A stretch of 64,000 nucleotides of DNA, taken from assembly GCF_026151205.1 (NCBI RefSeq), contig NC_087084.1, forward strand, positions 4,271,538-4,335,537, read 5' to 3'. The translations under genes were made by a program, and so were the position numbers. The notes beneath the pieces are model-generated. The model did no database searches, had not been told where the DNA came from, and saw only the letters and a list, made by a program, of their open reading frames with translations. This DNA comes from Bolinopsis microptera. Taxonomy: Eukaryota > Ctenophora > Tentaculata > Lobata > Bolinopsidae. Position 1 is the first letter of the stretch, and every line of letters starts with the position of its first letter. Of the stretch, positions 1 to 64,000 are shown one piece after another.

Positions 1-1900
1 CTGAGGGTCACCAAAACACAGATGTTGAGAGCAAAAAGCACCTCCTGCACAAGTATGGGCCCACGAAAATCTTGAATTTTAAATAGAATTTCAAATATAA
101 TCACACAAAAATATCAAAAGCAATCAAATCATATAATAAAGTGAAATCCATGATGTGATGATATGCACTAAAATGAGAAATGAGAAATACAGACAGCAGG
201 GATTTAAGCTCTTATGAACATAATGTTATAGCTTTTAGGTAAACTGCCTCACATCTCTGTCTCAAGGGAATAATCTAGATCATAATCAAAGTCCTCCAGC
301 AGAATTTTATCCCACATGTAGGAGGTCAATTTGCTTTTGAACTCAGAAATAGTCTCTATCTCACGTATAGCTATAGTATCTTCTAGTTTCAGTTATTTCA
401 AATTAATTGTATACGGTAGTACATAGTAATATGTGTCACTATCAGCTAAGCTAGAAGAACTTTCGGTACTAATATTATATTTTAAGATTTAAAGAAATAT
501 TATTTTCAAAATATCCAATAGTTTAGAAGTTATAGGCATTTTATGCAAGACATATTATATTTCTCGTCAATTTTACACACTTGGAATGCATAAGAGGCCC
601 ACATACAGCTCGACCTAATCGTGCTGCACGATGAATTCATATTATTCACACTTAGAGGCAACATTTGGTACCTAGCTAAAAATCGGAGACAAAAAATTGT
701 GTGCCAACTTATTACTATACACACTTATTACATAAACTATTGAAAAAAGTACTGAAGTAGAATGATGATAAAAACATCGTTCTTGTTGCAATTCTTCATG
801 TATTTATTATACTCTTACACAGAAATCGTATCATTAGTAGCAAACCATGAATGGAAAACGTAACGTTTTATTTGTGGTACTGGTAAATAAGTGTAATATG
901 ATCTTACTGGGTGGCGCTCAGCCTTTCCACTTCCAATCCGCTGAATCTCTTATTCTATTTTATGAACATAATAGCTTGGCGGGTCCGATCCCCAATCAAA
1001 ATATATTCTTGCATAAGGACATTGTATCACCAATAAAGCAATAAGTCGCGAACACTGAGCGCTATAAAAGATATAAGAAGAGTAGATCAGTTTCATGTTA
1101 AAATGGTTAATTGCGAAGAATTAACTTATTTCTTAAAACTAAAATGAACTATTTACACTAACTTTCGCTACTTTCAGTAAGTGTAACTCAATTCATATAT
1201 TAATATGGTAAAATGACGGATACTCCAGCCTGGCAGTCAAATATGATGTGAGCCAATATAATACCGCATTTATATTTATGTGTCCCTTATAATTATAATG
1301 ATAAACATTGTGTTATTAAAGTTAAAATGCTCCCTATAATGTTTTAAAGTCTTTATTAAAATATTATAAAACGTTAAATTGTGCAAGCTCGAGACAAGTG
1401 AGACAATTTCATAAACCAGAAACTAGAAAGCAATCAAACCACTCAATACAATAAATTCCAGGCTTTTCACTGAAAACATAAAATAGCTCTTCTGCTTAAG
1501 AGTAAATATATCCTAGTACTAAAAATAACAGTCAGAAGAATTTAGCCTTAGTTAGAAAAAAAAAGATTACATTAATAATCAAGCAGCCAAGAAAATATAT
1601 GTAAAAGCGTAATAATAAAATATATTGTATAACTAATCAGTGAGAAATCACAAAATACCAACAACAAAAAGAAATAAACGATAGAAAATAAACAATCAAA
1701 TTTTAAATAAAAAATAGTCATATATTGGACAGTAATTGGATTGTCATGCTGTAACAAGAATTGTTATTATGTATAATAATCTCAAAATTGGACGTACAAT
1801 ATTACTTTAATTGACGACGAGTGGGTTATACGGGTTCCTGCTAGTTCCTATAATGCGATAAATCCCTGTGTCAAAATGTCCTTGATTAAAAAAGTTATAT
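1..1900. other. AT-rich non-coding stretch
   Basis: No ORF here has recognisable domain content, and I see no RNA gene or clear repeat structure. The sequence is AT-rich with short homopolymers. It lies downstream of the 3' end of the minus-strand receptor gene and is best read as intergenic. Confidence 0.5.
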
Positions 1901-2056
1901 AATATGTGAATTCTGGTGGGGAGGTGAAGCATTTTTTGTGACACATGGCAGCGATTTTAGGGTTTGAATAGTCGATTCTCGATAGTCGATTCTGATTGTT
2001 TAAAGTCTGTCACGTGTCAAAAGATATGCTTCACCTCCCCTCCAGAATCCACATAT
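1901..2056. repeat. MITE-like element with ~45-bp imperfect inverted arms
   Basis: The left arm (about 1901-1952, containing ATTCTGGTGGGGAGGTGAAG) is matched in reverse complement by the right arm (about 2005-2056, containing CTTCACCTCCCCTCCAGAAT). The arms share roughly 85 percent identity and enclose about 50 bp. This foldback shape suggests a miniature inverted-repeat element. I see no clear target-site duplication. Confidence 0.55.
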
Positions 2057-2566
2057 ATACATCAACTTACAGTAGCTGCTCAAAATAAAAATGGATTGTT
2101 TGAAAAACCAATGACTATAAATTCGTGGATCATAAAAGTATTGAAATAAAGAAGTAGCAGTCGTTTATTACAGCTTTACAGTTCCTGGGCACCAATATTT
2201 TCAACACCATTGTAATTGTGATCAGCTGTGGCTTGAAAGGAAATAATGTCCATCTACTTTATCATCTTCCCTAAGCTCGTTCATACATTTGGTAGCTGTC
2301 CATTACGTAGTATTGCACCCTGAGAGTAGAATTAATGTTAATCACTAATAAACCAATTAAAGCTTTTAAACTGTTGGTGAAAGTGTTCAGCCATCATTTT
2401 TATCCAAGTGTGGGAATCTATATCGTGTAAATTTATTTTGTATAATGTAAAATGTACATTCATCTTGATGATAACAGTTTTTAATAAAGCATATATCCTG
2501 CTTATTCAAAGATTCTATGTAAATCTGTAAAATCCTACCTTATCATTAGATGTTCTATGATTCCAT
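2057..2566. other. 3' flank of the receptor gene
   Basis: AT-rich sequence with no ORF of interest. It lies immediately downstream (on minus) of the receptor stop codon and probably contains the 3' UTR. A minus-strand polyadenylation signal is plausible but not distinctive in such AT-rich DNA. Confidence 0.4.
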
Positions 2567-4969
2567 CTAAATTGGCGTTTCTGCGATGATATCCTCGTTT
2601 GCTCTTACTTGCGATGCTCCCTCTATTTGATCTCCCATTTCTACAGCAGTAACTTGCAATCTTAAACATGTAGCGCCTCTTGAACATCTAGCAGCAAAAT
2701 TTCTGAATGTCTCACCAAACAACTCTCTGAGAGTGTTATCATATAGCAAAGGGTTGATGACCGAATTGAGGGGTAAAACTATCATAGCGAAGCTTACGTA
2801 CCAATCTGTAGCATCGATTGTTTCGAGATTGTGGAGCCCACTGATGATCATAAATGGAACCCAACAGGCGAAATCTGTGGCTATGACCAGCGCAATCCTG
2901 GTCTGTATTGCTCGGTTTCTGCGGACAGCATCTGGATTGCTACTTTGCCCAGCATTTCTGGATGATTTCCGAGATATAATGTTGATCATCAAATAGGACA
3001 CGGTTATCACCACAAAGCAGAAAAGGTTGACGCCCAACATAAGCCAAACTATCATATTTCCTTTCACGTCGATCATTTCCGTTTCCATGTCCGATATTAT
3101 GCGGTTTCTTCTAGGATCATCACTACGAACAAAGTATTTGAAGAGGCACACACCATCATTTCCGTAAAAGTGCACTGCACTTCTACTCAAGCTTTGGTTG
3201 AACATTCCATCAACTTTCTTGCCGATCTCAGCCCAAGTTGTATTCGCCAAAAAATTTTCAGTTTTGTAGTATGCTTGAAGAATTTTAATATGCTTCATTT
3301 TGTTCGGGAATCCGATAAATAGCTTGTAGAGTGGATCATAGAAGAAACCTTGCACAAAGTAGTCCTCTAATGTGGGGACCAATGGTATGATTGCTACTGA
3401 TATCGATGCAGTAGCGATTCCAATAACGATCCCAATTAATTTTGCTAATGCTCTTTTATTGACAAGGGCTGGAATGCTAAGAGAGCTGTTCAGAATTCCC
3501 CACATCCTGATCAAACTTAAAAGAGTCATCGAAAATAAAGAGAGTTGTGATCCCGCAGTGCTGATAACTCCAAGAACAGAACAAGTATTTCCTGATAACC
3601 ACTCAGCTTGCTTCCTGCAATAATTCTTTCCGAAAATAATGCTGTCGAATACTGATAGTGCGATCAAGTAGACTCCTATTAGGAAATCACCCATTCCGAT
3701 TACACAAATTAGTACTGTAGTGTATAAATTGCTTCTTGTTTCAGAGTCTTTAATACAAGTCGCTACTTTGCACACGGTGATGATATTAAAAATTGCTGCT
3801 AAGAGGCCCAACAACCAGCAATAAAGTTTCAAAAACCAGTTTTGGAGGATTTCCTTGCCACACTCTAGATTGCATTCATCTGAAAGATCAAAACAATCGA
3901 ATCTACCATCACACTTCTGAGAATGAGATATCAAGTGCTCTTTTACTTGATCTGACCGGTTGTTTGTATTCTCACAAACTATATGATTTGTACAGTTTTG
4001 TTCATCCGACATGTCACCACAGTCATCAACAAGGTCGCAAACTTGGCTGTACTTTATGCATTTAGTATTCTTACATTGGAAAATTGTATTTTCATATTCA
4101 ACTACATCAGACATTGTCACAAAAGTCAGGTTATTGTTGTTTGCCAGAGTTTTGACTCGGTCAGGATACTGACCAAGACATGAATCATGTTCTAAAAAAG
4201 TGTCCTGAATAGGACACGTGGAGTTTAAGCATAATCCCATGCAACTGATAAATGCATAATATTCACCGAAAAGACTATTGCAGTTTACTCGAGAGGTCGG
4301 CACATTGAGCATTATATTGACACCGAAAGCAGATCCTGCTGGCCCCTGAAATTCCCGTATATGACATGTTACATTTGTAGAGTCCAATGATTTGCACAAA
4401 TCTCGTCCAGCACATCTTTCATTCACAGCAGTGGTATTGATACTCGGAAAATCTCGCGAAATTCTGCAGACCTCATTTTCAATCTCACAAGAGTTCACAC
4501 CATCACAAAGAAAGTCAAAATGAACATAGCCTTGATCAGAATCTCCAGGACACAACAAAATATCCTGGCAGGTTTTGTTTCCTAAGACAACTCTATAAGC
4601 CAAATCATTTTTCTCTCCACAATATTTCCAAAAGTTTCTTTCTTCATCTTCTCCATTGAGACAATCGGTTTGGTTGTCCATTATCCATTTTATGGGTATT
4701 GTTATATTTCTATCGCCACCAAAACTACGAGTACAGTTGAAGAATCCCACTGTTGTTAGGTGGCATATGTCACGGGTCTCATCACTATTATCTTCACAGT
4801 CACTAACTCCATCACAGAGTTTGTGTTTGTGAACAACACAGTTTGCAGATATTGACCTACAATCGTTTTCTAGATTATCGTCACAGAGACTAATCTTTTC
4901 ATTGGTCAGCTTAAATTCACTTCCACAGAACACATATATAATACTTTGATACACTCGACATGAAACCAT
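2567..4969 (-). CDS. LDLa-repeat 7TM receptor (GRL101/relaxin-receptor-like), C-terminal part of the terminal exon
   Basis: 800 open codons encode a rhodopsin-class receptor with a large ectodomain. LDL-receptor class A modules lie at about residues 29-69 (CDGVSDCEDNSDE), 294-326 (CDLVDDCGDMSDEQNC) and 331-366 (CDGRFDCFDLSDEC), with many N-glycosylation sequons between them. Seven hydrophobic segments lie at about 376-400, 417-442, 463-490, 508-532, 638-663, 691-712 and 722-744. TM6 holds CWVP and TM7 holds NSVINPLLY (NPxxY). The DRY position at the end of TM3 reads IRM, and extracellular loop 2 is unusually long (about 100 residues). The architecture matches Lymnaea GRL101 and LDLa-type relaxin-like receptors; the ligand is unknown. 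The first codons are not a true start: this is the downstream part of a larger exon, joined to the frame at 4917-5726 by an apparent frameshift. The stop codon ends the gene at 2567. Confidence 0.85.
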   Translation of the reverse strand: MVSCRVYQSIIYVFCGSEFKLTNEKISLCDDNLENDCRSISANCVVHKHKLCDGVSDCEDNSDETRDICHLTTVGFFNCTRSFGGDRNITIPIKWIMDNQTDCLNGEDEERNFWKYCGEKNDLAYRVVLGNKTCQDILLCPGDSDQGYVHFDFLCDGVNSCEIENEVCRISRDFPSINTTAVNERCAGRDLCKSLDSTNVTCHIREFQGPAGSAFGVNIMLNVPTSRVNCNSLFGEYYAFISCMGLCLNSTCPIQDTFLEHDSCLGQYPDRVKTLANNNNLTFVTMSDVVEYENTIFQCKNTKCIKYSQVCDLVDDCGDMSDEQNCTNHIVCENTNNRSDQVKEHLISHSQKCDGRFDCFDLSDECNLECGKEILQNWFLKLYCWLLGLLAAIFNIITVCKVATCIKDSETRSNLYTTVLICVIGMGDFLIGVYLIALSVFDSIIFGKNYCRKQAEWLSGNTCSVLGVISTAGSQLSLFSMTLLSLIRMWGILNSSLSIPALVNKRALAKLIGIVIGIATASISVAIIPLVPTLEDYFVQGFFYDPLYKLFIGFPNKMKHIKILQAYYKTENFLANTTWAEIGKKVDGMFNQSLSRSAVHFYGNDGVCLFKYFVRSDDPRRNRIISDMETEMIDVKGNMIVWLMLGVNLFCFVVITVSYLMINIISRKSSRNAGQSSNPDAVRRNRAIQTRIALVIATDFACWVPFMIISGLHNLETIDATDWYVSFAMIVLPLNSVINPLLYDNTLRELFGETFRNFAARCSRGATCLRLQVTAVEMGDQIEGASQVRANEDIIAETPI

Positions 4970-5726
4970 TTATCAAACAGGAACCACCCACTCTGTTTAC
5001 ATCAGTGCAATTTGTTTGTTCTAGATATCTGTAACAGTACGGATAGGTGTACGAGTATTCTTCACTGTGATCAAATACACTACACCTGGTGTAGTTAAAT
5101 ATGGGGACTGTAATGTCCTCTCCCCTCCTCACTTTCTTATAATAATGTATACATGTTGGTATTGTGGTGTTGTTACAGTGCTTCTCATCCTCCTTGTTAT
5201 AACAATCATCATCTGCATCACAAACATAGATTACAGGTATATACTTACTGTAATATTTACTAGGACAGTTAACTCCGTATGTGTAACCCTCACATACACT
5301 CTCATCCTCACAGTAGTCAGAGTCGCATTTGTCGTCACACTGATCTTCGTTGTTGCCGTTGATGAAGCTCTGTGATGATTCCTCACCAGAATTTCTTCTA
5401 CAGTTCTGGTTACACGCTACAAACTGTTGTACTTCTATATTTGTATCGTTCCTAAAATAACCTCCACAGAAATAAATGTTCTGTAAGGTAATTTTCGTAT
5501 GAAAACCACATGCCTGATAACCATACGGGTCATTTTCACACACAGTAGAGACACTAAAGAGTGTGTTACTCTCAGTGCCTGTTACATTATAGGTAGTGTT
5601 CGAATAAGCACACTTGTGGGAAGTACTCTTTTTTACTCTCATTATAACACAAGTGTTTCAAAAATCCCCCGATATTAGTCACAGTGCAGTTTTTGTTTGA
5701 TTGCTGCAAAATTTCGTCAACACATC
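4917..5726 (-). CDS. Cys-rich ectodomain, 5' part of the terminal exon of the LDLa-7TM receptor (two apparent frameshifts)
   Basis: A splice acceptor (CTGTTCAG) ends at 5727. The exon opens in phase 1, matching the phase of the upstream SRCR exon, with Cys-rich sequence including CVDEILQQSNKNC. That frame closes soon after an A6 run near 5629-5634, and the next frame (241 codons, ending at 4917) continues the same Cys-rich, acidic, sequon-rich sequence, including LDLa-like CDSDYCEDESVC and CDADDDCYNKEDEKHC. Near 4925-4985 the reading shifts again into the 800-codon frame. The upstream part of that frame is closed by stops, and no good donor/acceptor pair is obvious. Either the gene is a young pseudogene, the assembly has homopolymer indels, or a tiny intron is present. 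I favour sequence error or a recent lesion, because both sides remain well conserved. Confidence 0.6.
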
Positions 5727-5914
5727 CTGAACAGCGAAATGTTATTATTTAAAAAAATAGAACCAAAACCCAAAATCTGATGCCCTATATTTTCATTGTT
5801 ATGTCGTAGTGCTTATACAGTTATAAGGGCTATTTAGCATTAATTGTATAATGAAATAAATCGTAACTTAATTAGAAAGTTTATTGATAGTTTAAGTTTT
5901 TAAGGTAAACTATA

Positions 5915-8900
5915 CTGGAGTGGGTCCGAGCAGTAGACTCGCGCTACTGACACCCGGGATTGGTAATGCACAGATACAGTTAACGCTGTGTAGCAAGAGC
6001 TTCAGAGGATCCTGCCCGCTGCAGGTATGCTGAGTGGCAGATGCAACAAGCGCACTACTTCCAGCGGATGCAAGATGGCAGTCTGGCCATCAGAGTTATT
6101 CAGAACACTCTCCCTTTTAACTAGAAACATGTTGATGTCAGAGTTTCCAGCCTAATTTTGCTGTAAGAACATTCTCACAGCTTAATGACTAACGGTTCTG
6201 TGTACTGAGGCACAAAACCCCCCTATTTTACTCTCCCTCACTGTCTGTGTGTGGCTGCAGACTCCCAGTGGTCTTATCAGTCATTTTTGGTTGCTTGAGA
6301 TCTTGGACTTGTTGCTAGTGGGCTACCGACCCCTAGCTTTACTCTGGTACTCGCAAAGTTTTTTGCCACGCACCCGTTTATCAACATTACAACGAACTAA
6401 ACAATTACAGCACTATGGTTTCAGCCCCTACCTCTCCTTCTGATAGTCCAGCTCATGATGATGCTACATCTTTAAACCCTTCGGGGAGAGATGCAGCTGA
6501 TGGTATCTGTGTTAAAAGAAGGTCCAACAAAAAACCAAAAATTAACAACAAAATCTCAGAATCATTTCACCTTTCTACTTACAATGTAAGATCTCTCACT
6601 GAAAAATGGAAGCAATGGGAACTTGTGTGCAAAGCCAAAGCCTTCGACATACCTGTGATTGCACTTCAAGAACATCGTATTAAGAAGACTCCTTATATAA
6701 TGCGTGATGGCTACAAGTTCCTCCTAGCATCTCCTCCCCCTAAAAGTAGAACGCTCCTCGGACTTGGCTTCCTTCTTTCCCCTTGGGCCCAACGCTGCTA
6801 CATCGACCATAACGTCTTCTCAGACAGGATAATGTTTGTTTCTTTTACCGGTGCAGTTTGCACACACTTAGTTACTTGTCATTCACCTACTAATGTATCT
6901 ACAGACCTTGAAGTTGAACAATTCTATGCAGAGTTAACTTCTTGTGTCCGATCTTTTCCACCTCATGACGTAGTAGCTATAGCTGGTGACCTGAATGCTC
7001 ACCTTGGAAAAGACACCTGCAACACCAACGCATTTTATGAATGTACTAACCGAAACGGACAGCACCTTCTCGACTTTGCCCAAGAAAACGCGTTCACCAT
7101 CGGTGCGCTAAAGTTTAACAAAAAGCATTCTAAAAAGGTGACTTGGACAGCACCAAATGGTCAACTGCATCAGAATGACCACATCCTCATTCGCTCAAAA
7201 TGGCAGAATTCACTTAAAAACTGTGAGTCATACATTAATCCCTCGGTTCAATCTGACCATCGGATTGTCACAGCGACCATCAAGCTGTCAGTAAGGACCA
7301 GCATCGTCCGACCGAAGGTTATCAAATATTCGACTGGGAGGAGTTAAAAAGTAACACTGCAACTTCAACAGCCTTCCAACTCCAGCTTCAACTTAATGAC
7401 GCAGCAGAGAAAGTACTTCCCAAAAGGAAGAAGACTAGTCTAACTGCTCAAATTTCATTTAATCCTGAGTACCGGGCTGCTGTCAAGGCACGAGATGCTG
7501 CGTTGAAAGATAGTCACAAAAGGAAGACACGAGCTGCTACTAAAGCCCTACGTGATGCCACCCTTGAAGTCAGGAAGGTCGAAACCAGCATACAAGAATC
7601 GTTTGTTAATAAGACAATTGATCAAGTAGATCAGCTGTTTATTCCGCAACCCGCAAACCACTCAGGGTATGCAGCATGGCACACGAAGTCAAACAGCTCT
7701 GGTATTGCGTGGAAGCTTATAAATGACCTTACCAATCATAAGCCTAAATCTATGTCTCCATTACCTGGACACAGAAACAAGGCAGATCGAGCAAAGGCGT
7801 GGACTGACCACTACATCAAACTGCTTTACAATCCTGCTGACAACATCAGAATGGGTAGCTTTGAAGTCCAAAAGCCAGAACTCCCAATTGAAACGTCACC
7901 GTTCTCAGCAGATGAAATATCTACAGCTCTCAAGCAGACAAAGGACACGTACGGTCATGACGGAATTCATCTCTGCTGTACAAGTGTGTTGACTTGGACA
8001 CTACTTTACTATCTCTGTTCAACAACATGCTAGCTACTGGTAAAGCCCCAGAAGAGCTTCTTGTCACTGCCATTCTTCCTATACCCAAAGGAGCTAAAAA
8101 GTTCTGTCCTGAAAATAGCAGAGGCATCTTCATCCTCCCTGTTGCCACGAAAATCTACGACAGGCTGCTTCAAACCGAATCAGGAGCCACATAGAACCTC
8201 GCCTCCGATACAACCAGAATGGTTTCCGGCCTGGAAAAGGGACTCGTGAACAGATTCTGGCTCTTAGACGTATCATCGAAGAGGTTGTGAACTTCCAGCT
8301 TCCTTGTGTCATCTCCTTCATTGATTTCTCAAAGGCCTTTGACTGCATCTTCAGATCTCACCTTCCCGACATCCTGGCTTCCTACGGTTTTCCTAATAAA
8401 ATCATAAAAGCCATTATGTCACTCTTACATCAACACTAATGCTAAAATCATGACCCCTGAAGGTATAACCTTAGAATTCCTTACCAACCTCGGAATTCTC
8501 AAGGGCGATGTTCTTGCGCCTCTCATTTTTATCATCGTCCTGGATTTTATATTAAGACTGGCAATAGGGCCACGTGATGGGTTTAAAGTTGGCAGTAACT
8601 ACATTGCTGATTTGGACTTCGCCGATGACCTAGCAACAATTACTGACAGCTTCAGCGAAAATGGCCGCCTTTGCCAAAGCATTTCTGACATAGCAGCCCG
8701 TTATGGTCTCCTTATTAACATCGAAAAGATCAACTACATGTCCTACAACGTCCCGCGACCTGTCAACTCAGACGAAAGAGTCTTTATTAACGGCATCCCT
8801 TTAGAAGAAGTTCATGACTTTAAGTACCTAGGATCTTTTATAGCCTCAACAAGCAGAGACATCAATGTCAGGAAAGGCCTCGCATGGAAAGCTTTACAGA

Positions 8901-9393
8901 GTCTGGATGCTTTTTGGAAATCTAGTATGTCTATGAAGATCAAGACTAAGATTTTTCGAACTGCAGTAGAACCTGTTCTGCTGTATGGCGCAGAAACCTG
9001 GACTCTTAAAAAGGCTGATATTAGAGCACTAGACGGTGTTTATACTAGAATGCTACGAAGGGTCTTTGGTATCTCATGGAAATCACATACACCTAACTCC
9101 GTTTTTTATGGAAAGATTCCATCGGTGACAGATACTATAAAGACACGAAGATTTCGTTTTGCAGGGCATGTCTACCGTCTACAGGACCAACCTGCCCAAC
9201 AACTCCTTTTTTGGCAACCATCCTACGGCCAGCGTTATCGAGGACGACCACATAAGACCTTCCCGGATGTTCTACTCGAAGACACTGGAATGGAACCTTA
9301 CCAGCTGCGTTTGCTCATGTGTGATAGAGATAAATGGAGAGAAGCGTTGACACGAAACTCGTTCCAGATTTCATCTGGATCGACCTAGGCAGG
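5915..9393 (+). mobile_element. Non-LTR retrotransposon (RTE-like LINE), degenerate copy
   Basis: Plus-strand LINE with a 5' leader (about 5915-6414), an APE-type endonuclease region and a reverse transcriptase broken by frameshifts. The C-terminal segment is of the RFAGHVYRLQDQPAQQ type seen in RTE-like elements of invertebrates. The 5' boundary is approximate. I found no poly-A tail and no target-site duplication. The element sits inside the receptor gene, antisense to it. Confidence 0.8.
6415..9388 (+). pseudogene. LINE endonuclease/reverse transcriptase polyprotein with several frameshifts
   Basis: 6415-7347 encodes the APE-like endonuclease: STYNVRSL, IALQEHRI, IAGDLNAHLG and a C-terminal QSDHRIVTATI (the SDH motif). 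A frameshift near 7310-7340 moves the reading into the frame that contains 7503-8033 (linker and start of the fingers). Further shifts occur near 7975 and between 8160 and 8200; 8200-8437 then carries NGFRPGKGTREQI and FIDFSKAFD (first catalytic Asp region). After a stop near 8438 and another shift, 8450-9388 carries FADDLATIT (the catalytic DD pair), the thumb and the C-terminal RRFRFAGHVYRL region. At least four frame changes make the copy non-autonomous. It is ordinary for its family, and I infer no host function. Confidence 0.8.
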
Positions 9394-9399
9394 GCATAC

Positions 9400-9551
9400 C
9401 TGTATTACTAAAGCAGTGGAGCCAAATATTGTCCTCATGTTGACAGTTGTGTCTCAAAATCCGGGAATCGCAATCTGATATGTCAATATCATTCTCTTTA
9501 CAGCTTACGTCATCCATTACTATTGACATGTCAGTTCGTTTCAGCCAATCC
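9400..9551 (-). CDS. Receptor gene exon 4: second half of the SRCR domain
   Basis: 152-nt exon with acceptor ATTCAG ending at 9552 and donor CAG|GTATGC at 9400/9399. It enters in phase 2 and leaves in phase 1, exactly fitting its neighbours. It encodes the C-terminal SRCR half: MDDVSCKENDIDISDC followed by the HNCQHEDNIWLHC pattern, which is the conserved SRCR end (Cys, His-x-Glu-Asp, Val/Ile-x-Leu-x-Cys). SRCR domains are secreted or cell-surface ligand-binding modules. The donor lies within about 10 bp of the LINE end, so insertion could have affected splicing. Confidence 0.75.
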
Positions 9552-9667
9552 CTGAATGATTGAATGGTTTGGTGCAGATTGCAGAATGTTCGGATATTCA
9601 AAATAGCAAAGAAACAGCATTTCCATTGCAACAGAAACTAAAATGTTGACATATAAATCAAACTCAC

Positions 9668-9908
9668 TCAGGAACATATTTCATGTTTCTCGGATTACTT
9701 CCCCAGTCAGAGAAGTGATGTCCAATTGTCCAGCAAAAAAGCTGTGCCGAATACCAGTTAAACGCATTCTTGCAAACTGTTCCATTTTTCACCATACCAG
9801 TTTGCTTGTTAAAAACTGTTGCGATCAAAAGACCCCCGCTATCATTAAGTTTTTTCGTTCCAGTCACCATGTTGATAAGAGATGCTCTCTCAAACTCCCA
9901 CACACGCT
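9668..9908 (-). CDS. Receptor gene exon 3: first half of the SRCR domain
   Basis: 241-nt exon with acceptor TTGTTTCAG ending at 9909 and donor GA|GTGAGT at 9668/9667. It begins in phase 1 and ends in phase 2. It encodes GTVCKNAFNWYSAQLFCWT, the SRCR motif (G-x-V-C-x-x-x-F-x-x-x-x-A-x-x-x-C), preceded by a strand-rich segment (GGLLIATVFN). Joining the donor to the acceptor at 9552 keeps the frame and gives an uninterrupted SRCR domain with about 115 bp of intron. A nearer AG (only ~30 bp from the donor) would break the frame. Confidence 0.75.
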
Positions 9909-10129
9909 CTGAAACAATTATGATAACAGTTAGTGAAGAATCGTATTTTTGAAAGAGCGAATTTACCCTCATTTAACATTCATTGATCCTCCCATGACTG
10001 GTTTGATAATACACGAAATCGCAGTATCGGATCAAACAATGTCTAAAATATAAATTTAATTACACTTCTTAAAATAATAACATTGTCACCCACATCTGTA
10101 CTAAGGTACTATACTACCAAAGCACTAAC

Positions 10130-10594
10130 CTATATTATAATAAGAGGTAGTGCTGCCTGTACTAAGCTCTATTCTGCTCACTTCTCTTCCCCAATAAGTA
10201 TTCCATTTTACATAACTACACGTTTCAGATGATGCTGTTATGTCGAGTACCTGTTTTCCATTACAATATACTATGATCCTGTAGCCACGTTTCTCTACTA
10301 CCCAGTGTTTATCTGTTTCTGTAGGTAGACTCTGGAAGGGAGTGTTGCCTAACTGACAAAAGTGAAGCCAATACTTTACACGAGTACTGAACTGGATACC
10401 AATACCTCCTACTTCTTCTCCTTCCTCACTATAGAAATATATCCCTATCTCCTCCCCACTACCGACAGTGCTGTCTGTTCTCAGGTGCAGGTAAGAAGTA
10501 TCCAGATCAGCAGGGATACTTTTGTAATTAACCACAGGGCTCCACTTATCTGTTGATTTGTAAGTTATGATAAACTGGGTTGAAATGTTTTGAG
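10130..10594 (-). CDS. Receptor gene exon 2: farnesoic-acid-O-methyltransferase-like (FA) extracellular domain
   Basis: 465-nt symmetric phase 1-1 exon with acceptor GTTGCAG ending at 10595 and donor ATAG|GTTAGT at 10130. The 155-residue product is a beta-rich domain with the landmarks TDSTVGSGEEIGIYFY, TDKHWVVEK, YRIIVYCNGKQVLDI and a Cys before KWNTYWGREVSRIEL. The plus-strand gene at 41138-41575 encodes a clear homologue, and such domains are usually annotated Methyltransf_FA (PF12248-like). Despite the name I see no methyltransferase motif. In this mosaic context a structural or carbohydrate/ligand-binding role outside the cell is more likely (inference). Confidence 0.65.
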
Positions 10595-10664
10595 CTGCAA
10601 CACGGATCTTAGAAATGTCGATTATTAGAATTATAATATTATATAATATATATATAATATATAA

Positions 10665-11305
10665 ATTTAATACTTTCAACACTACTATATAACAAATAAT
10701 TTGAGATAACGATGTTTAATAAATGATGCAAAGAATTTCGAAGATCTAATCAACACCGACTTTTAATGTGTAGGAGTACAGCAACGAAATATATATATAT
10801 ATATATAAGTTTTTTAATTATTTTCAACACTACTACATAACAAATAATTTGAGGATGACTGTAAAGGTACATTTTACCGACAATTGAAGTCAAGGCATTG
10901 TTTTACTGACAGTTGTGGCTGACTAACAATATATATATGAGAAGACTTGATTATGAACATCTCAGTTACAATTAATAATTTGATTAATACGGTAGATGGG
11001 GTGAGTTATTTTCATAGTGCAAATTTTAAAACCATAGAACCATCTTATAATGAACATTATGGAATGATAAAAGGCTTATCATGGTTGACGGTTAAAGTTA
11101 CAGAATGGAAACGTGCAATATGTATATCGTAATATACATGATTTAAAATGTATTACCTAATATATATATATATATATATTTCATGGCTGGACTTCTACAC
11201 AATAAAAGAAAGCGGTTGTGATTAGATCTTCGAAAGTCTTTGCATCGTTTATTTACATCAATTCTCAAATTATTTGTTATATAGTAGTGTTGAAAGTATT
11301 ATTAT
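10665..11305. repeat. Inverted repeat with ~90-bp arms and AT microsatellites
   Basis: 10665-10755 recurs in reverse complement at about 11218-11305; both contain CAAATAATTTG and the AGATCTTCGAAA block. A third partial copy lies at about 10812-10853. The arms enclose about 460 bp with short (TA)n tracts (10791-10806, 11161-11180). It is a foldback or MITE-like repeat in intron 1 of the receptor gene. Confidence 0.55.
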
Positions 11306-11318
11306 TATATATATATAT

Positions 11319-11413
11319 CCTGGGTTTGTACAGGACATTACTCGCTCAAATTATTACAATAGCGATACATAATACTCAATAAATTTAATAGATTTGTAGT
11401 GTTGCAATTAGTT
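11319..11413 (+). repeat. Dispersed repeat, copy 1 (copy 2 at 48473-48575)
   Basis: About 95 bp beginning TCCTGGGTTTGTACAGGA and containing CATAATACTCAATAAAT. It matches 48473-48575 on the same strand with roughly 85 percent identity. No coding content. Confidence 0.55.
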
Positions 11414-13140
11414 TAAGATTATATATGAATTAGTAATAACTAGCAGGAACCCGCCTAACCCTAAAGTGGTATCAAGACTCAAGAGACTAAAATAATTATT
11501 ACCTAATTAATTCGCGTTTTTGACACCACTTGGGGGTCCAAATTCTGGGCACTAAAATTCTTATTCCTCGGCCAATTTTTTATTTTGTCATGCTGATTTG
11601 AAGGCCATTAAAGCATTTCAACCAGTCAAAAAAATATAAGTTGTATATCTTTTACGGTTATAAAATCATCACGGGAAAGTTTTAATATGTGATTTGTTAC
11701 CAGCATTTTTTATATGTTCGTAATTATTTGTTTTTCGCCCCTCAGGAATGAATAGTACAACCCCTTTCAAGAGTCCTTTACTGCATAATTAATTTGTATT
11801 TCGTCCGAAGGGCTTTCCATAAAAAAAATACTTGGTCCATTTATTGATGTTTCACTTTTCACAGCAGTTTCCTTTTCAGAGTTTGAGTTTATATTTAGAA
11901 ACTAACCATACTATTTTTTAGATTTATGTCACTCATGATGGCTCCGGCTGAAAGTACTATGACTCATTTTATCTAGAAGATTGTAGTTTCATTGCTTCTG
12001 AAGTAGCTATCAGTTCGCCGGTCAATGTTGGGTATAATACACTTGTTATTTGTTTTTTAATTCAGTTTCACACGTAAGGTGCATTCGTGTAGATTTTTTT
12101 ATTGTGTATGGAGTTGGACATGGGTGAGGTTAGCACGTGGGATTTTAGGGTTAGTGTTAGTCACGTGAGGGTTTATACGTGCATTCTTCTTTATTTTTCT
12201 TCAGAGATTTAATGGTTTAGTATTTTAGGATTTTAGTAAGTAGGGGGAGGTTTGGTCGAATTTGTCAATACCTTGAGATATTGACGAAATCGATTAAATC
12301 TTCCCGGGGGATATAGTGTAATGTGGAAGCTGGTTTCAGCAGTTTAAGTGTAGTGATATTTTAGTTAGGATATTGTAGTTTAGTGAATTATACCTTTATG
12401 ATTAGTGCTTGATTAGATTTGATTAGTGTTGTAGATTAGGATTGGTTTTGGAGGTCACGCGGTAGTCAGGGTAGTTAGTTAGGTTATATTATTGGACACA
12501 CTGAGCCAAGTGTTGCCGAGTAACGCAGTGCTGGTAATTCTCATCTGTTACAGTCAGTTCTTAGGGTGGCTTGCTAGGTGCAGTTTAAATAAGTTACCGC
12601 TGCCGAAAAACACTGTAACGTGGCCGGCGAGTCACTAGTTTCGTTTATTGATTGACTGTAATTTATCACGCTTCGAAACTTGTTGTTCGAATACACTGTT
12701 TCCTTTGTTCATACCTTACTTAGGATCCGATCAAGTCATTCGATCATATTGAAAGTAATACGGCACTCAGTAGCCTGTAAGAGTTAAAGTACAATAGTTA
12801 CCGATACTTGAATTAGCGTATTATTCATTTATCACAGCACGTGTTTCTTGCAGAGCTAGAGGTTTGTAAGTATCCGTGTACGACACTTCATTATCGTACC
12901 CTTGTTATATCTTTTCAATTACAGTACTTCAGATTGTTCCCCTTCTCTGCAGTACCCGTACGATACTAAAATCTCGTACCTATCGTGTTAGATTAGCGTT
13001 CGATACTTGATTATATCGTGGGTTTTGTGGGGATTTGTCGCAGGACGACTAAGTCAGTATAGTGTGTAGTGAGTAGTACTTGTGAGCAGGCAGTGTTTAC
13101 CATTGGTACGCCCCGGGAGGATTAGTCTGGTCGCTACACC
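11414..13140. other. Non-coding intronic stretch, including a GT-skewed block and a possible degenerate LTR
   Basis: No supported ORF. From about 12040 to 12480 the plus strand is strikingly G- and T-rich. 12500-13140 has a different, more balanced composition and ends abruptly before a LINE fragment at 13190. The block could be a solo LTR or other transposon remnant; I found no matching ends or target duplication. The whole stretch lies in intron 1 of the minus-strand gene. Confidence 0.35.
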
Positions 13141-13189
13141 TTATTTTACTCTACAACTATCCTCTGCACTGGATCCCACAACATGGTAA

Positions 13190-13384
13190 AAGAGGTAAAA
13201 CTCGAAAAACTGGTTGTCATGTGTCCGAGAGGATGCAGCAATCTTCACAGGTGTTGATAACATTAGGATAGAAGATGCAGAACAACTAGCAACAAACAGG
13301 GTACAATGGAGAGGTCTAATACACCGGTGAAAGGAGTTACTATGTGGTGCAGGCCACTCCAACGACCTTTTCAAGTACAAGTAA
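13190..13384 (+). pseudogene. Short LINE ORF2 C-terminal remnant
   Basis: One plus frame reads REDAAIFTGVDNIRIEDAEQ, then LATNRVQWRGLI, then a stop, then KELLCGAGHSNDL. The pattern of Ala-x-(D/N)-Arg-x-x-Trp-Arg near a C-terminus is typical of LINE polyproteins, often the last part to survive 5' truncation. An in-frame stop and the short length mark it as dead. Confidence 0.4.
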
Positions 13385-13570
13385 GTATAAGAAGATGGTT
13401 AGCTATTATGTAAAGTTTGAAATTGAAGGAGTTTGAGGTAACTAAAGGAGTAGACTGTAAAGGGCGCTGAAGGCAATCTTCTGAGATAGCTGGAAAACAT
13501 TTTTATCCGGAGATACCGTAATTAAGTATGTTCTATTTTAGAGAATTCACAATTCAGAGCAGTGACTCAC

Positions 13571-13691
13571 CCTGGTTCCCCTTCACAGTTTCAACATCTT
13601 CTGTGGCCTCAGTTCTCACACCATCATTAAGCACCAGCGTTAAACTGCAGGTAGAAAAATTTAGCAACACTATCAGGTTAACAATCACCAT
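13571..13691 (-). CDS. Receptor gene exon 1: signal peptide
   Basis: An ATG at 13691 (minus) opens MVIVNLIVLLNFSTCSLTLV, a classic short N-region, hydrophobic core and small-residue cleavage area, followed by a short acidic linker. The exon ends at a strong donor (CAG G|GTGAGT) in phase 1, the phase used by every downstream exon of this gene. I choose this start because the sequence upstream has no in-frame coding extension and the ATG lies directly before the signal sequence. Linking it to the FA exon across a ~3-kb intron is inference from phase, strand and order. Confidence 0.6.
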
Positions 13692-13875
13692 GGCTTTTTT
13701 TAGAAGAAACAAGATTTATATCCGATTATAAGTATACCCTAACCTCTATAGCTCTATCTATATACCAGGCATCTCGGGGAAAATAAAAGTGCATTGTATA
13801 GAATAAACCCGGTATAAGGAAAAATCAGATATACCCCATTAGAGCATTACATTATTGTGCCGGGTACAGGACATA

Positions 13876-14606
13876 AGGATGGGGAACACGAGGGCGGGGA
13901 ACACGAGGACGGGGAACACGAGGACGGGGAACACGAGGGCGGGGAACAAGAAGGCGGGGAATAAGAGGGCGGGGAACAAGAGGGCGGGGAGCACGAGGAT
14001 GGGGAACAAGAGGGCGGGGAACAAGAGGGCGGGGAACAAGAGAGCGGGGAACAAGAGGGCGGGGAACAGGAGGGCGGGGAACAAGAGGGCGGGGAACACG
14101 AAGGCGGGGAACAAGAGGGCGGAGAATATACGGGCGGGGAACAAGAGGGCGGGGAACACGAGGGCGGGGAACAAGAGGAGGGGGAACAAGAGGGCGAGGA
14201 ACAAGAGGGCGAGGGACAAGAGGGCGGGGAACAAGAGGGCGGGGAATAAGAGGGCGGGGAACACGAGGACGGGGAACACGAGGGCGGGGAACACGAGGGC
14301 GGGGAAAAGAGGGCGGGGAACAAGAGGGCAAGGAACAAGAGGGCAAGGAACAGGAGGGCGGGGAACAAGAGGGCGGGGAACACGAAGGCGGGGAACAAGA
14401 GAGCGGGGAACACGAGGACGGGGAACAAGAGGGTGAGGAACAAGAGGGCGGGGAACAAGAGGGCGGGGAACAAGAGGGCGGGGAACAAGAGGGTGGGGAA
14501 CAAGAGGGCGTGGAACACGAAGGCGTGGAACACGAAGGCGGGGAAAAAGAGGGCGGGGAACAAGAGGGCGGGGAACAAGAGGGCGGGGAACACGAAGTTG
14601 GCGAAC
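13876..14606 (+). repeat. 15-bp GC-rich minisatellite (GGGGAACAAGAGGGC)n, about 48 copies
   Basis: Tandem array of a 15-mer whose main variants are GGGGAACAAGAGGGC and GGGGAACACGAGGAC, with occasional 14-bp units such as near 14305. Because 15 is a multiple of 3, several frames on both strands stay open and give artificial repeat proteins (Pro-Ser-Cys, Leu-Phe-Pro-Ala or Gly-Asn-Lys-Arg-Ala). The plus strand is purine-rich with regular G4 runs, so G-quadruplex or triplex structure is possible. It lies about 190 bp upstream of the receptor start codon. Confidence 0.9.
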
Positions 14607-14609
14607 ACA

Positions 14610-17027
14610 GCCCTTGTGTTTGGTTCCAATTGTGTGGTATTGTCATGGAATAAAGCTCAACATGTAGTCGACACAGAATGCGATAAGAGCTATTATGATA
14701 AATCACATTTCTTCCACAAAACTAGCTAATTAACTTAAAGTTTGGGGAAAAGGCGGGGCCGATATATCGATGTACTCGATATAGAGTGGCACGGTATATA
14801 GATTATAGACTTATAGAGGTTAGCTTGTAAAACGTCGGTTTGTTCATTCATAATTCATGATAGGAGGCAGTACGCGGCACAAGCCATGCGTTACGGAGTA
14901 AGTTATTTAAATTGATAGATCATTTCCTTTTGTTTGGAAAATGAATACACTGGGACGGTCCACTCAACCTAATTTTTATTTAAAATGTATGTACCCGAAC
15001 CTCTTATTCTTCAAAGTTTTAATTAATTAAGTTAACTTGAATAGAAAAATGTGTTTTATTTGAGAAAAGACACATATATATCAGTATTTCTTACCCTATC
15101 AAAGATGAGATCACGAAGCACCTCATATCGTCGTTGTAAAAAGTGCTCCTAAATTCTCATCAACTCTAGCAATCTTGAAGAAGTAAAATAAAACATAGCA
15201 AACAGTCGAATAAACTTAATAAGTTAAATTAAAGACACATAGGAAGGAATGATGGGTAGCGGGACAGTAAACAGTTTGTCAATTTGGAGGGTAGGGTCAC
15301 GTCATGGGAGAAGGAATATGATTCATAATTGGATAAATAAGTTTTATTAATTATAGGGGAATAATTTCGTACAATGGTATGTTTATTTGCATTAAACTTA
15401 ATAAGTTGATGGAGGGCGAAAAATGGAGGGTTCATTCAACTATTTGGAGATCGTGAAATCGAGTGTTCTATAGATGTGGATACTGGCAGGGAGGTGATAC
15501 ATGTTTGTTTACTTTAATAGTAAGCCCCTGTTATATATATTAGGCGGTTTGAAGAGGTGATACATGTTTGTATACATTTTTAGGGTAAGCCCCTGTTTGG
15601 CGGGTTAAGGAGGTGATACATATTTTGTATTATGGAACGCTTGTAACACTTGTAACGCCTTCTTGTTACCCCCCCCCCCCCCCCCCCCCCCCCCCTTTGA
15701 AGGCCCCGAATTATTTTCTGAACGAAAGCTCAAAAATAATCGAGAAATCGACCTTCTTATTAACTCATTTTGATGACTGTTTCTGACCTAAAATTGCACG
15801 AAAATCGATTTAGCTAGGTTTCAGACACTTCCTTATCCCTCAAAATTGATGTTTTATAGTTGATACGAGCAACAAGCAACATATATTCTGATCCTTCGGT
15901 TCTACTCATGACCTAGGGAGTTAAGCTGAAACCGAAAGATCGAGGCAATCCTCACCTTAACTGATCAAACTGGTACTAACACAATTTTCAGATATAAATG
16001 TTCTTTGCGATACGTTTATTGCAGCTTTGCAACTTGAGTGAAGACCAGAGTACGAAAACACACAGCAGGTAAGCAACTCAATTTTGGTGACTGTTCCTCA
16101 CGAACATTCTGATCCTGTAACATAACAACAAGGAGATCGTCTCCTAAACAAATCGAACAGGTACTAATTACTATCACAATTTCCAGAGCAGAGCATGATA
16201 ACAAAGTCAAAAGAAACACAATGAAGGTAGGTTACGAACACCACAATATAACAATCATACTAACAACTGGATTACATTTATTCTGATATGATGACGGGCA
16301 GCCCTGATTTGCTTCGTGATCCTCAACGAGCGACCAATTGTAATAGAGGTGTTATGTCACGTGACACCGATCCGTCCAATCACAAACATGAGTGTCACAC
16401 TTAAAGTGATTGTTATCATCAAATTGTACAGCTTTAGTTATATTGGTAACACTTGTTATATTATGTTATATTATGTTATATTATGTTACATTATGTTATA
16501 TTATGCTATATATTATGAGTAATATCATTGTATTGTGCGACTTAAGAAATATAAATATTATACCCAGATTTCTACAGGCTAGATAACCTGGAAAAGTAAA
16601 CAAAAGATCGATTTTTTCAATAAACCTGTCCCATTTTGATACGGTATTCTGTACCAACCAGTTTATGCTATTCTATCGCAGATTTGGTTCAGAATCCAGC
16701 ATCATGGTGAGAAACGGTTGATAAGTCATTGTCACGTGATCGTAGCCATCATAGACACCGGGTCGGGTGTGGATGATCCGATAATTAGTGCTAGATAACA
16801 GTCAGAATATATACGACTTACCAATGTAATCTGAGAAATTTTGTGGAGTAGACTGAGAAATATCCGGATTTAAGATTGGCGAGGATAGCGAAGAGAATGA
16901 TGTAACAGAATTTCAAAAATACCTCGATTTAAGGACGGAAATAATTTCGAAACAATCCCTCCCGTATGAGCTAATTTGATCTGTAACGAGAAATGACCGT
17001 ACTACTGACGATGCTTAGAATGTGATA
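14610..17027. other. Intergenic stretch with short repeats
   Basis: No supported gene. It holds three imperfect ~60-bp tandem units around GAGGTGATACAT (15488-15625), a poly-C run (about 15668-15696) and a 10-bp microsatellite TTATATTATG repeated about six times (16447-16510). The rest is ordinary AT-rich DNA. Confidence 0.5.
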
Positions 17028-17374
17028 ACCTTGTCGGACCATATTTGGACGGACATTACTTGAACGGAAATAATTAAGAACGGACATTAATATGAACACT
17101 AGAAGGCAATCAAAACCATCAAAAATTCGAGTTTTGTTTATCTTTTTTTGACGTTTTTAAATTTTAGCAAATGATTTTTAAACGATATAGTTTAGTCTAA
17201 TGATAGCTATTGAAATTGACTGAAATTAAAAAGTTGTCATTCTGGACAAAAAATTCAACGGACTTTAACTTTGACGGACATTAATTGGACGGAGTTTATT
17301 TGAACGGACATTAAGATGAACGCTAGGGCCTCCAGCGTTCAAGTAATGTCCGTCCAAATAAGGTCCGATAAGGT
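17028..17374. repeat. MITE with TIRs ACCTT(G/A)TCGGACC...
   Basis: The first ~40 bp (ending around TTTGGACGGACATTACTTGA) recur in reverse complement at 17335-17374. Inside the right arm are further variants of GGACGGACATTA. At 347 bp with no ORF it is a miniature inverted-repeat element. Flanking bases show no convincing target-site duplication, so the superfamily cannot be assigned. Confidence 0.6.
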
Positions 17375-17861
17375 AGTAAATCTAAAGTGTTATTAGTGAT
17401 CTGTCCCAACAGTGTGATTCGCAAAAATAACGGCGCAGCTACTAACCTACTAAATATCAATATAATTGAAGATGCACATTTATTGTACTAACAGAATAGG
17501 AACCGACCAGTGCAGTTAACAAGGAAAACACAAAGGGTTACTTAACGCAAGGACACTTAACTAAGGCTCTAAGGTATGGCACGATTTCAAGAATCGGTTT
17601 CCTTGACAGCAGGACAGTATCTGATTCGACTAGAGCTAAAGCCACCCCTCCCCCACCCCCAACTATAAAGTCTGTGATATCCGCACAATCATCTGTGGAG
17701 GCAGAAATAAATTAGAGGAATCTCAAATTTGCTTTGCATCACAGACCACAGTGCCTTGCTCAACTTAATCAGTTAATCGTAGAGAGTGTTTTAGAACTAC
17801 AACAAAATGCCGAATTTTCACCGTGACCGAACCGGGATTGTTTTCTAAATTTAAATTATAT
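17375..17861. other. Non-coding stretch
   Basis: No ORF or structure of note beyond a short C-rich patch (17640-17665). Confidence 0.4.
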
Positions 17862-18480
17862 CTTCAAGGTGGGTGCTACTTGTGATGAACTCTAGAAGGA
17901 TGGGATGGTAATACTCGGTCTGGCCGTCTGGCCGTCAATAGAATTCCAGTTCAGAAACCGAGTAAGGAGGTGCGGCTACTGATGAGAAGCCTCTTTAAAG
18001 TTTATTTGGGTAAGAAACGACATCTGGGTCCCTACCCTCGCACAAGATTATTCTCAATCTCAATTTTCTTGTTGTGTTCCACAACTGTAGTTCTGTACAC
18101 TTCAGTGATTGGGCTGATGACTACAGTGAAAGCGCTGGTGACTCTAGTGAAAGTACTGGTGACGCTGAGAAAGACCATAAACCAGGGATTCCTTCGGGAG
18201 CATGTAAGATTATATTCAGGTTTGTTCGCCAATGGGGTGTGTCTGGGTTCAAAGATCTTCAAGGTGGCCGTGGGTGCTACTTGTAATGAACTCTAGAAGG
18301 ATGGGATGGTAATACTCGGTCTGGCCGTCTGGAAGCCCATAAAATTCCAGTTCAGAAACCGAGTAAGGAGGTGCGGCTACTGATGAGAAGCCTCCTTAAA
18401 GTTTATTTGGGTAAGAAACGACATTTGGGTCCCTACCGTCGCACAAGATTATTTTCAATTTTCTTGTTGTGTTCCAAAAC
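17862..18480. repeat. ~400-bp tandem duplication
   Basis: 17862-18086 recurs at 18256-18480 with an offset of about 400 bp and ~95 percent identity; GGTGCTACTTGTGATGAACT is one shared block. The interval 18087-18255 separates the copies and has a short acidic Ser/Gly-rich frame (DDYSESAGDSSESTGD), which I do not treat as a gene. High identity suggests a recent duplication. Confidence 0.7.
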
Positions 18481-18509
18481 TAATTCAAAAAATTATTTCT
18501 GTATATAAA

Positions 18510-18745
18510 TGTATGTACGACCGCCCACGTGCAAATTAGGTAAAAGCAAAAGTTGCATAGTAACCATGGTAAAGAGGATTGTTACACGCACGTGCACGTG
18601 CAATGATTGTTTTAGCGTCATTTTGATCTGTTTTGTGGTAATATTACGCGGTGTTTAGTACGAGCAACATTTTAATTGGCTGTATCTCCGGTTGTGTAGG
18701 ATATTTTTTGACGTGATTTAAACTTATTGAAAATACTCACTTCCG
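18510..18745 (+). repeat. Dispersed repeat family A, copy 1
   Basis: Begins CGACCGCCCACGTGCAAATT. It is closely matched at 42300-42540, and its second half also at 33258-33345. Shared blocks include GAGCAACATTTTAATTG and GTGTAGGATA. No coding potential. Confidence 0.65.
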
Positions 18746-19123
18746 ACGTTAATTATAGAAAGTTTAAAGCCTTAATCAAAATCCATAGAATGCCATAGCC
18801 TATTTCTATTATTTTTTACAACCCTGCTAAAAATGGCGAGTCCATTTGCGAACTGAAATTAATGTTACAAGGAATACAAGGAATACAAGGAATACAAATT
18901 TAAAATCTTAAGCTACAATAGTAACTGTTAAGATAATAACAATATCATAAGATTTGAATTTATTATATTAATATAACTTAAACTAAAGTGAAACATAAAG
19001 ATTTTGACAAAAAATATTTTGTTTACAATCGCCTTGGTAATGCTGTAATGCTTGAGCCAGGCCACTTTGCACTCGTTGTTGCGCGAAAAGAAACAAAAGC
19101 GCTGGTACAGTGATTTTCAGTGT

Positions 19124-21088
19124 TCATGTACTGGCCAGAGAGTCGACGAATTTCTTGCGGTTGTTAAAACACGTAGTGGCAAATCTAGCAACGACTCTCG
19201 TGAGGTGGACTTGACTTTCATTCGTGATTAATTCAATGATTTCACTGTTGTTGCTGATGAATTTGAGCACGTTTGCTCCAGGGATGACAGTGTAAACAGA
19301 ACAAGATGACGCAGATGGTTTGATTGAATTTGATATGATTGATTGGATCTTGTCTAGGACTTTTCGCCTCGATGCAGCGTTAAGATCACAATGGTTAAGG
19401 AAGTGATCTTCATTCTCAATAATACCAGAACCTAAGACTATATTGCACCAGGAGCATATTCGCTCATCGCGAGGAGTTTGATTATATCGGCCAAGTTCAA
19501 TTTCGAGTCGATGTGCACTGATCCGCAGTCTTGTGATATTAGCACGGTCTGCATATTTAATGACACTGTCTAGGTAATACTCTTTGTTAAATTTGGATTT
19601 TAGGTCACGATAGAATTCTAATTTCCGAGAAGTGTTGATACAGGACCCCCAATATTCTCTAAAGCTACTTTTCAAAGTTTTAGTAATGACGTGTGGTGTG
19701 AATATTTTACTCCCGATGGGTTGTGTTGATTGCGGAGGAATTCGTTTCTTGAAACCGTTGTGAATAAGAAAGTCCTCTTTTGGTGGTTTTGCGATACTCG
19801 GGTTACTTTCGAAAATTGACTTGGAGTGATTGTTTTTGAGTGTGCGGTAGGCTGTGACATGTTCGGTAGAGAAACATGGGTCTAGCGCGAGGACAGGCTC
19901 CAAACCTCTGTACCAGTCCAATTTCATGTTCATCTGTTCTTTGAAAGCTAAGGATACAAGGGAGTTATCTTTGAGATTTTTCAAGCGTTGGGTATATTTG
20001 AGAGTGAGGTTAATACATTCATAGATTAATGGGTAGCGGCCTGACTCACCCCAGACGCCTGCGTTACTGGTTTTACGATTTACACCCAGTGACCATTTAA
20101 GAAAGTGAAGGTGAACTTTTTCGCTGTCCAGAAGACTAATTTTCTTGAGGATACTAGTTTGAAATTTTGTTTTTGTGTCGGGATCCATATTGAGATCGAC
20201 TTGTTTTGTTATGTGTTTTATGATAGCCATATTAGGTGTGTAAATAGGCGCTCCGTAAAGAACGATAGGTTTAATAAGAGCGTCAAAGAGTGTTGTTAGA
20301 GAACGGAATGATAATTTGGATTTGTTTACTGAGCTTTTCATGCCATAAAGTGCACGCATGGCTTTCTTTTTGAGCTCAGTTCGGGCATTTGTGAATGTGC
20401 CGGATTTGTGTATTTCGATTCCTAGATAACAGTATGACTCGACTTCTTCTAACAAGTGATTACCTATTTTGAGGGGAACCGGCTGATAATTATCGAAGCG
20501 GGAATTAAATTTCATGAGTTTAGTTTTATTTGCATTAATTTCGACGCCCCATTCCAAGCAGAAATTGTTCAAAGCATCGAGTTGCTTTTGGAGGGTTTTG
20601 GGGTCCAGTGCCAAGAGTATCAGATCATCTGCCCATAGTAAGTGACTGATAAGTTGGTTCATTAGTTTTGGACAGTTATCAAATTCTAGTCGAGGGGAAA
20701 GATCTCTAATGTATATTTTAAAAAGATCAGGGGAAAGTGGATGACCCTGTTCAGTTCCTTTATTGATATCAAATTTTTCGCTGACAAATCCAGATAGCTT
20801 TATCTGGCCAGTGGAATTTTTATACATATGTTTAAGAACATTAAATGTTTTGCCAGTGATACCTAGTTTAGCTAACTTTAAGAAAAGAGCTTCACGACAA
20901 ACAGAGTCGAAAGCTTTCCGGAAGTCCACGAAAACAGCATAGACGGGAACCTTGAGCTTTTTGTATTTAGACGTAATGGTGTTGAGTGTGAGTATGTGGT
21001 CATATGTTTGAGCTCCTTTAGCGAAGCCAAGTTGATTTATGGGGTCCGGGTTGTATTCATTTTTGAACTTGATTATCCTGTTTAGCAT
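19124..21088 (-). pseudogene. LINE reverse transcriptase, C-terminal 654 codons
   Basis: The frame carries RT block motifs VFVDFRKAFDS (about residue 55), GTEQGHPLSPDLFK (about 110) and WADDLILLAL (about 153), then a long C-terminal region with WGESGRYPLIYE and a Cys/His cluster (CSWCN ... DHFLNHC). It aligns by eye along its whole length with ORF2 at 27613-30990. Upstream, 21089-21235 continues as RT sequence (WNNSIITPLHKKG) in a shifted frame with a small deletion. The endonuclease is missing, so it cannot mobilise itself. Confidence 0.8.
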
Positions 21089-21235
21089 AATGGTCGAGAA
21101 TAGTTTCCCGATTGTACTACTCGCCTTTTTTGTGTAGGGGTGTTATAATGCTGTTGTTCCACGGGTAAGTTCCAGTGTCCAAACAGCGGTTAAATACTTT
21201 GCAAAGGAGTTGTGTATTTGTTGTGGACAAGCTCC
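19124..21235 (-). mobile_element. 5'-truncated LINE (same family as the copy at 26.77-32.02 kb)
   Basis: Minus-strand LINE carrying the end of the RT fingers through to the C-terminus. Coding homology stops at about 21235, next to a dispersed repeat, as expected for 5' truncation. The region 18750-19123 may be its 3' UTR. No poly-A tail is evident. Confidence 0.8.
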
Positions 21236-21239
21236 ACTA

Positions 21240-21412
21240 ACCTTACATGGAATAGTGTATCGCCGATCGCGTGTAATTGGATTCAATTATAGGAGCTGTG
21301 CAACTTTATTCCAGCATCTTGATCTGGTATCACCTTCTGAAACCTAGCAGGCAGCTGGGTCAGAAATTTGAAGATAGAAGGATTTTTTGTCAATGAACAT
21401 CGAAGCGTAAAT
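21240..21412 (-). repeat. Dispersed repeat family B, inverted copy
   Basis: Reverse complement of 32685-32862 at about 85 percent identity; the block around ATCGCGTGTAATTGGATTCA is shared. It abuts the 5' truncation point of the LINE to its left. Confidence 0.7.
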
Positions 21413-21889
21413 CATGTAACCCTATGTTTTCGTCGTTGCCAAATAAAAGCCATACTACAGCTGTAGCTACAGAGCTAGATGATGAAGAGAAATTAAAACA
21501 TACCGTATCTGATTTTTTAAATTTCCTCGAACAAATCTTTCAAGATAATAATGAAATAAAACCAAAGTGGAAACTATTAAAATGTAAAACTTCATGATTC
21601 GAGTGGTCAATTGTATTCATAGGTCTGCTTTATAGATTAAAATAACCTTTCATTTAAAATAATTGTTCTATTAATTGTCTGGGACGAAGGTATGGCACGT
21701 GGTCACTGGTCACATCTAGCAAATATTGAATAATGGTCTCTAACCGCATCAACCAAGACGTTGTAATGTACAAGTGCTTGTAGCGTAACGCGAACGTTAC
21801 TATTTGTCACCCACAAACAGCTGGACTTGTAAATTAATGTCTTAGTAATTTTCATATTAGTGGCTTCTTCATAAAACTTACGATCATGA
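21413..21889. other. Non-coding stretch before the low-quality tract
   Basis: Ordinary AT-rich sequence with no supported ORF or repeat. Confidence 0.4.
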
Positions 21890-24885
21890 TAAAAATCTAA
21901 AAAGAAAATTTAATGAAAAATTTTAAAATTTTTTTAAAAATTTCCCAAAAATTTTTTTTTTCCCCAAATATTGCAAATTTTTTTTAAAAAAAAATTTTTA
22001 AAACAAAAAATTTGGAAAGGGGAAATTTTCGTTTAAATTTTTTTAATTTCCGGGGAAATTTTTTTTTTTTCCCCCCTTAATTAAATTTTCCAAAGGGCCG
22101 TGTTTTTTTTTTGGGAAACCCCCCGATTTTAAAAACCAATGGGGTTTTTTTTATTTTGTTTTAAACCAAAGTTTTCCCATTTCTTTAAAGGGGCCGTAAG
22201 GGGCTTTGGGTTGCCCGGAAGTTCCATAAATTTTTTCCCCTTTTGGGGACAGTTGTTTTGGGGTTTTATGAAGAAGAGATATAGAATTTTGGGTGTTTTT
22301 CCCTTATGGGTGTTTGGGGGGAGTTAAAATTAATTTTTAAAAATTTATATAAAATGGAAATTCAAAGAGGAAGGGAACTCGGGGTTTACTTTTAACTTTT
22401 ACATTTGGAAAAAACCCGAAAAGACTTAAAATTTTAGAAAAGAACAATAGTTTTGAAAATTTTCAAAAGGAAAGGGACCCCAGAGGTTTAATTTTAAACT
22501 ATAAAATGATCTTTTTGCCGCAAACAATTTTAGACAAAGTTTTTTAAATTGGGAAAACCAAAAGGAAAGGCCCACTCAAACCCCTTTTGAAACCCCCTAA
22601 CTTGGGGTTTTTGATGAAAAACTATCGGGAAAAAAGGGGAAAACCCCCATATAAGAGGTTTTGGGTTTTTTCACAAAATTCCCCCGGAAAAAACTCGGGG
22701 TTAAATTCCCCAAAACACCTAAAAAATATGTTTTTTTTTGACTTCCCCGGGGGGAAAATATTTAAAAAAAACCCCCCCCCCTTTTTTTTTTTATTAAAAA
22801 GTTTTGTTGATTCCTTTTTCCTATACCCCCCTTGCTATGTTCTTTTTTTTAAAGGCCCTTATTGATGAAACCCCAAAAATTTTGTTTTTCAGGCCGAATT
22901 CCTGTTTTAAAAAAGGGGGGGGGGGGGGGGTGTTGAAACCCCAAAAAATTCCCCCAATTTAAAAAAATTAAGTTGAGCCGAACAAAAAAAACTTCCCCAA
23001 AAAAAATTTATTTCGGGGGTTTTTTTTCCATTTTCCTGCTGAAAGGTTTAGCGTTGATAAATTTAATTTCAAATAGGAGGTTCCCCTTTTCTTTCGGCTT
23101 TGGGGGTTACATTTTAAATAAAAAAAACCCCCGTTCTCCAAAACCCAGGGACCATTCCTTTAAAAGGGTTTTTGACAGAATTCCTTTTAAAATAAATTAA
23201 CAAAAACAGGGGTTTTGGAAAACCCCCGTTTTAAGGCTTTTCTGAGGTCAGCTTGAAATCCTTGGCCCCCTTTTAAGTTTGTTTGTAATGAGAGTAAAAA
23301 CCCTTTTTCAAAACAAAACTTAATAGGGGTTTTTAAAAAAAAAATTTAGGGGTCCCCTTAAACCAACTTAATTAGGCTATATTGGGTTCCCGCTGTTGGT
23401 TGGCCCCCTACTTTTAATTCATTTAAAACGAAAGATTAAGGCTTTTTGACATCCCCCCCAAAAACCTTTTTTACAGTTCTAATACTGAAAAAAAAAAAAA
23501 AAAGAAAATTTAAAAAAAAGTTGTAATACGAAAATAAGTTTTGGGCATCAGGAAAAAAAAAAGTCCTTTTGTAATTTACACGTACCCCTTTTATTAAAAA
23601 TTATAACCAAATATTTTGGGGGGGGGTTTTCCCCCCAAAAGGTTTTTTTTCAATTTGAAATAAGGTTTTTCAAAAACAATTTTTTTTTTTAATCCTTCTT
23701 TTTTTTCTTTCCCATCCCCCCCTCAATTTAAAAAAAATTAGAAAATTAAAACCTTCGAATTTTTAATTTTTTTTAAAAATCTTTTTTTAAAAAAGGAACT
23801 TTAAATTAAAAAGAATTCAAGGTAAAAAACCCTGAAAATCTCTTTATTTTCCCTATTCTTCAGGGGGCTTTGTTTAATCCCCAAAAAATTTAAGTTCGCA
23901 TCCACAGAAGTTGGATACACTGTACCGGCCAAGTATTTTCCCCTTTGGAAATTTTATCCTTTTTTAAATTTTTCAAAATTTGGGGCTGGAAATTATTTAC
24001 ATTTTTGGGCATTTGGGAAATCAGCGCGGTTTTTAAAATAAAAATTTTTTTTTCAATGAAAAAAGGGAAAATATTTAACCCCTTTTTTCCCGGCCAAAAA
24101 AAAGCCATTTTCGTTTTTGGGAGTGAGGAAAAAATTAAAACCCCAGTTTATTTTTTAAATTTCCACGAAAAATTTTTTTAAAAAAAAAAAAAAATCAAAA
24201 AAAAATTAAAATTTTTCATGCAATTTATTCCCTTCCCTATATTAAAAAACCTTTTTTTTAAAAAATTTTTTTTTTGGGGAAAAATTGTTGGTCCCTAGTT
24301 TGATTGGGACTGCCGAAAAAAAGCTTTTATTTTCGGTTTTTAGGGCGAAGTTTTAAAGTCCCCCCAAAAAATTATTTAATTAAGCTTTAAAATAGAGTCT
24401 TTTTCATAAAAAATTTCTTTAAAAAAAAAATAAAATTAGTTTTGGGGAAAAATTTTTTGGTAACTTTTGGGGAAATTTCCCCCCCTCATCTTTTTAAATT
24501 TGTCAAAAAATTTTCAAAACAATTTTACGGAAAAAGGGCAAAACTTAAAAATTTTAAAAAAGGGGGGCCGAAAATTTTTGCCCTTTTTTACCCTTAGAAA
24601 ATTTTTTGAGAGTCAGGAAATTTTCTTTTCCCCGGTTTTTGAATTTCCCCTAAGGCAGGTTTTTTTAATAATTGATTAAATCCCCTTAGATTTAATATTA
24701 ATTTCCCCGACTAATTACCCCTATGATTTTGGTTTGGGGCCATCCCCCAAATCAAATTTTTTTCCAAAAGGGGGTTTTTAAAAATTTCCCCAAATTTTTC
24801 CCTATTCCCCGAGGGCCACCGGGGAAAATTTTTTTACCGGAGGCCCTCGGGCCCCCTGTTACATTTTTCCCCCCCGGGTAAAATT

Positions 24886-24920
<35 letters not shown>

Positions 24921-26750
24921 GTTAAAAAAAAAAGGTTTCCCCAAATTTTAAATTAACCCTTTTTTCAATTTCCCCAAAAATGTTGTTTGGGTGGGGGGAT
25001 GGACTCCGGCCGGAGAATAAATGAGAATTAGGCTTACAATAAAAAGGGGGAATTTTAGGCGTTTGTAAATTTTAAAATTGTTATAAAACTTTAATAAAAA
25101 AAATACTGAAAATCCCACTCCTAAGGTAGGGCACAAAAATTAAAAATTTAATACCCGCGTGGTTTTTCCCAAAGCCTCTCCCCGCCCCCTGTCCCAAACC
25201 CCCAAAACCCCCCCCCTTATAAAAAACTTTAAAATTTTAAAAGAGTTGCCCAGTTTTTAAAAAATTTCATTTCTTTTTCCCATTAAACCTTTTTTGCCAT
25301 TTCTTTAAATTTTTTTTTTGGGAGGGTCTAAAAGTTTAGTGTTTTTTTTTTTTTTCAAATTAAAAACAACCTAAAATACAATCAGACTAAATTAATTTTT
25401 GAATTACGCACCCCAATTCATTCCCAAACCCCGGGGTGACCCCCCCTTAAAAACCCCCTTTAAAAAGGCTTTTAAAAAGTCGTGTTAATGGTTACAAAAA
25501 ATTTTGGGCCTTTTTCGATTGTTTTTTTCCCCTTGTTTAAATTTTAAAAATAAAAAAAACTGTTAGCCCCCTTGGGTTAATCCACTCCCCGCCCCCCAAA
25601 AAAAAATTTAATGGGCCCTTGGGGCCCCTTTTAAAAAATTTTCCTCCCCGGTGGTGGGGACAAAGAAATTATCCGGGAAAATTTTGTTTTCCGCCCCCGG
25701 TCCCCCCGGTTATGTTATTTTAAACCCCCCTTTTTCCTACGGGGTTTCCCCGCCGCTGCAAAGGGGGTACTCTAAAGGAAAACCCGGGGTTAAGCTACTT
25801 TAAATTTAAAAGATTGTTGCGGTTATCATAGGGGCTGTGAACCCCTTTTTTACGGGGTGGTAGGACCCTTTTTTTCCAGGCGCTGGTAAAATTTAATTAG
25901 GGCTGGGGCGGAACAAAATTTCCCGGGCCCCCGGCAATAAAATATGTTTCCCAGGGGGGTAGGGGGGAAAAAAAATATTTTTTTTAAACCTCGGGCCCAA
26001 AAACATAAGATTTTTCCCCCGGGGGACATAAAATTTTTTTCCCCAAAGGGGGTTTCATTTATATAATTTTTTAAAAAAACCCAAATTTTAAAAAACCCCA
26101 AGAAAAGGCGCCCCCAATTTTGAAAATGGTAAAACTCAAAGGGTTAAATTTAACCAACATAAAACGCGATTAGGGTGGGAAAAACCAATGGGTTTAATTT
26201 AATTTCAGTGGTTTATAAAAAAAAGGGGTTAATTAAATTTTAATGAGTGTAAAATTTTAAAAACAAATTCTTTCCCTTAAAGGAAACACCTACCCCAAAA
26301 ATAAAAGTTTAAGGCATGTTAAGAATTTCAATGGGGGAAAGAAGAAAATATTTTTTAAAAAACCCTTTTAAATTTACGTTTAAAAATTTACTTTAGGGGG
26401 CTTTCAAGGGGGGGGTTTTTTTTGGGGGGCCCTTCCCCGGGCCCTAGGCCCCAAAAAAAACGCAAACCGGTGGGTTAAAAGGATTTTATTTTAAAAAACC
26501 CTGGGTTTAATTTGCGGGTTTTTAAAAAACCTTAAAAATAAAACCTTTTTTACTAGCTTTAAACATTTAAAAAGCGGGAAAAAAAAACCTTAAAAAAAAA
26601 GGGCCAAAATTTTTAAAAATTTTTTCCCGTTTAAAAATAATTTATTTTTATCCCCAGGACCCCTTAGGGGTTTAAGGGTTCTTATAAAAACAAAATTTGG
26701 GGGTTAAGCCAATCCCAAAATTAAATACAAACGGGTAATTACCAAAAAAG
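21890..26750. other. Low-quality consensus tract (homopolymer-inflated)
   Basis: Base texture changes sharply at about 21890. Runs of 4-10 identical A, T, C or G follow one another almost continuously (for example 22040-22090, 22760-22800), poly-G exceeds 25 at 24889-24919, and dinucleotide structure is lost. Normal texture returns at about 26750, inside the 5' part of a LINE ORF1. This is what an unpolished, low-coverage long-read consensus looks like. No ORF within it is reported as a gene. Confidence 0.7.
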
Positions 26751-26943
26751 GGGTAATGGCCCAGAAAGAATAGAAATTTGCCCGAGATCCCCGCGCAAGA
26801 CAAGGACCAACAGAGATATCCCCGGTCTTCCTCCTGAGCGAGGCCAAAGAGAGTCATACAGAAGGAGTGAGAGGATCAACACCGATCACAGGAACAGTTC
26901 CAGAAATGGAAACACTACACACTCATCTGATCGATCTAAAAGA

Positions 26944-27540
26944 TTGAGTAAATCATCAGCACGGAAGAAACCGAAAGTGGTCCTTCTTTGTGACTCAACT
27001 ATGCGGAGTTTCAAGTCAGAGGAGTTCTCCAAGAGATATGATGTCTCCATGATCTACAAACGCAGCTGGGACGAGCTCAGCTCCTGTTTGGGTGAAACTG
27101 CTGAGGAGATATCAAACAAAAACCCAGACGTAGTTTACATCCACCTTGGTGCTCATGACATCACGAATGGCCAACCGAGTGATTCTCTAATCAACACCTT
27201 TGTCCAGAGCACTGAAAAGATCCTCCGAGAAACATCACAAAAGTGCAAGGTGGTCATCTCTCATCCAATCATCTGCAATCAAACCGATGGAGGGGGACTT
27301 AGAGCCAGACAACTTATCTCGGAGGCAATTCACAATCTCAAAGATGATAGAGACAAAGCAGACTTCTGGACTAGAACTCGGGAGAACAAGAACTCCAACT
27401 TCTTTCCTGAAGATTCGGAACTTCCTCACAATTACATGTTGACCTCAAACAAATCTCAGCTCAACGACAGGGGTATCAGGGTCATTATGGGCAACTTCAG
27501 GACCAGCCTCGACAACACTTTCACCAGAGGCTCTCGTTAG
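26944..27540 (+). CDS. LINE ORF1: SGNH/GDSL-esterase-like protein
   Basis: 198 codons are shown, but the frame is open upstream to at least about 26780, so the given start (a TTG) is not the real one. The upstream part is Ser/Arg-rich and basic, typical of nucleic-acid-binding ORF1 leaders. The rest has SGNH-fold landmarks: KVVLLCDSTMRSF (block I position), VVYIHLGAHDITNG (block III, GxND replaced by GAHD) and a late LNDRGIRVIM block. The Ser of block I is in CDST rather than GDS. In CR1-like LINEs this domain is thought to aid RNP or membrane association. ORF2 starts 72 bp downstream. Confidence 0.7.
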   Translation: MSKSSARKKPKVVLLCDSTMRSFKSEEFSKRYDVSMIYKRSWDELSSCLGETAEEISNKNPDVVYIHLGAHDITNGQPSDSLINTFVQSTEKILRETSQKCKVVISHPIICNQTDGGGLRARQLISEAIHNLKDDRDKADFWTRTRENKNSNFFPEDSELPHNYMLTSNKSQLNDRGIRVIMGNFRTSLDNTFTRGSR

Positions 27541-27612
27541 TCCTTTTTCATTTCTTCATCTTTTCACCTTCTTTTCGTTTCTCTCCAGGTCCCTCTCTGA
27601 CCTTTCCTCATC

Positions 27613-30600
27613 ATGGACTTTGCTAACTCTATTATCTCCTGGAACGTAGCAAACATCCATGGCCTGCTTGGTAGCAAGACAGAAGATCCAGACTTTCTCA
27701 ATTTTATCACACCTCACGACGTTATCTGCAACTCGGAGGCCAATTTTGAAGCTCTCCAAGCAGAAATTAGCAATCTCCGCGAGACCCCCGAGGATGAAAT
27801 TCTTCTTGTTGGTGATCTCAACGCCAGAATAGGCTTGTCAACCAAGCTGCTGTTGTACGACAGAGCTGAAGAATTTGAGCTATTCCCAGAAACAGGCCGA
27901 ACTTCCCAGGCCATGATAGTTCCTGATTCTGTCCCAATATCAAAGAGCAGATGGAGTGAAGACAAGTGCACTAATAGTCATAAGAAGCAACTTCTTGACC
28001 TCTGCGGATCAGAAAACCTACTCATCCTGAATGGACGTACCATTGGGGATTCCACTGGAAAGTACACCTGTTTCAAGTGGAATGGCAACAGCGTAGTGGA
28101 CTATTTCATAGCATCTTCCAACTTCCTTCATAGAGTGAGAAGTCTGACAGTCGGTGAGCACACCTTGTACTCGGACCACAACCCAGTTCTTCTCAGCTTG
28201 CGGAAGCAGCATTCGGTGATGAACACTCAAACACCTGGAGATTCCACCCTCCGTTATGATGACGCTCCATTCCGATACAAGGTCTCAGAAAACAGTTTAC
28301 TCAACTTCGCCCAGTCGTTCGAGGAGCCAGATATAGTCAACAGAATCTCGAACTTGCACAATGCTGCTGACGCTATCCCGACTACCCAGCAAGGGGTGAA
28401 GGAACTGAGTGACAAGATAACTGATCTCATCAATTGCCTGGCAAAAAGAGAACTCGGTGTCTCTAAGCAAGCAAAGCATCCTAAACCAAAGTTCGATTCT
28501 TGGTTTGATGGTAATTGCCATGCAGCCAGGCGACTCTTCAAGCGGTCAATCAAAGTTGTCGACCAAAACCCCGACAGTCAAAGGATCAAAGCACGACACC
28601 GTGCCAACTCGAAAAGTTACAGGAAGATCATCAATAAAAAGAAGGATGACTTTTTCAAAAGACTGAACAAAAAAATCAAGAATGGTAAAGCTATCTCTTG
28701 GCGGGATTTCAAGAAATTAAAGAACTTTAAGAAAGATGAGGTTCAAACCGATCCCGAACAGCTCCAAACTTTTCAGAATTTTTATGCTGATCTTTACTCC
28801 GACTCCCACCCAACTGTTGACAGTCTTACTAAGAAAGCCCTTCTTGAAGAAGCTGACACATTTGCTAAAGGATCCGTGCCAAACGAAGCTTTAAACAGCC
28901 CTTTTACCATTGAAGAGCTGAACGGTGCCATCAAAAGTCTGAAGACTGGCAAAGCGTCATCCTTTGACCATGTCAGTAACGAGATGATCAAAAGCCTAAA
29001 CGAGAACATGAGAAATCTACTTCTTAAACTTTTCAATCTCTGTTTGACCACAGGTGTGTATCTTTGGAGTAAAAGCGTGATAACGCCGTTACACAAGAAA
29101 GGCTGCATTAGAAATCCCGATAACTACAGAGCTATTGCAGTCTGCAGCTGCATTGGCAAGCTATTGTCAACAATGCTGCTATCGAGACTTGTCACACACC
29201 GGCAAACGACACATTCAGATCCGCCCAATCAAGCTGGATTCACCAAAGGGAGCCAATGTAATGATCACATTTTCACTCTGATATCGATCATTGAGAAGTA
29301 CAAGAGAGTAAAGCAGAAGGTCTTTGCTATATTCATTGACCTTCGTAAAGCCTTTGACCTTGTATGTCGACAGGCCCTCCTATTCAAACTATCATGTTAT
29401 GGTGTTAATGGTGGGTTCTACAACATCATCAAAGACATGTACAGCAAGTCGGAAGGACATATAAAGATCAATGGCAAAATCAGTGAAGCCTTCAGTATCC
29501 TGAAAGGGACAGAGCAAGGTCACCCTCTTAGTCCAGAATTGTTCAAGGTGTACTTCAAAGAGCTCTCTGATCTCCTCAACGAAGCCCTAGCCAACTGCCC
29601 CATGCTTGCAGGACTTTCAGTAACTCATCTAGCCTGGGCTGATGATTTAGTTATTCTTGCCCTTGACCAAGAATCGCTGCAAAAGCTAATCACGATCATC
29701 ACGACGTACTGCGATAACTGGGGACTGGAAATCAATATATCCAAAACCAAGTTTATGGTTTTCAACAGTAAAGCTCCGGATACCCCTAGTTGGCGTCCCA
29801 AAGCACATGGCAACGACATCGAGATGGTCTCCCACTACTGCTATCTTGGCATTCTTATCAGTAGCAATGGTAAATTCCGACAAGCCACTGATTCTCTTTA
29901 CCGCAAAGGGCTCGGAGCATATTTCAGCCTCAGAAGCACAATCGATCGCAGATTTGTTGACGCCTCATGCTTCCACAAGCTTTTCAACTCACTGGTTAAG
30001 CCCATCTTACTGTACGGCTGCCAAGTCTGGGCACCCACTCTTCCAGAGGTAACAAAAGTTCTTTCGTGCCTCATGAGGGATCAAAACTTGAACAACTCAA
30101 TGACCCACATGGCAAAGCAACAAATCGAGCAGGTTCACCTCCGTCACCTGAAGTTCCTCCTTGGGATAAACAGACGGGCTACCAATGCAACTGCATGGGG
30201 TGAGACAGGTTCGTACCCACTACTGATCGAAGTATTAAAACTAAGTGTCAAATACTTCAAAAGGATAATGGGTCTCCCATCGTCTCAACTGGTGAAGGCT
30301 GCTATGACTGAGCAAATAAACTTGCATCTTTCGTGGTACTCTGGAATAGAAAACATCATCAAGTGCTTCAACAACATTGATCCTAGAACATATGCAAGGA
30401 ACTCTTCGCTTCTACTCAACGCAACTGCGTTTGCAGACGCTTGCAGTCCAGACGAGCTGGTAAATAACTTTCAAAAGCTTTTTACAGACTCCTGGAGATC
30501 AAAGATTAACGAGAGCAGGAAACTCACTTTCTACAAGGACGTCAAAACAGTCTTTGCATGGGAGCCTTACCTCGATTATGCAAGAACTCTCAATGACAGA

Positions 30601-30990
30601 AGATCAACAGCTCAAATAAGGTGCAGTTCTCACAGACTCAGCATAGAAATTGGGAGATACGACAAAACACCTCTAGAGAGCAGAACTTGCACCTTTTGTG
30701 AACTGAAAGGATCAACCGGGATCATAGAGGATGAAACACACTTTCTCACTTCCTGCCCACAAGGGAAGGCTATCAGAGACAAGTTTACCAGAGCTAGTGA
30801 AAGCTTGGGAAACAGCAATGACAACGGACTGAACAACATTGTCAACACTCTCTCTCGTACCGAAGATCTTTACGGTAACCTTAACGAGCAGGATGTGAAC
30901 TTGATTAGACTTTCATGCTCAACCATCAGAGAAATGTACAGTCTGAACCTCAAGCACAAAGACAGCCTTCGTGATGAAGATGGAAAGTAG
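27613..30990 (+). CDS. LINE ORF2: endonuclease/reverse transcriptase, intact frame with an internal endonuclease deletion
   Basis: 1125 uninterrupted codons from an ATG. The APE-like endonuclease starts with SIISWNVANIHGL, then has LLVGDLNARIG (about residue 65) and YSDHNPVLL (about 186). Between residues ~35 and ~45 the usual segment with the catalytic Glu and flanking strands (roughly 80-100 residues) is missing, yet the frame is kept. RT motifs follow: FIDLRKAFDL (about 573), GTEQGHPLSPE (about 632), WADDLVILAL (about 674). A C-terminal Cys/His cluster (CTFCELKG ... THFLTSC) lies at about 1026-1048. Without the endonuclease core the protein should be defective in target nicking, although the RT may still be active. 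Confidence 0.85.
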   Translation: MDFANSIISWNVANIHGLLGSKTEDPDFLNFITPHDVICNSEANFEALQAEISNLRETPEDEILLVGDLNARIGLSTKLLLYDRAEEFELFPETGRTSQAMIVPDSVPISKSRWSEDKCTNSHKKQLLDLCGSENLLILNGRTIGDSTGKYTCFKWNGNSVVDYFIASSNFLHRVRSLTVGEHTLYSDHNPVLLSLRKQHSVMNTQTPGDSTLRYDDAPFRYKVSENSLLNFAQSFEEPDIVNRISNLHNAADAIPTTQQGVKELSDKITDLINCLAKRELGVSKQAKHPKPKFDSWFDGNCHAARRLFKRSIKVVDQNPDSQRIKARHRANSKSYRKIINKKKDDFFKRLNKKIKNGKAISWRDFKKLKNFKKDEVQTDPEQLQTFQNFYADLYSDSHPTVDSLTKKALLEEADTFAKGSVPNEALNSPFTIEELNGAIKSLKTGKASSFDHVSNEMIKSLNENMRNLLLKLFNLCLTTGVYLWSKSVITPLHKKGCIRNPDNYRAIAVCSCIGKLLSTMLLSRLVTHRQTTHSDPPNQAGFTKGSQCNDHIFTLISIIEKYKRVKQKVFAIFIDLRKAFDLVCRQALLFKLSCYGVNGGFYNIIKDMYSKSEGHIKINGKISEAFSILKGTEQGHPLSPELFKVYFKELSDLLNEALANCPMLAGLSVTHLAWADDLVILALDQESLQKLITIITTYCDNWGLEINISKTKFMVFNSKAPDTPSWRPKAHGNDIEMVSHYCYLGILISSNGKFRQATDSLYRKGLGAYFSLRSTIDRRFVDASCFHKLFNSLVKPILLYGCQVWAPTLPEVTKVLSCLMRDQNLNNSMTHMAKQQIEQVHLRHLKFLLGINRRATNATAWGETGSYPLLIEVLKLSVKYFKRIMGLPSSQLVKAAMTEQINLHLSWYSGIENIIKCFNNIDPRTYARNSSLLLNATAFADACSPDELVNNFQKLFTDSWRSKINESRKLTFYKDVKTVFAWEPYLDYARTLNDRRSTAQIRCSSHRLSIEIGRYDKTPLESRTCTFCELKGSTGIIEDETHFLTSCPQGKAIRDKFTRASESLGNSNDNGLNNIVNTLSRTEDLYGNLNEQDVNLIRLSCSTIREMYSLNLKHKDSLRDEDGK

Positions 30991-32005
30991 TCCTTCAGCC
31001 AGCTCCCTTCTGCTTTTCTCGTTCTTTCTTTCCTTCTCCTTCTGCTTTGGATCTGTGACGGATGCTATGAGCGACTCTTGGGACTTTCCGTCCCTACATG
31101 GGCTTCCGGCCGTGCGTCCATGTAGGAACTGTGGGGCCTTCAGAGTGATAGGGTTACAATGGTTGTTAGTACAGCAATGGATCGCTCCATTGGCCCGACC
31201 TCCGAGACGGGGTATCCGAGAGGACCCTGGTCGTGACCAGCTCTGCACCAAAAGGTGTATTCTGGCGCCTGAAATCTTGGACCGTAGTCTGCGTACGGGG
31301 TAGACTGCCACGGACGATTTTGTTACACGGGCCGCTCACTGCATTCTGATTTTAGCCAGACCTCAGCAGGTGGTTTGTCTCCACTCTTGTTTCTTTTTTC
31401 TTGTCCCCCTGCATCCTTTCCTTCTCCTTTGCTTCCCCCCTTTCAGTCTTCATTTTCAGCATCAGCCTCATCAGTCTCATCAGTTTTAGTCTTCAGAGCC
31501 ACTTGCTCCTACGACCGCACCTTACTGGCTCACTGCATTTGGCCCAAGCGGCATTTTAATTTTCCTTTTTTTTTAACTTGCTTACTGTGCATTTCTTTTT
31601 TGCCCTAGCGACTAGCGCGCGTTCGTGTTCCCGAGCATGCCATCTCAGAACACCTCGGGTACACTTGTTCGTCCAAGTACCTAGTGGTCGACACTTTGAC
31701 AGTCATCACACTGTTCTGGATTATGGCACAGTCGACATGAAAACTTTTTCTTATCAGTCATTATCATGTCACCCATCACAACATTTTGAACTTCGATAGT
31801 ACCTTACATGAATTTATCGACAGTTAACTCTCTTTCACTAAGACATTCTTAACTTTGTCACACAGTATCACATTTTCATTAGACACCTACATTTTGAGAA
31901 TCATTTAATTTTCGATTGGAACTTAACCGAATTAAGACCTAGTGTGTGTGTTTGAGCGATTTGTACAACATTTCTGTAATGTTTCAAATTATATTCAAAT
32001 GTTCT
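30991..32005 (+). other. LINE 3' UTR
   Basis: About 1 kb without supported coding sequence between the ORF2 stop and the A17 tract. It is C/T-rich, especially 31370-31480. Small ORFs here are chance frames. Confidence 0.6.
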
Positions 32006-32294
32006 AAAAAAAAAAAAAAAAATGTTCTATAACAGGAGCGTCAACCTATCCGTAAGCAGCCCTAACACAACCCTAAAATACTGTTAGTTCATCCTGAAAC
32101 CGCTATGAAGACTTGAAATACTGCTTATAGAAGTCCCGATAAAATCCTTGGTAGTCCTTTTCGATTTTGGTTGATATCCGTATTCATAATGAGGTCTGAT
32201 CGTCATCTTCGTACAGCGTTCGATGTCTGTGTGAAGGTAAAATTATGGTGATATCCTCTGGATCAGGCAGAGGTCGAGTGTTATCGGGATTATT

Positions 32295-32370
32295 TCTGTA
32301 GTAGTGGAACAGCAATACTAAGGTATACTAAGGTCCCATTACCTTAGTATTGCTGTTCCACTACTACAGA
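32295..32370. repeat. Perfect 31-bp inverted repeat (hairpin, 14-nt loop)
   Basis: Arm 32295-32325 is exactly reverse-complementary to 32340-32370; the arms begin TCTGTAGTAGTGGAACAGCA. The loop is 32326-32339. A transcript would form a long perfect stem. Sequences resembling part of it (CCTTAGCATTGCTG) recur at 37173-37192. Confidence 0.85.
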
Positions 32371-32684
32371 TATCCGTATTCGTTTATCTTAGGCAAATAT
32401 TTGGAAAAATTTCTTTCGTCTTCTGAACTCGAGATCTTTCCTTCTGACAAGCACTATCATTAGCTGAGAACTAGAGTCATTGTTTACAATTACTGAGATT
32501 CGGCAGAGAGACCGGTGCCATCCGATAAGCCGATAGCTTATAATATCATCTATAAGTATAACAGCCAAGTTTATGATAATAATATGAAAAATAAGTGCAT
32601 TTTAAATAATTTGCCCTTGAGTATGATAATTATAACCAGTTTTATCTTGTTTAGCGTCCTCGAAAACATAGGGTTACATGATTT

Positions 32685-32862
32685 TCGCTTCGATATTCAT
32701 TAACAAAAAATCCTTCTATCTTCAAATTTCTGGCTCAGCTGCCTGGTAGGTTTCAAAAGGTAATAACTGATACCAGATCAAGATGCTGCAATAATTGTGC
32801 AGCTCCTATTATAATTGGATCCAATTACACGCGATACAATATACTATTCCATTTAAGGCCTG
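32685..32862 (+). repeat. Dispersed repeat family B, direct copy
   Basis: Matches 21240-21412 in inverted orientation; shared blocks include AAAAAATCCTTCTATCTTCA and GGATCCAATTACACGCGATA (one mismatch). Confidence 0.7.
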
Positions 32863-33257
32863 ATCAAGTAGCTTCAGCTCTGGTGACGTAGTTGTATGCC
32901 GACTATCCTATTCCTCTATTCGGCATACGACACGTTACGAATGTGATCGCGTGACCGAGGATTTACGAAACAAGGAGACGTGATGTGGGACAATTTTGGA
33001 AAGCTTAACTACGGTACTATGAAAAGTGCACGTTTTGCTCTAAAAACACACTTTTTTAGAGATTTTATAGGCGTATCCTCTAAAATCATCAAATTTGTCC
33101 AATTTTAGGGAGGGACGCCAAAATGGGAGGGGTCACCAACAGGAGGGAGCTTTTTCAGCGGGGGGGGGGGGGGGGGGGGGGCAAGTTAAATCAGTGGTGT
33201 AACATTGCCTGTTGGCGCCGAAAAAGCGCCCCTACGCTTGTTGAAATTACGCTGTGT

Positions 33258-33345
33258 TTAAGTGTTTAGTGCGAGCAACATTTTAATTGTCTGTATCTTC
33301 GGTTCATGTGTAGGATATTTTTTGACGCCATTTAAACCACGGGTT
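33258..33345 (+). repeat. Dispersed repeat family A, partial copy
   Basis: Shares GCGAGCAACATTTTAATTG and GTGTAGGATATTTTTTGACG with 18510-18745 and 42300-42540. Confidence 0.6.
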
Positions 33346-33930
33346 TTTAAGTATCATACAATATGATGTTTGCCTCTAGAAAGATGTAAGATTAAAATTA
33401 TTTAGTCGCAAAATTAATCGCAAGATGGTGATTGTAGACCCGCTTATTTAGTCTTTAGAGGATGGCAGAATGATGTAGAGCATGGACTTTCTGCTAGTTA
33501 TCATTCGCCGATGATATTTGAAACGTTTAGGAAAGAGCCCGGCCATGAAAGTATGTAAAAATAGTATAAGCTTCGTTTTTCATGTATTTTGGACGCTGAT
33601 TCCGAATTACCTGCTATTATTTAAATATATAGGGTTGCTATAAATGTATAGGGTTGAAACGCTCGCCCAAGAAGTTATCGGCAAAAACTGTTTTGGTCAC
33701 ACGACAGGCTTGTAAAACACGAATTACGGTCATTATAGTGATCAACTTCGGGGTCATGGTTACTGGATAGGATTAGGGGTTATAAAACCGCTGCAAATAA
33801 ACAAATTCATTTAATTCACGTGATAGCACTCTGGCGAGTTAATTAGTAAACTTGTATTATGTACTTTTCTCAATCTTCAGTTGTTGATATTTCGTTTAAA
33901 GTTAAACATCGATTTTTCTAACAATGTAGA

Positions 33931-33997
33931 ATGGCAGACATGCGGAATCTTCAAACGAAGTTAATATTCCTACAAATCATCTCGCTATCTCTATGTG
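33931..33997 (+). CDS. Exon 1 of the FA-GCC2/GCC3-CCP gene: signal peptide
   Basis: The ATG at 33931 opens MADMRNLQTKLIFLQIISLS, then LCG, a basic N-region plus hydrophobic core fitting a secretory signal. The exon stops at TGTG|GTAAGC in phase 1, the phase of all later exons, and the following bases are non-coding. An internal ATG three codons later is an equally possible start. Assignment to the exons from 41138 onward rests on strand, phase and the absence of a competing first exon; the intervening intron would be 7.1 kb. Confidence 0.6.
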
Positions 33998-34927
33998 GTA
34001 AGCTACGTGACATGTGCATGCATGAGCTGCTATTTTACTTATCATTGATCAAAAATAGATCGATAATTTATCGTTATAGAAAATAGAAATAGTATCATTT
34101 GTACCCGGTGAAATGAGATAATTATAGTATTAAACATTTTACACCAACACCAAAAATTGGGTAGATTGGACCATCGACCGTATCTCCTTTTTCCAGACAC
34201 AAAGGAAGTAGATCAATTTAAGTTACTGGTCTCAAATGTATGCAAAATGATACCGGGAATGTAATCGGTCGCTTGATTTCCCCATTCATTCACGGCCTGC
34301 AAATTGTAACGAATTTAGGTTAACTAAATTAATGAAACTCAGTAGAAATCTTTTTGAGCTGCTTTCGGGCTGATACTTAGTGTACGTCGGGATAAGAGCT
34401 ATAGGTAGTGTGTCCAATGGGGTGAAGTTTATCCAGTAGAAGTGCAAGTGTCGAAAGTATTATTTTTGAATTGACCACAGGGTGACAGGGATCAAACAGA
34501 AAAGAATCAAGACCTAAATGATAACATTGAAAATCCATCTGGTGTCACTACAATAAGTTCAAATTATTTAATTCTCGGTAATTCACTCCTCTGTTTGCTT
34601 CATGCTAAATCTAACAGCTGAAACAAACAGGGGTCTGACTTTGAGTTAACAACTTATACTCAAAGCGGCATTTTCTAGATGTCTCAGCCAACATATCATA
34701 GACTTAATTAGGCCCCTTCCAGCCATTGCCACTGCGAATTTAACCTAAAACCTGCCCAGTTAATAGCGAAGACTGCGAAATTACCACTCCTGCCTAGTAA
34801 TCTAATTTACCCTGTCCAGATCAGCAGTATATTACACTAAATCCGCAGGTTTTCTCTTAATTTTTTATGTCAAAACCTGCCTAATTAACTAGTGATCCTG
34901 CATCAACAGCGCAGGTATTTGTTATTT

Positions 34928-35180
34928 GGCAGGTTTTCTATTAACTTGGCAGGATTTGCTATAAAATTATCAATCCTTTCCGGATGGATTACGGCAGTGA
35001 TAAAGTTAAATCGGCAGGTTTTCCATTAACTTGGCAGGATTTTTTATAAAATTATCAATCCTTGCCGGATAGATTACGGCAGTGATAAAGTTAAATCGGC
35101 AGGTTTTCCATTAACTTTGCAGGATTTGTTATAAAATTATCAATCCATGCCAAATAGATTATAATGCTATAATCTTATTA
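34928..35180 (+). repeat. ~85-bp tandem subrepeats in the TIR element
   Basis: Three units start near 34928, 35012 and 35097 with GGCAGGTTTTC followed by (T/C)ATTAACTT and ATAAAATTATCAATCC. The other end of the element (38180-38320) has looser relatives. Confidence 0.75.
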
Positions 35181-35418
35181 TGGCAGCGTTAAATTTATAA
35201 ATTGGCAGGTTTCTTTTATCTTTCTTTTAAGTTCTTAAGTTATTTGGAATTTTGCTTATTTGGCACCAAAACTAAAAGTCCATAAAACCAAGTTGATTAG
35301 CGCAGTCAAGAAATTGGCCGGAGTTGATAAAAAGCTGACAACCATGGCACTGAATCTCCAAATGAGAGGTATAGTACGCTATATACTTATATAGTACGGT
35401 ACCGCAACAATTGACCCC

Positions 35419-35419
35419 C

Positions 35420-35471
<52 letters not shown>
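35419..35471. repeat. Poly-C tract (~50 bp)
   Basis: An almost uninterrupted C run. It is bordered by repeated CAATTGACCCCC / CCCCCGACAATTGACC motifs that recur inverted beside a poly-G at 36878-36905. The true length is uncertain because such runs assemble poorly. Confidence 0.8.
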
Positions 35472-35475
<4 letters not shown>

Positions 35476-35545
35476 ACAAATGAACCCCTGATGCAATCTA
35501 CCCCCGACAATTGACCCCCATGTAATTACACTGGGGTCAATTCAA

Positions 35546-35788
35546 GGTTAGGGTCAGGGTTATGGTCAGGGTTATGGTCAGGGTTATGGTCAGGGTTATG
35601 GTCAGGGTTAGGGTCAGGGTTAGGGTCAGGGTTAGGGTCAGGGTTAGGGTCAGGGTTAGGGTCAGGGTTAGGGTCAGGGTTAGGGTCAGGGTTAGGGTCA
35701 GGGTTAGGGTCAGGGTTAGGGTCAGGGTTAGGGTCAGGGTTAGGGTCAGGGTCAGGGTTAGGGTCAGGGTTAGGGTCAGGGTTAGGGT
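35546..35788 (+). repeat. 12-bp telomere-like minisatellite (AGGGTTAGGGTC)n
   Basis: About 20 units of AGGGTTAGGGTC, the first few reading AGGGTTATGGTC. Each unit contains a TTAGGG hexamer, the common animal telomere repeat, alternating with TCAGGG. The open frames across it (Val-Arg or Pro-Asp-Pro-Asn repeats) are artefacts of the 12-bp period. Its internal position makes it an interstitial minisatellite, not a chromosome end. Confidence 0.9.
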
Positions 35789-35793
35789 TACTG

Positions 35794-36838
35794 GGTAACA
35801 CGACTCCTGTCAGCGACATCTGTCCGACAGCGACATCTGTCCGACTCAGGGTACCAGAAAAAACGACATTTGTCCGAAATTGTGATCTGATTTCAATACA
35901 ACACATTTCCAATTAGAGACGTGATCTGAACTGTTAATTTGAATACGTAACATTGCCAATTTGAGATATGATCTGAGCCATAGTGTACTACTAGTTTATT
36001 TTCGACCTAGGCAGGCAGGCATGAAGCAACTGCGTTGTGAATGGCGAGCTCGTAGTCCATGAGAATGTATTGTGGTTGGTAGCCCCAAGGCCTCAGAAGC
36101 CCAGGTGTCTATCTCCTCGAACATGTTGCGGTAGAGGGTCGTCGATTTTCCAGGAATGAGTCCTTAGAAGAGGGGGAGGTGCCAGCCGTCAGGGAAGAGT
36201 CCGTGGACTGTGAAGAGCTGATGGAAGAGATTAGGTGCGGATTTGAAGGTACCGTTGGGCGTTGACTACGCAATGCTCCGCGTCCACCATATGATCTGCG
36301 TTCTTAGGAGTCCCCCAAAGGAATGATCGACGAGTCTGTTCGTCCCATCCAGAGTCCCAGAGCATCATTGGACTGTTGTCGGTAGAGAGGATTTAGTTTG
36401 CAGGAATGGATAGCGTTTCCAGATCTCTCGGGTCTGTTTGCTGCAGATCTGGGTCTGTTTACTGAAGATTGGTTGCCATTGTGGATTGCGATAACTGATC
36501 TCCATACGGCTGCTATCCTATATGTACTCATGTAGGCTGTGTCCTGTGATGTGATCGACAGCTTGTTAGTGTACGGCTAGCACAATTCTGTCCTTAAATA
36601 GTCAATCACGTATCGATGGATCAGATCTCAATGGATCAAATCAGCATTCGAACAATGGGAGCAACGTCACGAAATTACCCGTGAGTTTGTGAAATACGAA
36701 TGTGAACCGAAATTACAATATGATCCAAAATTCGGACAGATGTCGCCAAAAACGACTCCTGTCCGACAGCGAAATCTGTCCGAAATCCCCAATTCGGCTG
36801 TCGGACAGATGTCGCTGTCGGACAGATGTCGCCCAATC
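35794..36838. mobile_element. Mutator-like (MULE) element, degenerate, 9-bp TSD
   Basis: Flanked by GGGTTACTG at 35785-35793 and 36839-36847. The ends carry inverted copies of GCGACATCTGTCCGACAG, repeated two to three times at each end. The interior encodes a MULE transposase relic on the minus strand. A 9-bp duplication plus such a transposase are hallmarks of Mutator-like elements. It landed in the telomere-like minisatellite, whose remainder (GTTAGGGTTAG) continues after the right TSD. Confidence 0.8.
36040..36531 (-). pseudogene. MULE transposase fragment
   Basis: Reading minus, the frame from 36531 ends near DALGLWMGRTDSS. After a gap comes MVD, a ~28-bp insertion, then GTFKSAPNLFHQLFTVHG, an in-frame stop, and GLIPGKSTTLYRNMFEEID. 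The D-G-T-F block with a following Q-L-F-T-V-H is the MULE transposase domain around the first catalytic Asp. Later catalytic residues are absent. Clearly non-functional. Confidence 0.75.
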
Positions 36839-37327
36839 GGGTTACTGTTAGGGTTAGTATAATAAATATATTTGTTTGGTCAATTGTCGGGGGGGGGGGG
36901 GGGGGTCAATTTTCAAGTATTATATCACTTGCACCGTTTAGCTCCACGTGGTTTCTTAAGCTTAAATACTTAACTGTCCTGTCAAGATAAAGTAAATCAC
37001 TATCACCTCTCATTCTTAATAAGTTAGTAAGCAAGCATCTGATCATTTTAAAACAGTCACCTCCCAATTTAGCAAGTTCTTACATCTATATTACAGTCTA
37101 CACCCTTCAATAATGAGATAATATGTTTGGCCGGTAGAGGGTCCGCAGTAGTCCCATTACAGCATTACCTCATTACCTTAGCATTGCTGTACAGTGTACA
37201 ACTACTATAAGAGTATAAGATATACATCCTTCACCAAAACTGGTTTGTCCGCTTTCTATTACTAATTTTCCGCTGAAAGTGCCACATCAGTGATCAATTA
37301 ATATTGGTAAATAGCAATAATTTGAGT

Positions 37328-37374
37328 TATAGGTTGACCTCCCACTTAGAGCATATGTGGGAGGTCAACCTATA
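37328..37374. repeat. Perfect 18-bp inverted repeat (11-nt loop)
   Basis: 37328-37345 (TATAGGTTGACCTCCCAC) is exactly reverse-complementary to 37357-37374. It lies inside the 3.7-kb TIR element. Confidence 0.85.
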
Positions 37375-38406
37375 AATTATAGTACGAGCTATTTCCAATT
37401 CGTGAATACGAATTTCGATTAAGGTCCAACTTATTAAGTGTCACTTTAACGTGTGACAAATTTCCGATCAAATATCTCATAATCTGAAAATAACTGCATA
37501 TTTAGAACTATTATATTAATTGTAATTGAAGATTCTTTCAGAATCACTTCATTCACTAAATCTTACAATGTGAACAATGAACAGGTAGAGGCACTGCAAC
37601 TGAAAAAGTGCTGTCCTCACTACTTAAGAACATAGCAATCTAATCTAAAAGCAACCTAAGAACTGAAGTTAAGCAAACAGTTATTTTCCAATAATCGGTT
37701 TTTATACATATATATATAGTACTTTTATACTCAAACTTATCATAGACCCCGTGTTGGTAACAGTGGATAATATGCAGTGGCGAAACGTACCTAAGAGGCC
37801 GCAGCTGCACCCCCCCCCCATCCCCTTCCGCATAGCAGGGGTTGCCGGAGTGTCGGGCGGTCGTTTCGCCACTGACAAGTGACTGCATGTATAAAAGTAT
37901 AAACTATAGAGCCATGTAGGCATGTAGCATTCTGTACTTCTGTAGCTTTGCACAAACCAAGTCTCAGTCCTACACCCTACCTAGTAATAAGGTTATACGA
38001 TCATTACAGTATTCCACATTGTACACTCAAATTATCCAAAACCCCTGCCAATATAAGTTTAATCACGCCACAAGTTGATTCAAATTATCTCAACTTACGC
38101 AGGATTTGCGTTAAATCTGCAGCATTCGACTTTATATTTAACGGAAAACCTGCGAAAATAGAGCAAACCTGCCGAGAGTAGGTGAAAGGTGAGGCAGGTT
38201 TTGTGTTAATTTTGCAGGCTTTTCTATAAATCAACAACTCGATTAAATAATTACGTGAGATAAATCTCTGCACGAATACGATAAATAGGCAGGTTTTCGG
38301 TTAATTTTGCAGGAATCATTTTAAGACTTCAAATTGATTATCAGTCTTAATGTAAAACCTGCCAAATTAGGTGGCAGGTGGCAATGGCTGGAAGGGGCCT
38401 TTAATT

Positions 38407-39100
38407 ACTGTGGCTTGTGTAGTTACATTATCTGATTGGACATACATCTATTGTTAAATAAGTGTTTTATTTAAATATAGCTTAAAACTAAGATCTTTGT
38501 ACTTATAGTGACTTCCGTCAATACAATTAACGCTCTAGGGAAAATACTTTGCTGTTTTTCAGCATTGTAACAGTCTGTATGCTTTGATCTTTCGCAAATA
38601 CAACAAGGTGTAAAGTTCTAAAATATTGGATTATAAAAGATAGCATAGTATGTCGTTGTAAGAAAAATGTTTTACAGAGCTGGTCGCATAAATACTGCTG
38701 CTTATCGAGTGACGGCAAGGCACCTAACAGGCAGCGAAGTAATCAGGAAATGAAGTAATCAGGAAAAATTTGAATTACAAGGTTCCTGCTAACCGGATAA
38801 CAGGTTAATTCAAATGATTACATAATATACTGATTAAAAGTTTACCATAATAATATTTATGCGATGTATCGCACAATAAATTTGGTTACAAACTTTTTGG
38901 TATTACCATAATTTTAGTCACAAATTTCTCAAATTTGTATACTAATTACTACCTATGGGAAAAGGAAGTAAGAGCCAACTATGACTGTTGTCACGAGTAA
39001 AGGCACGGCCTCTTAACACACTGTGCCATTTGTCATGATTTTAGGCTCGATCTCTAAACATACTATGATAATTGGGACGAAAATAGTAAAATGTGAGTGC
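38407..39100. other. Intronic stretch, nothing recognised
   Basis: AT-rich sequence with no supported ORF, repeat or RNA gene. Confidence 0.4.
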
Positions 39101-39104
39101 TGCC

Positions 39105-39300
39105 AAGTCGGCCGGGTGGATTAGTGGTTTTAATACATTTACTTCCCACGCGGACGACTGGGTTTCGATTCCTAGTGGGGACCAATCTGGTTCCCAGTGG
39201 TGACCAATTCGGTCGGATGCAGTTCGGCCACCAAACCATGGTTTGATGCTTTCATTAGAACTTCTATTCGCAAAAAACTTTTGGCGGAAAAAAAGTTTTT
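39105..39300 (+). repeat. tRNA-derived SINE or tRNA pseudogene
   Basis: 39108-39185 resembles a tRNA: an A-box-like GTGGATTAGTGG and a B-box-like GGTTTCGATTCC separated by about 40 bp. The B box has one extra T and the acceptor stem does not pair convincingly. It is followed by ~100 bp of unrelated sequence ending in A/T runs, as in tRNA-derived SINEs. Confidence 0.45.
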
Positions 39301-39443
39301 TCAAAAACTACCTATACTACCTTTGTCCTTTTCCAGTGTTTCAAGAAATTCCGAAACATTTTTATGATTTTTGGTTACTTGCTAATTAGTAACTATCCAA
39401 TTATCTAATTGTCTGACATGAACATTTGTCTTACACAAGTTTT

Positions 39444-39570
39444 TCTCGTCGATATGATAATTACCCTTTATTAATTCGTATCCTTCCACAGCTGAAGATA
39501 TTTGACAAACAAGAAAGGAGGTAAAAAGTAGCAAAAAGTGGCAAAAAGTGGCCTTAAGACACGTTGACAA
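39444..39570 (-). CDS. Possible signal-peptide exon on minus (weak)
   Basis: A minus frame reads CHFLLLFTSFLVCQISSAVE, a good hydrophobic signal core with a cleavage-like SSAVE end, then YELIKGNYHIDEKNL. A GTAAGA donor follows in phase 1. Against it, the frame has no ATG (it opens at TTG with a stop upstream), and no partner exon is visible. It may be a relic first exon of another secreted modular protein. Confidence 0.25.
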
Positions 39571-41137
39571 TTTTGGAAATGTTGGCCACCCGAATAAAAC
39601 TTAAAATTGAACTCAAAAACGTCATAAATCCTTTGGAAGCTTCTTCTGTCTGCAGATCGATTTTTTTAGATCTGTCTGTACTATAGTACTATCTTTGCAC
39701 TCTGCACTGCTAATGTCCATATCACGCAAAATATTGACCTCATTAGGTAATCGTGACGTCACGTTATCCATGACAGTTGGCACAAGTACTGAATAGACTG
39801 TGCCTGCAGTCACGTCAGGCACGGATTATCAGCTAGGTACGGCTTTTGAAAAGCAGAGTGCCTGAGGAGTTGTCACGTATCCTTGGCACGCCCTATAAAC
39901 ACACTACGTACATATGGTCATTACATCTGACCGCACCATGACAATAGTCATGGTGACAACAGTCATAGTATGGTCCGGCCCTTAAATTCTGAGAATAAAC
40001 TATGGGCGACATTCATACAATTCCTTTACAATTTTGCTAGAACACAGGGATCATGAAGTGTCCCCGACTTAATCGTCAAAACATTTCACATATACTATCA
40101 CATAGAAACACTAATATAGGAATAGGGCTCGGAATTCCCAGATTCGTAACTTAATTATGTCGCGTGAAATCGATACTGGAATATCGCCCTATTTTGTTGG
40201 ATTGCGGCTAACTGTCAGACACCGCAATAGAAACAGTGTTAAAATGCACATTTTTATTCATGTGCTGTGGCGCCAATTTAATTGATAAAATCTTCAAATT
40301 AACGACACTTGATAGATTTGACTTTTATCTTTCGAAAATTGTGGTTGTATAATGTGCATAATATACACAAGCATCAAATAATTGTCTTATAAATTTACTA
40401 GTAAAAGCTCTTACGGGCATTTTCTGCTCGATACGCTAGGGACTCCACATACATCTTTCTAGACGTACTTTTGACCGTAGAATCGATTAAACGTGGTTTT
40501 GAAATGATAAGTCTGAGTTTCCCCAGTTAAAATCGCAAAAAAACGATTTTTGGGCCAAAAATATGCCAAAAAACCATGTTTTTTGAATTTTTGAGCAAGT
40601 TAATTTCGTTGGCATATCAGCAAAATGTGCATGAAGATAGCTAAAAACACAGCCGCACATGATGGCATTAAAATTAAGCTATTATTCCAGGATTTCGTGC
40701 TACATTCAAGTTCCATGAAGTGAGCTGCCTTTAATTGCTTGTAGGAACTAGATTAATCGCTGTACACCAAATTTAGGAAGATATGTGAAATATAATGGTT
40801 TATACCTGATGGTAATCTTGTCGGTTCAAAAAAATAACCAACAGAAAACTTGTTATGGACGATTAAAATCAGGTGTTTTTACACATGTCGTATATGCTAT
40901 CCTGTCACCTAGCCGCAACTTGGAAAAATGTAATTGATATGCCCCATATTATCTCAGCTTGTGAAGCAATTACGACGGAGCTATTTTGGGATTGCGGCAG
41001 AATTACCAAGCCTAGCTCACTACCCAAGTTTCGAGTATTTTTGAAGAATTCGCAAATGTACACTTCATGATCTCTTTAAATTCATGATATTCATTAATCG
41101 TTGCTCAGTAGTCATGAATTAAACATACAATTAACAG
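39571..41137. other. Remainder of intron 1
   Basis: No recognised domain or RNA. Small ORFs (for example 40873-41070) have no splice-consistent edges or familiar motifs. Confidence 0.4.
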
Positions 41138-41575
41138 GTTGGTTACCAGTGATACGTGAGGTGGAAATAGAGTGGGATCTTCAGTCGACACCTTTAGAAA
41201 TTAAAACTAATAGTGTGCTGGGGAGTGGCGATAAGGTGGTAGTGGACTTCTACTCTGCTGGGGGAGCATATGCAGGAAGAGTCGGGCTCTGGTTCACCTC
41301 TACTCCGGGATACTTAATCAACTGGTGCGGCATGTCCTACACTAACCTCCCTGTTAATCTCCCCTCTCCTACTGACAAGGTGTGGCGTATCACTCTAACC
41401 AGAACTGCAGGTGTTAGAGTAGTGATACACTGTAACGAGGTAGAGGTGCTCAACATACTGCTCTCTCAAGCAACGTGTAGTAACAGTGACTGGAGCACGA
41501 TCTGGATCTGGGACGTAGCAAAGATAATGTTCCATCCCGCCGACACAGCATCTGATTACTACGCAACACAACCAG
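41138..41575 (+). CDS. FA-like extracellular domain exon
   Basis: 438-nt phase 1-1 exon with acceptor TTAACAG ending at 41137 and donor CCAG|GTGACT after 41575. The 146-residue product is homologous to the minus-gene FA exon: SVLGSGDKVVVDFYSAGG, a Trp-Cys pair near the middle, TDKVWRITLTRT, VRVVIHCNEVEVLNILL, then Cys-SNSDW and a final DTASDYY. Three Cys are shared in position with the other copy. The family is usually labelled farnesoic-acid-O-methyltransferase-like. With a signal peptide upstream and Cys-rich modules downstream it acts outside the cell; the ligand is unknown. Confidence 0.75.
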
Positions 41576-42688
41576 GTGACTAATAACAACAAGCATTGGT
41601 TTAACAAACAATAACTTTAATTTACAAATAAGCCAACTTGCTGATTCTCTCGTAAGCTCGTGATTACGTGTTTTCTGTCTAAATTTCAAGTATGCCATTT
41701 AGTTATTTAACATAAACACATATATTATAGAATATGGGATATAAGATAGTTAGTACATATTGTTATTTATAACTGAATAAAGTGGTCATCATTTTATCAA
41801 TTACTATTTTACGAATGAGATAAAGTCAGATTCTTCCAGATTGCAAAATGGCTAACTATAATTTAGAAATATTGCATATTTTGTAGTAGACATCATGGAG
41901 ACAAGCCATTTTCAGCTACTAAAGGTTGAAACAATTATCAATTGTAAACTGACGTTTTTACAAAATATCTTGAACATAAGCAGTAAGGTATTTTACCAAA
42001 CAAACTCAAAACTTTTTTGGTTCAATATTTATTTTGCAGAGTTTACACAATTTGTGCATCGTGCAATGGGCATTGCTTCATAGTTTGTTGATGAGGCGAA
42101 TTTTTAGCGTTAATCCTTATGACTTATAACAATTTGAATTAGTATTGTGCTTAGAACCAAGAAAGAAAATTTGTGGTACAAAATTACAAGAATCGTAAGA
42201 GTCTGGGTGGCAATAATTTCTTCGAAAAACCGTGGAATATGTGGATATTTAATTTTTCACATTTCTACTATAATTCAGAGAATTCCCTTTGTACACTGTA
42301 CGTACGACCGCCCACGTGCAAATTAGATGAAAAATATGACTTTGCTTAGTAACTGCATGGTAACGAGGGTTATTAAGTTATTACACGCACGTGCACTTGC
42401 AATGATTGTTTTAACGTCATTTTGATCAGTTTTGTTGATAATACGATTTGTTTAGTACGAGCAACATTTTAATTGGCTGTATCTTCAGTTGTGTAGGATA
42501 ATTTATGACACAATTTAAACTTACTAACACAAAATACTATTAGCTTTCTCCCTTTGACCACGGGTTTTCTAGTATTGTTATAAATCTAATGTTATTGTAA
42601 CACATCTTAACTGCACTTAAATAGTTATATAATAACGATTTTCTTATCTTCCACTACGATTTGCCAATTTTAGATTTATTAATTCCAG
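41576..42688 (+). other. Intron 2 with dispersed repeat A
   Basis: No coding signal. Contains repeat family A (42300-42590) and the first copy of the duplicated intron segment that precedes GCC2/GCC3 exons (AAATTTGTGGTAC... at 42165-42265). Confidence 0.5.
42300..42590 (+). repeat. Dispersed repeat family A, copy 3
   Basis: CGACCGCCCACGTGCAAATT and TTTAGTACGAGCAACATTTT are shared with 18510-18745. Its tail (CCACGGGTTTT) also matches the copy at 33258. Confidence 0.65.
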
Positions 42689-42784
42689 AGCCGTGTGGAG
42701 AAGGAACATATCGGAATGATGCTATGACAAGCTGTGAGACATGTGACGCTGGATTGACACCAAACTCTGATAAAACAGCCTGTG
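42689..42784 (+). CDS. GCC2/GCC3 (ephrin-receptor-like) exon 1, short type
   Basis: 96-nt phase 1-1 exon between ATTCCAG and TGTG|GTAAGA. It encodes a 32-residue Cys-rich unit with EPCGEGTYRNDAMTSCETC and ends at a Cys-Gly. The spacing C-x(13)-C-x2-C fits the GCC2_GCC3 / ephrin-receptor-like family, found in secreted and surface proteins. It is nearly identical to the exons at 42972 and 43712. Confidence 0.8.
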
Positions 42785-42971
42785 GTAAGATAACTTTGAA
42801 GCTTATTAAATTGAATATTATTGTTATGTTTTAAATTTGAATTAACTGTGCTATAGAATGAAAACCGAGGACATTGGTACTCACAATAACTTCTTGATAT
42901 TAATATACTTACATAGTAACGATTTTCTTATCTTCCACAAAAATTTGCCATTTGTAACATTATAATTGTAG

Positions 42972-43067
42972 AGCCGTGTGGAGAAAAATTATATCGGAAT
43001 GATGCTATGACAAGCTGTGAGACATGTGATGCTGGATTGACACCAAACTCTGACAAAACAGCCTGTG
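42972..43067 (+). CDS. GCC2/GCC3 exon 2, short type
   Basis: 96-nt phase 1-1 exon (acceptor ATTGTAG, donor TGTG|GTAAGA). It differs from exon 1 by a Gly-Thr to Lys-Leu change after the first Cys (EPCGEKLYRNDAMTSCETC). It arose by duplication of an exon with its flanking introns. Confidence 0.8.
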
Positions 43068-43231
43068 GTAAGATAACTTTAAAGCTTATATTTAATATTA
43101 TTGTTGTGTTTTAAATTTGAATTAATTGTGCTATAGAATGAAAACCCAGGATATTGGTACTCACAATAATTTCTTAATAATAATAAGGTAGTTCAAACGA
43201 ATTGCTGCTGAACGATTTCCCAATTCTTCAG

Positions 43232-43375
43232 AGCCATGTCCAGCTGGAAGCTACAAGAACATTGATATGAACACATGTAAAGAATGTTCTGATAACACGA
43301 TCAGTTCAGAAGGAGCAGCCTTGTGTACAGCTTGTGAACTTGGCCAGGAACAAAACTTAGGGAGAACAAAATGTG
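43232..43375 (+). CDS. GCC2/GCC3 exon 3, long type
   Basis: 144-nt phase 1-1 exon (acceptor TTCTTCAG, donor TGTG|GTAAGA). It encodes EPCPAGSYKNIDMNTCKEC then SSEGAALCTACELGQE, ending at KCG: one and a half GCC2/GCC3 units in 48 residues. It is paired with the near-identical exon at 43956. Confidence 0.85.
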
Positions 43376-43711
43376 GTAAGAATTGTTAACAAGAACCGAG
43401 CTGAGATGATTATATCTATATTATATAGATGGGCAAAGATAGGCTAAGGGTTAAGACGTGATAAGGATAAGGCGCCAGATAGGGCTTAGAATCAAGAAAG
43501 CAAATTTGTGGTACGGAAAGACAAGAACCGTAAGAGTCTTGGTGGTAATCATTCTATCTAAAAACCGTGGTTGTGTGGATATTTAATTTTTCACCTATTG
43601 TTTTAAATCTTATGTAATTGTTACACATCTGAAGTGTACTTAAATACTTATATAATAACGATTTTCTTATCTTCCACTACGATTTGCCAATTTTAAATTT
43701 ATTAATTCCAG

Positions 43712-43807
43712 AGCCGTGTGGAGAAGGAACATATCGGAATGATGCTATGACAAGCTGTGAGACATGTGACGCTGGATTGACACCAAACTCTGATAAAACA
43801 GCCTGTG
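43712..43807 (+). CDS. GCC2/GCC3 exon 4, short type (tandem copy)
   Basis: 96-nt phase 1-1 exon encoding the same protein sequence as exon 1. It is embedded in a ~600-bp segment (43480-44110) that repeats the 42160-43380 region, so it is a recent duplicate. The unspliced frame continues briefly into the intron; that tail is not coding. Confidence 0.8.
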
Positions 43808-43955
43808 GTAAGATAACTTTGAAGCTCATTAAATTAAATGTTATTGAATTTGAATTAACTGTGCTATAGAATGAAAATCGAGGATATTGTTACTCACGAT
43901 TACTTAATAAGCTAGTTCAAACGAATTGCTGCTTAACGATTTCCTAATTCTTCAG

Positions 43956-44099
43956 AGCCATGTCCAGCTGGAAGCTACAAGAACATTGATATGAACACAT
44001 GTAAAGAATGTCCTGATAACACGATTAGTTCAGAAGGAGCAGCCTTGTGTACAGCTTGTGAACTTGGCCAGGAACGAAACTCAGGGAGAACAAAATGTG
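43956..44099 (+). CDS. GCC2/GCC3 exon 5, long type (tandem copy)
   Basis: 144-nt phase 1-1 exon, a near copy of exon 3 with a few substitutions (Ser to Pro in CPDNTISS, Gln to Arg in QERNSGRTKCG). Donor GTAAGA at 44100. All five GCC2/GCC3 exons can be skipped or joined without frame change, so isoforms with different repeat numbers are possible. Confidence 0.8.
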
Positions 44100-44240
44100 G
44101 TAAGAATTGTTAACAAGAATCGAGCTGAGATGATTATATATATATTATATAGAGGGGCAAAGATAGGCTAAGGGTTAAGACGGGATAAGGATAAGGCGCC
44201 AGATAGGGCTTAGAATCAAGAAGGCAAATTTGTGGTACGA

Positions 44241-46176
44241 GGTAATCGTACTGTAGTGCGACACGTACTCTAGTGCGACACGTACTCTAGTGCGAAGTCC
44301 GACAAAAACACCCTCAGTCGCACTAGGGTACGTGTCGCACTACGATCCAGGTAGCGTACTCTACTGCGACAAAATATCCTGACTTATTTCCAAGTTCAGG
44401 TCACATCCTATCCTTCTTATGGATCATTAAGTGATTCGTCGGGTCGGTTCACGTCACTTATTTCGAAGTGATCTTGCGAACACGATTCGTCGGTTCACAT
44501 CATGTATTTCGAAGTGATCCACTGATCATAATTCCTTCTGGTCAGTTCAAGCGACGTAATATGTGATCCACTGAGTAACTCGTAAGCAGCATAAGATCCT
44601 CATTCCTATCACACGCATCGTATGAAGGTATATCTCCGATTGGGATAACAAGTTCATATGCTTGGGCCATATATAAGGTCACGATGATTCACCAAAGCAT
44701 CGAACAACAGGACCTACTGGCGATGGACCTACTGGCGATGCACTGAGAAGATCTGCTCCGGACGTCTCAGTCTGATGAACGACACTACTGTGACCTTCCT
44801 ACTCCTGCAGCAAACTCTGTCTTTACAGCAAAGCAGAGCATGAAACGGAAAGCTTCCGATACTGACCTCCCTACGAAACACCTAATTGCTGAAGCTGTTG
44901 GACCCCTCTCCTTCGAAGCCATGTCAAAACTCAACTGTCAGCAGGAATCCCTCGCTAAGATGGCACGCACAGCTCGGACGAAGGCCATGAGGCATCCTAT
45001 TGCTCCCCGCTCTTTGGCTGACCTTGTCCTAACTCCTGACTACATCAGAACGAACAGTGGCGAAACCTTCCTTCTTTGGGATTCTACCTACTCAGCAGAG
45101 AGAAGAAGATCTTTCCTGTTCGGCACTGTGGAAAATATGGATCGTTTAGCTGAGGCCCCTCATCTTGTCATCGATGGTACCTTCAGCACCTCGCCTAACT
45201 TGTTTACGCAGTTGGTGACCCTCAATCTGTCATGAGTGACTACGAGAGAGCCCTGATAAACGCTGTGGAGACAACCTGGCCCACGACTACCAAGAGAGGA
45301 TGCTTCTTCCACCACAAGCAAGCACTTTGGAGGAAGATGCAGCAACATGACCTAGTCCCGGAATACAACGCAGAGAACTCAGCAGTCCGGAAGTACTTTC
45401 AGATGATCGGTGCTATTGCCTTCGTGGACCTTGGAGACGTACTGGATACCTGGACGCAGCTGAAAGCAACCCTTCCCTCGGAGATGGATTCCTTTGCTGA
45501 CTACTACGAACGTACCTGGGTCGGAACACAAACCTCCTCTCCCCTCTACACCCACTGGATCTGGAATCAACGGGATGCTGTCATGGCCGGACTCCCAGAA
45601 GTTCCAACATTGCTGAGGGTTGGCACAACGGTTTTCGATCCTTGATGGGCTGCACCAACCCTACTATCTGGCGATTTATCGACGTCCTGAAGAAGGAGCA
45701 GGATCTAACCCAATGGAAGATCAACCAGAAGATGCTCAGACAACCACCTCCTCGCCGACTGAAGAAGTGGACCGATTACGACCGTCGCTTGAACGCTGTG
45801 ATTGATAGCTACGATGATTATGACAGAATGGATTATTTGAAGTGTGTTGGAACAATGATTTTGAATTGAATATTGTGATTGTAATGTTTGATTTTATATT
45901 TAACCCCATTACTTATACACGACTACACTCTTGTCATTAAAACTTAAAAATGAAAAGTCAAATTTGTTTTGTCGCACTTTAGTTCGTGTCGCACTGCAGT
46001 CCAGGTAGCGTACTCTACTGCGACTGTGTCGGCCTTGAAAATTCTCTTGTCGCACTAGGGTACGTGTCGCACTACGATCCAGGTAGCGTACTCTACTGCG
46101 ACTGTGTCGATCTTGGAGGTTTCGCACTAGGGTACATGTCGCACTAGAGTACGTGTCGCACTACAGTACGTGAACC
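44241..46176 (+). mobile_element. Mutator-like (MULE) element, 9-bp TSD GTGGTACGA
   Basis: 1,936 bp flanked by GTGGTACGA at 44232-44240 and 46177-46185. The ends are inverted copies of GTACTGTAGTGCGACACGTA followed by ACTCTAGTGCGACA. GTGCGACA-type subrepeats recur several times near both ends (44245-44370; 45970-46165). Inside is a broken transposase on plus. It interrupts the third copy of the duplicated intron: sequence left and right of it joins cleanly to match 43495-43545. The empty-site comparison makes the boundaries firm. Confidence 0.9.
44840..45869 (+). pseudogene. MULE transposase, broken into three frames
   Basis: 44840-45235 encodes the N-terminal part up to VIDGTFSTSPNLFTQLVTLN (first catalytic Asp). 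An internal deletion then joins directly to SDYERALINAVE (second catalytic region) and CFFHHKQALW in another frame (45232-45645). A further frame change near 45610 leads to NIAEGWHNGFRSLMGC (third catalytic Glu) and a C-terminal tail ending near 45869. All three catalytic regions can be seen, but the deletion and frameshifts prevent a functional protein. Confidence 0.85.
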
Positions 46177-46212
46177 GTGGTACGAAAAGACAAGAACCGT
46201 AAGAGTCTGGGT

Positions 46213-46366
46213 CAGGGACAAAAGGAAATCGCGGCATGTACGGAATCGCGTTTTTTCCCATTATTTGCAACACATTTTATGTATAGTTTAATATACCGCG
46301 AAATGTAATTCGCAGTATCGCGATTTTTGGCCAAAATAATAGCGAAATCCTTTTGTTATGTCACTG
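46213..46366. mobile_element. hAT-type MITE, 8-bp TSD GTCTGGGT
   Basis: 154 bp flanked by GTCTGGGT at 46205-46212 and 46367-46374. The TIRs are imperfect: CAGGGACAAAAGG at the left and CAGTGACATAACAAAAGG at the right (reverse complement). An 8-bp target duplication and CA-G-starting TIRs fit hAT. No ORF. The empty site is visible in the duplicated segment at 43527-43545. Confidence 0.8.
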
Positions 46367-46374
46367 GTCTGGGT

Positions 46375-46610
46375 GGTAATAATTCTATAAGAAAACCGTG
46401 GTTGTGTGGATATTTAATTAAGAAAACCGTGGTTGTGTGGATATTTAATTATTCACCTATTGTTTTAAATCAAATTTAATTGAAACACATCTGAAGTGTA
46501 CTTATATAATAACGATTTCCTTATCTTCCACAACGATTTACCAGTTGTAAAATCTTATATTATTGTTATGTTTTAAATTTAATTTAACTGCGCTACAGAA
46601 TAGTAAATTG
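46375..46610 (+). repeat. Third copy of the duplicated intron segment, exon lost
   Basis: Matches 43545-43700 and then, after a gap, the downstream intron sequence near 43085-43140 (TATTATTGTTATGTTTTAAAT). The 96-bp GCC2/GCC3 exon and its flanks are missing between about 46556 and 46557. A short direct duplication (AAGAAAACCGTGGTTGTGTG) lies at 46390-46450. Confidence 0.65.
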
Positions 46611-46792
46611 TATACAGTATGTGAGACTTGGACCCCTAAGCGAACGATAGTATAGTTATATTTGAGGTTGCTTGAAAGGATTCGGGTTGGGACAGGAAAA
46701 CTAAATCGCGGAACTGCGGAAGAGAACATAAGAAACCGTCAAAATAACCCTTATTAATCAGTTTTACGTGATTTAATATGACATATCGACAG

Positions 46793-46987
46793 TGAGCTGT
46801 ACGGGACTGAAGGCTGAGTGGAGAACTGCGATCAGAACAACAACACAGTTCCCAGTAGTCCCAGGAACCGTGGTGGAAGTGAATTGTGTTGAATACAGAG
46901 CTCTCAATAAAGGAAGCAGCGAGGTGACCTGCACCTCAGGAACGGAATTTATTTTCGATTTTAATGAACCTGAGTGTATAAATACAG
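46793..46987 (+). CDS. CCP/sushi domain exon
   Basis: 195-nt phase 1-1 exon (acceptor ATCGACAG ending at 46792, donor ACAG|GTATAT). It encodes one complement-control-protein module with four Cys (SCTGLKAEW, VEVNCVEY, EVTCTSGTEF, PECIN) and Trp in the first third. CCP modules mediate protein binding on secreted or surface proteins. No stop codon occurs, so at least one more exon must follow; I could not identify it. Confidence 0.8.
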
Positions 46988-48123
46988 GTATATTTGTAAA
47001 AGCGGATATGCTAAATGACCATATCATCACTACAAAAGGATAACTAAACTCTTCATACAACCAGGATAGTATCAGCATAACCGGTGAAAGGGGGTAAAAT
47101 AATGTCTTAAGGGGGAGAGTTGGTTAATGGCTATATTACTATAGAGAACTGATTTATCTAATCTTACAGTTGATGGGCTATGACAAATAGCTCAGATGAT
47201 ACTGCAATCTAACTTAGATATCTAAATAAAAAAAGGATGTTGGAGTTTTCCGGGTGGAAAAGTATGACAGCAGAAACCCAATACCCATAAGTCCCCAGAA
47301 AAGTTATCGAGGTAACCTGCTCTGAGATCTCAACACAACAGCATTTGACAAAGCAAAATAAAATGTAAAATCAATTTAAATTCAAAAATTTAACAAAGGA
47401 TGCATTTTCTTTCTAACATAGTAAAACACTTTGTTTCATATATATATCAAATTAAAATAAAACACTTAATGCAATCGTGAGATATACGTAGAATCTAGCT
47501 CAATGTTACAACATAAACCCTTAATAATATAGTCTAGCAAATATTAGAAACTAACCGCAAATCCGGTGATTTCCATTTCAAATGACAAAAGCCAGAAGAA
47601 CTTAATAAGGTCTAAAGATAATCTACTCCTATCTCAAGTTACTAATTAACAACCCCAGGAACAATGACGATGATGTATAAAGTCTATACGAATGTCGACA
47701 GAATAGAGATGAACAGGAAGAAAGAGAGAATATCACCTCCAATTAATCTATGAGAATTCATGGTAGTAAGAAAAATGTCCAATTAAAGTGTTTGTTTTTT
47801 TTTCGTCATATACTGCAACACTTCTATTGTGCTGAATTCCTAAAATTCAATTGCTCTTTAAAACACATTGCTATTATCTAAATTATTTTCAATTTAACTG
47901 TGACCAAATTTTACATTTTGAACATGAACCGTGTTGATTACCAGAAATTACATGTACAATACCAGAAATAATGTGTCACTCAGCAACCAAATCACCATTT
48001 CAGAATACAGATTACAGAAACGAGCTTCATGGCATTGATAAGTGATGAATACCCTGAAAAAAGACACATAACTCCATCACTGTGAGTCATATTTGTGTTT
48101 TTAAACATTCATAAAAATTATTC
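46988..48123. other. 3' region of the plus-strand gene, no exon identified
   Basis: AT-rich DNA containing the relic CCP exon and the first copy of a ~95-bp repeat (47485-47580, second copy 48700-48795). No exon in phase 1 with a recognisable module is visible. Confidence 0.4.
47237..47345 (+). pseudogene. Relic CCP exon
   Basis: A plus frame reads GWKSMTAETQYP, a stop, then VPRKVIEVTCSE, which parallels the CCP exon upstream (EWRTAIRTTTQFPVVPGTVV ... VNC). It has an in-frame stop and lacks the first Cys and the second half. It looks like a decayed duplicate of the CCP exon. Confidence 0.45.
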
Positions 48124-48164
48124 AATGTTAAATACATATTATTTATAAATATGTATTTAACATT
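48124..48164. repeat. Perfect 17-bp inverted repeat (7-nt loop)
   Basis: 48124-48140 (AATGTTAAATACATATT) is reverse-complementary to 48148-48164. A noisy copy of the surrounding ~300 bp, hairpin included, lies at 60890-61250. Confidence 0.8.
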
Positions 48165-48472
48165 AAATTAAATTCAAAATCTATTCAAAGATTTAACAAA
48201 GGTTTGATGTATTGCTATAATATCATATTATAACAATTTGTTTCAGACCCTTACTTAGTAGGAACGAACCTTTCAACTGAAAAGATATGAATCCTTTGTT
48301 GACCATTTTATGAACTGTGAGCAGCAAGTACAAGAAGCTAAGAAGCGGAGGATTACTCTTTTCGTCGAAATCTTTCAAAAAACTGCTCAATCAATATCCA
48401 CAAAATTTTAACATTGTTAGGCTTATTTTAATACTTCTCATACAAAGTTACAACAAAGTCTTCATGTTATGT

Positions 48473-48575
48473 ATCCTGGGTTTGGACAGGATAATATTAC
48501 CCGCTTAAAATATTTCCATCGCGTTACATAATACTCAATAAATGTAATAGATTTATAGTGTTGTAATTAGTTTTG
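48473..48575 (+). repeat. Dispersed repeat, copy 2 (copy 1 at 11319-11413)
   Basis: Shares TCCTGGGTTT, ACAGGA and CATAATACTCAATAAAT with the copy in intron 1 of the receptor gene. Confidence 0.55.
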
Positions 48576-48779
48576 AACTGCTGAAGTTTATCCAGCCCTG
48601 ATATATAACAACCTTAGAAAAGCAAACTTATTTGCCTTCGTTTTTAAACCTACTTTCAGCTTTTATCAGCAGCTACAATTACGGTACGTACCTATACTTA
48701 ATACGTAGAATCTAGTCAATTGTAATAACATACGCCATTGATAGCTTGGTGATATTGTCTAGTAAATATTAGAAACTGA

Positions 48780-50190
48780 CTGGAAATGGTGGTGTTTGTC
48801 CTGGTGGCGGTCGATCACGATGCGCACTGCGTCATCGACATCAGTCATACACACTTCACATTCAGAACTTGCAAAAGAAAAATATAGTATATGAAATTAA
48901 TTTATTGCGCTGGGCCACGCTCAGTCTGTCAACGAGTATGACAAGCCTGTTCAATCATGTCATTCCAAGGAATCTCTAGTCGGGCTGAGCGAATCACGAC
49001 GTCTGAAAAAAGTGCGGTACTCATTGAAAGTTAGCATGTGTGCGTGACCAGCATTCACGTACTTGTTCATAATCAATCTTGGAAATAAAAACAAGTACAC
49101 GCTGACTACCAATAGGAAAAAAAGTAATGTATATATACGCTAGTAAAGCCGCGCGCGTGCAGGCGTGCTGAGATAAAATTGTAAAATTTGGTTATTAAAT
49201 AGTAAAACTGCATTAAATAAACCGCGCCAGCTTGCGCGTTTGAGTCGCTCTACGAATTTAAAAGCGATTCTACGCGCTTTTAAGCGTTTACTAGCGTCGC
49301 TGAGCGATTTGAAAAGCGGTTTTCCAGTAGGGATTGCGCCAAAACGGAGTGGATACGCGGTTGCCGGGATAAGCGATTCGTAGGCGCTTTTGTGAACCAT
49401 TTTTAAGCGATTATAAACGCTTATAATTGGGGTGCAATTTAGCTGTTTGAAAGCTGTAAATAAAGGCTTATAAGCGCTTTTAAAATGGGAGTCAGGAAAC
49501 GCTATATTTACATCTTATAGCCGCTTATAATCGAATTATAAGCGTTTTTTTTTAGGAAATCGCTTATTAATTACGGCTATTTCATCCGCTATTTCGCCCT
49601 TTTACCACATTTTCTTTCATCCTGGCCAGGTGAGCAGAAATTTAAAAAGCACTTGATAAAGCGTTTTCGATGCTGCACTAACCCTGGTCGGGACGGGGGA
49701 GTGCCGGAATTTAAAAGAGCTTTTATAAGCGCTTTTCAATGCCGCCCCTAACCGGTCGGAACGGGGTACTCAACGTGGTAGTGCCCGGAATTTAAAAGCG
49801 TTATAACACCCTACGCGCGTGGGGTGGATCCTGGGGTGGACTTTTATTTCAGCGCGTATTTTGTAGCCTGTTCAACTTGACTTTTTGAATCGTTACTATC
49901 TCAATGTCACAGATACACAGAATGTGAGGTGATCATCTAAGAGAAACGTCCAGCCTTTCACCTGGTTGTAAGTTTATCTTTGTCTCAATATATAGCTTTT
50001 TCCCCCGGGCTTTTTCGTGTGCAACTGAAGTTGACATTACCATAACCCGTCCGCAACCGGTCGTCAGATACGGAGTCTTGCACAAAATTGGGTCCCTAAC
50101 TTAAAATTTTATGGACACAGTTCGATGACTAGTGGACTGCGAAACTTTGGTGAAAATTGAAGGGTCTACTGTTATATTGGCAAAAGTTAT
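48780..50190 (+). repeat. Palindrome-rich repeat element, clean reference copy
   Basis: Three parts: a unique head (48780-49140), a middle crowded with AAGCGCTTATAAGCGCTT-type palindromes (about 49140-49830) and a unique tail (49880-50190, containing TTGCACAAAATTGGGTCCCT). Each part recurs, noisy and rearranged, in 54380-60650. No ORF with protein-like sequence; the 86-codon minus frame over the middle is a by-product of the palindromes. Confidence 0.75.
49620..49805 (+). repeat. ~85-95-bp tandem units with GCGCTTTTCAATGC
   Basis: Units combine a palindrome (AAGCGCTTTT), the spacer CAATGC(T/C)GC, CTAACC(C)TGGTCGG(G/A)ACGGGG and GTGCC(C)GGAATTTAAAAG. Two to three copies here; more than ten in the noisy tract. 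Confidence 0.65.
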
Positions 50191-51205
50191 TGAAAAAAAA
50201 AAACTAGCTTTTAATCAGAAGTTTTTTGGGAAAATTTCAAATTTTGTACGTAGCTAGTGGGGTCTACTGGGGTGGACTCTCGCAACGGCGCCATTGATGC
50301 GTGGCTTTTTCAACAGCAGTCAGTAGGCCAATATCAGAGCACAATTATTGTGAGTTAAGACCTTAATGGTCAGCTATGAACCCTCACTAAGAATCGGTAA
50401 CCGTATCTAAAAAACAACCGGAAATTTATTCCGTCAAAGCTCAAATTTTATACTTTCTCAGGGCAAGTTACTATGAAGTGTACTAGATTGAGTATCGTTG
50501 ATCGTAGCTGATTACACAGTAGAAGGTAACCATACACAGGAACAATATACAAGGAATGACTGTGATTAGTGAAGCCAATTTCAACCGTGAAACTGTTCCA
50601 AAATATCATAATCATGGCGACGATAGTTCAACTGAACCTATATAGTTTTGACCGGTCTAAGATCACAATAAAACTCAGTGAACTGCGAATCACAAATTCA
50701 AATCACTCAATCTGATACCAGTCCGTTACAGTCTGCTTTCGTGACAACCTCAACGCTTAAACAATAAATTTCTGCAGTCATGTGACCACCGATTGGCCCT
50801 TAACGCTCCTTGTCCGCGAGGAGCATCGTTGCGACCTTGGGGTTCGTTCTTTGTTCTTCCCACCTCGGCTTCGATAGATCGAATTGGCTGGAGTCAATCT
50901 TCAGAAAGACCTTTGTTCGATCTCAGGGGCGTGGTAAATAGTGGATGTCGGAGTATAAAAGCTTCCTGAAAAGATTGAGTCATTATCGGTCTGTTGTAAA
51001 TATCGCATAGTCCTTGTAGCAGAGATTTAATTTATGTGGGGTTTGATAACTAGAGAAGGCGATTTGATATTCATGGATAGTACTAAGAGTATAAGCATTA
51101 TAAGACTAGTGATAAGTTTTTTACCCTTTTTATGGTACCTCGATATCTTATAGAGTATATCTCACTCAAAATCTACTGATTAAATTTTATTAACTAAACA
51201 AGTTA
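50191..51205. other. Non-coding stretch
   Basis: No supported ORF or repeat. Confidence 0.4.
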
Positions 51206-51550
51206 ATGTATTACCGTCCTAGAAGAGGTTTTCCTGAGAATTTGAAGTCTTGTGTAGGTTGGCTGACCTGTATACTATGCTCTTCGATTGTGAGGTGTTT
51301 TGGACCCCTCGGCGGTCCAAAGGATTTATATTGCTGTGGGCATTTTTTCAACATCTATCGAGCTAAACGCCCTCGCGCATATCTGTTAGAGAATGAACAT
51401 GTCATCAATGCAAATGTTTCAATGATAAATCAGAGTGGCGATTTCAACGGCAGAATTCGAATATCATGGCCCCATGGTATTGGACTATTTTTTGTCGATT
51501 TTATAACCAAACTGGCAAACGATTGTTTGATTTTCGTCACAAGTCTCTAA
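51206..51550 (+). CDS. Unrecognised 114-codon ORF
   Basis: Opens MYYRPRRGFPENLKSCVGWL and ends in a hydrophobic stretch (FFVDFITKLANDCLIFVTSL). It has several Cys but no family pattern that I recognise. It stands alone with no visible splice partners. In AT-rich DNA a 345-nt open frame is mildly unusual but can be chance. Confidence 0.2.
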   Translation: MYYRPRRGFPENLKSCVGWLTCILCSSIVRCFGPLGGPKDLYCCGHFFNIYRAKRPRAYLLENEHVINANVSMINQSGDFNGRIRISWPHGIGLFFVDFITKLANDCLIFVTSL

Positions 51551-51845
51551 AATGAATGCAAAACTTCGTCCGACATTTACATGATTAAAACTAACCGCTT
51601 TCTTTCGTTATTTTGTACAGCATTAGCCAGGGCTTGGGGTTCCGCATAGATATCTTCTATCAGATTAAAGTTGAACCCACACTTTGTACTGCTCGCCTGG
51701 GAGGAGGAAAGCAATCTGATTACCTTTTCATGAGCATTCGTGTAGTACCTCATCATTTCGATCTGATTATCAGCTGCAAAATTCGTCTATTACTAAATGC
51801 AAGCTTTTCGTAACTTGTATCTTGGAAATAAAACTTCTATGAAAG

Positions 51846-51848
<3 letters not shown>

Positions 51849-51894
<46 letters not shown>

Positions 51895-52235
51895 CACACA
51901 CCCACACACACACACCACACCCACACACACTCACACACACCACCTCACACACACACATACACACACAACAAACACCACACACACAGGGACAGACAGACAG
52001 GACCAACCCACCGAGACAGACAGACAGACAAGACAGCTACCACACCACCCACAAACACATACTGATACGCACACAGACACAGCATAAACACAGACCACAC
52101 ACTGACACAGGACGGACACACAGGCACAGACCACGATACACACAGACATATCACACACACCCACACAACACACCCACATACACACAGGACACATACACAC
52201 CCAGACCATACACACACAGACACACGCACACATTT
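51849..52235 (+). repeat. (CA)n microsatellite with degenerate CACA-rich extension
   Basis: A pure (CA)n run at about 51849-51890 is followed by ~340 bp of imperfect ACAC/CAGACA repeats. Frames across it (His-Thr or Cys-Val repeats) are artefacts. Confidence 0.9.
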
Positions 52236-52380
52236 AAACACCACATAGTTCCCTTCAGCTTACACTACATTACAATTACAGAACACGCATGTACAATCAG
52301 AGACACCCATCGATACAAAGCAGGACACAGCACAAAACACACAGAGTAACCCTTCAGTACAATCACAGACGCAGGCACAA

Positions 52381-52617
52381 ATGACACTACAAGAAGAGCA
52401 GATTGAAGTCCCTTCATTTGCAGATGTTGACGCATTGATCTGTGGGATATGTTCATCAGTCAGTACTTGTCATCTGCTAGAACTGTTCATTCGGATCACC
52501 GAGGAGTATCTTCCGGAGGAGTTCAGAGTGGTCTATCGGACAGCCATGGATCCGTCTCCGTACCTTGCTGAAATAAAGATCAAAGGTCAAACGAGGCTGT
52601 CGCATGTCAGTCTGTAA
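52381..52617 (+). CDS. Unrecognised 78-codon ORF
   Basis: ATG-initiated frame reading MTLQEEQIEVPSFADVDALI and later EEYLPEEFRVVYRTAMDPSP, ending in a stop. The composition is protein-like and non-repetitive, with balanced charges. No family recognised. It follows the CA-rich tract directly and has a possible AATAAA (52642-52647) ~25 bp after the stop. It could be a small gene, the last exon of one, or chance. Confidence 0.3.
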   Translation: MTLQEEQIEVPSFADVDALICGICSSVSTCHLLELFIRITEEYLPEEFRVVYRTAMDPSPYLAEIKIKGQTRLSHVSL

Positions 52618-54084
52618 ACTAAATGTAATGCAAAATAGTGAATAAATAAAATTTTTACATCTGAACGATTGTTCATTGTTTCTTTGCAATCTGTTCATTG
52701 ATTCAAGAATCAATGAACAAAAGTTCAGGATTTTACCTTCTGTTAGCTGTTAGCACTGACTCGCGCCCCCTCTCCCTACAAACGACCATATCTCGGCTGG
52801 AGCTTTCAACCGTCTTGCCTCAGCGCCATCTAGCACCCAGTCGACCTGTCCTTGTTAATTATGTGATCATCAAGTTACAACTTTAATCCTTCACTATTCA
52901 AATCATTGATTTCAGACAAAAAGAGTATTAGAGCTCGATTACTGCTTCAGGGTTTCCACACTGTGCTGTAATCACGCTGACTACACTCTTGCTACTATTA
53001 CCAAGTTAGATAATCCCATTTGTTATAAGGCGGTCAAATGATTTCCTGAGTTGATCCGCGTCCATGAAAAAGGGTTCAACTGCGCTCTGTCAGCTGGTTA
53101 ATGTTCCGCTCAGCAGCCCGCAGTGCCTCCGCCTCCGTCACTCTCCCTGCTTTGCATGTGCCAGTGAGGCGTTAGAGCTCCCCTCTAAGCTCTGTGACGA
53201 TCCGGACGAAGGATCCAGATTCCCTTCTTTTCTCTTGAGATTGCTTCAATTCTTCCTGGAGTATGCGGATTACATTTTTATACTTCAATAAAGGGCCGCG
53301 TGAACACTCAGCAATGAATTATCAATTAATCATTTCTGTTTTTGGTAAAAAGTCCAAAGATTGTGATACATTGGATTTGATATTGGGAAAAGACATGGCT
53401 TACCAAGTACCTTTACATGTGCTTTTTGGAGGACGGGGATGATTATTCCTGCGAGCCTAAAATTTTTCCCATAACTATCTGCTGTAAACAGCAAAAATTA
53501 GAATTATGTCGGACTACTTCTAAAAAATTGGAAAAACACTTGTAGTAATCAGTGTGGTGCTAACAACAGAGAGGATTTGAACGGTAGGCCAATTTCATAA
53601 ATTTCCATTAACTAGATATAAGGGATGATTGGAACAGGCTAAAATTCTACAATGTGGCATTCATAACGGCTATATCGCTGCATAAACGATTAAAGTATTT
53701 GTAACTAAGCTTTCTATGTGATCTAGCAGAGGGGAACCGGCACAGCCAGGATTGCGTTGTCGTCACTTACAGTGATAAGTTTCACGAGAGAAAAATTTGC
53801 CTTATGTATTTTAAATAAGGATGACACAGTTCAAGCAATAAATCGATCGGTGCTCATATGATATTTGCATTAAAGGGAGGGCCTAGTGTGCAGTGACCAG
53901 TAAGTCTGTTAAGGCAAATTTAGATCTGGAGATAAGCTGATAGTCTTGACCAAAAGATAAGTGAGTTTCGAGAAAGTGGCCACGGATAAAGTTATCAAAG
54001 TGACAATGATAAGACTAAGTTAAAAAAGTTTAAAATACAATATAAGACAAAGTTGGGAAGAACAGAATGGCAGCTGTAAAACAA
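52618..54084. other. Non-coding stretch
   Basis: A 12-bp-arm hairpin (GTTCATTGATTC, 52690-52715) and otherwise no supported feature. The frame at 53064-53291 has no recognisable content. Confidence 0.4.
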
Positions 54085-54379
54085 AAAATTTTTTTTGGAT
54101 GGGGATTTTTTTGCGGAGTGAATTTATTTGGGGGAAAAACAAAAAAAATAAACCCCGAGCAAGAAAAACAAAATTGGGAAGAAAATCGGGGTTGTCCCCC
54201 TTTCCCGTAGCAATCGGGTTTTTCCCACCAGATCGATCAGGCAATCGGTTTTCCCCAGGGAAAATTTTCGAGCCAACGCGCGCCTTGTGTCCGTGGGGCC
54301 CGGACGTTTAAATCGTTGTCCGTGGTACAAAAGGGGGGGTTTTCCGAGCGTTGATCTCGACAAGAGGATTTTCTCCGGT

Positions 54380-54665
54380 TTATTTCAAATATCGCTATTT
54401 TTATAGTAGGAGTTGAAACTTTCCCAAAAGTTTCCTAGCACTGTTCATCGTAACTGGTAAAAAAATTTTTAATTTAGGGACCCAATTTTGTGCAAGACTC
54501 CGGTTCGGGACGGACCGGTTGCGGACGTGGTTATTTTTAATGTCAACTTCGTTGCACACGAGCGAGCTAATTTGAAAACAAAAAAAACTTTAACCGGGTT
54601 TGAAAGCTGAGACGTTTCTCTTTAAGATGATCCCCTCACATTCTTGTATCTGTGACTTGGTAGAA
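54380..54665 (-). repeat. Inverted noisy copy of 49890-50190
   Basis: Reverse complement of the reference tail: GACCCAATTTTGTGCAAGAC, CGGTTGCGGACG, GTTGCACACGA and the CTCACATTCT...GTATCTGTGAC block recur in order. Confidence 0.8.
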
Positions 54666-54699
54666 AACGTTAAAACGTAAATTTTTGAACGGTACAAAA

Positions 54700-55850
54700 T
54701 ACGCGCTGTTTAAAAAAGGGTCCCCCAGGGGGTCCCCCCCACCGCGAGGGTGTATAAGCGATTTCCTAACCCCCTTAAACTGGTCGGAACTGGGGATCCC
54801 CCGGGGAAATGGGTGCACCGGCAGAGTCGGATTTAAAAAGCGATGGCGCTTATGAACGCTTTTTCCCGGCTTTTTCACACCCTCCTGGGGGCAGTTTGGT
54901 TAAAGCGTTTTTTAATGCCCCCCTAACTGTTCGGAACGGGGGGTGCCGGAATTAAAAAAAGGGCTTATAAACCCGTTTTCTAAATTTCCCTTAAACTGGT
55001 GGGAAAAATGGAGAGTCCCCCCCACTTGCATGTGCTTTTCGGAAACCCTGGGGTGCCCCGGGGCGAGTCGGTTAAAGCGCTATCTTTAGGCGCTTATGAG
55101 CTTTTTTTTCCGCTTTTCCCCCCCCCGGGCCCTGGTTGGCAAGAATTATAAAGCGTTATAAGCGTTTTTTAAAAGCTGCCCCCAACGGGTCGGGGGGGGG
55201 GGGTTTGCGGAATTTTGGGGTTAGGATTTTTTTTTCCCCCTTAATGGCGAATTTAAATGATCCCGCTTATAAGTTTTTGGAAACCTGGGGGGCACCGGCA
55301 GAGTCAGGATTTAAAAAAGCGCTTTTAGGCGTTTGTTTGCTTTCTACCGCTTTTCCATCCCCATGGCCTGGTTGGGGTAGGAATTAGAAAGCGCTTATAA
55401 GCGCTTTTTAATGCTGCCACAAACCCTGGTCGCAACGGGGGGTCCCCCAAAAATTTAAAAAAGGCGCTTTAAGCATTTTTTTCAATGCTGCCCCTTAATT
55501 GCGGTCATTCTGGCAGCTCGGCCGGCACAAGAGCCTTTCGCCGACATGTCGTGTGAAAACCCTTATTGAGTGCGCGGCGGGGGTTTCAGAAACGCTCGCG
55601 TTAATGCTGCCCAACCTGGTCGCAACGGGGGGTCCCCGGAATTAAAAGGCTTATAAGCGATTTCTCATTTTAAATGTGGGTGGGGGAGGCCCCCCTCTTG
55701 GTTTTTTGGTGGGGTCCCCGGAGAGTCGGGGGAAAAAAAGGTTATAGGGCGCATGCGCTTATTAGCCCCAGGAACCATGGGTGGTTGGGGAAAAGGGTTA
55801 AAAGGCTTTTTTAATGGGGCCCCTAAGGATTTGAAAAGCGGTTAAAGCGT
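54700..55850. repeat. Noisy tandem array of the palindrome unit
   Basis: About ten copies of units with GCGCTTATAAGCGCTTTTTA, ATGCTGCC, CTGGTCG(C/G)AACGGGG and GGAATTAAAA, spaced roughly 80-120 bp. Confidence 0.75.
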
Positions 55851-55989
55851 TACATTCACTTTTTATTGCGGGGTTTTTACCGATTTATCTACATTTATCA
55901 ACTGGATTTTAAAATAGTTTTTTGACTGGCGATTGGGCCCCCGCAAAAAGGTTGTACGGCCGGAAATTTTCCCCGAAAAAAATTGTAAA

Positions 55990-56480
55990 AAATTTTAAGC
56001 GCTTGAAGGTTTTTATATTGGTTAGGGGGTGGTTGTCTGGTGGCGATCGATGCGGGGGCTGCCTCATCGAATCAGCATACCACTTTACTTCAGAAAAGCA
56101 AAAAAAAAAATATAGTTATGAAATTAAATTATTGCGCTGGGGGGGGACGCCAGTCTGTAAAGAGTATGACAGCCTGTTTAATCATGTCATTTCCAAGAAT
56201 CTCTAGTCGGGTGAAACGAACCGACGTCTGAAAAAAAATTGCCGGGGTGCTCATTGAAAGTTAGGTGTGTGCGTGACCAGCATTCACGTCTTGTTCAAAT
56301 CAATTTTGGGCAAAAAAAAAAGTACCGCTGGGCTACAATAGGAAAAAAAAGTAATGGGTTTTTAATACGCTAGTAAAGCGCGCGGTGGGCTGTGGGATAA
56401 AAATTGTTTAAAAATTTTGGGTTTTTAATAGTAAAAATGCATAAATAAACCCCGCCCGTTGCGGTTTGATCGCTCCCGAA
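55990..56480 (+). repeat. Noisy direct copy of 48780-49270
   Basis: Shares ATCTCTAGTCGGG, GTGTGCGTGACCAGCATTCA and TACGCTAGTAAAGC with the clean copy in the same order. Confidence 0.85.
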
Positions 56481-57569
56481 ACGCTCGCCCCCAATTTTAA
56501 GAACTTCTTGTGAAAAGGCCTTTGGGTTTGGCCCTTGATTAATCGGGTATTTTGGACGCTGTCCGATCACCCCCCCCGACGTGGGTAAAATATTTCCCCC
56601 GGAGGTTTGGGGTTCTTTGCTTATTTTGTTATTTGGGGGTGCACCTTTTAAAAAAAAAACTTTGCTGGATTTAAAATTTTTTTGTCCTTTTTTTTTCTGA
56701 GATGTGAGAATTTTCACAATACCAAAATTTTTTTTACTTTTGGAAAGATCAGTGGTTTCGCCTAGGTGCCCCATTTGTGGTCGCCGGTTTTGGAGCAAAA
56801 TTAGCTGTAAAAGTTGCGAAATTTGACCCAAATTTTACCAATTGTTTATTTTTGGTATTATTTTGGTTATATCTTCAGTTCTTGAATGGATCATTCTGAA
56901 AATTGGCGACGGGCCTTCCAAAGGGCTTTCACAACTGTCCGAAAAATTTTTGGGGGATATTTGGAGTTAATATAGTGATCAAAAGGGGGGAAAAAAACGC
57001 TGCTTTTAGGTAAAATAAAGTTGATGGTTGGAATTTTTTTAAACTTTTGGCACCTTTCTTGTAAGTTTATAATAGTTAACAAAATTTTGTTGCAATCAAA
57101 AGGGGGAAGGAATTCAATATTTATTTGTTTGAAAAAAAATTTTGCTCCCCCGAAATTAGCGCCTAAAAAACATCCTCAGTCGGCACCGGCGGCTCACTGT
57201 CGATGCATGGGCACTACCTACTTTTTTTGCATTGTATATCATGTGTAGCTTATTTTTGTATTTAAAAACGGTTTTCTTTTCGTCGCCAAAAAAATTTCAC
57301 GGACCCTTGGTTTTTAGGTTTTGAATACAAAACAATTTTACATCAAAAACCCTAAACCCAAACTAACCCCGAAGAACCATACCCCCCGTACCCCAAACCC
57401 AAACCCAAATGAGTCCTACACAATCGAAATCATGTTTTAAATTTTTCACGGACTAAACCCGGTTTTTTCCCTACGCTGGCGGGTGTTTTGGGATCCCCGT
57501 CCCAAAAAAATATCCTTTAGATCAAAGTCTTTAAAGGCTTTTTCACAGAATTTTCTTAAAATTTTGGGG

Positions 57570-58080
57570 GGAGCGATTTGTAGAGCGACTCAACGGCAAG
57601 CTGGCGCGGTTTATTTGTTGAGTTTTACTATTTTAATAACCAAAAATTTTTCAAGCTATCTCCCAGCCGCCTTTTCACCCCGCCCCGGCTTTACTAGGGG
57701 GTATTTTAATTACTTTTTTCCTATTTGGTTTAACCTTCCCCCCCCCCCCGGGGCGCGGGGGCAACCCCTTTTTTTTTATGTCCAAGATTGGGTTTGAACA
57801 AGTACGTGAATGGTGGTTTTCCCCACACACTAACTTTCAAAAGGGGCCCCCGCACTTTTTTCAGGGGGTCGTGGTTTGCTCAGCCCCGACTTGATAAAAA
57901 ATTTCCCGGAATGACAGATTGAAAAGGTTGTCATACTCGTTGACAGAAACCCCCCCCGGGGCCCCCTGGGCCCCGCCCCCAATTAAAATTTTAATTTCCC
58001 CTCCCCACCCCCATATTTTTCTTTTGCCCCCCAAGGGTTCCCCCCGGAATGTGAAAGGGGTGTATGACAATGTCGATTGA
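57570..58080 (-). repeat. Noisy inverted copy of the same head (48800-49230)
   Basis: Reverse-complement landmarks: TGTCATACTCGTTGACAG, CTTTACTAG, ACAAGTACGTGAATG. With 55990-56480 it forms an inverted pair about 1.1 kb apart. Confidence 0.75.
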
Positions 58081-58379
58081 AGGCCCCCCCGGCCCCCCCC
58101 CCCCCGCCGCCCCCCCCAGGACAACCAAACCCCTCATTAAAAATTTTAAATTTAAAACCCGCTTGCCCCAAGGTTTTTTTAATTTCTGGGCCCAAATTTT
58201 TGTCGGGGGAACTTTGCCGGGGCCCCTTTCACTTAGCCTTTTTTGCTTGGCTTTTAGTGCCGTTTAAAAAAAAATGTTTAAATTTCCCCCCTTGACAAAA
58301 GTAGATAAATCGGGAAAAAGTTAAAAAAACCGAAATTTAAAAAGTAAATTTTAATTTTCTTTATTAAACCCCTTTTCTA

Positions 58380-60650
58380 ATCCTTTGGGGCCGCATTTTA
58401 AAAAAGGCTTATAAGTGCTTTCTAATTCCTGCCCAAACCCGCCCCCAAAAGGGGGATGGGAAAAAAACGGAGATACAAGATAAGCGATAAAAAGGGCCTA
58501 TAAACGCTTTTTTTAAACCTTTACCCCCTTTTCCGGTGCACCCCAGGTTGCTCAGAAAAGCCCCTTCGGGGTGGGCATCCCGTTTCCCACCAAAGGTTTT
58601 TAACCAGGTTAGGGGGGAAGAATTTGAAAAAAATGCTTATAAGGGGCCCCTTTTTAAATTTCCCGGGGACTTTGCCGTTACGGGCCGGTTTGTTTGGGAG
58701 CATTGAAAAAAAAAAACGCTTTTAAGCGCTTTATAATTCTTGCCAAAAAAGGCCATGGGTAATGGGAAAAAACGGAGAAAAGGGGATCTTTAAACGCACT
58801 AAAAAGCGCTTTTTAAAACCTGGCTTGCCGGTGCACCCCAGGTTTCTCAGGAAAAGCACATGCCCAAATGGGTTTTTGGCACCTCCCCCCCCCCCCCAGT
58901 TCCCCCACCAGGTTAAGGGGGTTGAAAAAATCGCTTTTAAGCGCTTTTAAATTCCGGGGGACTACCCCATTCGACCAGGTTAGGGGCGGATTTGGGAAAA
59001 AAGGGTTTTTGCGCTTTTAAAAATTTGGGGACTTTCCCCCCTTTCCCACCGGGAAGGGGGGCGCCATTGAGGAAACGCTTATAAACGGGCTTTTTTAATT
59101 TTTGCCAACCCATGACCTTTTGGGTGTTAGGAAAAGTGGTAGAAAAAACGATTAAAAAGGGCATTTTTAAACGTTTTTTAAAACCCGACTCTGCCGGTGC
59201 AAATCAGGTTTTCAAAAAAGCACAGCAAGGTTTTTCCCACCAAGGGTTTTTAAGGGGGAAATTTAAAAAAATCGCTTTTTAAGCGGTTTTAAATTTTCCC
59301 GGGCAAATACCCCTGTTTTTCCGACCTTTTAGGGAGCATCCAAACCCAAAAAAAGGTTATAAGCGCCCCCCTGGCCTGGATGATAGGGGAAAAACGGTTT
59401 TAAAAAAGCGGGTGAAAATTTGCGATTTTTAATTTTGCCGTAATAAAAACCGGGTTTCTAAAAAAAACCGCTTTTTAAACGATTTTTTAAGCGGTTATTT
59501 TAAGATGTAATTTTGCGTTTTTTCCTTTTAAATCAATTTTTAAAAACGCTTTTTTTAAAACGCTTTATTTACGCTTTTTCCAAAAAGCTTTAAAAAACCC
59601 CCAAATTAAAGCGCTTATAATTTGCTTTATAAATGGTTCCAAAAAAAGCGCCTTTTCCCCATCGTTATCCGGGGGGGCCCAATTTTCCCCTTATCCACCC
59701 CCTTTTTTTTTGGCCCCCCAAATTTCCCACTGGAAAAACCCCTTTTAAATCGTCAGCGGGCGCTTGTTTAAAACGCTTTTTTAAAAACGCTTATAAGGGG
59801 CTTTTAAAATTTAAAAAGCGCCTTTTTTGAATTATTTACACCCAATTATTTGTCGATTTAAAAAGCGATTTTTTTTTGAACCGGTTTTTTAAACGTTTAA
59901 AAAAAAAGCGATTGTAAACGGGTTTTTTTTAAAGAGCGAGAAAGCGCCCCCAAAAAGGGGATTTTTTGGCGCCATAATAAAAAACGGTTTTTTGGAAACT
60001 TGCCCCCTTTAATACCCTAAACACATTGCTATTTTCCCAAAATTATTTTGGAAAATTGGACTGTGATCAAAAAAGCGTTTCTGCCCCTAACCGACCAGGT
60101 TTGGGGCCCGCCCTCGAAAAAAAAAGGGTTTTTAAGGGGCCCTTTAATTTTTTTCCTACCTGGCCCCGGGGTGATAGGAAAACCCGGTTAAAATTTTAAA
60201 AACAGGAAAATAGCGATTTAATTTAAAAGTAATAAACGTTTTTTCCCGACTCAATTTTAAAAAAACCCCTTTTAGGCGCTTTATTTGCCTTTAAAAAACG
60301 CTAATTGGGGAACCCCCCCTTATAAGCGCCAATAATCGCTTATAAAGGGGTTCCCAAAAAAACGCCTACGAATCGTTATTTTGGCCCCACCCCTTAAACC
60401 CCCGTTTTTGGCGCCAAAACCTTTTCTGGAAAATTTGCTTTAAAATTTTAAATCGTTCCGGGGGGACTTATGAAGGGTTATTCCCGGCCCAATAGTAATA
60501 AGCGCTTTTTAATTTACAAAAAAAGGGTTTTTTTTTTTAAATTTTGACACGATTATAGTCGTTATAAAACGATTTTTTTTGAACCCTTTATAATCGTTAA
60601 AAAAAAATCGATTGTAAACGGTTAAAAAAAAAAACGCAGAGGAAAAACGT
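58380..60650. repeat. Long noisy array of the palindrome unit
   Basis: Repeated AAAGCGCTTTT and GCTTATAA(A/G)CGCTTTT motifs with (G/A)CCAGGTTAGGGG (the reverse complement of the CTAACC(C)TGGTC spacer) place most units in the opposite orientation to 54700-55850. Confidence 0.7.
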
Positions 60651-60889
60651 CAATAAAACAATTATCGGCGCCGATCATAAAATATCCCTTTTGGAAATTG
60701 CCCGCCAAAAAACTGCGCGGTTTTTTCTTAGATTTACACTTTTTTTGAGTTTTACCGGGTATCTTTTTAAAAACAACTTAAATTTTTTTTAAAATTTTGG
60801 GGGCCCGGGAAAATTAAAGGGAAGGGGGGCCCCGGGGGGGCCTTTTTGGGGGGGGGGGGGGATGGGGGGGGGGGTAAGGTTTTGGAGTG

Positions 60890-61250
60890 ATTTTTTGAAA
60901 ATATCCTGAAAAAGGGGTAATAACTCCATCACGGGGGGGAAATATTTGGGTTTATAAAAAATTTAAAAAACATTAATTTTAATGTTAAAATACTTTTTAT
61001 TCATAATTAAAAATTTATTTAACATTAAACAAAATTCCCAAATCCCATTCAAAAAAAATTTTAACCCCAAAAATTTTTTTGTTTTGTTTTTAATCATATA
61101 ATTTAAAGCTTTATTTTTTGATTCTTACTCAGAAGGAAAGACCCCCTTTAACTGATTAAACAAAAAATGGAACCCTTTTGGTTAAAAAATTTTTAAGGGC
61201 CCGTGGGAAAGTTAAAACAAGAAAATGGAAAATTTTTTCCGGGTTTAAAA
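60890..61250 (+). repeat. Noisy direct copy of 48050-48350
   Basis: ATAACTCCATCAC, the foldback around ATTTATTTAACATTAAA and a following CTTACT(T/C)AG(T/A)AGGAA block recur in order. Confidence 0.7.
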
Positions 61251-61439
61251 TTTTTGCAAATTGGTTTATTAATTAAATTTATTTCATGTTTTGTGTTTAA
61301 ATTTTAAATTTTACTTCCCAAAACCCAACTGGGGGTTGGGTTGGGTTTTTCCCAAAGGGCTTCTTTTTATACATATATTAATTTCCGATTTTTGGACAAC
61401 AATTTAGTCAGGAAGGTTGAATTTTTAAACGAAAATTTC

Positions 61440-62330
61440 GAAGAAAATACACAGCCCCAGGGCCCCTGTGAGATACTGCTGTAACCAAAAAATTTTAAGG
61501 GTTCTTAATGAACAATTTGACTAGGGAATTTGTATCAACCTACCACTGAAGGGTTGGGTAACATTTGTTTTTTTAAAACCCCTACCGAACAGTGAAAACC
61601 GGGGTCCTTTTTAACATTTTTTTTAAATGCAAACCCTTTTATAAATGGAACCGGTTTAAATTTTAATTTTTTTAAAACCTTTTTCTAAATCCCCGCCGGG
61701 TTTTGGCCCCCCATTAAATCTATAATTTCCCCTTTGGTTTTATTTTTAAAAAAATTTATTTCAAGGGCCCCCCTACCCCCCCCAAATTAGGAAAAATGAA
61801 AAAACAAAAAAATTTTAAAATGACAAAACAAATTGTGAACCCCTTTTTAAAACCCTTTTTAAAGGGAGCCTGGGGGGAATGAAAATACAAGAAAATGAAA
61901 GTAATTTTCTCCCTTTAAATTTTTTACCAAAAACTGTTCAAATTTAAATTTTATTTCATTTAAATGTGTTCATTTTCCCACTTTTTACGTTCCCAACCGA
62001 AAATTGGGTTTTTTTCCAAAAACCCACATAATAAACAGATTTTTGTCACCCGAAACCCTTTCCCGAAATTCCGGGGACGGGGGCCTCATGTATTGAAACG
62101 AAAATCACGAGAAAAAACACAGACCTCCGCCCCTGTTGGATACTGCTGTTAAACCCCGACATTTCAAGCTTTTTCTGAAAAGAACAATTTGCTTTGTAAT
62201 AGTATCCCAAACCCACCCCCCTGAAGATGGTTAAAATTTTTACCCTTTTACCCAACTGTTGAACTGGTGTCCCTTTTAACTTTTTTAAAAAAAATTTCAA
62301 ACCCATTGATAAAGGAACCCGGGTTAACAT
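61440..62330 (+). repeat. Noisy tandem duplication, ~660-bp offset
   Basis: 61440-61690 and 62105-62330 share ACACAG, GCCCCTGT, GATACTGCTGT, GAACAATTTG and later blocks in the same order. Confidence 0.55.
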
Positions 62331-63969
62331 TTTTTAAAAGGGTTTTTATAAAAACTGCAGTTTTCCTCCGGGCTTCAAGTTATCATTGCCATTTCATATC
62401 CCCCGGGAACTTTTTGCCGTTTTTGGACGTGAAAGAAGAAAGAGGGGCCCAGGGAGAAAATTTCGGTCCACAGAGATCGGCCCCTTTAGTATTTTATTGT
62501 GCAGGGGTTTGGTTTGGGAAATTTTTGGGAAAAAGCCCCTGCATTTTTAAGCATTTCTTCCCTTTTTCTCTACAGGTTTTGGTGGGTTTTGTGCATTGGG
62601 GATAAAGTTTACCCAAAAAAATTTTTTAAACGTTTGTTCCCTGTCCATTGGGCAATTTAAATTTGTAAATTTTCCTTTAATTTTTTTCGTTTTTTTGAAT
62701 TTTTTTTTCCCAAAAATTTAGAAATTTTACCAAGAATTTTCCCCCATTTTTCCCCTTTGGTATTCAGTTTGTCAAGAAAATTTTTTTTTTTTAAAACGGG
62801 CAATTTTTTAATTTTTTTACGTATTTTTTACTTTGGTAAAAATTTTTTCGAAATTTGTTAACCCCTATTGGGGGGGAAATCAAGAAACAATTTGAGCTTT
62901 TTGCATCCGTTGTTAAAAAGGGGGTTTTTTTCTTCCCCTATTGGCTTTTTTTGGAAAACCCTTTAAAAGGGTTGTTTTTTTTATGGATCCCCTTTTTTTG
63001 GGGGGTTTAAATTTTGGGATGTTTTGGTCTTTTGGGCATTTGTCTGCTTTTTTTTTTGTTTCAAGGTTTTAACTGTGTATCTTCGTTCAATTTGTAATTT
63101 TTACCTAGGAGATCTTCGGGGAAAAATTTTTTCTAAAAAGGGGGTTTTTGGGAAAATTCTTCCCCAAGTGGGTCCAAACATTTGTATCCCCTAAAACTTT
63201 AAAAAGGCATCGGATTTATTTTGTAAACCCACGTGGGGCTGAGCGTAAGTTTCATGGGAAAAAGCCTTTGTGGGTTTTCAAGAAAGTTGGAAGGAGAGAA
63301 GTTGAGTGCCCCGGGTAGTGGTTTATGATCGAAAAAACCCCAAAGGGAAAGGTGGATTTGGGCATATGGCCCTACTAAATTACTGCAGTTTGGTGATCTA
63401 AATAAGTAGTCAACCAACGCTTGGCCCCCCCGCCGGGGGTTTTGGATACAAAAGGGGGGAAGGGGCCCCAAAAGAGGTTCCTAAAGTTCTCCCCTTTAGA
63501 TTTTGGAGTTCATTATTTTCCCGCATTTTTTAGAAAAGGGTTTTTTGTTTTTTTGTTCGACTTTTTGGCCTTTTTGGGTTTCCCGGTTGGGAAATTCTTG
63601 GAGGGCCCTTTGGGGTGGGGTTGTCTTTTTGGCAGGGGAAAGAAGCTCTCCCTAGCCACATTTCCCCCCTTTTTATGAAAATCAATGTCTTTTGGCCCAT
63701 ACGCGAGTTGAAGTCAACCCCAGGTAATAAAAATTCGCCTTTACTAGAAAAACATTTAAAAAAATTGGTCAGTTTCCCGGATGGGGTCAAAGCCCTGAAA
63801 TATTGGTTTTTTTTAGAGGAAGGGTTACTTGGGGTTAATGTTTTTAGTTTAACAATAATTATTTATCTTTCCCCCCAAAGTAATTTTTTTCCAAAATTTA
63901 CAGGGGAAAAAATATCTTCAATTGTGGATTTTTCCCGGGTTTTTCGCCTTTGGGGTATTTCGTTTTGGA

Positions 63970-64000
<31 letters not shown>

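Follow-up and report, generated by a model that had tools for sequence, protein, structure and literature searches.

A frame-broken member of a multi-copy ctenophore receptor family with predicted galectin-like and SRCR modules ahead of an LGR-like seven-helix core

Introduction

Do five exons on the minus strand of a stretch of Bolinopsis microptera DNA belong to one mosaic receptor gene, is that gene intact, and what might the modules ahead of its seven-transmembrane (7TM) part do? We examined these questions in the window, the whole 64,000-nucleotide stretch of contig NC_087084.1 that was analysed, together with related loci elsewhere in the genome. The features of the window are collected in Table 1.

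Table 1. Features of the window, numbered from its first letter
Feature	Position	Strand	Remarks
Exon 1	13571..13691	minus	Start codon in good context, hydrophobic leader, short linker; end phase 1
Exon 2	10130..10594	minus	First labelled FA-like; predicted galectin-like beta-sandwich; signal of site-level positive selection
Exon 3	9668..9908	minus	SRCR domain, N-terminal half
Exon 4	9400..9551	minus	SRCR domain, C-terminal half
Exon 5	2567..5726	minus	Cys-rich region, LDLa repeats, LGR-type 7TM; frame broken twice
1-base insertion	5620 (near)	minus	Relative to 8 close paralogs
7-base insertion	4936..4950 (approximate; near 4,943)	minus	Relative to 8 close paralogs
LINE-type retrotransposon	6337..9393	plus	Endonuclease and reverse transcriptase pieces; 5' end not fixed

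Structure of the gene in the window

A sequence-only reading had described five minus-strand exons in N-to-C order with compatible phases. This description holds: all borders between exons are GT-AG, with phases 1-1, 1-1, 1-2 and 2-1, and the order, strand and borders of the five exons are repeated in paralogs, far beyond chance. The proposed SRCR domain was recovered as a PF00530 match in the joined exons 3 and 4 (1.8e-9; 38.3 bits against a curated cut-off of 26.1, with 27.4 bits for the exon 4 piece alone), and the LDLa and 7TM regions placed in the last exon were likewise recovered by Pfam (LDLa, 1.4e-14; 7tm_1, 1.3e-11). Paralogs carry upstream SRCR1 exons; remains of these were sought between exons 1 and 2 of the window and none were found at E ≤ 1.

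The signal-peptide start that had been placed at 13,691 was borne out in part. Its ATG frame is open in five of seven aligned copies (by script in the window, L046 and L050; by eye from the alignment in L048 and L049) and broken in L047 and L014. Because the frame is open in most of these copies, the ATG is the better reading of the exon 1 start. Divergent copies match exon 1 only from ∼13,645, and an exon 1 beginning at an acceptor near this position is a suspected alternative. In the genome, exon 1 had 15 matches, including that of the window itself; a receptor core lies 7-59 kb downstream on the same strand for 14 of these and for one there is none.

The last exon, which had been taken as a single exon, lacks a continuous open frame. 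It consists of three overlapping frames (5587-5748, 4917-5657 and 2567-4969), which result from the 1-base and 7-base insertions; neither insertion is present in any of the eight close copies compared. The frame entering exon 5 from exon 4 meets a stop at 5,587-5,589, and the four upstream exons are intact. The window copy is a damaged, frame-broken member of its family. If expressed, it would yield a truncated secreted protein of ∼372 residues without the membrane part.

Most of the intron between exons 4 and 5 of the window is taken up by a retrotransposon, antisense to the receptor, that was absent from the sequence-only reading. Its open-frame pieces span 6,337-9,388 and its 3' border lies near 9,393, such that the element ends ∼6 bases from the exon 4 donor. 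It is common to the copies L001 and L23 and to a decayed place on contig C10.

The receptor family in the genome

The B. microptera genome contains at least 56 LDLa-7TM loci (57 rows; the best 56 of 667 candidates were scored). Of the 56 scored loci, 28 have an SRCR exon on the same strand no more than 20 kb upstream, and 23 have both an exon 2 match and an SRCR exon there. On the opposite strand near these loci there were no matches to either exon; downstream there was one of each. The pairing was counted over all listed matches, and a subset (44 of 150 exon 2 matches and 56 of 87 SRCR matches) gave identical counts. The exon 2 search yielded 151 related matches, 150 of them listed, with the best 150 of 434 candidates scored. 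In two further genome searches, 97 of 97 candidates and the best 40 of 169 were scored.

Individual copies were informative about the joining of the exons. L001, which is 97% identical to the window copy, has all five exons open, all borders GT-AG and a 1,378-residue product; the full product had no SRCR match at E ≤ 0.01 and its joined SRCR piece did match. In one paralog, a single open frame runs through SRCR and LDLa into the first part of the 7TM. Exons 3 to 5 are jointly open, with matching phases and GT-AG borders, in 9 of 14 copies examined, a set in which L009 and L012 are without assignment and L014 is open up to the end of the piece examined. The exon 2 acceptor of L005, L007 and L009 is elsewhere than at the assumed place. 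L014 carries extra upstream modules (SRCR, TSP1, SRCR, plus another two-exon SRCR). Its single-exon SRCR halves had no PF00530 match, and the upstream SRCR1 of L008 scored 25.6 bits, slightly below the PF00530 cut-off of 26.1. Several close copies are located on contig C10. One more fragment, 95% identical and on C8, was outside the comparison.

Together, the open paralog, the single SRCR-LDLa-7TM frame and the same-strand pairing support the proposal of one mosaic receptor gene, and the sequence comparisons support reading the five exons as one gene of a multi-copy family rather than as a chance row. It is highly improbable that they represent two adjacent genes duplicated together, one for a secreted galectin-like/SRCR protein and one for a separate LDLa-7TM receptor. 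The 7TM part can stand alone, in that no upstream SRCR exon was found at 28 of the 56 loci, and distances range from 0.8 to 17 kb and beyond. The single open frame, the agreement of exons 3 through 5 in 9 of 14 copies, the shortness of the exon 4-exon 5 intron in some copies (∼0.2 kb in L004, for example) and the lack of opposite-strand matches all speak against it. A separate gene for the FA-like and SRCR exons, the outcome that the sequence-only reading had set against its own proposal, likewise runs counter to the joint presence of exon 2 and SRCR matches at 23 of 56 loci and to the paralogs. That the window copy is functional, with both frame breaks being assembly errors or confined to one allele, is unlikely: its exons 1-4 are intact, both insertions are missing from the eight close copies and a 1-base difference is a frequent long-read error, but the insertion at the second break, 7 bases long, is no homopolymer slip, and further copies are damaged (L008, L011 and other genome matches with internal stops). 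Since other copies are also damaged, decay is usual in this receptor family.

Predicted fold of exon 2 and type of the 7TM core

The FA-like label first given to exon 2 (PF12248, Methyltransf_FA) did not survive. Neither the window exon nor, at E ≤ 1, any of 33 relatives matched the profile, and this identity is ruled out at the sequence level. A PF12248 search of the whole genome also gave no match, in a weak search that recovered no control either. PF00337 (galectin) was absent from the 10 families listed for the 33 relatives at E ≤ 1, and searching PDB sequences with the alignment of all 33 members returned weak matches alone (best, 0.21). The structure predicted for exon 2 has a pLDDT of 88. 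In two structure searches, the 50 rows shown in each were galectins, galectin-related proteins or fungal galectin-type lectins, with Z of 10.3-11.4. The best galectin match reached Z 11.4 (rmsd 2.8, 121 aligned), identity was 4-14% and Foldseek TM-scores were moderate (0.41-0.56 by query length). The fold of exon 2 is thereby predicted to be a galectin-like beta-sandwich. Seven columns are invariant across the 33 relatives, suggesting that this fold is under constraint. Galectins bind sugar through the residues H-x-N-x-R and W-x-x-E; these were not visible by eye in the exon 2 alignment, which was inspected without residue-level structural alignment.

The best PDB matches of the 7TM were RXFP1 (8e-14), LHCGR, TSHR and FSHR, with LGR4 lower, and by sequence the core is of the LGR/relaxin-receptor-like class A type. 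Pfam reported only 7tm_1 on the receptor core, with no GPS, and no LRR at E ≤ 0.1 in the window exons or at 0.01 in the intact paralog. In LGR type C receptors, leucine-rich repeats stand between LDLa and the 7TM, and TM3 ends in E/D-R. Seven of seven copies have IRM in place of DRY/ERW, which renders G-protein coupling uncertain.

Selection on the modules

Omega was 1.30 in the galectin-like exon, 0.80 in SRCR, 0.43 in the LDLa/Cys part and 0.17 in the 7TM. For the galectin-like exon, only the site model was significant; the whole-exon omega was not by bootstrap (0.80-2.22, P 0.13), its range including 1. The site test used a custom script with relative branch lengths fixed and was run on the galectin-like, SRCR and 7TM parts. 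L008, whose frame is broken, was left out of the selection sets and the window copy was left out of the exon 5 set. The galectin-like alignment retained 117 codons after removal of the first 12 columns and the gap-adjacent columns. The LRT of M2a versus M1a was 50.4 for the galectin-like part, 1.85 for SRCR and 0.62 for the 7TM. The positively selected class had an omega of ∼8, the maximum LRT in 32 galectin-like null simulations was 6.22, and robustness runs gave LRTs of 29.3-41.1. These data indicate site-level positive selection on the galectin-like domain and no such signal in SRCR or the 7TM.

Likeness between copies is 0.881 in exon 2, 0.940 and 0.935 in the two introns that follow, 0.935-0.954 in everything after exon 2 and 0.525 in the preceding intron stretch. 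As the intron before exon 2 is far less alike, exon 2 lies at the border of a well-preserved stretch, and the contrast may have been influenced by gene conversion. The excess changes might accordingly reflect gene conversion or cassette exchange of galectin-like exons, or downstream homogenisation, instead of point-by-point selection, which we judge somewhat unlikely. At least 151 related exon 2 matches could act as donors, close copies lie together on C10, the FA and SRCR trees disagree in places, and the step in likeness looks as if the kept-alike block began at exon 2. However, the site signal survives the SRCR topology (LRT 41.1) and removal of L004 (40.2), and dS in the galectin-like exon (0.095) is near that of the LDLa part (0.099) and the 7TM (0.093), whereas dN is approximately three to eight times higher. 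It is rather doubtful that the family comprises chemosensory or peptide-hormone receptors (relaxin/GRL101-like) with structural front modules and a fast exon under relaxed constraint. The 7TM is nearest to RXFP1 and the glycoprotein-hormone receptors, a starfish GRL101-like receptor has been proposed to be chemosensory (PMC6267866, in excerpt), and the whole-exon omega is compatible with 1. Relaxed constraint alone, however, does not produce a site class with an omega of ∼8; in all 32 null simulations the LRT stayed below one fifth of the observed value, and the invariant exon 2 columns point to a constrained fold.

Proposed function

On balance, we lean towards reading the window copy as a frame-broken member of a ctenophore GPCR family whose front modules, galectin-like and SRCR, recognise a varied ligand and whose LGR-like 7TM signals. 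The architecture, family, frame breaks and selection contrast are seen in the sequences; the fold is a prediction, and we infer the ligand type and signalling as follows. Intact members have a signal peptide, a predicted galectin-like beta-sandwich, at least one SRCR (in one copy with TSP1) and a Cys-rich/LDLa stalk, which leads to a seven-helix core of the LGR/relaxin-receptor-like type. The ligand of the distal galectin-like and SRCR modules may be varied and of non-self or environmental origin, for instance a glycan of microbes or prey. In relaxin receptors, the LDLa module transmits binding to the 7TM; here, the LDLa stalk would pass the binding event on to a 7TM that presumably signals via G proteins. 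Between copies, the galectin-like exon would diversify while the signalling core stays constant.

The multi-ligand or pattern-recognition GPCR role suggested by the sequence-only reading gains support from the contrast between positive selection on the galectin-like domain and a strongly constrained 7TM; the additional SRCR and TSP1 modules of L014 also favour it. The change along the receptor, from a fast-evolving distal domain to a frozen 7TM, indicates the probable ligand-facing part. We read the loci as a lineage-specific recognition GPCR family, in which ligand and signalling are those proposed above. As such, the family is a candidate, amenable to testing, for a system by which an early-branching animal may use G-protein signalling to recognise microbes, prey or partners. 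Intactness varies among copies, such that single gene models of the family may be unreliable.

Comparison with known systems

In the literature searched, we found no report of an LGR-type class A receptor that bears an SRCR or galectin-like module. SRCR domains in GPCRs are already known from adhesion-type receptors of sponge and amphioxus, which carry SRCR, and in amphioxus also LDLa, ahead of the 7TM (excerpts of PMC4302439 and PMC2246102). Unlike these, which belong to the adhesion class with its 7tm_2 core and GPS/GAIN, the ctenophore core is an LGR-type 7tm_1 with no GPS listed. The LGR type C receptors (RXFP1/2 and GRL101 of Lymnaea) likewise combine an LGR-type class A 7TM with LDLa in the ectodomain, as described in part of PMC4079206. 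By contrast, the ctenophore receptors have galectin-like, SRCR and TSP1 modules instead of a detected LRR, and IRM for ERW/DRY. With galectins, the predicted beta-sandwich of ∼120 residues is shared, but exon 2 is a cysteine-bearing membrane-receptor module with low identity, no PF00337 match and no visible canonical sugar-binding residues. The SRCR-rich immune expansions of sponge, sea urchin and Mnemiopsis resemble the family in having many copies of SRCR proteins in which modules are mixed. In Mnemiopsis, 12 SRCR genes were altered on re-exposure to Vibrio, and a figure legend of the same source assigns LDL to the SRCR panel and 7TM to a different one (PMC11797021, in excerpt). In the B. 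microptera family, by contrast, SRCR is joined to a seven-helix receptor.

Receptor exons probably form one gene of a larger family

The mosaic receptor gene proposed by the sequence-only reading is real at the level of a gene family, with one domain mislabelled and the copy in the window damaged. In that copy, the borders of the five exons (E1 to E5) are GT-AG and their splice phases are compatible, as claimed. Pfam also bore out the SRCR, LDLa and 7TM assignments, matching SRCR across the joined E3 and E4 (1.8e-9) and LDLa (1.4e-14) and 7tm_1 (1.3e-11) in the E5 stretch.

Exons of the receptor copy in the window
Feature	Position	Strand	Source
E1	13691-13571	minus	window sequence
E2	10594-10130	minus	window sequence
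E3	9908-9668	minus	window sequence
E4	9551-9400	minus	window sequence
E5 long stretch	5726-2567	minus	window sequence

We searched the same genome (264,652,675 bases in 232 contigs) with these exons. Of two glutamate receptors from it that were also used as queries, one found its best match in the Mnemiopsis leidyi ML032222a structure (407 bits), which places the genome in the ctenophores, and the other was nearest to kainate receptors. An 800-residue query from E5, which holds the receptor core, returned at least 57 rows at at least 56 loci (the 56 best of 667 candidates were scored), E2 gave at least 151 matches, 150 of them listed, and E3 gave 87. Among the listed matches, 28 of the 56 scored receptor loci had an E3-like sequence on their own strand no more than 20 kb upstream, and 23 had an E2-like one; none lay on the opposite strand, and one of each lay downstream. 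Within the first 26 rows of the receptor search, these upstream matches numbered 25 and 22, respectively. The chance expectation of such pairing was put at 0.3-0.6% per locus. E1 matched 15 places, its own included, and a receptor core followed downstream on the same strand, 7 to 59 kb away, in 14 of these. The E1 ATG frame was open in five of seven aligned copies, the window's among them, and broken in paralogs L047 and L014.

Individual copies bear on whether these exons belong to separate genes. One on contig C10 (1589.2k-1600.9k; L046 and L001) has the full set of five exons, with GT-AG borders throughout, and its product reads open over 1,378 residues. Of 14 copies examined, 9 have E3 to E5 jointly open (L014 only as far as the fetched piece reaches), L008, L011 and the window have them broken, and L009 and L012 gave no clear result; the E2 acceptor was not at the assumed place in L005, L007 and L009. 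At L043, one open frame runs from SRCR (1.3e-10) through LDLa (4.2e-10) and on into the start of the 7TM, with 53% identity to window residues 12-610, until the sequence gives way to Ns. The upstream pairing, the C10 copy, the open E3-E5 stretches and the L043 frame make separate genes unlikely and, at the level of genomic sequence, favour one mosaic gene.

Damage to the window copy

E5 had been read as one exon; in the window, it is split over three stop-to-stop frames (5748-5587, 5657-4917 and 4969-2567). Alignment with eight close copies, 93-98% identical in DNA across about 3.1 kb, revealed two insertions present in the window only, one of 1 base near 5,620 and one of 7 bases near 4,943. 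The frame entering from E4 meets a stop at 5,587-5,589. The predicted product, as assembled, ends after about 372 codons (121 + 465 + 241 + 152 + 137 bases before the stop) and has no membrane part. The window copy is most probably either a pseudogene or a truncating copy, with assembly error a possible source of the frame breaks.

The E4-E5 intron of the window contains a retrotransposon, with plus-strand endonuclease and reverse-transcriptase pieces according to Pfam. Of its genomic matches, 40 were scored (the best of 169 candidates), and 30 of these start at 9393 in the window, some 6 bases away from the E4 donor. The junction is common to the window, L001, L23 and a decayed place on C10. 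Since it is shared and L001 is open, the insertion is older than these duplications and was not in itself enough to inactivate the gene. Elsewhere in the window, a long, open LINE-type element (27601-30990, plus strand; 1,129 residues) has endonuclease and reverse-transcriptase domains, with a 271-residue open frame just upstream (26725-27540), and a reverse-transcriptase open frame of 672 residues occupies 19124-21142 on the minus strand. A short GC-rich repeat array just upstream of E1 (13850-14640) is open in several frames, hence its long ORFs.

E2 has a predicted galectin-like fold

The label FA-like, given to E2 by the sequence-only reading, was not borne out by Pfam: PF12248 matched neither the window exon nor, at E ≤ 1, a single one of 33 relatives. 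Laminin_G_3 was the one family matched by two of these members (best 0.028). An AlphaFold2 model of the domain from 33 sequences had a mean pLDDT of 88. The 50 rows listed by each of Foldseek (top 1.7e-5; TM by query length 0.41-0.56) and a second structure comparison (Z 10.3-11.4, rmsd 2.7-3.5, 118-132 residues, 4-14% identity) were galectins, galectin-related proteins or fungal galectin-type lectins. Galectins have characteristic sugar-binding residues; these are not visible in the E2 alignment. The likeness of the modelled domain is thus one of fold and does not imply function.

A signal of selection in the galectin-like exon

Over ungapped codons, omega was 1.30 for the galectin-like exon (bootstrap 0.80-2.22) and 0.80 for SRCR (0.47-1.66) in eight copies, and 0.43 for the LDLa/Cys part (0.32-0.58) and 0.17 for the 7TM (0.11-0.25) in seven. 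Values of dS were alike for E2, LDLa and 7TM (0.095, 0.099 and 0.093), and those of dN were 0.124, 0.043 and 0.016, respectively. The bootstrap did not place omega for the whole of E2 significantly above 1 (P 0.13); testing it against 1 in the codon model gave an LRT of 3.89. A site test (M2a versus M1a, custom script) yielded an LRT of 50.4 for the galectin-like exon, where omega is about 8.4 in 13% of codons, and no comparable signal for SRCR (1.85) or 7TM (0.62). The largest LRT for this exon in 32 null simulations was 6.22; robustness runs gave 40.2 when L004 was left out, 29.3 when gaps were trimmed more widely and 41.1 with the SRCR topology. Nine sites had a posterior above 0.9 (E2 residues 23, 40, 50, 52, 75, 77, 83, 129 and 146), and strand counting suggests that several lie on strands matching the galectin sugar-binding face.

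The main technical worry is that gene conversion between copies may have shaped the E2 contrast. Across nine copies, mean pairwise DNA identity was 0.881 in E2. It reached 0.940 and 0.935 in the two introns that follow and 0.954 and 0.944 in the pair of SRCR exons, but was only 0.525 in the intron stretch before E2. E2 thus sits at the margin of a block that is otherwise well kept. The most interesting feature, which goes beyond what had been noticed before, is a domain of predicted lectin fold on a GPCR with a site-level signal of positive selection.

Related modules elsewhere

Upstream of its galectin-like exon, L014 has separate exons matching SRCR (2.8e-11), TSP1 (1.7e-14) and SRCR (4.5e-9) in Pfam, and another two-exon SRCR identified by similarity to its counterparts; the single-exon SRCR halves had no Pfam match. 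No trace of these extra modules was found between E1 and E2 of the window. Directly after the galectin-like exon of L014 is a short-unit repeat array (5390-5610, around GTGGTGTTGTGGTGACGTCAC).

The window has another galectin-like exon from this wide family (at least 151 genome matches), at 41098-41583 on the plus strand; it had no Pfam match at E ≤ 0.01 and does not adjoin any of the 56 receptor cores scored. Such exons also cluster on contigs C2 (17.42-17.46 Mb), C3 (2.21-2.22 Mb) and C4 (15.50 Mb), interleaved on C2 and C3 with SRCR matches (E3-like on C3). None of the 56 scored cores lies beside these clusters, which may belong to secreted proteins, or to further receptor families, assembled from the same modules.

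Comparison with known receptors

Published accounts, as far as the available text goes, describe SRCR expansions and novel domain combinations in Mnemiopsis, where re-exposure to Vibrio changed 12 SRCR genes (PMC11797021), and GPCR clades radiating independently in ctenophores (PMC13231562). The portions available of other papers cover SRCR in adhesion GPCRs (PMC4302439, PMC2246102), LGR types and GRL101 with several LDLa (PMC4079206), a GRL101-like receptor as a possible chemosensor (PMC6267866) and choanoflagellate rhodopsins with LDLa (PMC12716839). An SRCR or galectin-like module on an LGR-type receptor was not found in the accessible parts of this literature, PMC8242945, PMC7308585 and PMC6208332 included; Figure 3c of PMC11797021 may show one.

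The 7TM had its best PDB matches in relaxin receptor 1 (8e-14) and the receptors for LH, TSH and FSH; LGR4 ranked below these. TM3 ends in IRM, not ERW or DRY, in all seven copies checked, and TM7 keeps NPLLY. Pfam listed neither LRR nor GPS in the window exons or the intact paralog. By sequence, the receptor core is therefore related to the LGRs, differs from LGR type C in that no leucine-rich repeats were found, and does not belong to the adhesion GPCRs.
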